Shown one piece after another: positions 1-36,509 of a stretch of 36,509 nt of DNA. The DNA is from Russula earlei (taxonomy: Eukaryota > Basidiomycota > Agaricomycetes > Russulales > Russulaceae). The stretch lies in contig JAGFNK010000521.1 in NCBI GenBank assembly GCA_025769875.1, forward strand, positions 1 through 36,509, written 5' to 3'. The notes below the pieces were generated by a model, which was not told the origin of the DNA, did no database searches, and saw nothing but the letters and a program-made list of their open reading frames with translations. Made by a program: the position numbers and the translations under genes. Position 1 is the first letter of the stretch. The number at the start of each line of letters is the position of its first letter.

Positions 1-59
1 TTGGAGCCTTAACACTTACACTCCTGGGGGCTTGAAACTTTGACCATCCTTGGTCAAGC

Positions 60-1390
60 GTCTGAATGCGAGTGTTTTGAGCCTTTCACATCTGAATTGA
101 GGTGGCAGTTGCAGCTGCTTGTGGAAGATGCGGGGGCGGCAATTGGTGATTGGCGATGGTGACGATGGAAGAGGCAAAGGTGATGGGAGATGGAGGCGAT
201 GGAGACGAGGACAGCGGTGATGAGATGGCAGCTGCATGGCAGTGGTGTTGTCTTGTGGTGGCGGCGGCGTGGTCGTCTCCATTCCAGGTGGCAGCAGCGG
301 GCGTGGACAAGGAGCGGAGGTGTAGGCGGTGAGCATGAGTTCATAGACAGAGGCATAGGTGGCAAGGACTCGAGAAGGAGGATACGTGGGGCGGCTTGCA
401 CGAGGGTGGCATTTGTCATCTTGCAGTGGTGGTGGCGGGGTCGTCTCCACTGCAGGTGTTGGCAGCAGACATGGGCAAGAGCGCACGAACAGACAGGGAG
501 GTGATGTGGGAGGCGGGGTGCAGTGTGCTGTTGGCATTGGTGGCTGCCTCTCCTGCGGTGGCAGTGTGGTGGCGGCTGCTGCTCCTTTTGTGGTGCGTTG
601 TGGCTAAGTTTGTGGCCAAGGCCTTCTTGGTCTTCTGGGGTGGTGCTGGTGGTGAGAGGTTGCGATGGTGCAGTGGTGCTGGTGTCACGCAAAACTGAGA
701 CTGATGCGGTGGGCGCTGAGATGAAGACTGAGGGTGAGACCAAGGAGGCAGTGATGGACAGAACTGGTGCGGCGACAAAGACGGATGGAGCGGAGGCGAT
801 GATGGAGGGCATGGCAACGGGAAGGGAGATGGCAGTGGGCGACGCAGGGGTGACAGCAGATGGTGGGGACAGAGCAGTGGCTGGGACTAGGCCCTGGAAT
901 GGCGGCAGACGAGGCGACAGACGAGGCTGAGGGCGTGGTGATGGCGGCTGAGACTGAGATGACTGGGGCTGAGGGCATGGCAGAGATGGCAGCGGCTGGC
1001 AATACTGGCAATACAGCGGACTGGGCTGAAGTGACGAGTGCGGGCGAGGCTAAGATGGAGGCTGATGCGAAGTCAGTGGCTGGCACGACTGAGGCTACTG
1101 TGGCGGCAGACGAGACTGAGCTGGAGACGGGAGACGTAGAGGCAACAGCTGGCAATGCTGGTGCTCTGCCTGGATGAGGGCGCGGCGGCTAACAAGACGA
1201 AGACAGGGTTGGCAGTGAACGGAACTGGTATGACGGCAGATACTGAGGCTGAGGCTGGGGCCACTGGGGCGGGTGGAGCAGCTGATGGAGGTGGGCAAGA
1301 CTGAGGTGGTGGCAATAGCGAAGGTGGGTGATGCGGTGAGATTGAGACCCAGGCAGGATGGCAGAGACGTCGAAATCCCAGACATGTAAA
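60..1390. repeat. Purine-skewed low-complexity block with degenerate internal repeats
   Basis: The plus strand is rich in G and in GGTGG, GGCGG and GAGGCTGAG words. Two stretches, about 246-320 and 415-490, are imperfect copies of each other roughly 170 bp apart; on the minus strand they read in one frame as HLEWRRPRRRHHK and HLQWRRPRHHHCK. From about 700 to 1200 short GAG/GCT/ACT words give biased peptides on both strands (Ala/Ser-rich on minus, Glu/Ala/Thr-rich on plus). No known domain is visible. I read this as an old degenerate minisatellite or repeat remnant rather than a gene; a low-complexity minus-strand protein cannot be excluded. Confidence 0.5.
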
Positions 1391-2214
1391 ACCATCAGAT
1401 ACCACAAATACTTGAAATATTGTAAGACTACTTACATATTGATATGCTCCCAAAGTTTGAAGCAAATTGATGCACTAGAACATTCAGAAAAAAAGAAATT
1501 AGCATTCTGGAGTAGGGGGTAGGAGTCAACGGCAAGGATTCACGGGTGGCCAAGATCGTCGACTTTCTCTGTTTGGCAGTCACCTTGCAAAAATATTCAT
1601 AGCATGACAACAACGCACTCTAAAATTATGGCTGTCTTATAGCATCATCCTAAGATATTTGTCCACCCTTCTAATCCCTCAAAACATTCAAAATATGTTC
1701 TCAGCTCCCATAAAGCATTGCATTGGTTTAGGTGGCCAACTACCCGACCTGATACAGTAGGTGTCACCACCAAATACTAATCTGTTTCCATGGTTTGGAA
1801 TTCCTAATGTAAGGGAGCATGTAGTACTAATCTCAGTCTTGTATGTAAAAGATTGAGGGAAAAAACAAAACTAGTTTGGATTATTTACACATACAGCCCG
1901 GGATTGTCATGTTCATCCACCACCTGGTGGCTGCACACCCCATATGTCCTGAGATGTAATCTTGGAGATGTTGTGATTCCCAACTGCAGGTGAGCTCGAT
2001 CGCGAGCACACGAAGCCGAGTGAGGGATCCCCTCACTCAGGACATATACCCAGGACTGTCCTTAGCATCTCCGAGTTGAACTAGTTATTTACACTCAGTT
2101 CATACCTAGTCTAGTTAATTGACATAGACGCTGATTGGGTCGACTGGTTCGTCATTTGGATACCATTCACTTACCTCCTGCCTACTTAAATGAGTAGATA
2201 GTTTACCCTTGCTC
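1391..2214. other. No recognisable gene
   Basis: AT-richer intergenic sequence. All three forward and three reverse frames are closed at short intervals. A small self-complementary area with GATCGCGAGC and a CCTCACTC direct repeat lies near 1990-2045, but I see no coding or transposon signature. Confidence 0.5.
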
Positions 2215-2412
2215 CTCAGTGATTGCTCACGTGCGCGAGTCACTGAGGTGTGTTCCCACTTACTTATCGTTCCTTACGTTCCATAAAGCTCATACTTGAA
2301 TAGTACAGTTGTTACATTATTCAGGTAAATATATATCCACAGTGATCGCTCACGTGCACGAGTCACTGAGTACAGTCGTTCACATTATTCAGCGATTCTC
2401 ACGTGTGCGAAT
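2215..2412. repeat. Three CACGTG-centred palindromes with an interspersed direct repeat
   Basis: Copy 1 (2215-2247) is a near-perfect 33-nt palindrome with outer arms CTCAGTGA and TCACTGAG around CACGTG at 2228-2233. Copy 2 (about 2340-2368) repeats it with a few changes around CACGTG at 2351-2356. Copy 3 (2395-2412) is weaker, with arms ATTC and GAAT around CACGTG at 2400-2405. A direct repeat (TACAGT.GTT.ACATTATTCAG) is present at about 2303-2323 and 2371-2392. CACGTG is the core site of bHLH (E-box) factors, so regulatory use is possible; DNA hairpins from an old element are the alternative. Confidence 0.6.
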
Positions 2413-2958
2413 GTGCAGGTCTCCTTCAACGCTGCATACACTCACCCAAAACAACCCTTCCATACCCCCAATAAACTGTTTAGTTTCTACAGGTGATCTT
2501 CCTGGTAACGCAGCCGCTCCGATTCTAGTGTTTGCCACCTGAGCTCGTAGATTTTCAGATGTGATCCCGGAATTGGCAACGTGACCCTTCAGCGTGTTCA
2601 TCGGTATGTCCGTCTCCGCGAGAAATTTTCTCACCACTTGCACCTTTTCGGCCGCCCTGTCGTCTCCGATGCCGGTTAAGCTCTTCTTCATCTTCGCCTG
2701 GGAGTTGTACACCCTCTCCAGCTGGTAATGTACATCTTTGCTGCATAAATTCTGTATTCTTTGCTGCTGGGGCGTACTGGATTCGGGATTAGCATTTCTG
2801 CAAGGCTAAGTAAATTTCTGGGGTAAAGAGAACATGAAGAGGTCGGCGTACCCTGAAGGACTCGCGAACGATGGAGCGATGCCAAGAGCGAGGCAGAATA
2901 TGCCAAAAACAGAGGTCCACATGTACTTCTTTGGGTAGTAATATAGATTTTTTGAAGG
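2389..2958 (-). CDS. Unidentified spliced gene fragment with one membrane-like segment
   Basis: I do not recognise this protein. Two minus-strand exons, 2958-2852 and 2797-2389, join in phase across a 54-nt intron (2798-2851) with a GTACGC donor and a TTGCAG acceptor. The first exon reads YYYPKKYMWTSVFGIFCLAL, which looks like a transmembrane segment after a basic patch; the second is hydrophilic and probably helical (LERVYNSQAKMKKSL, then DDRAAEKVQVVRKFLAE). A further upstream exon may lie around 3010-3100 with donor GTACTG at about 3027. The 3' end is uncertain: without another intron the frame stops at 2389, inside the palindrome cluster. It could be a truncated host gene. The intron phase match is the main support. 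Confidence 0.4.
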
Positions 2959-3433
2959 CTGTCAAAAGCTGTATGAACAAGACAGCGGCGTAGAAAGTTT
3001 AGAAAGAAATTCTCCATAACCAGTACCTGCTGGCAATGTCGTGAATTGGAATTATCGCACCTAGAGAGAGTTTGCATGGCTTTATACTGGGGCGTGTCCA
3101 CTGCCACACTGCCCTCCACCGTATCAAACCATCAAATCAAACCATCACGATCTTGGCTGACCCAATGATGCCCCCACGTCCTGATGTTCCGGCCCAGCCC
3201 GGCTCAAAACCGGTCAGTCGAGCCAAGCCAAGCCAACTGACCTACCTCCCCCCCAAACTCACATTTCCATAAAAGGAAATTATTACAAATCTTATGCACA
3301 TGTTGAGTGTGAGAATAAAATATTGAAAACAATCCTCTTTGGAACTACAACATGGACTCTCCAAACACAACAGATAAAAATTCTCCTCCTGTTATTGCTG
3401 TTTTCAGCACACTTGGCAGAGCTTGAATTCCAC
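2959..3433. other. No firm gene; contains GGCCCAGCC-type words
   Basis: The upper part (to about 3110) may hold an upstream exon of the gene at 2389-2958. At 3190-3250 are tandem-like GCCCAGCCCGGC and GCCAAGCCAAGCC words; similar GGCCCAGC/CCGGCC words recur at 18005-18130, suggesting a dispersed low-complexity repeat. The rest is AT-rich and closed in all frames. Confidence 0.4.
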
Positions 3434-3735
3434 CCAAATTGGTGCAGAAAACCCCCTCAAATGTGCGGGATGAATATCTAACTCAAAACACCTTCAATTC
3501 ATATGAAACCTATTGTCCCTGAATTGCCTGAATGAGGGCTAGGCAGCCCCATTGTTTTCATGAGATTTGAGTGAGAATTGGTGGAGCTGGACTCAAGCCA
3601 CCTCCACATGTGTATTAGATGAATTACAACTCAAAATCATGGTCAATATCTATTATTTTGCCCTCATGTTGTACCCATGGGCTATCTTGAGGCAGCCCCA
3701 TAGTGTTTTTGACTGGGAGGAGCACCTAGCAGGAA
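3434..3735. repeat. Diverged tandem dimer, about 145 bp per unit
   Basis: Two successive stretches share, in the same order, AATTGGTG, CTCAA, ATGTG, GATGAAT.., AACTCAAAA, a CCCT/CCCTC block and a final AGGCAGCCCCAT.GTTTT motif (about 3551 and 3692). This indicates an old tandem duplication. No open frame spans it. Element 1 inserted just to its right. Confidence 0.45.
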
Positions 3736-3750
3736 TGTGATATACAGGTG

Positions 3751-3755
3751 GGAAC
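3751..3755. repeat. Left target-site duplication of element 1 (GGAAC)
   Basis: GGAAC lies directly before the left LTR and is repeated directly after the right LTR. A 5-bp duplication is the expected size for Ty3/gypsy integrases. Confidence 0.9.
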
Positions 3756-4679
3756 TGTCAAGACTCACTGTTGAACTATCCAGTTCAAGAGCGAGGGATA
3801 AGCTCGAAGACGAGTCGATAGACGTCCAAGACCGCGTGGGCAAGGAGTAGAACCCAGAGGAGCAACAAATACCAGAGAGGTATTGTTACTGTGAGAGTAG
3901 AACAATCACGCAGGGAAGAGGCCAGGATAGTCACAAGGGGATGGTCCTTAAAGGAGTATCCCAGGAATGGAGAGTGCCGTAAACAAATGGACAGTCTGAG
4001 GACTGTCCGCTACTTTATTGAGCGCTTATATACTACAAGAGAGCTGCTAAATAGGGAACAAGTCGTAACCTTGTTATCAAGCACAATAGAGTGATGAGTA
4101 AGAAGTCAGAGGATGCTTACTGAGCATGCTCAGTCATGCTCAGTAAGCTGCTGAGTAAGAAGCTCCTCTTGATGAGTAAGAGCTTACATTGTCCACGTGT
4201 TTACTGTTTTAGTGCACGTGCAAGCACCTGATTCATTTCCTGTTAGTTTAGGGCCGGTCATTTGAGGACTTGTAGTTTGGTTAGGGAATGGTGTTATCTT
4301 GTAAGGCCCTTATATAGTTCTATTAAGGTCCTTAGTGTTGCCTTATAGTTCGTTCTATAGTTATTAGAGTTGGTCTAATAACGCGTTGTAGGGCCTTTGA
4401 TACTAGGTTAGCACCTATTGTAGAGTTTCTAGGGTCGTTCTAGAGGGTCCTTAGGAAGGCCCTAATACTGTCTTTTGTCGCTAGAAGGGTTGCCTTTAAG
4501 TGGGGCTTGCTGTATGTCGATTGTGCCGAGAATCGCTCGCGCAACAATGCGCACGCGATATTGTGGACACCTCTACTCACCCCTTTTGCTCGTGTGAACA
4601 GGGTGGCATCATAGAGGCTGGGTTTCCTCCTATAAGGAAGGGTCCTTCAAGGGCCCTCTCCGGGGAATGGTTCATGACA
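3756..4679 (-). repeat. 3' LTR of element 1
   Basis: 924 bp with TGTCA..TGACA termini. Relative to the 5' LTR it lacks about 34 bp in the repeated CCTAATA/CTTAGAG area. It carries the same TATA box (4025-4032), palindrome (4120-4133) and splice-donor-like U5 end as the other copies. Confidence 0.92.
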
Positions 4680-4695
4680 TTCATCCCCTCTTTAT
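4680..4695 (-). promoter_or_regulatory. Polypurine tract of element 1
   Basis: Sense sequence ATAAAGAGGGGATG followed by AA lies directly upstream of the 3' LTR. This is the expected primer for plus-strand DNA synthesis. An exact 14-nt copy lies inside pol at 6265-6278. Confidence 0.8.
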
Positions 4696-7600
4696 GACTT
4701 AGTTGCTCCTGCAACTATGTTATTAGACTTAGGCATTGTTGGGTACTGTCGGTGAAAGGCCTTTACAGCCTCTTTGGCTTTAGTTAGGTTTGACGCGGGC
4801 TCCCAAGTGTTCTCTGCCGCGGGGTACCCTTTCCACTGTACTAGGTATTGAATGCCTCTACGGTTGGGGGAATGTCTGGACGCTAAGACTTTGTCCACTT
4901 CATACTGTTCCTCCCCTTCTATTATAGTAGGGGGGGGTTGTTTGAAATTAGGGCCGTGGGCAATGGTCTCTTTATATGGTTTGATCAGGGAATTATGGAA
5001 GACTGGATGTATCCTCCATGTCTTTGGTAGTTCCAGGCGTACGTTGACTGGGTATGAGGTGACCACCTTGAAAGGTCCGTATCGTCGAGGGGCTATCTTG
5101 GCTTTTGGGTGTGTTGTCTTCAGATTAGTGGCTTCTAGCCAGACTAAGTCTCCTGACTTAAACTGGTACTTGGGGAAGTGGGAACTGGGCTGTCCCATTA
5201 GTGCTGCGGCATTCCGGAGGGAGGCTGCGACCTCCTCTCTAAGTAGATCTAGTTGTTGCAGACGTTCCAGGACGGAAGGGAACTTGGTATTGAAATTGAA
5301 AGGGGGGGCAAATGTCGGATTGAAGCCATACCATATTTCAAAGGGGGCTTTGTGGGTTGCACTATGGGTGCGTGCGTTATGAGCGAACTCCATGAATGGG
5401 ACTAGTTCGGCCCAGTTATCTTGTTGGTGGTTACAGAAGATCCTCAAATACTGTTCTAATTCTTGGTTGACCCTTTCTGTTTCCCCATCTGATTGGGGGT
5501 GGTATGCCGTACTAAGGGAGGACTTAACATTTAGTTTCTTCCATAGTTCTTGGGTAACTTTTGCTGCGAACTGAGGACCTCGGTCGGAGATGATTTGAGT
5601 TGGTAACCCTACTCGTCTCCACACGTTGTTCATGATTAGAGAGGCAGTATCCTCTGCATTGATGGTCTTGTGACATGGGGAGATGATGGTAGCTTTACTA
5701 AAGCGGTCCACCACTACTAGTAGGCTGTCATACCCTTGAGAGAGAGGTAGATCGACAATGAAGTCCATGGTGATGCTGTCCCAGATCTTGCCCACAGGGG
5801 TGATAGGGACTAGGGGTACGGTCGTTGTTGGGCGGTTCTTTGTGCTTTGACATATAGCACAACCATCTACATAGTTCTTGACAAATGTTAACATTCCTGG
5901 CCACCAATAGTTACGGCTTATTAGTTCGTAGGTCTTCCATTGACCCGGGTGGCCAGTGGCTAAGGAATCATGGTGTACTTTGAGGACTGTTCGTCTTAGT
6001 GCGTCTGATCTTGGGACATAGACTTTTCCTTTGAAGAGAATCAGTCCTTCTTCTAAGTTCCAGTCCTGCAAGCCTTTTGTAAGGCGACGGGGGCCATTCT
6101 TCAGGATGGTTTCTAAGGCCTCTTTGACTTCCGGGTCAGTAGTCTTTGCTGGAACGTAGTTGTTTTCTTAGTTCGAAGTCCCCTATGGGTTCCGTTGTGG
6201 ATGGTCGGGTTGCCCTAATTTTAAAAAATTGCTGGTCGAGCAGGACCTGTGCGTCATTTTCATGCATCCCCTCTTTATAGTCTGGCCGCCTGGACAGACC
6301 GTCGGCTTTGTTTTGGGTTCCCGGGTGGTGAATAATGTGGAAATTGAATGCGCTAAGCAGTAAAGCCCACCGAGCTTGTCGCCGAGTGAGTTTCTGTTTT
6401 GTCATGAAGTATGTGAGGTTGTGGTGGTCTGTCCACAATTCCACAGGGTGTTTAGCACCTTCTAAGTAGTGTCGGAAATGCCAAAGCGAGGAAACTATAG
6501 CCAAAAGTTCTTTGTCGTAGATCATATAGTTTCTTTGAGCAGGATCTAATGATTTGGAGAAGTATGCCACCGGGTGGTATCGGTTTAGTTCATCCGGCTG
6601 TTCTAAAATGGAGCCGACCGCAAAGTCGCTTGCGTCGCAGATCAAGCGGAATGGTCGTGAATGGTCAGGGAGCATCAAGACGGGTGCCCTTTGTGAACGC
6701 TTCAATAAGGATGCGGAAGGCTTTTTCCTCTTCGGACCCCCAGTGAAATGGGTGGTCCTTCTTGGTTAAATTAAACAATGGTCGGGCTAGATGGGAATAC
6801 TGGTGTATGAAACGTCTGTAGAAGTTACAAAAGCCTAAGAAGGCTTGAACTTCGGTGATATTACTAGGGGTTGGCCATTGTGTAATGCCTATGAGTTTAT
6901 CTGAGTCCATTGATATGCGTCCTTGTGAAATGTGTATGCCTAGATAACTGATGGATGTTTGACGGAAAGCGCACTTTTCCGGCTTTAGGTATAAGTCATG
7001 GTCTTGTAGGATTTTAAGGACCTTGTGTGTCCATTGATCTAAGTCATGGACGGTGTTTGCAAGGATTAGTATATCGTCTAGATATACCACAACGTGTCCT
7101 GTTGTGATCAGTGGTGCTAAGATATTGTTCATGAATCGTTGGAATGTGGCTGGTGCATTACAAAGGCCGAAGGTCATTATAAGTGGTTCGAAGAGGCCTA
7201 AAGGTGTCTTAAAGGCTGCAAGGTGTTCATCACCTTGTCGCAGGCGGATGTTATTGTATCCCCATCGTACGTCAAACTTTGTGAAGTACTGTGCCCCTTG
7301 TAGTTTGTCAATGAGATCCGGGATTAATGGCAGGGGGTAGGCATCTTTGATAGTGGCGGCATTAAGTCCTCGATAGTCTTGTACTGGTCGCAAGGCACCT
7401 CCTTTCTTTTCTACAAAGAAAAATGGGCTAGCTATTGGTGCTTTGGAAGGGCGGATAGTCCCCCGTCTGAGGTGTTCGTCTAGATACTCCTTCAAGGCTA
7501 TTAATTCCTTAGGAGTGAGTCTATAGATGCCACAGTCCCTTCGTGAGGATTCTGGTTTGAGGTTAATGGCATGATCCCATGGTGCATGAGCAGGGAGGCG

Positions 7601-8422
7601 TTGGGACGCTTGTTCGTCAAATACACTTTGCCAGACTTTAAATTCTGTTGGGATTAGTTTCTCGAGGGGTTGTGTTGGCTGACTGTCCTTTGCCAGTTTG
7701 GTAGATGTTGTACTCTTTGCCTGGATTCGTAGTGGGTGACGTTGGAAGGCATTGTAAATGTGTTGATCAACAAGGGGTTCTTCCTTGTCCATGGTATCTC
7801 GAAATATTAATGCTGCTTCATGCTTGAATGATGGCTCTTCCTCTGCTGGAATTGTGAGGGCTTTTATCGATCCCGCGTGTGTACTGTGGGTCGATGGGAC
7901 TGTTATGGAGGGTTGTGTCATTACACACGTTGCTGGACAGTTCTGTAATGTGATAGTGTCGTTGGTCCAGTTGATATCTGGGTTATGGTGTCGTAGCCAA
8001 TCAGTACCCAGGATAATATCGTGGTCTCCGATGTTGGTAACAAGAAATTCTGCTTGTTCGTCATGTGTACCTCCCATTGCTTTGATTCGTAGTCGTTGGA
8101 TGGTGCTATATCTGATTAAACCATTAGTGTTTGTGGTGCCGTCTACATTCTGTGCTGGTAGGGGTCTTTGTAAGTTGCGGAGGTGGAGATTATGTTGATT
8201 CACAAATTGTTCGTGGATGATCATTCCTTCTGCCCCACTGTCTATGAGGGCACTTGCACCGATTTCCTTGCCGCTGAGTTTCCCCACGAGTGTTACTTTC
8301 AAGGCTATGGAAGGGGATCTTATATTCTTTGTAAAGACTTTGGGGTAATTGATTTGTACGGGTATAGTGGCAATCTGTACCGTATTCCTTAGCGGTGCAC
8401 TAAGGGGTTCTATCAAAAATCC
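4692..8422 (-). CDS. pol: Element 1 Pol: protease, RT, RNase H, integrase, chromodomain (two single-base frame breaks)
   Basis: Pol is entered from gag by a likely -1 frameshift at 8416-8422. Protease has ALIDSGAEG near 8245 and ends with IILGTDWL. RT has the FTKFDVRWGYNNI block and the catalytic YLDD box near 7077. RNase H has ICDASDFAVGS, then DKELLAI and WTDHHNL. Integrase has the zinc domain (HHDSLATGHPG..CAICQ) and the DDE residues in TMDF (about 5760), IISDRGPQF (about 5580) and SDGETERVNQ (about 5490). The C-terminal chromodomain (YLVQWKGYPAAENTWEP, about 4765-4900) places it among chromoviruses. One extra base near 6688 separates RT from RNase H, and one near 6156 separates RNase H from integrase; no nonsense codons interrupt the rest. 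It ends just before the polypurine tract with no extension. Confidence 0.92.
6265..6278 (-). promoter_or_regulatory. Internal (central) polypurine tract copy in pol
   Basis: The sense sequence ATAAAGAGGGGATG is identical over 14 nt to the tract beside the 3' LTR (4682-4695). It lies in the linker between RNase H and integrase (codons for YKEGMHE). Central tracts at comparable pol positions are known in lentiviruses and Ty1. Here it is a prediction from sequence identity. Confidence 0.6.
8387..8422 (-). promoter_or_regulatory. -1 ribosomal frameshift signal at the gag-pol junction of element 1
   Basis: In gag phase the RNA reads G GAU UUU UGA, so heptamer GGAUUUU (8422-8416) is followed at once by the gag stop. 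Pol continues in the -1 frame (GGA UUU UUG). After 10 nt comes an 8-bp hairpin, CCUUAGUG/CGCUAAGG with a CAC loop (8405-8387). GGAUUUA is a known site in MMTV pro-pol. Element 4 keeps the heptamer, the 10-nt spacing and a hairpin with compensatory changes. Confidence 0.72.
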
Positions 8423-10169
8423 ATAGGAGCAGAATGGGGACGTGGAATGTTAGCGGCGAGACTTTCTCGCCAAGTTACAAGGGAAGCAATAGGAACTGGG
8501 TCGGTGTCTTTCTGTTCAGGTTGTTCTTCCTGAATGGTAGCTGAACGGACTGCAGTCTGTGAGGATTGTCCGGGGCGACGAGCACGGGCAGCAGCTTTCT
8601 TAGACCTGCATTCTTTGGCCATGTGGTTGGGTTTGCCGCAATAATAGCACAGTTTTAATTCTGTGCGTCGTTGTTTCTCAGCTTTCGTGAGCGTGTTACG
8701 GGGGGCATTGTTGTTCCATCGTTGTTCACCTGGTTCCCCTTGATAGAGATTGATCTCTACTGGAGTATCCGGGTCATTAGTACCTAGACCTCTTGTTCGT
8801 ACTGGCGGTTTTCCTGTACGGAATGATGGTGACATCCACATGTGATACACTTGATCGAATTCGCGTGCTTTCTTGACCAGTGCTGCCAAGGTGGTAGGCT
8901 GCAGGTGTTATACCCAATATCTTGGTGTGAATCCCTTGATTCAGGTTACGGCGGAAAGCAAACATCTTAGTGTTCTCATCTGCTTGGGAGCGGGTCGCAT
9001 GATGGGACCACTTTTGGTACCATTCATTGAACGGGGTGTTGCCTTGTCGCAGGGAGTGCATTAAGGCATTTGATTCTAATTGCGCATCTGCTGGAATGAA
9101 GTGGTCGGCGAAGGCTGTCTTAAAGTCTTGCCAAGTGCCATAGTTGATTGGTTGTAAGGCCTGAGCCTTTGTCGTTAGTTCTCGGGCCCATGTCCCTGCT
9201 GGGGTACCTATCTTGAAGTGAGTAAGGGCCGCTGCGACTCTTTTCCCTTCATCTGGAAATGAGTCCAGGTTGATGTAGTAGTAGTTGTCCAAGGCAGCCC
9301 AGAATGTCTCCGCATTCTCCGCTTTGCCATCAAAGGCTTCTGGGGCAGTCCCAATGATACGATTCTGTTGTACCTGGGCAGGAGCTGGTGCCGCCATCGG
9401 AGCGGGTTGTACAGGAGGTGGTGGCGGTACTGGAGCTGGTGGTGCAGGGGGTACGGGTGGTGCTGCTTGTGCAGGTGCTGCCGGTGGTGGTGCTGGTGGA
9501 GCTGGTGTTGTTCGAACTCTGATTGAACGAACAGGAGTTTGTGTTGTTCGTGTAGGAGATGGAGGTGGTGGCGGGGGCGCCGCTACTGTGCGTTGTCCTA
9601 CTGTTACGGGAGTGGGAAGATGGCTTGGTTCGGGGGAGTCGAAACCTCCTGGTACTCTAGAGGGGCCTGGTGTTGGAGTGTTCCCTCGCGCTGGGGTGAG
9701 GGCTCTGGTAACTTGTGATAGAACCCTTGATGCGGTTTCTACTGTGGCTTCAAGGGTGCGGGTGACTTCTGCTTGCTCAGCCTCTTCCTGAGCGGTCGAG
9801 AAATCGACTGGCTTGTGGTTTCGGTATGTGAATAGTTCGAGATTCCTACTCCAGTGAACTGTTCGACCTTGGAATGACGCAGTTCCAGTGAGGAGGTCAA
9901 AATTGCGAAGAAAGGCGATTTCTGGGATGAGGGTTCGAAGGGTTTCTGGAGTGAGTTCCACGTCCTCTTCGTCCCAGTCTTTCCTTGCGTCTAGGGTCCA
10001 AGGGTCGTAGAGGGTATCGTATTGGGTGACTGCTCGGTTCTCTGCAGTAGCCACTATAGTATTCTCCAGTGATGTTATAGTCGACGTTTCGGAAGAGGAC
10101 AGGAATTTGTAGTTGTTCACTTTCTGTAAGGGGTCTTCGGGAAACCTCTTCTTCCGGACTTTGGCTCAT
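8413..10169 (-). CDS. gag: Element 1 Gag (two single-base frame breaks)
   Basis: Gag starts at ATG 10169-10167 (MSQSPEEEVSRRPL), the first ATG after the predicted transcription start. The N-terminal frame shifts by one base near 10040 into the frame with LYDPWTLDARKDWDEED. Then come a Pro/Ala-rich linker (about 9400-9600), a capsid-like helical domain (ETFWAALDNYYYIN..DFKTAFADHF..FAFRRNLNQGI), another one-base shift near 8897, and a CCHC zinc knuckle CYYCGKPNHMAKEC typical of nucleocapsid. It ends MDF-stop at 8413 in the slippery site. Element 4 aligns without these shifts at both sites (for example ILGITPTPTTLAALVK). Gag should assemble cytoplasmic particles and bind the RNA. Confidence 0.85.
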
Positions 10170-10172
10170 TCA

Positions 10173-10349
10173 CTAACGATGCCAATCTTGGTGCCACGGA
10201 CAATACGGGTCCTTACAGAAGTAGGGGTGTTCTAGAGAGTGGCGGTGTTCTTCTGGCGTTCGATAATAGATGCGCCCAATGAAGCGTATGGGTTTGTAAA
10301 GGTTCTCCCCCTTTACAACTTCTGCGTATGTTGCTGGCCGAATGATGGG
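10173..10349 (-). CDS. Cys/His module, second copy (element 1)
   Basis: This minus-strand frame without any ATG reads PATYAEVVKGENLYKP, then about 20 variable residues, then HPYFCKDPYCPWHQDWHR, followed by TAG TGA and immediately the gag ATG in the same frame. The C-x4-C-x2-H cluster looks metal-binding. It matches the copy at 10353-10547 and one in element 3, with many synonymous third-base differences, so the protein frame appears selected. How it is translated is unclear: readthrough, reinitiation or splicing. I know of no named family for it. Confidence 0.55.
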   Translation of the reverse strand, partial: PIIRPATYAEVVKGENLYKPIRFIGRIYYRTPEEHRHSLEHPYFCKDPYCPWHQDWHR

Positions 10350-10352
10350 CTA

Positions 10353-10547
10353 TGGGTCCCAAGACTTGTGCCAGACGCGGGTGTAGTGCCAGTCTTTGTG
10401 CCAGTAGCAGTAAGGATCTTTGCAATAGAACGGGAGTTGAAACAGATATTGATCTCCTTTTGTGAGGTGAAAGATGCGTCTTCTGTGATCGTGTGGTTTG
10501 TAAAGGCCTTCTCCCTTTACTACTTCTGCGTAGGTGGCTACTGGGAT
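10353..10547 (-). CDS. Cys/His module, first copy (element 1)
   Basis: Reads IPVATYAEVVKGEGLYKP, a basic middle (HDHRRRIFHL), then LPFYCKDPYCYWHKDWH and ends at a TAG (10352-10350). It is exactly 204 nt upstream of and in frame with the second copy, so the pair is a tandem duplication. It directly follows the end of ORF0b (stop at 10549) but in the +1 frame. Element 4 lacks the module altogether, so it is an optional cassette between ORF0b and gag. Confidence 0.55.
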
Positions 10548-10548
10548 T

Positions 10549-11035
10549 CTATAGAGGGACGGTGGTCCAGTGTGTTGCGTCCCAGGGGTATGTGACGGCG
10601 TAGGCTGGTAGTAATATGGGGATGCCCCTTCGTTGGCTTTGGAGGTTCTGGGTGATGCGAAAATATTCTTCCGTGACGCCAGAGTATGTTATTGCTACTC
10701 GACCTTTCCAGAGGAAACCTTCGAAGTCTAAGGGATGTGGGGCAAATTGATTGATTTCTTCTATTGGATGGTCTATGCGCACGAATGCTTGAGTTCTCGC
10801 GTGCCACAGTTCTTTGCAATGATTCTTGAAATCTAATAGTTCCCTACGAGTTCTATGAGGTAGTACTGATCCTAAGTATGCTAGCTCGGGGAAGTAGCAC
10901 CGTAAGCCAACTATAGAACCTGGAGGCGACTGGCTACTACTTGAATGCTCTACTAAAGGAGTAGCGAAAGGGGTTAACTGTCGATCAGTATACGGAAGTG
11001 GGATTGGGATAACTGGGGGAGTTAATGGTAAAGGG
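10549..11035 (-). CDS. ORF0b C-terminal part (out of frame with ORF0b in this copy)
   Basis: An ATG-less frame of about 160 codons: ERPLPLTPP, then LRCYFPELAYLGSVLP, RRELLDFKNHCKELWHART, LDFEGFLWKGRVAITYS, AYAVTYPWDATHWTTVPL-stop. Element 4 encodes the same order (ERPLPPTPP, ELHLYLPEQSFLALNLP, KRELLEFKNYC, AYTIAYPWNNGHWT), so it is the continuation of ORF0b. The join to ORF0b near 11040 needs a -1 (or +2) shift. Function unknown. In element 4 this frame ends by overlapping the gag ATG in ATGA. Confidence 0.6.
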
Positions 11036-11039
11036 CGCT

Positions 11040-12076
11040 CTACTCTTGAAACTGCAGAAGCAGAGCGGCGGCCTCTTCGTCTGTGAGAGGGCGCCAGAGT
11101 GGTTGATGCGGGAGGTGTCTATCTCCTGGGGTCCACAGGGTTATTCCTGGTGGCGTGGGGGGTGTGTCGGGTCGGAAGCCGCAGTTGCACACTTCTCTGA
11201 GGCAGAGACAGACGCCGGGACGAGTTGGTGTAGGGGACCAATGGGTGCGGATGCTACTAGTCGGGGTTCGTCTTACTACAGGGGTGAGAGGTCGGCTGAT
11301 GGTGGAAAGTTCTTCGGGGACAGGGGGGCCAGTATAAACTGCTGGCGGCGGAGAATAGAGTCCTGCGGGGTCTACAAGGTTCTGAGGGGCGTCCACGATG
11401 CTGTGGGTCCAGGTAGTCTCTCTCCAATTGTAAATGTACCTTCTGCCTTCCACGTAAGCCAATTGGAGGGTTGCGGGTCCTCCCTGGGTAGATCTGTTAA
11501 GGCGGAGGTAATTAAACTGCACCGAGATGTGTTCGTGCGTGAGGGTGAAAAGGGACAGGTAGTATGAGGCTTGGCCTTCCAGTAGTTCTTGGACGAGAGC
11601 GTAATGCTGAGGCAGGATAACTTCAGTCCACAACTTCTCGTCGCTGTCAGTGAGGGTGAGGATGCCAGTTGGCTCTCCGTCGAAGTTTCTAGAGCTGGAG
11701 AGGTACCAAAACAAGAGTTGGCGGCGAGCGGGTTCGACGAGGTGACCAAGGGTGTCGATGAACAAATCGTACTGTATTTGATTGAGGACTTGTCCGAATG
11801 GGAGGAGGCCTACTAAGTCTCGGAGGACGTAGGCGTTGTGAGACCAGATTTCAATTTGTTGTCGGTCGTAGACGTTGACAATCGAGACTGGGGGAAAGTA
11901 AATGTCCCGAAGGATGGGAAGGTGGTTAACAATGAGTCCGTGCTGCTGGAGGACTGCGTCGTCCTCTGAGTCGTACTCAGAGTTGGTGCTCGGGTTGGGG
12001 GAAACTGTGAATCGCGGAGGCACTGCAGACAAAGCTTTGATTTCTTTAGTCTAGTGTTACAAGGGTAGTTCTTACT
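11040..12076 (-). CDS. ORF0b: conserved AUG-less protein opened by splicing
   Basis: An open frame of about 327 codons with no methionine codon of its own. Removing the 53-nt intron 12075-12023 joins A (12076) to TG (12022-12021) and makes an in-frame AUG: MPPRFTVSPNPSTN. Visible stretches are an acidic N-terminus (SEYDSEDD), LLPFGQVLNQ, PARRQLLFWYL, LWTEVILPQHYALV, SVQFNYLRL, a Pro-rich part with YTGPP, and a motif CNCGFRPDTP..ITLWTPGDRHLP. Element 4 keeps these (PARQQLLYWHL, LWTRIIQPRHH, VQFYHLRL, CMCSYRPETP, ITLWTPGNYHLP) at much lower DNA identity, which argues for a real protein. Function unknown; the paired Cys could bind metal. No signal peptide or membrane segment seen. Confidence 0.62.
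12023..12075 (-). other. Predicted intron 2 of element 1 (53 nt), creates an AUG
   Basis: Donor GTAAGA after GAAA, branch-like ACTAAA, pyrimidine-rich TTTGTCTGCAG acceptor. The spliced junction reads GAA A|TG CCT, an AUG with purine at -3, in frame with ORF0b. A second possible donor (GTGTTA, 12114) would remove 92 nt and fuse ORF0a to ORF0b, also giving A|TG. Confidence 0.62.
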
Positions 12077-12091
12077 TTCAAGAACTATGCA

Positions 12092-12999
12092 CTAGGTAGC
12101 GATATTGATAACACTTGGGCGAAGAGGGTCCAAAGTAAGCAGAGGATTCAGAGGGAGACGGGGGAGGAAACAGAAGCGAGACAAGGCAGGGTAGACACGG
12201 AGGTTGTCTAGGGAGTTCGAGAAACTGTTCTCGAATGATATATATCCTCCCTCGGCTATCTTTAGGTAAGCGTATGAGTAATAAACTCTGCCGTCGAGAA
12301 AGTCGTGGATGGAGGTAAGGATAAAAGACCCTTGGTAGGCAAATCGATAAATGGGGGGCAATGTCTCCAAATGACGATATATGGATGAGTTAAACAAGTA
12401 GTGGAGGCGACCGAAGGGGAAGTCTATGTCCGGAGGGTGTATCCCCACGGAACTACACACCTCGAAGCTAGCCAAGCTAAACTGTTTGACGAGATCGCGG
12501 TTGGTAGGCAGTACCGCAAAAGTGTGGGCGGTTTTGGCTCGAAAGGGGGAAACAAAGATGTCGGTGGATGGTCGCTGGAGCAAGTGGCCTATAGTAGGGA
12601 TGGTGGAAAGGGCGTCGCGTCGTGCTGCTTCCTCCAAAGGGCGCCAGTGTTCTACTTCGTTATGCCGGACACGATAGACTTGAAACTGGTGGGGGTGGAA
12701 GGCGTACTCCGCGCAGTCCGGAGGATTAAAGAAACCTTGTGGGATCGGAGGAATGTTTTCTTGATTATCAGGAGGGTTGTCCTCTTCGTAAGTCCCCGGA
12801 AGGGGAAGAATTGCAACAGGGGGAAGTCCGGGTGGCGGAGATAGGGTTGAGACAAGTGGAAGAGATTGGGGAAGTGATAATAGTTGGATGTCGGGAGTGT
12901 GGGGCTCCAAGGAACTAAGGGTCGGAATGTCGTTGGACACTTGATGAGTCGACTGGTCAGCACGGGTGGTAAGAGACTGTCCAGATGTCAAGACTCACT
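12092..12999 (-). CDS. ORF0a: AUG-less protein opened by splicing at the LTR end
   Basis: A frame of about 282 codons with no methionine codon. Joining A (12999, in the LTR) to TG (12939-12938) across intron 1 gives an in-frame AUG: MSNDIPTLSSLEPHTP. The N-terminal part is Pro-rich (LSPPPGLPPVAILPLPG); the middle has CAEYAFHPHQFQVYRVRHNE and EHWRPLEEAARRDALS; the C-terminal part is aromatic (IYRHLETLPPIYRFAYQGSF). It stops at TAG 12094-12092, five codons before the AUG made by intron 2 and in the same frame, so readthrough or reinitiation could link the two. There is no second copy in this window to compare, and I do not recognise the protein. Confidence 0.5.
12940..12998 (-). other. Predicted intron 1 of element 1 (59 nt), creates an AUG and removes the primer site
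   Basis: Donor GTGAGT lies inside the last 13 bp of the LTR, branch sequence GCTGAC is 17 nt before the acceptor ATCAAG. The junction CAACA|TGTCC makes AUG with A at -3, in frame with ORF0a. The primer-binding site (12974-12983) is inside the intron. The donor is kept in the solo LTRs of this family. Confidence 0.62.
12974..12983 (-). promoter_or_regulatory. Self-priming primer-binding site of element 1
   Basis: Sense TGGACAGTCT, 2 nt from the LTR end, is exactly complementary to AGACTGTCCA at the predicted RNA 5' end (13227-13218). This matches the Tf1 mode, in which the first 11 nt of the transcript prime reverse transcription. Priming by a tRNA whose 3' end is ..TGTCCA is the alternative. 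Confidence 0.65.
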
Positions 13000-13945
13000 G
13001 TTGAACTATCCAGTTCAAGAGCGAGGGATAAGCTCGAAGACGAGTCGATAGACGTCCAAGACCGCGTGGGCAAGGAGTAGAACCCAGAGGAGCAACAAAT
13101 ACCAGAGAGGTATTGTTACTGTGAGAGTAGAACAATCACGCAGGGAAGAGGCCAGGATAGTCACAAGGGGATGGTCCTTAAAGGAGTATCCCAGGAATGG
13201 AGAGTGCCGTAAACAAATGGACAGTCTGAGGACTGTCCGCTACTTTATTGAGCGCTTATATACTACAAGAGAGTTGCTAAATAGGGAACAAGTCATAACC
13301 TTGTTATCAAGCACAATAGAGTGATGAGTAAGAAGTCGGAGGACGCTTACTGAGCATGCTCAGTCATGCTCAGTAAGCTGCTGAGTAAGAAGCTTCTCTT
13401 GATGAGTAAGAGCTTCCATTGTCCACGTGTTCACTGCTTTAGTACACGTGCAAGCACCTGATTCATTTCCTGTTAGTTAGTTTAGGGCCGGTCATTTGAG
13501 GACTTGTAGTTTGGTTATGGAATAGTGTTATCTTATAAGGCCCTTATATAGTTCTATTAGGGTCCTTAGAGTCGACCCTAATACTTCTATTAAGGTCCTT
13601 AGTGTTGCCTTATAGTTCGTTCTATAGTTATTAGAGTTGGTCTAATAACGCGTTGTAGGGCTTTTGATACTAGGTTAGTACCTATTGTAGAGTTCCTAGG
13701 GTCGTTCCAAATGGTCCTTAGGAAGGCTCTAATACTGTCCTTAGTTGCTAGAAGGGTTGCCTTTAAGTGGGGCTTGCTGTATGTCGATTGTGCCGAGAAT
13801 CGCTCGCGCAACAATGCGCGCGCGATATTGTGGACACCTCTACTCACCCCTTTTGCTCGTGTGAACAGGGTGGCATCATAGAGGCTGGGTTTCCTCCTAT
13901 AAGGGAGGGTCCTTCAAGGGTCCTCCCGGGGAATGGTTCATGACA
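12986..13945 (-). repeat. 5' LTR of element 1
   Basis: 960 bp, TGTCA..TGACA ends. U3 holds a perfect 14-bp palindrome CTGAGCATGCTCAG (13350-13363) followed by a related half-site; R starts about 13227; U5 ends with the GTGAGT donor. Drives sense transcription to the left. Confidence 0.92.
13218..13262 (-). promoter_or_regulatory. TATA box and predicted transcription start of element 1
   Basis: Sense TATATAAG (13262-13255) lies 35 nt before A at 13227. That A begins the 10-nt stretch complementary to the primer site. The start overlaps an inverted repeat GGACAGTC-CTCA-GACTGTCC. Element 3 has the same geometry with 34 nt. Confidence 0.62.
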
Positions 13946-13950
13946 GGAAC
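13946..13950. repeat. Right target-site duplication of element 1 (GGAAC)
   Basis: Exact repeat of 3751-3755 immediately after the LTR. Confidence 0.9.
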
Positions 13951-14064
13951 AGCTAATGACGAAAGTTCGGCCTGCACAATCGACGGCTATGAACGGCTCT
14001 AGACATAAGAAGGTGACCAAAGTGCAGATGAGTGGTCACAGCAGCTGTGGTGTGCTGTCATTTT

Positions 14065-14616
14065 GATGGAGCCAGGTGGTGACCAGGGTGTGGTCAAGTT
14101 GCGGTGAGGGGGAGACAATGCAAAGGAGAGGCTGGAGGGGGGATAGGGAGAGTGCTGGTGGGTGGTTGCTTGGGTGCTGATGGCGCTGCTGAATGCAATT
14201 GTGGGTGGGATGATTGGAGAGATTGGATGGCAGATGCAAGGTAGAGGAGCAAGGGGGTGTGGATGTAGAAAGGGAGAGGGAAGACAGCAGCAGGCTGGGA
14301 AATGGATGCATAGGCAGTGTGCAGATCTCTGACTAACAAAATGAGAGACTAGTAAAAGAGGAGAAAAAGTGTACTGAAATGTACAGTAGCAACACTGTCC
14401 GATAGCAATGAAGATGGTGGCATGGTACAGGGCTCTTTGGTGGTGCATCAGGACTCATCAGTGCATGGTGAAGGCAGGGGCATTGAGGGCAAGGGTGTGC
14501 AGCAGTTGATTGGTGTGAGGTGGCATGCTGGTAGTGGTGATGATGATGCAAGGATAAAGAGGAGATGGCATGAAAGGAATATGCACATATGTACTCTTGT
14601 AAGTGATTCATGGCCA
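14065..14616 (-). repeat. Inverted repeat, left arm
   Basis: The reverse complement of this stretch closely matches 15921-16455 plus 14955-14971. On the minus strand it is pyrimidine-rich with open Ser/Pro/His-rich frames in both arms (for example HPHPLAPLP and HPHPLTPLP), but no known domain. Similarity ends near AAGTGATT at 14602-14612. Probably two copies of one unclassified repeat in opposite orientation. 13951-14064 continues it without a recognisable partner. Confidence 0.6.
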
Positions 14617-14971
14617 GCCATATAGCTGTGTGGGTGAGTTGACATCGAGGCCATGCTGAGATGCAAGGGAGGCAAAGGCAAGTGAATCAGTCTTGAATTG
14701 TGACTGAAAGACAGAACACTCACCCATAAAGTGACCACAAGCAGAACGCACTGAACAATGGACTTGACAATGTTCATATATGGCATGTTCGACCTCAAGA
14801 GCAAGAGAATGGGCAATGTGAAGGTGAGGTGGGTGTGAGAAGCGATGTACAGTGTCCAAGTGATGTGTGGCAGCCAGGAAGCAACTCAAAAAAAACAAGT
14901 GTACACATATGTGCCACTGAATCACTCAGCGTTTGCATTCACATTTGTTTGCCACAAATCACTTACAAGAG
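14617..14971. other. Spacer between inverted repeats, no gene seen
   Basis: No coding signature. The last 17 bases (14955-14971) belong to the right inverted-repeat copy, split from the rest by the solo LTR. Confidence 0.45.
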
Positions 14972-15920
14972 TGTCATGAACCATTCTCTGGAGAGGGCCC
15001 TTGAAGGACCCTTCCTTATAGGAGGAAACCCAGCCTCTATGGTGTCACCCTGTTCACACAAGCAAAAGGGGTGAGTAGAGGTGTCCACAATATTGCGCGA
15101 GCAATTCTCGGCACAATCGACATACAGCAAGCCCCACTTAAAGGCAACCCTTCTAGCAACTAAGGACAGTATTAGAGGCCTTCCTAAGGACCATTTGGAA
15201 GGACCCTAGGAACTCTACAATAGGTACTAACCTAGTATCAAAAGCCCTACAACGCGTTATTAGACCAACTCTAATAACTATAGAACGAACTATAAGGCAA
15301 CACTAAGGACCTTAATAGAAGTATTAGGGTCGACTCTAAGGACCCTAATAGAACTATATAAGGGCCTTATAAGATAACACTATTCCATAACCAAACTACA
15401 AGTCCTCAAATGACCGGCCCTAAACTAACTAACAGGAAATGAATCAGGTGCTTGCACGTGTACTAAAGCAGTGAACACGTGGACAATGGAAGCTCTTACT
15501 CATCAAGAGAAGCTTCTTACTCAGCAGCTTACTGAGCATGACTGAGCATGCTCAGTAAGCGTCCTCCGACTTCTTACTCATCACTCTATTGTGCTTGATA
15601 ACAAGGTTATGACTTGTTCTCTATTTAGCAGTTCCCCTGTAGTATATAAGCGCTCAATAAAGTAACAGGACAGTCCTCAGACTGTCCATTTGTTTACGGC
15701 ACTCTCCATCCCTGGGATACTCCTTTAAGGACCATCCCCTTGTGACTATCCTGGCCTCCTCTCTGCGTGATTGCTCTACTCTCACAGTAACAGTGCCCCT
15801 CTGGTATTTGTTACTACTCTGGACATTACTTCTTGCCCACGCCATCTTGGACATCTATCGACTTGTCTTCGAGCTTATCCCTCACTCTTGAACTGGATAG
15901 TTCAACAGTGAGTCTTGACA
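14972..15920 (+). repeat. Solo LTR of the element-1 family
   Basis: 949 bp with TGTCA..TGACA ends, opposite orientation to element 1. It keeps the TATA box, the AGACTGTCCA start region and the GTGAGT donor near its end. The flanks are ..ACAAGAG and AGAGTAC..; the uninterrupted sequence in the left inverted-repeat arm (reverse complement ACAAGAGTACATATG) shows the insertion site and implies a 4- or 5-bp duplication sharing one T. Confidence 0.9.
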
Positions 15921-16455
15921 AGAGTACATATGTGCATATTCCTTTTGTGCCATCTCCTCTTTGTCCTCACATTATCATTGTTGCCGCCAGCACGCCACCT
16001 CACCCCCATCAACTGCTGCATGCCCTTGCCCTCAACGCCCTCACCTTCACCATGCACCAACAAGTCCTGATGCACTGCTGAAGAGCCCCATACCATGCTG
16101 CCATCTTCGTTGCCATTGGACGGTGTTGCTACTGTATGTTTCAGTATGCTTTTTCTCCCCTTTTACTAGTCTCTCATTCTGTTAGTCAGAGATCTGCATG
16201 CCACCTATGCATCCATTTCCCAGCCTGCCACCATCTTCCCTCTCCCTTTCTACATCCACACCCCCTCACTCCTCTACCTCACATCTGCCATCCAATCTCT
16301 CTAATTGTCCCACCCACAATCATGTTCAGCAGCACCATAAGCACCCAAGCAACCACCCACCAGCACTCTCCCTATCCCCCCTCCAGCCTCTCCTTTGCAT
16401 TGTCTCCCCCTCATGTCATGACTTGACCACACCCCTCATCACCATACCTGGCCTC
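15921..16455 (+). repeat. Inverted repeat, right arm
   Basis: Matches the reverse complement of 14065-14616 from AGAGTACATATGTGCATATTCC to about CTTGACCACACCC..CCTGGC. The arm ends where an older LTR remnant begins at 16460. Confidence 0.65.
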
Positions 16456-16459
16456 AGCC

Positions 16460-17110
16460 TGTCAAGACTCACTGTTGAACAATTGTTGAAAATGTGCAGT
16501 GCGTGTGATTAGATAGCAGCAGATGATAAGATTGCAGGCAGATCTATCAGACAATAGTTCAGTTTAGTTGATACAAAACTGATATAAATAATGTACCTAT
16601 CAGATAATAGCTACAACACGTTATCAGTACAGAGCGATAAGATATCATAGACTAAGTACTCACTTCAGTTTAGTTGATACAAAACTGAAGTGATCTATGT
16701 GCTTTGTGGCATTCTTAAGTACCTCAGACCACCACTAAGTGCAGTGCAGCTAACTACCATTATGGATCACTAAGTATGTCCGAGGATCAGTGGTAACTAG
16801 CTACTGATTGTCCGAAATCATCTAATCAATGTCTCTAACATGTGCTGCAGCATATGAGCTGAAGCCGGTAATGCCCAGTCCAGGTGATCCAACATGTCAA
16901 CACATCAGAGTTGTGATTGCATCACAATGCACCTGGGGCTCAGGCCAGTGCTGATCTCAACAACAATCCAGTTCAAGAGCAAGGGGTTAGTTCAAAGACG
17001 AGTCAATAGATGTCCAAGACAGCATGGGTGAGAAGTAGAGTCCAGAGCAGTAACAAATACCAGAGAGGTATGGTTACTGGTAAGGTTGAGCAGGTACGCA
17101 GAGTGTTCCA
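16460..17110 (-). repeat. Old, split LTR remnant related to element 1
   Basis: Starts TGTCAAGACTCACTGTTGAAC (16460-16480), identical to the element-1 LTR edge, and resumes after the inserted solo LTR with CCAGTTCAAGAGC.. to about 17110, clearly diverged. A TTGACA at 17918-17923 could be the far end, which would give about 980 bp without the insert, but the middle is not alignable by eye. Confidence 0.6.
16479..16967. mobile_element. Solo LTR of a third family with ACAAT target duplication
   Basis: 16484-16962 (479 bp) begins TGTTGA and ends TCAACA, and is flanked by ACAAT on both sides (16479-16483 and 16963-16967), splitting the older LTR. It holds a TATAAATA on the plus strand near 16583 and an exact 25-nt direct repeat at 16558-16582 and 16664-16688 whose arms CAGTTT/AAACTG can form a hairpin. 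No full element of this family is in the window. Confidence 0.8.
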
Positions 17111-18577
17111 ATGGTGTTGACCGCGCTAGAGTGGCCACCACAGAACAAGAGAAGAAACAACAAGCAGATCAGCTAAGGTACTGTAGATAATCTGTAGCCA
17201 AGGATCCAATCACTCACAGGAAGCCTGGAAAAGAAGTGTTCGGTTGCTGAGTGTATACTCCAGACAGGATAACTGATCACAATCCATAAAGCCAAGCGAG
17301 ATCCAGGTACCGGAATCACAGTAATAGATTAACACATGTGTGGACATATGCCTCATGCGCTGATGCTGGATGTGGAATGATGGGACACTTCTTTGCATGT
17401 GTAGAGCTGGAGTTATGAAGTCAATAAACAATAGATTGTTTTCCAGATAGCTGTGCACGATGTTCCAATCTTTGATGTGTAAATTTGAACACCCCTCTTG
17501 AGTGTATGTGATGCATCCCTCATTCCGAAGCAGCGTGCGCACTGTGCAGTCACATGCATCGGCCTTTGGTACATGTAGAATGTCTATGAGGATTAATAAG
17601 GATATCTCCAAGGTTTTCTGGCCAGCAGGATGGATGCAGATCTAGTCCCAATCTGTCTGATGACTGTATAACCTCCCAGAGTAATAGATCTGGAGGCCAG
17701 AGCACAAATAATGAAGTCAGGGGTCCGGAATGGACTAATATGATGAGGAGCTCCGTAGTTGATCAAGATCTAGCTGCTGTGTAAAGGGAAACTCAGAATC
17801 TCATATTCATCGGATGTTTGACACCTCAGTGATAGTAGCAGTACCCTGAGCTTCATTGTCGCTGGAGGAATATGGAGGGTACTGGGTGGTGAGTGTGGCA
17901 AGGGTGTGCTGTAACTGTTGACAAGCAAAGGCAGGAGTTCTACTGATGCTGGTTTAGTGCTGACAAAGATGATAATTACCCCAAAAAAGCTGGGGCTTGA
18001 TGGCCCAGCTCCAGCTTTTCAAATCATAGGCCGGGCCAAAGCCATCATGAAGCTGTCACTTTGGCCCAGCTCAGCCCGGCCTATTTCAGCCTGGCTTGGC
18101 CTGGCTCATGGCCTGAGGCTGGGCTGGGCAAAACACTAATGCCAACCCATGCAGGTATGGACCAAGGGTAGGCACAGGTAGGGGTACAGGTACACAAGAT
18201 GTGACATGGGGCTGCTGGACCAAATGTCACCAAACATGTGCAATGTAAATGGCATTCTCTGTGGCAGTGACCTGTGCCACTGTTCCAACACCCCTACTGC
18301 TGACATGCAGTCTCTTATCCATCATGAGTCTGGTCTTAAGGAGAAATTGCCTATTGTACCCCTTTGCCACATCAATTCCCCATACCACAGTGCAGTGCCC
18401 CAAAACCCCTTCCATTAGATATGGTATATAGGACCTAGATCTGAAGTTATGTAGGTTCCAGTAGGTTTCCTAGGTTTCCAGTCCCAGACTGTCCAGCCAG
18501 GTTTCCAAGGAAATGGACCTGGGTTTCCGAGTGTCTGAATTTCCAGGTGTTTCGCTGGTTTTTGCTGGTTTCTCAAC
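17111..18577. other. No recognisable gene
   Basis: A 133-codon minus-strand frame at 17210-17611 has no visible domain. 18005-18130 is rich in GGCCCAGC and CCTGGC words like those at 3190-3250. 18450-18560 repeats GGTTTCC about six times. None of this supports a gene; the junction with element 2 is near 18575. Confidence 0.4.
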
Positions 18578-19107
18578 TTGAGAAACCTCTCCACCTTTGA
18601 ACAACTCCTTACTAAAACAGGATGGCCAGAGACAGATGTGATCGCCATTGAGAGTTTCAAAAATGGACTCAAAAGTGGACTCTACCATGCAATCCTAAAC
18701 AGGGACACCTGGGCTACCACTCTCCAGGAATGGAAGGAAGAAGCCAGGAGACAACACCGATGATTTGTCACTATCAGAGAAAAACTCAAAGGAAAGAAGA
18801 CTACACATTCCCCCTCAGAACACAAGTCTCATCACCCTGACCGAATGCAAGTAGACACTGCCAAGTCCAACTTCAAAAAACTTACAGAAGAAGAATGAAA
18901 ACAACTAGCAAAGGAAGGATGTTGCTTCCGTTGCAGGGAGAAAGGCCACCTCAGCTGAGAATGCCCCAAAAACACGGCTCCCACCACTTCTAAAGCCCAC
19001 ATCACTGAATCAACCCCAGAACCGTCTAAAGAAGAAGAACCAGCTTCCATGGTAGCATGCATGAAGGCCCTGCCAGCTGAAGAACGAGCCAAAATCTGGG
19101 ACCTCAT
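18578..19107 (+). pseudogene. gag: Element 2 gag fragment (capsid end and zinc knuckle)
   Basis: Reads LSTFEQLLTKTGWPETDV, FKNGLKSGLYHAIL, then a basic linker and the CCHC knuckle CFRCREKGHLS*EC. In-frame stops at 18761, 18896 and 18956 are all TGA at places where related Gags have Arg (for example HLSREC), so each fits CGA to TGA. The frame resumes after the LTR insertion at 21040 and stops at TAG 21059-21061. The 5' half is missing. Confidence 0.85.
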
Positions 19108-21034
19108 TGTCATGAACCATTCCCCAGAGAGGGCCCTTGAAGGACCCTTCCTTATAGGAGGAAACCCAGCCTCTATGGTGTCACCCTGTTCACACGAGCA
19201 AAAGGGGTGAGTAGAGGTGTCCACAATATCGCGCGCGCATTGTTGCACGAGCGATTCTCGGCACAATCAACATACAGCAAGCCCCACTTAAAGGCAACCC
19301 TTCTAGCAACTAAAGACAGTATTAGGGCCTTCCTAAGGACCCTTTGGAACGACCCTAGAAACTCTACAATAGGTACTAACCTAGTATCAAAGGCCCTACA
19401 ACGTGTTATTAGACCAACTCTAATAACTACAGAACGAACTATAAGGCAACACTAAAGACCTTAATAGAACTATTAGGGTCGACTCTAAGGACCCTAATAG
19501 AACTATATAAGGGCCTTATAAGATAACACTATTCCCTAGCCAAACTACAAGTCCTCAAATGACCGGCCCTAAACTAACTAACAGGAAAGGGATCAGGTGC
19601 TTGCACGTGCACTAAAGCAGTAAACACGTGGACAATGGAAGCTCTTACTCATCAAGAGGAGCTTCTTACTCAGAAGCTTACTGAGCATGACTGAGCATGC
19701 TCAGTAAGCGTCCTCCGACTTCTTACTCATCACTCTATTATGCTTGATAACAAGGTTATGACTTGTCCCCTATTTAGCAGTTCTCTTGTAGTATATAAGC
19801 ACTCAATAAAGTAGCGGACAGTCCTCAGACTGTCCATTTGTTTACAGCACTCTCCATCCCTGGGATACTCCTTTAAGGACCATCCCCTTGTGACTACTGT
19901 CATGAACCATTCTCCGGAGAGGGCCCTTGAAGGACCCTTCCTTATAGGAGGAAACCTGGTCTCTATGGTGTCACCCTGTTCACACGAGCAAAAGGGGTGA
20001 GTAGAGGTGTCCACAATATCGCGCGCGCATTGTTGCGCGAGCGATTCTCGGCACAATCGACATACAGCAAGCCCCACTTAAAGGCAACCCTTCTAGCAAC
20101 AAAAGACAGTATTAGGGCCTTCCTAAGGACCCTTTGGAACGACCCTAGGAGCTCTACAATAGGCACTAACCTAGTATCAAAGACCCTACAACGCGTTATT
20201 AGACCAACTCTAATAACTATAGAACGAACTATAAAGCAACACTAAGGACCTTAGTAGAAGTATTAGGGTCGACTCTAAGGACCCTAATAGGACTATATAA
20301 GGGCCTTATAAGATAACACTATTCTCTAACCAAACTACAAGTCCTCAAATGACCGGCCCTAAACTAACTAACAGGAAATGAATCAGGTGCTTGCACGTGC
20401 ACTAAAGCAGTGAACACGTGGACAATGGAAGCTCTTACTCATCAAGAGAAGCTTCTTACTCAGCAGCTTACTGAGCATGACTGAGCATGCTCAGTAAGCG
20501 TCCTCCGACTTCTTACTCATCACTCTATTGTGCTTGATAACAAGGTTATGACTTGTTCCCTATTTAGCAGTTCTCTTGTAGTATATAAGCGCTCAATAAA
20601 GTAGCGGACAGTCCTCAGACTGTCCATTTGTTTACGGCACTCTCCATCCCTGGGATACTCCTTTAAGGACCGTCCCCTTGTGACCATTCTGGCCTCTTCC
20701 CTGCGTGATTGTTCTACTCTCACAGTAACAATACCTCTCTGGTATTTGTTACTACTCTGGACTCTACTCCTTGCCCACGCGGTCCTGGACGTCTATCGAC
20801 TCGTCTTCGAGCTTATCCCTCGCTCTTGAACTGGATAGTTCAACAGTGAGTCTTGACAACTACCCTGGCCTCTTCCCTGCGTGATTGCTCGACTCTCACA
20901 GTAACAATACCCCTCTGGTATCTGTTACTACTCTGGACTCTACTTCTTGCCCACACAGTCTTGGACGTCTATCGACTCGTCTTCGAGCTTATCCCTCGCT
21001 CTTGAACTGGATAGTTCAACAGTGAGTCTTGACA
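19108..21034 (+). repeat. Outer solo LTR (element-1 family) inserted in element 2
   Basis: Segments 19108-19897 and 20864-21034 make one 961-bp LTR (TGTCA..TGACA), flanked by CTCAT at 19103-19107 and 21035-21039. It is split by a second copy of the same LTR. It sits about 15 bp before the gag-pol frameshift site of element 2. Confidence 0.9.
19898..20858 (+). repeat. Inner solo LTR nested in the outer one
   Basis: 961 bp, TGTCA..TGACA, flanked by ACTAC at 19893-19897 and 20859-20863, in the same orientation as the LTR it interrupts. Both are closely similar to the LTRs of element 1. Confidence 0.92.
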
Positions 21035-21048
21035 CTCATCCTCAAGGA

Positions 21049-21055
21049 GGATTTT
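21049..21055 (+). promoter_or_regulatory. -1 frameshift heptamer of element 2
   Basis: In gag phase A-G GAT TTT CTC TAG, so GGATTTT lies two codons before the gag stop, and pol continues in the -1 frame (GGA TTT TCT CTA). Same heptamer as elements 1 and 4. No strong hairpin is evident just downstream. Confidence 0.55.
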
Positions 21056-22233
21056 CTCTAGGCCAAGGTACAACAGTCGGTACTAAGGCCCACATAGATA
21101 CCATTGTTCAGCATAAAGAAAACTCAATGAAAGTTCCTTTTATGTTAACAACCAATGGGAAGACTGGCCAAGCGCTCCTTGACAGTGGAGCAACAGAAAA
21201 TTTCATCAGTCAAGGAATCATGGGAAAATTACAAATCCCACTCCGAACCCTCAGAACCCCCAGGCCCATTATCAACGTGGACAGCACCAGTAACCAAGGA
21301 GGAGCACTAACCCATTATGCTCATATGGCCATGCGACACGGTCCCACCACACAACTTCTCACCTTCTATGTTACAAATCTGGGAGAAGATAGAATAATTC
21401 TCAGCTACCCCTTCCTAAAAGCATTAAACCCCCTGGTCAACTGGAGTACTGGTCATCTGAGAAACCACCTAGGGGTCCTCCTCACCCCCGTACCCTTAGC
21501 TAAAACACCAAGAATCCGGGTTGCACAAATAAGGTCAACCGTTATCCCCACTGAGTACTTACGACATCAGAAAGTCTTCTCAGAAGAAGCAGCCAAATGA
21601 CTCCCACCCAGTCAAGGAGAACTTGACTTCAGAATCACCCTCAAACCTGATGCCCCCAAGTTCCTTGATTGTCAAACTTACCTCCTTCCCCAGAATGAGA
21701 AACAAGAACTGTCAAGACAAATACAGGAGGACCTAGCCAAAGGCTTCATTAAAGACGGTGTTTCAGACTTCGTATCCCCTGTCTTCTTTGTTCAGAAAAA
21801 AGACAGTACTGCCCCACAAATGGTAGTCAACTACCAAAAACTTAATAACGCCACAGTCCCCAATTACCATGCTTTACCTAACATGGAAGAACAATTACAC
21901 TGACTAAGGGGCAAAACCACCTTTAGCAAATTTGATGTCCGAGCCGGCTACAACAACATCCTGATTCATCCAGAAGACTGACACAAGGGGGCCTTCAAAA
22001 CCCAATTTGGCACATTCATCCCTATGGTAATGGGCTTCGGCTTCACCAATGCCCCAGCAACCTTCCAACGAGCAATGAACCATACTCTCTGACTGTGGCT
22101 TCTCAAATACCCAGAAAACACCTGTAACTACCTAGATGACGTGGCAATAGCCACAGGTTTAGGGGAAGAACACCTTCACCAACAGATTACACATGAATTC
22201 CTTGATCTACTCAAAAGAGACTCCTACTTTCTA
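21049..22233 (+). pseudogene. pol: Element 2 pol fragment: protease and RT
   Basis: Protease motif ALLDSGATENFI (about 21175), then IILSYPFL and NPLVNW. RT blocks: DFVSPVFFVQKKD, TTFSKFDVRAGYNNI, GFGFTNAPATFQRAM and the catalytic YLDD (22129-22140). In-frame TGA stops at 21598 (AK*LPP), and in LH*LRGK, ED*HKGAF and TL*LWLL replace Arg in each case, again fitting CGA to TGA. The frame is otherwise uninterrupted. It breaks off at FLKA, before RNase H and integrase. The DSGATENFI and YLDD.AIATG words resemble element 3 more than element 1. Confidence 0.88.
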
Positions 22234-22251
22234 AAGGCATCCACTCATAGA

Positions 22252-22565
22252 TGTTACGTGTTAGACAGAACTTTAGTATATGCGCTTATGGCAATAGGGT
22301 TACGCATACTACGCTATCTATCACAAGATAAGCCTTATGCTGCATCTAGAACGTTTCCACATCACGCGTCACTGAGTGCGCGATATTGTGGACACCTGTA
22401 GTCACCTCTTTTGGACTTAGGAACAGCCCTGGGTCATAGAGGTATAAATACCATACTTGTAGATGAGTATACACATCGCTCTACACCCCAATATCACTTG
22501 AGCATTAGCACAACCTCTAAGGTGGGTTGCTTGGCCTGTTAGCTGCGCTCTATGCTGCGCAACAA
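22252..22565. repeat. Possible LTR remnant at the broken end of element 2
   Basis: Starts TGTTACGTG and ends GCGCAACA. 22380-22440 resembles U3 of the element-1 LTR (CGCGATATTGTGGACACCT then AGTCACCTCTTTTG.., GGGTCATAGAGG), and is followed by TATAAATA at 22443. No target duplication was found, so the boundaries are tentative. Confidence 0.4.
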
Positions 22566-22639
22566 AATCATCAAACAGGGGTCTTTTGACACCCAAAAAA
22601 AACTGTGGACTCCCATTAATCAGCACTTTGACCCCCAGG

Positions 22640-23290
22640 TTACTGTCGTTTTCACGTGACCTTGCACTTGCCATTTTTGGATGTCATTTCAAGTGCGAAA
22701 TTAAAACTGCTATATCTCAACAGTTTCTCAACAGATTGCCTTGAAATTTTGCCAGTAGAACCTTATATACTATATCTAGGTGCAGCAAAAATATGGGAGT
22801 CTAATATTCAGTTCTTGAGATGTCGATTTTCGGGTGCTGACATGAGTGCAAAACTTTGAACTGCCATATCTCAACTGTTTCTCAACAGATTTACTTGAAA
22901 CTTCGACAGTGGGATCCCATGTCCTGTATCTAGGTGCAGCCCAAGAGTTGGGGCATAAATATCAGTTCTTGAAGTTTCGATTTTTGGGTGCAATCTGAGT
23001 GTGAAATTTCGAACTGCCATATCTCAACCGTTTCTCAATAGATTGCCTTGAAACCTGGAAAGTGGAACCTCATATACCGTATCTAGGTGCAACTAAAATA
23101 TGGGAGCCTAATATTCAGTTCTTGAAGTTTCAAATTTTGGGTGCTAATCTGCATGCGAAATTTCGAACAGCCATATCTCAACTATTTCTCAATGGATTGC
23201 CTTGAAACTTGGACATCAGAACCTCATGTACTGTATCTAGAGGCAGCCAAATATATTGGGTTTCATTTCACATTGTGGGGTGCCGACCCC
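22640..23290. repeat. Tandem repeat, about 154 bp, four diverged units
   Basis: The phrase CTGCcATATCTCAAC.GTTTCTCAACAGATT recurs at 22707, 22861, 23014 and 23168 (spacings 154, 153, 154), each followed by TTGAAAC, a TATCTAGGTGCA block and TCAGTTCTTGA.GTTTCGATTTT.GGGTGC. Units differ by roughly 15-25 percent by eye. No open frame spans it. Confidence 0.85.
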
Positions 23291-24065
23291 AAGCATGATA
23301 AGATTACATTTGCTCTACAGCTGAAAACATGACATGATACAACTATTTGCAACTGTAGCGAGGTGTGCATCGAGGCAGCAATTGCGATCGCGCATGAATG
23401 GGCAAATGGTGGGCTGCGAGCCCTCGCGTACGGCGGCAGCGAACAATGGCGAACAATGGAGGGATGGCCCAGTAGGCCGGAGTGACGCGGTGAGTGACAG
23501 TGTGATGCTCGGGCACCTTTCGGCGTTTGTCGTGTGTGACGCGGCATTCGCATGCACTACCTTCGTCGCCTACCCAACCCACAGAAAAATGCACTCGTTT
23601 ATCATTAGAGGGATCAGGACAGCTCTGTCATATGTGGTGCATCATACATACCTGATATCAGGACATTGTTGTTGACCCTTGGATATGAAAGCTTGCCCCT
23701 TTCACCTGGGCATTCAATTATATGACTCTGAAGGTGGAAATCATTATTCCCTTCTGGTCCGACCGTGGCCAGCTGTCTGTCACATTCTCTATCGAGGGAC
23801 GACGGGACCACAAGCAGCGGCGTACAAGTCTCGACCTGTCAGCGGCCGGACGCGTGTGAAGGAGCAGAGGGGTCTGGAGGAAGGATGGGATTCAGGGAGA
23901 CATACCTTCATCATTCCTGTCTACCTTTCATTTTGTTCTCCCACACAGTGCATCATACTATCGTATGTGTGTGGTCTCGAGCAAGACATGGAACTTGCAC
24001 ATCATGGGTTCCCTCCTCTGCAGCGAGTTCAGATGCTTGCCGATGGGCATGTGCAAGCAGGCATC
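23291..24065. other. Unassigned sequence
   Basis: Higher GC with several overlapping frames of 60-130 codons on both strands (for example 23334-23675 and 23679-24080 plus), none with recognisable domains or clear splice-linked partners. I see no transposon signature. Confidence 0.35.
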
Positions 24066-24321
24066 TCACATAAAGAATAAAGAGTGGATCTTCGCTGACA
24101 AGATCTCTGGCACGCAGTGATTGAGGACTCGCATCAGCTCCTCGTGCCACCACTTGTCACGGCCCTGCGTCCACAGAACTTCGTTCCCCATGTGCCTAAG
24201 AACGAGGACATGCTCAACGTGCAGGCAGCCCTTCAGTGCCAAATCGACTGCTTTGGTTGTGATAGCTTCCCACCGCAATGCCCTTGTTTGGCCGTCCACT
24301 CTGTCGTGTTTTCTGGCTTCT
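24066..24321 (-). other. Open frame flush against element 3, possible truncated host exon
   Basis: A minus-strand frame of about 84 codons runs from the LTR edge to a stop at 24066 without an ATG at its start (RVDGQTRALRWEAITTKAV, then LVLRHMGNEVLWTQ, KWWHEELMRVLNHCV). Its hydrophobic and helical pattern is protein-like, but I do not recognise it. It may be the 3' part of a gene cut by the insertion or rearrangement that placed element 3 here. Confidence 0.25.
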
Positions 24322-24909
24322 TGTTAAGGCTCCAAAGTGCCTTAAATAAGATCAATGGTCGCGTCTATAAACGCGTCCTACCAATGCAGATATGCTTGAG
24401 TCAAGCAAGCAATACTCTTGGAGGGGAAGGAGTGTTAGATCCTTCTAGAGTATGACAACAAGATGAGAGGGGCTCTGCAAACGGGGTAGGAGTCAACTGT
24501 TTGGGATTGGCAAACTAAGTCGAGCTTAGGGCTCAACTGTTACAACTGGGGGCTTTATATAGCCTTACAGGGATAAGGTTTGTACTACTGTAGTACTAGT
24601 CGGTGCTATAGAAGCAAAACATGGCTCATAGAAGCGAGGTTGCTTCTATGTAAACGATCTCAGTGCTGGAAGCATTAAGTGCTTCCCCAATCAAGGAATC
24701 GACGTACGTGGCGGTACAGGAACATCTGGGACAGAAGCAATGCTACTCATTGCTTCTTCAGTACATCTTCTGAAAGATACGATCAACGCGCTCCGAATGT
24801 GATATCAAGGAACATAAACGATCAAGATCTGACGCACGCATAATGCAAACAGTGCAGTCCATAGTTCAGGTGTTCCGGCATCTTCCGGACCCCAAACCAC
24901 TCGGTAACA
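24322..24909 (-). repeat. 3' LTR of element 3
   Basis: 588 bp, TGTTAAGG..CGGTAACA. Nearly identical to the copy at 32373-32959. TATA at 24554-24561. Confidence 0.93.
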
Positions 24910-24926
24910 TTACCCCTCCTTCAGAT
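24910..24926 (-). promoter_or_regulatory. Polypurine tract of element 3
   Basis: Sense GAAGGAGGGGTAA directly before the 3' LTR. A purine run (AAGGGGATAAAGAAGAAG) lies in the RNase H-integrase linker near 28160, but unlike element 1 it is not an exact copy. Confidence 0.7.
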
Positions 24927-24950
24927 TGGTGGTCCCACACACCAACGATT

Positions 24951-27900
24951 CTAAAATCGAGTGGTGGGGTCAACGCCATCATCATCAAGGGGAGGAGGTG
25001 ATGTAGTGAAGGTGTATCGGCCTTCTTCTGCTGCCTCATAGGCAGCCAATGCTGAGGCCACTATCGCCTCTGACTCCTCAGCAGTGGCTGAAGGAGACAT
25101 GATCTGTGGGAGTCTGTCAGAGTCCCTAGGTAACCTCCGGACTGGAGGTGTGTCTGAGCGAAGAGGAGTTGTAGTGAAAGGTTCTTGAAAGGTCCTGGAC
25201 CCTTCTCCTTTCGCTACCTGCAAAATGTGCGGGTTAGCAATGTCCTCCCTCTCCTGGTCGGACTTCCTCTTCCTGCTCGGGTGTGCCTGTTCCCATCCTC
25301 GGTGGAAAGGGCATGATCTGATTGGTGTATAGGAACGATGATAGGGAGGCACTAGGCAATGTGAGGCAGCGTCTGCTGCCAGTTGGTCGTGGCAATACTG
25401 GTGGGGCAGTGGACAGTACTTGTTAAAATGTCCTACCTCGCCACAATACTTGCATCGGTTCCTTTTCCTCCTCCCTTCTATCATGTTCAGCTGCTGAGGC
25501 TCCAGAATGAAGTCAGCCGTTGCAGTAGACGCTTCCCCACTGCTGCTATAGGAATGGTAATAGATAGAGCTTTGGGGGGAAGGGTTTGGTGACGCTTCCG
25601 ATCCTGCTCCTCCTCGAAGGCGCATACCGGACATGGTTTGGAGGACGTTCATCTCCTCTTCTGTATACCCTTGCACCGTCGTAGGTGTGGGGCTGGCTGG
25701 TACTGGTTCTGGGTCAGAGGTAGCATACCCCTGAGCGATGTCTGCCAAAGGCAGCTGAGGGACGAAGACGGGTAGAGGGGGAGTGGGCTGCCCAGCCCGA
25801 TAGTTGGTGAGGAGTTCTTCAGCCCAGACACCTGGAGGGGTTTCTCCCTGGCTACAGCCTGCTTCAATGAACTCCCAACAACGTGAGCGTACTTTGGCTG
25901 CCGCCATTCTCTCCTTGGCTTCAGCCCTGTCTCTCTCTACTCCTCGCTTCTCAGCTAGGTACTTGCTGAGCTTGTAGCGCAGCTGCTTCTCCTCTTCTTC
26001 AAGCACCTTATAGTTAGCTTCCAGCGTCTCTTGTAAGGTGTAGAGATGGTCCAAGCGGTAGAGTTCTGCCTGCAGCCCATAGTCGCCTAGCAGGTAGAGG
26101 GTCTGTCTCCAGCGCCCTTCGAACTGCCTCTCTGTGTCGAAGCAGTCTAAGTCATGTTCGTCTTGGCCATAGTTATAGAGGTTATAGCAAGGGGTGGCCT
26201 GGAGGATCTCGCCATAGTCTGCATGGCCTTCTCCATTCTTCCCCCTCACTCTCGGCTCTCCCAAGGCAACGTCATAGGCCACATACCTGGCCGGTTTGTT
26301 GCCCCAAGTCATGCCATCAGGGATGTCAATCCCTGTGTGGTGTCTGTCAGCGTCCCATCGTACCCAAGGCTCTCCAGGGTGGGCATCCTGGGCAAGAGTG
26401 CTGGTGGGGGACGTCACATCCCAATCCCCAGGCTGAACGTCGACTTGGTCAGCAGGGGGTCCAAATTCGAGAGGACGCATATCTGCTTCTCCTTCTCCAG
26501 TGTTATGTTCATCCATTCCTTGGAAGAAGGCAAGAAGGGAAGCATCGGGAGTGGTGATTTCAAGTGGCCCCTCTACACCAGAGAGGTCGGACTGGGGAAC
26601 GATTTCATTAGTGGGAGTTTGGGACATTTGTGAGCGACGATATGGGGATGAGGAAGTAGAGGGCATCTTTCGCTGGACTTTTATAACCCGTATGGCCGTG
26701 GGGTTCTTTCTGTGATATTCCTCTATTAGTCTAGACGCTTTGATGTTCTCTACTGGCTCCCAAGAGTCATGGGCTTCGGAGTACCCTTCCCACCGGACTT
26801 GATACTCTAGTTGTTTCCTCCTTCCAGTTCGTCTCGAACCTAAAATCGTTGCTACTTCATATTCCTCTTCTCCTTCCACCAATTCTGCTTCTGGATTGGT
26901 GTAGTTGGCCCCATGCTCCTCGGTTTCCTTGTAAGGTGTCAATAAGGAGGCATGAAACGCGTTATGGATCCTCCAGCGGCTAGGGAGATCCAATCTGTAT
27001 GTCACCGGACTAATCACCTCCGTGATTTCAAAGGGCCCATATCGTTTTGGGCGTAGTTTCACTGTAGGATGTGTCGTTTTTAGGTTGGTGCTGTCGAGCC
27101 ATACCCTTTCTCCTTTCTGATAAGGTTGGAAACTACTTCTTCGCTTCCACATTAGGGAAGCGATCTTCATCGCTTCTTGTGCCTGTGATCTCGCTTCCTG
27201 GATCCGGACTTTCCAATTGTCTATTCTTGGTATCTTGCTTTCCCGATTTGGCTGGTGTGCTTTGGGCGTAAAACCCATCCATAAGAAGAAAGGGGATTGT
27301 CTGGTTGTCTCTGAAACGTTAGAATTCATCGTGTATTGCACCAGAGGCAGCCAATCCACCCAGTCGTCTTGTTGGTGGTTGCAAAAGATTCTTAGCGATG
27401 TTTCCATCGTCTGATTCGTTCTTTCTGATTGTCCATCTGTCTGAGGATGGTAGGCAGTGCTGATATTCTGTTTGATATGCAGCTGGTCGCAAAGTTCCCT
27501 AATGAACTTGGAACTTATTAGTTTATCTCGATCGGATATGATCTTGCTTGGTACTCCCACAAATGGGAATATTCTGTCCTTGTAGAGCTGTGCTAGCTCT
27601 TCTGCGTCCATTTCTTCTTTGCAAGGAAGCAAGATGACGCCTTTAGTACAATCGTGGTCAGTGACAGTCAATATACTGTCATATCCTTTCGACTTCGGCA
27701 ATTTGACCACAAAGTCCATGCTGACAGTCGAGAAGGGAGTAGCCCCTTCTTCTGGTGGAATGGGATACAAGGGAGGTCGATTTGGATGAGTGTTTGACTT
27801 GTTACTTTGGCAAATTGCGCATCCTTCCACATATCGATCGACAAAGCGTCTTATGGTGGGCCACCAGTAGTATCGCATCATTCCCAGTAATGTTTTAGCT

Positions 27901-30201
27901 TTTCCTGGGTGTCCTGCTGTGGGACTGTCATGATACTGTTCCAGTAAGGTCCTGTGGGTTCCTTCGTCGCCTGTAACCACCAAGGCTTCATTCTTCCACC
28001 ATAAGTTATGTCGCTTCTCCAGTCGGTGTCTCTGTACCCAATCAAGTAACTTTAATCGGTGTCTTTCTTCCCCTTGTTGGTTCTTTATCCGTTCTTCCAA
28101 TGCAGTAGTGTGCATTACTCGAATAAAAAGATGGTCAGGTAGCGCGACCACTTCTTCTTTATCCCCTTGTCCATCGTCAAGGTCAGGTCTCCTTGACAGG
28201 GCATCTGCTTTATTCCTTGCCCCTGCCTGATGTTTCAATTCTAAGTCGAAGTCCGCCAAGAAGGTAATGTATCTTGCCACTCGACCATTTATTCGCTGAG
28301 GGTGTCGGTAATGCAACAGGTTCGCATGGTCTGTATAAACCACCACCTTATGCTTTGCTCCCATGAGTAGGTGTCGCCAGTGTTTCAAGGCTCGCACCAT
28401 GGCTAAGAACTCTTTGTCCCATATGTCGTAGTTCTTCTCTGCTTGTTTCAAGGCTGCTGAGAAGTAACCTATTGGCCTCCTCTTTCCTTGTTCGTCCTTC
28501 TGGAATAATACTGCTCCAATGGCATAATTGGACGCGTCTACTTCCAGTTCAAAGGGTCGCTCCTCATCAGGATGGAGCAGGACAGGGTCAGAAGATACTA
28601 TCTGGATAAGTCGTTCCAGAGCATCTTTGCATTCTTGGGTCCATTCAAATGGCACCCCTTTCTTTGTCAAGGCAATAATGGGTCGAGCAATCTGACTGAA
28701 TCCTCGAATGAAAGCCCTATTGTAACTGAGGACTCCCATGACTTTGCGCACTTCGTGTACGTCCTTGATTTCCCGAGGCCAGTCCGTGATTCCTCGGACT
28801 TTGGAGGCCTCAATCTTCATCTTCCCTTCGTCTATGTCCCATCCTAGCATGGTTAGTTTTCGCACCATGAACTGGCACTTCTGGGGTTTCAGGAAGTATG
28901 ACTTCTTCTGCATCAGCAGTGAGTAGTTCGTTGACACATTGCTCATGGATTTCTAGTTGTTCAGGACTGTCCCCCGTGGCAATTCCAAAGTCATCCAGAT
29001 AGTTGACCGTGTATTCTGCCCATCGGTCCAGCCAGTCACCGAAGTCTCTTCTCATCAGCCTAGTAAAGAAGGCTGGTGCGTTCTTGAGCCCAAAATACAT
29101 GACGTTGGGCAGGTAGGTTCCATATGGCGTCTTGAAGGCTGCCTTCCAGCGATCTCCTTCTGCCAGTCGCACATTATTGTATCCCCATCGTATATCGAAT
29201 TTGGAGAAGACCTTTTTCCCTCGGAGTCTTTCCACCTCTTGTTCCAGATGTGGTAAAGGTTCATTGTCTCGTCTGGTCCACTGATTTAGTCGTCGATAGT
29301 CTACAATGATCCTCTTCTCCTTGCTGTCCTTCTTGCCAATGAAGAACACTGGAGATGTGTAGCTGGATGGACCTGGAGTGATGTATCGCTTCTCTACTTC
29401 ATCAGCTAGGAATTTCTTGAGGTATTCTCGCTCATCTCGTGTTAGGGGGTACACTTTGCAGTTTAGTTCCTTTGGTGCGTCAGGTAACAGCTCTATCTGC
29501 ATGTCTGGTTCCCTTGGTGGTGGGAACCTCTGGGACTTCTCTTCTGAGAAGACATCTGCAAAGCGGTGGAATTGCTTTGGAACATTGGCAAGGGGATCCT
29601 CTCCTTCCTGTGGTTTAATCGACTGCTGGGCCCACTTCTGAGCAATAGTCGTCTTTTGTAGGTAAATGGCTTCCCCTTTCTTCAATTGTCGGTTTTCATC
29701 TCTTGCTCGCTTTTGGAGTTTTGCGACATAGAGATCCAGGTACTTGTATCGAGCAGTCTCAATCTGTACCGTTCCTTCCATCAGCTGTCCTTTCTTCCAG
29801 TTGATGGTGGGGTCGAATTCATATAGGAAGGGATATCCCAGGATGACCCGATCCGTTCCTAAATCTGTGAGATAGAACCTTTGCAAGCTCTCCTTCTCCT
29901 TGTATCGGACGCGAAGCCAGCAGTAATGGGTGAGTTCCCCTTGCTTATTCTGGGTTCCGTCGACGTTTCGTACTACCATGGGTTCATGTAGTTCTTGTTT
30001 CCCAATCTTCAGTCTTTTCCAAGCTGAGTGATCGATGAAGTTCTCTGTTGCTCCACTGTCCAGTAGAGCAGATTCCTCGGCCGTTGTGTGTGCAGTGACG
30101 AAAGTGAACGGAATATTCATAGCATTCAGTCTTCTAATGTACACTTGCAACACACTATTCTTCCTAAGCCAGGCCGTCGACTTAGGTGTTCCTAAAAACC
30201 C
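24951..30201 (-). CDS. pol: Element 3 Pol with chromodomain and about 585-residue C-terminal extension
   Basis: Entered from gag by a probable -1 shift at 30195-30201. Protease has LLDSGATENFI; RT has SKFDIRWGYNNV and YLDD (about 29000); one extra base near 28915 breaks RT. RNase H has VDASNYAIGAV and TDHANLL. Integrase has GHPGKAK..CAICQ, SMDFVV, IISDRD and DGQSERTNQ; the chromodomain (QVRWEGYSEAHDSWEP) is at about 26715-26875. The frame then runs about 585 codons further: an acidic/Pro-rich part, a coiled coil (TLQETLEANYKVLEEEEKQL, about 25890-26075), and a second CCHC knuckle CKYCGEVGHFNKYC (25412-25456) followed by more Cys/His. Chromoviral Pol normally ends soon after the chromodomain, as element 1 does. 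Confidence 0.92.
30163..30201 (-). promoter_or_regulatory. -1 ribosomal frameshift signal of element 3
   Basis: In gag phase CAG GGU UUU UAG. The heptamer GGGUUUU (30201-30195) fits X XXY YYZ, and pol continues in the -1 frame (GGG UUU UUA). After 8 nt comes an 8-bp hairpin CCUAAGUC/GGCUUAGG with an 8-nt loop (30186-30163). The yeast L-A virus uses the similar GGGUUUA. Confidence 0.72.
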
Positions 30202-31542
30202 TGTTCCATCAGTTCTTCCAACAAGTCCTCCTTTTGTTTGGTGGACATCTTCTTTATGGACGCCGAGGAGGAGCTCTTGTTATAGGTAGGAGGAGGAGAT
30301 GTAGATCGCCCGGAGACAGTGCTTTCATTTCCACTATCCCCTGAGTCGTCCTCCTTCTCTGTTTCCAGAGCTCGAGCTTTCCCTTTGTCCCTTGGGTTAC
30401 TTGATTTCTTCTTGACTCTGTCCTTGTCAGGACAGTTCCGACTGATATGTCCTGCTTTCTTGCAGATGAAGCATTTCCCTTCTGCTAGCAGTTTCTTCTT
30501 TTCCTCTGTCAGAGGAGGACGTCGCTTGGTCCTTGCTGCATCAGTGGATACTGAGTCCACTTCCATTGCATTCGGATCTCTTTGGTTTCGCCTTTTCCCA
30601 ACCTGTAGGGATTTCATGCGATTTTCCCTGGTGGTCAACGATCCACCTCCAGATCCAATATTGGCTTTCATGAGCTGGTCTCTGGCCTGTTCTTCCCTAG
30701 GCAGCATTGATCCATGCTCGTAGATCATTGATGGCAGGTATATCTCTGACTGGTCGATTGTAGATTCGTCGCACCAGCCAGGTGATTAGTCCAGCCTTGT
30801 AGGCTTCTACTGCTCCTGGTGAATTCTGGTCCCATCCTGCTTTACTGAGCAGAACAAGGAACTTGCTGGTATAGTCATCCAGCGATGCTGCTTTAGACAT
30901 GGACAGTTGTTGTAGCTCCATGAAAGCGTCTTCAGGCTCTGTGGTGTCTTTGAATTCTCTGAAGAAGTCATCCACAAATTCGGTCCAAAAGAGCATGTCA
31001 GTTGGATCTAGCTGCACTGGTGCATAAGGAGACGGCGGGTCCCCATTTCTTTTTGCTTCTACCAGGTTCGTTTGATTGACCACCCATTCATGCACTTTCT
31101 CTCCTTTGATGTAGGTGAGAGCTAGGGCTACTCGCTTCATTGGAATAGTCATGGTCGGGTTGTCGCTGTTGAGCAGATTCCATAGATTGAAATCCTGGAC
31201 AAAGTACTTCGTCTTTTTCCTGTCTCCTTTGAAGACTTCAGGAGGGTCTCCTTTTAGAGATCCGTTGCCCCCATGGGGGCCTGGTGCCGGCTGAGGTGCC
31301 AGATTCGCCCCTGGTCCTACAGGAGGTGCTGCTGGTGGTCCCCCTGCTGGAGGGCCTCCTCCAGGTGGGCCTCCTCCTGGTACTGGTGGACCTGCGGGTC
31401 CGAAGGGGACTCCTCCACCTCCAGGTGGTCCTCCTGCTCCAGGTGGACCTCCTCCAGGGTTTACTACGATGGTGGGCCCTGCTCTTCCACCTGCTGTCTG
31501 GGTGGCAATGGTGGCTGTCTGCGTTGCTGCAATGGTAGCCAT
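30192..31542 (-). CDS. gag: Element 3 Gag (one single-base break)
   Basis: Starts at ATG 31542-31540 (MATIAATQTATIATQT), the first ATG after the predicted transcription start, with G at -3 and +4. A Gly/Pro-rich N-terminal arm is followed by a capsid-like domain (VFKGDRKKTKYFVQDFNLW, ALTYIKGEKVHEWV, FFREFKDTTEPEDAFMELQ). One extra base near 30698 (GCC TAG G) separates it from the nucleocapsid part, REEQARDQLMKAN, with the CCHC knuckle CFICKKAGHISRNC and a basic, Ser-rich tail ending MEQGF. The restored order is inferred from related Gags. Confidence 0.88.
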
Positions 31543-32101
31543 TTCGACTGATTCTTCTGGCTTCTTCAACGATTGTTGGTTCAATGGGCGAGACGTGTAC
31601 TGTCTGCTCTAGTCTTTCAGCTAGCTCCAATACTTCTGGTGCTTCTGCTTTCTGATCTGTAGTCGGAGGGTCCGACTGTTCTGTTTCTCCACTTGATGAC
31701 TTTTGTATCAATGGAGCTGGGTCGTCTACTACTGGGCTTCTGGGTTCCCAATGAGTAGTATAAGGATCTGTCCTGGTTCCTAAACCTAGGACCTTATATT
31801 CGTCGATGTCTTCGTCCTCTCCTGCGTAGGGACGTCCTTTGTGGTAATCAATAAAGTACCACTGATCGTTGATGTATTCACAAGGAAGGTAGCTTCCTTT
31901 GTATCGGACCTCGTATCTGTTAGGCCCTTCCTGGTCTGCCCAACACCAGATGGCAGTTCCTTTGATTCCTGAGGGTAGATCGTCCCTCTCTCTAGCTTTG
32001 AACCAACCAAATTTGGTTCCTTGCTTTGATTTCTGGTTGAACTTTACGCGTATGCTATGTTCTCCTTCGATTTCCAGTTTGTCCACTCGCCACTGCCTTT
32101 C
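31543..32101 (-). CDS. ATG-less frame upstream of gag in element 3
   Basis: Open from a TAG at about 32104 down into the gag start with no methionine codon: DKLEIEGEHSIRVKFNQ, FGWFKARERDDLPSG, IKGTAIWCWADQEGPNRY, VRYKGSYLPCEYINDQWYF, then an acidic part (YAGEDEDIDEYKV). The frame continues past 31543 over gag as a shadow. No clear homology to ORF0a or ORF0b of element 1. Initiation would need a non-AUG codon, reinitiation or splicing. Regular amino-acid composition supports coding, but there is no second copy to test. Confidence 0.45.
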
Positions 32102-32114
32102 CTAGGGAGTCGGG

Positions 32115-32305
32115 ACTTGTCTGCCCTCTTACCACTGTCTATGCCAATGACAGTAGGGGTCTTTACAGAAGTATGCGTGTGTCCAACCGTGCTGCTCGTC
32201 GAGAGTCACGTAGTACACCTTCTTCTTGTCGTGGAGAGGTCTGTATAGATTCTCCCCCTTGACTACTTCAGCGTAGGTTGCTGACCGTATGATGACTAGA
32301 TCCTA
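32115..32305 (-). CDS. Cys/His module of element 3
   Basis: Reads VIIRSATYAEVVKGENLYRP, LHDKKKVYYVTLDEQHGW, then AYFCKDPYCHWHRQW and TAA. It has the same signature as the two modules of element 1 although the two elements belong to different families. Codons differ mostly at third positions. The frame opens after TAG 32306 and has no ATG. A GTAAGA donor-like sequence overlaps its stop. Confidence 0.55.
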
Positions 32306-32360
32306 GTCTTTAGGCTTCCTGCCTATTTCTGGTTCGCTTTCACAGCGATGTCTGTGATAG

Positions 32361-32372
32361 AAGCTCGACTTA
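32361..32372 (-). promoter_or_regulatory. Self-priming primer-binding site of element 3
   Basis: Sense TAAGTCGAGCTT, directly next to the LTR, is the exact 12-nt complement of AAGCTCGACTTA at the predicted RNA 5' end (32578-32567). It lacks the TGG expected of a tRNA-primed site. Confidence 0.78.
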
Positions 32373-32959
32373 TGTTAAGGCTCCAAAGTGCCTTAAATAA
32401 GATCAATGGTCGCGTCTATAAACGCGTCCTACCAATGCAGATATGCTTGAGTCAAGCAAGCAATACTCGTGGAGGGGAAGGAGTGTTAGATCCTTCTAGA
32501 GTATGACAACAAGATGAGAGGGGCTCTGCAGACGGGGTAGGAGTCAACTGTTTGGGATTGGCAAACTAAGTCGAGCTTAGGGCTCAACTGTTACGACTGG
32601 GGGCTTTATATAGCCCTACAGGGATAAGGTTTGTACTACTGTAGTACTAGTCGGTGCTATAGAAGCAAAACATGGCTCATAGAAGCGAGGTTGCTTCTAT
32701 GTAAACGATCTCGGTGCTGGAAGCATTAAGTGCTTCCCCAATCAAGGAATCGACGTACGTGGCGGTACAGGAACATCTGGGACAGAAGCAATGCTACTCA
32801 TTGCTTCTTCAGTACATCTTCTGAAAGATACGATCAACGCGCTCCGAATGTGATATCAAGGAACATAAACGATCAAGATCTGACGCACGCATAATGCAAA
32901 GGCGCAGTCCATAGTTCAGGTGTTCCGGCATCTTCCGGACCCCAAACCACTCGGTAACA
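32373..32959 (-). repeat. 5' LTR of element 3
   Basis: 587 bp; TATATAAA (sense, 32612-32605) lies 34 nt before the predicted start A at 32578. The LTR edge cuts element 4 inside its protease-RT spacer. Confidence 0.93.
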
Positions 32960-33683
32960 CTGTGGTTGATTTGGCTCTTATGCTGATTGTCATTGGTCTA
33001 AATGCATTGTAGATTTGTTTGTCAACACAGGGGTTCAATAGTCCTTCAGTATCTGGGAAGATTAGTGCAGCAACGTTTGCAAACTCAGGTTCTTCTTTTC
33101 TTCAGGAAAAGTAAGTGCTTGTATTTGGTAATTCCGTGTTCCAGATGCAGATGCAATGTTATGCTTGGGTGCGTGGTAAGGCAGGTTCGGGGGCAATTCC
33201 TCAGTGTGTGATGGTGTCATTTGCCCAATCAATATCTGGGTTGTGGTGTCGTAGCCAATCTGTTCCTAAGATGATGTTGTGATCTCCAATGTTAGTGACA
33301 AGGAATTCTGCTTTTTCGTCATGAGTGGTGCCTGTGTGTGCTTGAATGCGAAGTCTTTGGATGGTGCTAAAACGTATTAGTCCATTGGCATTTTGTGTTC
33401 CATCTACATTTTGTGCTGGCAAGGGTTTGGTCATAGTTCAAAGGTGCAGGTGGTGTCTTTGTGCAAATCGTTCATGGATTATCATTCCTTCTGCTCCACT
33501 GTTGAGCAGGGCTCTTGCACCGATTTCTTTGCCGCTTGTCTTCCCTATTAAGGTAACTTTCAAGGCAATGGAAGGGGAGTGAATATTCTTGGTAAAAACT
33601 TTGGGGTAATTGATTTCTCTTTGTATTGTACTGATTTGGACCGTGTCCCTTCTCAGTGCAGAAGGGGGTCCAATTAAAAATCC
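32960..33683 (-). pseudogene. pol: Element 4 pol start: protease remnant
   Basis: After the slippery site: FLIGPPSALRRDTVQIS, INYPKVFTKNI, ALLNSGAEGMIIHERF (protease triad DSG changed to NSG, so inactive), LPAQNVDGTQNANGLIR, IILGTDWLRHHNPDIDW. Beyond 33210 it is broken by shifts and stops but still recognisable as far as IYNAF..RAKSTT. Confidence 0.85.
33647..33683 (-). promoter_or_regulatory. -1 frameshift signal remnant of element 4
   Basis: GGAUUUU (33683-33677) directly before the gag stop UAA, a 10-nt spacer, and a 7-bp hairpin CCCUUCU/AGAAGGG (33666-33647). Compared with element 1 (CCUUAG../..CUAAGG), paired positions changed together. Confidence 0.68.
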
Positions 33684-35195
33684 ATAGGAGCAGATCTTGG
33701 GTGGAGGATCGAGTCTGCAAGTGTTTCTCTCCAAGTCGTTAGTGAAGCAACAGGAACAGGTTCTTCTTGCGCAGGTTCGATGTTTTCATCTTGGATGGTT
33801 GTAGCTCTGACTGTTTGGGGGCGAGATCCTTGTCGTTGGCGTCCTTGAGCTGCTTTCTTTGCTCTACATTGATTTGCCATATGATTCTTCTTTCCACAAT
33901 AATAACAGAGATTGTTCTTGCGTCGAAACTTCTTTCTCTGCATCTGTGAGGGGTTTCCTTTCACTTCTGGATTCCCAGGGTCGTTCAGTTGGGCTCTCCT
34001 TGGTACAAGTTAATTTCCAATGGGATTAGTCTGATCCTTGAGTGTTTAATCCTCGGGCACGCACAGAGCGTCCTCCTCGAAAAGCAGTGGAGTTGTATAG
34101 GTGGAAAAGGTTGTCGAATTCTCTTGCTGCTTTGACAAGGGCTGCAAGTGTAGTTGGTGTCGGTGTGATTCCCAGTATTTTCTGATGTAAGGCCGGGTTG
34201 ATGTTCTTCCTAAATGCGTACATCTTTGTTCTTTCATCGGTGGTAGCTCGTGATGCAGTGGTGCGACCATTTCTGATACCATTCATTAAATGGTAGTTTC
34301 CTTGATAATAGGTGTGCATGGTATTAGCGGAGGCCAATTCTGCTTCTGCAGGGATGAAAGTGATCAGCAAAGGCTTTCTTGAAAGTCGTCCCATGATCCA
34401 TAGTCTGCTACTGTACTGAGCCATAGCCTTGGTGGTTTGTTCTCTAGCCCATGCTCCAGGCGGGTGTTCCTACTTTAAAGTGGGTTAGTGCAGCAGGCAA
34501 CTTTCTTGCTTTCATCTGTAAAGGAGTCGCCATTGATGTAGTAATAATTGGCCAAAGCTGCCCAAAAGGCTTCTGCATTATCAGCCTTTCCATCAAAGGG
34601 TTCTGGTGCATGTTCCGACAAGGCGTGGATTGCTTGACATGGTGGGATTCTGAGTTGTTGCAGTTGTAACAATAGGTGGGGCTGAACCTTGTAAGTTGGA
34701 TTCTAGTTGGAGTGAGCAGTTCGAGGGACTGCTTGTGGTACGTTGCTAATTGTATGAGGAGTAGGTTGTTGGGTATTACTGCTGGGTGGAAGGTCCTGGA
34801 GTAGTGCTTCGAGTGCTCTGAGCAGTTCCTAAGATAGCGGTAACTTCTTGAGTTGTTCTGGCTGTAAAATCGACTTCTCGATTGTTATAGTAAACCCAAT
34901 GTTTCTAGAACAGCTCCACTTGACTGGTCTGTCTAGGAAGAGGCCTGTGTAATTATAAGGGATTGAAGTCTTGAACGTTCTCTGCTCCTGGGGCTGCCAC
35001 TTTAAGTTGTTCGGTGGTAACTTCGTCGTTTTCGTCTTCGTATAACCAAGTGTCAGAAAGATTTCCGTGGTTGATAATAGGTGTACCTGCAAATCTTCCT
35101 CGGTAACAGTGATCTTGGGTGTCGTAGCTGAGGTTTTCAAATAGGAGTGGGATTAGATTTTCTTCTTCATCAGTGATGTCTCTCCTAGTGCTCAT
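33674..35195 (-). pseudogene. gag: Element 4 gag
   Basis: ATG 35195-35193 (MSTRRDITDEEENLIPLLFE), overlapping the ORF0b stop as ATGA. Capsid remnants include AEAFWAALANYYYIN, KMYAFRKNINPALHQ and ILGITPTPTTLAALVKAARE; the nucleocapsid has the CCHC knuckle CYYCGKKNHMANQC and ends PRSAPMDF. Several frameshifts lie between 34000 and 34950. The proline-rich linker of element 1 is largely missing. Confidence 0.82.
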
Positions 35196-36509
35196 AGATC
35201 TAGACAGCATGTTATAGTCCAATGGCCATTGTTCCAAGGATATGCAATGGTGTAGGCTGGTTTCAGTTGAATGGAGTCGGGTCTTCCTTGGTGCTTTTTT
35301 AAGTGGATTTGGGAGTATTCTTCGGTGATGCTACTTTGGGTCAAGACTACTCAGGTTTTCCACAAGTATCCTTTGAATTCTGCTGCAGAGATAGCAAAGT
35401 CGTTTATCTCTCTGGTGGGATGTTGATACACCACGAAGTGTGTTGTCCTTAAATGCCAAGCCTGCGTACAATAGTTCTTGAATTCAAGTAGTTCTCTTTT
35501 CAATCACATAGGTAGGTTCAGAGCTAAGAAAGATTGTTCTGGCAAATAAAGGTGTAGTTCAGTATTTCTAATGTCGATACTATCAGGGGATTCAACTAAT
35601 GGTGATGTAAAGGGTTGAGAAGGTACAACAGGTGTAGGAATACGACTGGTAAACAGGGGTACGTAGGTGTCAGGGGGAGTAGGAGGTAATGGTCTTTCAA
35701 CAAGGAATCCTCTTGCGTTGGGAACTGTTTTTCTAGAGGGAGCTCACTGAGGCGTTGCATGTCTTCTGTGTCAAGGAGCCAGGACTACTGAATTGGGAGG
35801 TGATAATTGCCTGGTGTCCACAGGGTGATTCTGTTAGGAGTGGGGGGTTTCTGGTCGATAACTGCACATGCAATATTCTGCTTTGCAGTTACACTGGTAA
35901 TCCATGGATCTGTCTCAGTATCTTCTTACTGGCGGACCAGCATTCTTGACTGGTTGGGACAGTGGTTCAGATTGGCGTGAGGGTTGAGGGACAAGGCTTG
36001 AGGCTTCGAGGACTGCTGGGACTGAGTAATATGTAGGGGGACCAGTATATGAGGCGTCTGGGCTGGTAATCGCCAAGTTGATTGTAATCTGCGTCGTATC
36101 CAGGAGTTAGTTTCCCATCAAGGTATTGTGTATTCCTGGTACAACTGCAAGTTGGACTAAGATTGATCCTGTCTTTGTATTCTTTAAGACGTAGATGGTA
36201 GAATTGAACTGTGAGCTGATAGTAGCTGATTAAAGTCCAAGCTAAGTAGAACAAGCGATATCCTGTCTCAAGGAGTGGACTAATGATGTGGTGGCGTGGT
36301 TGAATGATTCTGGTCCAGAGGTTTAATTCACTGGTGCGTAGGATTGGTAGTCAACTGGTTGTCCTTGGATGTTCTTCGCTTGAGCAAGGTGCCAATATAA
36401 TAGTTGTTGTCGTGCTGGTGGTAGGAGTCGACTAAGAGTTTCAAGATATAGTGCGTGTTCGTTGTGGCTTAAGAGCTTCCAAAAGGCAAGACTCCAAGGA
36501 ATTCTTTAA
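35192..36509 (-). pseudogene. Element 4 ORF0b
   Basis: Shares with element 1, in order: LGVLPFG, PARQQLLYWHL, LWTRIIQPRHH, SYYQLTVQFYHLRL, SYTGPP, CMCSYRPETP, ITLWTPGNYHLP, ERPLPPTPP, KRELLEFKNYC and AYTIAYPWNNGHWT. It is broken by several shifts and stops. It ends TGA (35194-35192), which overlaps the gag ATG by four bases, with no Cys/His module between. Only about seven ATGs occur in some 1.3 kb of its sense strand, well below expectation even after decay. Confidence 0.75.

Follow-up and report, generated by a model that had tools for sequence, protein, structure and literature searches.

Splicing as a probable start-codon switch in the AUG-free leader of a Ty3/gypsy retrotransposon of Russula earlei

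A Ty3/gypsy retrotransposon in the genome of the fungus Russula earlei carries conserved reading frames in front of gag, and these frames lie in a leader that contains no ATG at all. How such frames may be translated is the question raised by this locus. The window, which is the whole stretch of 36,509 nucleotides analyzed (contig JAGFNK010000521.1, positions 1 to 36,509), holds the copy described below as the window copy. The reading preferred here, to which a probability of roughly 0.78 was assigned, is that splicing works as a start-codon switch of this element: the leader is free of AUG, and the removal of an intron would write the AUG of ORF0a or ORF0b. The anatomy given for this arrangement in the original prediction, which had been made from the window sequence, is right, and the switch drawn from it is probably right as well, as judged from the comparison of copies.

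Anatomy of the element and its leader

The outer features of the window copy are as follows.

13945-3756, minus strand: Ty3/gypsy retrotransposon, the window copy
12986..13945, minus strand: 5' LTR (TGTCAT...CTTGACA), from sequence reading and from self-matches with the 3' LTR and with further LTRs
13256..13262, minus strand: TATA box (TATATAA), a sequence motif also present in family 2
13218..13227, minus strand: AGACTGTCCA at the predicted transcription start, the reverse complement of the primer-binding site
10170..13227, minus strand: AUG-free leader of 3058 nt, from the ATG count
8416..10169, minus strand: gag region, the first ATG past the predicted start being at 10169
4695..8449, minus strand: pol with protease, reverse transcriptase, integrase, and chromodomain, from Pfam
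3756..4679, minus strand: 3' LTR, from its self-match to the 5' LTR

Both LTRs had TG...CA ends (TGTCAT...TTGACA), and the target-site duplicate GTTCC flanked the element on both sides. The Pfam matches above the cut-offs were gag-asp_proteas, RVT_1, Integrase_H2C2, rve, and Chromo. Their order was protease, reverse transcriptase, and integrase, with a chromodomain at the C terminus of the integrase as in chromoviruses, so that the element was assigned to the Ty3/gypsy chromoviruses. In errantiviruses, the env ORF sits after pol; no ORF of this type was present here, the last frame of pol ending at 4692 and the 3' LTR beginning at 4679. The gag region of the window copy was split across frames, with the capsid frame extending to 8780 and the zinc-knuckle frame from 8907 to 8416, and the alignment of the copies revealed a one-base difference that breaks the Gag frame near its beginning. 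Because its own Gag frame is broken, the window copy is not a working element. Over the stretch read, the Gag frame was open in 3 of the 16 aligned copies (window copy counted in). Two families from this one genome were compared, family 1 (that of the window copy; 42 copies) and family 2 (13 copies read), and the protein identity across the families was 43% for ORF0a, 38% for ORF0b, and 49% for ORF0c.

The position of the transcription start was predicted from the distance to the TATA box, 13227 being 35 nt downstream of the beginning of this box, and in family 2 from the point where ATGs cease. The family 2 copy L069 possesses ATGs at 226 and 233 and none thereafter, and the AGACTGTCCA motif is located at 245. 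This supports the motif as the beginning of the transcript, because the ATGs cease just before it.

No ATG was found in any frame of the minus strand from 13296 to 10169. Between the predicted start at 13227 and the Gag ATG at 10169, there were 0 ATGs in 3058 nt compared to a mean of 23.5 in 300 dinucleotide shuffles, none of which contained fewer than 14, and the earlier statement that the leader as well as ORF0a and ORF0b are without ATG was thereby borne out. The gag-pol part of the window copy contained 78 ATGs, with 67.2 expected. In family 2, the leaders of three of five copies had no ATG, L069 (0/2841), L071 (0/2845), and L073 (0/2985, counted from where the stretch begins), and those of L070 and L072 had several each. 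In family 1, counts of ATGs were made for 23 copies out of 42; none was present in the three nearest to the window copy (C372, C19a, and C1023, 0.7 to 5.8% divergent), followed by three ATGs in C144, four in C648, six in C63, and 9 to 37 in the remaining 17 copies. Together, the 23 copies contained 364 ATGs, exceeding the 251 given by a null with random placement, which confines the AUG-free state to the window copy, its three nearest relatives, and three of the five family 2 copies and counts against the switch. Judged from these counts, the AUG-free state marks recent copies and is lost with age.

Three conserved frames were found in the leader.

12095..12937, minus strand: ORF0a, free of ATG in every frame, with 281 codons following the Met that splicing is predicted to make
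11043..12020, minus strand: ORF0b, likewise without ATG, with 326 codons following its predicted splice-made Met
10552..11118, minus strand: ORF0c, conserved and at -1 relative to ORF0b, lacking both an ATG and an AG/TG acceptor

Met was absent from all three frames in both the window copy and L069. The divergence at codon positions 1, 2, and 3 was 0.099, 0.059, and 0.234 for ORF0a (23 of the 27 copies tried), 0.089, 0.054, and 0.272 for ORF0b (27 of 27), and 0.083, 0.053, and 0.242 for ORF0c (25 of 27); the four copies left out for ORF0a and the two for ORF0c covered less than 80%. Third positions changed 2.3 to 3.1 times as often as first and 3.9 to 5.0 times as often as second positions in the three leader frames, and purifying selection, measured in this way, acts on ORF0a, ORF0b, and ORF0c.

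ORF0c is as conserved and as AUG-free as ORF0a and ORF0b, although none of the AG/TG acceptors among the leader sites belongs to it and an A/TG route is consequently missing, which counts against the switch model. Inspection of the overlap of ORF0c with ORF0b by eye gave no slippery heptamer.

Two predicted introns with A/TG junctions

The two introns of the leader and the site contained in the first one are given below, with the slash indicating the splice site.

12998-12940, minus strand: intron 1 (predicted), 59 nt, A12999/GTGAGT...GCTGACCAG...CAAG/TG 12939-12938
12974..12983, minus strand: putative primer-binding site TGGACAGTCT, two bases past the LTR and inside intron 1
12075-12023, minus strand: intron 2, 53 nt, A12076/GTAAGA...CTGCAG/TG 12022-12021

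The coordinates predicted for both introns were exact, and the predicted joins read MSNDIPTL in frame with ORF0a and MPPRFTVS in frame with ORF0b. The argument that A/TG is the sole workable mode in an AUG-free leader was also sound in its logic. With GT-AG ends and a host-like length, intron 2 has the characteristics of a spliceosomal intron. The four delimitable introns of a host actin gene were 50, 51, 55, and 55 nt long, with the donors GTAAGT, GTACGT, GTCAGT, and GTAAGT; because of these like lengths and donors, both leader introns resemble host introns. A branch-like CTGAC is located within the predicted intron 1, and its donor GTGAGT forms the start of the last 13 bases of the 5' LTR. 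The leader of the window copy contained seven AG/TG sites, only two of which, the acceptors of intron 1 and intron 2, opened a frame of more than 49 codons. The seven AG/TG sites of L069 included the two homologous ones, with frames of 306 and 304 codons, and a third site that opened 149.

An alignment of the copies, as had been proposed for the A before GT and the TG after AG, showed that both are kept. Intron 1 was alignable in 37 of the 42 family 1 copies, all of them with A/GTGAGT and with TG after the acceptor (AAG/TG in 36, GAG/TG in one). Intron 2 was alignable in 41 of the 42, with the A before the donor in 41/41, GT in 37/41, YAG in 41/41, and TG in 40/41; the GT was lost in C113, C481, C43, and C1137 and the TG in C862, losses that count against the switch. 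In family 2, 12 of the 13 copies read covered intron 1, the stretch L082 showing none, and the donor was A/GTACGT in 11 and A/GTACAT in one of the 12, with AAG/TG as acceptor in 12/12. Donor 1 thus differs from that of family 1, yet the preceding A, a TTGAC, and AAG/TG are retained. Intron 2 of family 2 was bordered by A/GTAAG and AAAG/TG in 13/13 copies each. The A/TG design is conserved between the two families.

Four genomic copies lack intron 2 exactly, namely, C337 of family 1 and C95, C839, and C465 of family 2, which supports the removal of this intron as originally predicted. The exon-join pattern recovered C337, C95, and C839, and C465 appeared at 1 mismatch in a search that failed to recover C839 or C337; reversed-pattern controls for the join gave 0. 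In an alignment with L074 among the stretches, the piece missing from the intron-less copies was exactly intron 2, and their join, AAAATGCC, is the one that splicing predicts, with an ATG at the join. The ends of intron 2 contain the repeats AAAGT in family 2 and AGT in family 1, and a deletion between them would leave AAAGTGCC. Such a microhomology deletion was rejected as the cause of the loss, and loss via spliced RNA fits better, because the join lacks the G expected from a repeat deletion. The absence of intron 2 from these four copies is most likely due to its having been spliced out of their RNA. C95, C839, and C465 share downstream changes that are absent from the five intron-bearing family 2 copies readable there, so that the three family 2 losses may be one event; the sequences point to at least two events, one per family.

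Alternatively, the ORF0 frames may start at GTG or other near-cognate codons and be reached by leaky scanning like ORF I of rice tungro bacilliform virus, with the introns being incidental. A similar AUG-free layout is translated in this manner in that virus (PMC5902531), and an in-frame GTG is indeed located at both acceptors, but this reading leaves the conserved A in front of the donors, the branch-like motif, and the exact losses of intron 2 unexplained and is regarded as very unlikely.

The proposed switch, the primer-binding site, and a hairpin over donor 2

In the proposed start-codon switch, ribosomes on unspliced RNA would scan through the leader to the first AUG, which is that of Gag, and thus reach Gag in the way of rice tungro bacilliform virus. 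With intron 1 removed, the first AUG would be that of ORF0a, 229 nt from the start, and with intron 2 removed, that of ORF0b. Each spliced RNA would carry one leading AUG, written by the joining of A and TG. The splice-made start codons would have A or G at -3, and the Gag ATG has T at this position in the window copy and in L069.

Instead of scanning over 3 kb, ribosomes may enter internally or re-initiate after ORF0c to reach Gag. The ORF0c frame of L069 stops 4 nt short of the Gag ATG, stop codons are positioned immediately before this ATG in both families, and its context with T at -3 is a weak one. Neither route, however, requires three frames without ATG across 3 kb, which makes them rather unlikely. 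A TTAG just before the Gag ATG was considered as an additional acceptor and rejected, since it would make an out-of-frame AUG in family 1.

The switch may have a second consequence for intron 1. The motifs AGACTGTCCA and TGGACAGTCT are complementary in 10/10 positions in the window copy and in L069, with the first of them at the predicted transcription start. Because intron 1 holds the primer-binding site, an RNA without it should not serve as a template, and removal of intron 1, which starts in the LTR and carries this site, would also withdraw the RNA from replication. Copies without intron 1 should be missing for the same reason. The searches with exact patterns and with up to 3 mismatches found 0 such copies in both families, and a pattern search of family 1 found 0 joins of donor 1 to acceptor 2; pattern searches of this kind overlook joins carrying indels. 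The zero count is predicted by the model, but it would be equally expected if intron 1 was never spliced.

This would be the case if only intron 2 was real and intron 1 was a look-alike composed of the LTR end and the primer-binding site, with ORF0a starting at a non-AUG codon, for instance, the in-frame GTG. An intron-1-less copy was indeed not found in the genome, and the LTR end and the primer-binding site should be conserved in any case. The AAG/TG acceptor and CTGACCAG, however, are nearly as conserved despite being outside of both, the donor 1 of family 2 changed to GTACGT with the A in front of it retained, and loss of the primer-binding site may explain the missing copies, so that this possibility is an unlikely one. 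We infer that intron 1 is spliced as intron 2 is, giving the mRNA for ORF0a.

A further question is which RNA serves for ORF0b. In the window copy, the A at 12076 places the splice-made AUG of ORF0b 15 nt past the stop codon of ORF0a (12094-12092), and in L069, the distance is 2 nt, with TAA, AA, and then the ATG across the join. The ORF0b frame may thus be translated from a doubly spliced RNA, on which ribosomes would terminate at the end of ORF0a and re-initiate, and not from the first AUG. Against this, intron 1 and the primer-binding site were retained in all four copies without intron 2, which indicates that a singly spliced RNA likely exists, and the short spacing of ORF0a and ORF0b may just be a compact design; re-initiation on a doubly spliced RNA is therefore considered doubtful. 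With the switch as preferred here, the RNA behind the four copies would have kept intron 1 and hence would have served as an ORF0b mRNA with one AUG.

Donor 2 is located in a predicted RNA structure.

12051..12095, minus strand: conserved RNA hairpin (predicted), AGTTCTT-loop-AAGAACT plus an outer stem

The inner stem (12086-12080 with 12073-12067) and the outer stem (12095-12090 with 12056-12051) span the region that begins at the ORF0a stop and takes in the 5' half of intron 2, and the 3' arm of the inner stem covers donor 2. In 29 distinct sequences, 94.7% of the cells paired, compared to 24.9 to 52.3% with the partners slid; the full pairing of these sequences is partly by choice, because the pattern used to choose them contained the inner stem. 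In the alignment not so selected, AGTTCTT was unchanged in 41/41 and AAGAACT in 40/41 copies. Two pairs were changed on both sides (A-U to G-C and U-A to C-G), a number not beyond chance since it was reached by 285 of 500 shuffles. The folding was better than that of shuffled sequences, with z values of -2.67 for the window copy and -2.43 for L069. The stem occupies the bases +3 to +9 of donor 2, and folding would consequently compete with U1; the donor would be masked because the bases read by U1 lie in the stem. The change of the donor from GT to TT in four family 1 copies removes the donor and would lengthen the stem. From this folding, the hairpin may restrain the splicing of intron 2.

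The pair changes in the hairpin mostly mirror one split, that between family 1 and family 2. The hairpin, together with the location of the primer-binding site within intron 1, the AUG-less ORF0c, and the broken Gag of the window copy, had not been part of the original prediction.

A wider reading, which is considered moderately probable, is that of a modular splice code shared by a mushroom retrotransposon lineage: a leader purged of AUGs, donors preceded by A and acceptors followed by TG would give one start per splicing event, intron 1 would decide between message and genome, and the hairpin would set the second switch. Retroelements must divide one transcript between message and genome. 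If the reading is true, this split is encoded in the sequence, with the AUG-free RNA being genome and Gag message, splicing creating the starts, and the splicing of intron 1 deleting the priming site while creating a start. The signature, long conserved Met-less proteins in a leader without ATG, is strong and testable.

Known systems and related proteins

The original prediction counted the arrangement as one not described for any retrotransposon, which was not right for its splice-made start codon. Such a codon is not new in a retrotransposon: splicing makes the start codon of env in Drosophila gypsy from an AT of the 5' site and a G of the 3' site (PMC2585583), and env of the springer subclade is spliced from an AU dinucleotide (PMC12992720). 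Drosophila gypsy, an errantivirus, is likewise an LTR retrotransposon with an accessory ORF that obtains its start codon by splicing. Gypsy has one env ORF, an AT/G join, and a donor in the gag region, whereas the element described here has two ORFs in front of gag, A/TG joins, a donor 1 at the LTR end, and a leader free of AUG.

Rice tungro bacilliform virus possesses AUG-free coding ORFs of about 900 nt, which are scanned through to the polyprotein ORF; its first ORF starts at AUU after a shunt, and P4 is made from a spliced RNA (PMC5902531). The upstream coding ORFs of the window leader are also without internal AUG. This virus and badnaviruses share with the element coding ORFs of this kind and an ORF from spliced RNA, but the region here is about 3,000 nt long, and the upstream ORFs would gain a true AUG by splicing instead of using AUU.

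In Tf1, the first 11 bases of the transcript 5' end are complementary to the primer-binding site (PMC7175516). The same complementarity is known from the self-priming elements Tf1/sushi and Tcn1 and is predicted from the sequence here, with the difference that the primer-binding site is inside a predicted intron, so that splicing would remove it. In BARE1, the spliced RNA is the Gag message and a separate unspliced RNA is packaged (PMC3735527). A spliced message for part of the element beside an unspliced RNA is a likeness to this system, but splicing in BARE1 ends the frame after Gag, whereas it would open additional frames upstream of Gag here. Within a limited search of titles and abstract openings, with subscription literature thinly represented, neither an AUG created by splicing upstream of gag within an AUG-free leader nor its combination with a priming site in the intron was named.

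A profile search in public data with ORF0b yielded 28 relatives at 26 to 37% identity, none of them in viral_contigs or genome_contigs, with 6 internal Met in 8779 residues altogether; this suggests a wider group. The C terminus of ORF0b contains the motifs CxC...CxC and RPDTPPTPP. Pfam and PHROGs gave no match for ORF0a, ORF0b, or ORF0c, and a PDB sequence search gave none for ORF0b. The structure model of ORF0b had a pLDDT of 78.5 with a confidently predicted core, and a fold search of this model against PDB and BFVD returned nothing at E <= 0.001; the model of ORF0a was poor (pLDDT 54.5). The first residue was V in 13/13 of the jgi-only entries among the ORF0b relatives and M in 15/15 of the others, which was rejected as a proof of splicing since the notation of GTG starts may differ between databases.

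ORF0c had one relative, near family 2, and ORF0a had 13, of which P0029, P0030, and P0033 were omitted from the alignment. Eleven of the ORF0a relatives, with lengths summing up to 4365, contained 1 internal Met in total, a count that omits the Met-containing P0029 and P0030. If the switch is true, it explains why gene finders miss such genes, the start codon not being in the genome. Two Russula earlei proteins were among the ORF0a relatives, one of them sharing 84% identity with a copy of family 2, and the Russula earlei gene model P0029 reads through the acceptor of intron 1, with no start there, which speaks against the switch.

Changes at donor 2 and ATG codons in family 1

The GT of donor 2, the 5' splice site of predicted intron 2, was changed to TT in four copies of family 1, the family of the element studied (loci L049, L058, L064, and L066), which perhaps represent a lineage that has abandoned this intron. 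The stem of the predicted hairpin over donor 2 would become longer by this change. In the older family 1 copies, ATGs accumulated more quickly than under random placement of the same changes (364 versus 251, n = 23 family 1 copies), perhaps via C-to-T decay of ACG. Among the 28 ORF0b relatives in public data (P0001 to P0028), the first residue was V in all 13 found only in jgi and M in all 15 from non-jgi sources, which reflects either a convention for writing GTG or else genomic versus spliced sequence.

Leader between ORF0b and gag

10552-11118, minus strand (L069:2449-3078 in a copy of the diverged family 2): ORF0c, conserved, AUG-free, −1 relative to ORF0b
10165-10549, minus strand: additional protein-like stretch of family 1, between ORF0c and gag

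Neither a start nor a frameshift site was visible for ORF0c at either location. The family 1 stretch carries, as seen by eye, a duplicated CKDPYC..WH..DWH motif that resembles a small zinc finger; L069 is without this stretch, and gag directly follows ORF0c there.

Other retroelement sequences in the window

24951-32101, minus strand: second retroelement
33207-36509, minus strand: decayed family 2 copy, truncated by the contig end, with an ORF0b piece at 35967-36350
14969-15920 and 19108-21034: more family 1 LTRs without internal region

The second retroelement, judged as such by eye from the ORF list, has a long integrase/RT-like ORF and a gag-like ORF near 31608, preceded by another ORF. The LTRs at 19108-21034 are repeated, as though one had inserted into or next to another.
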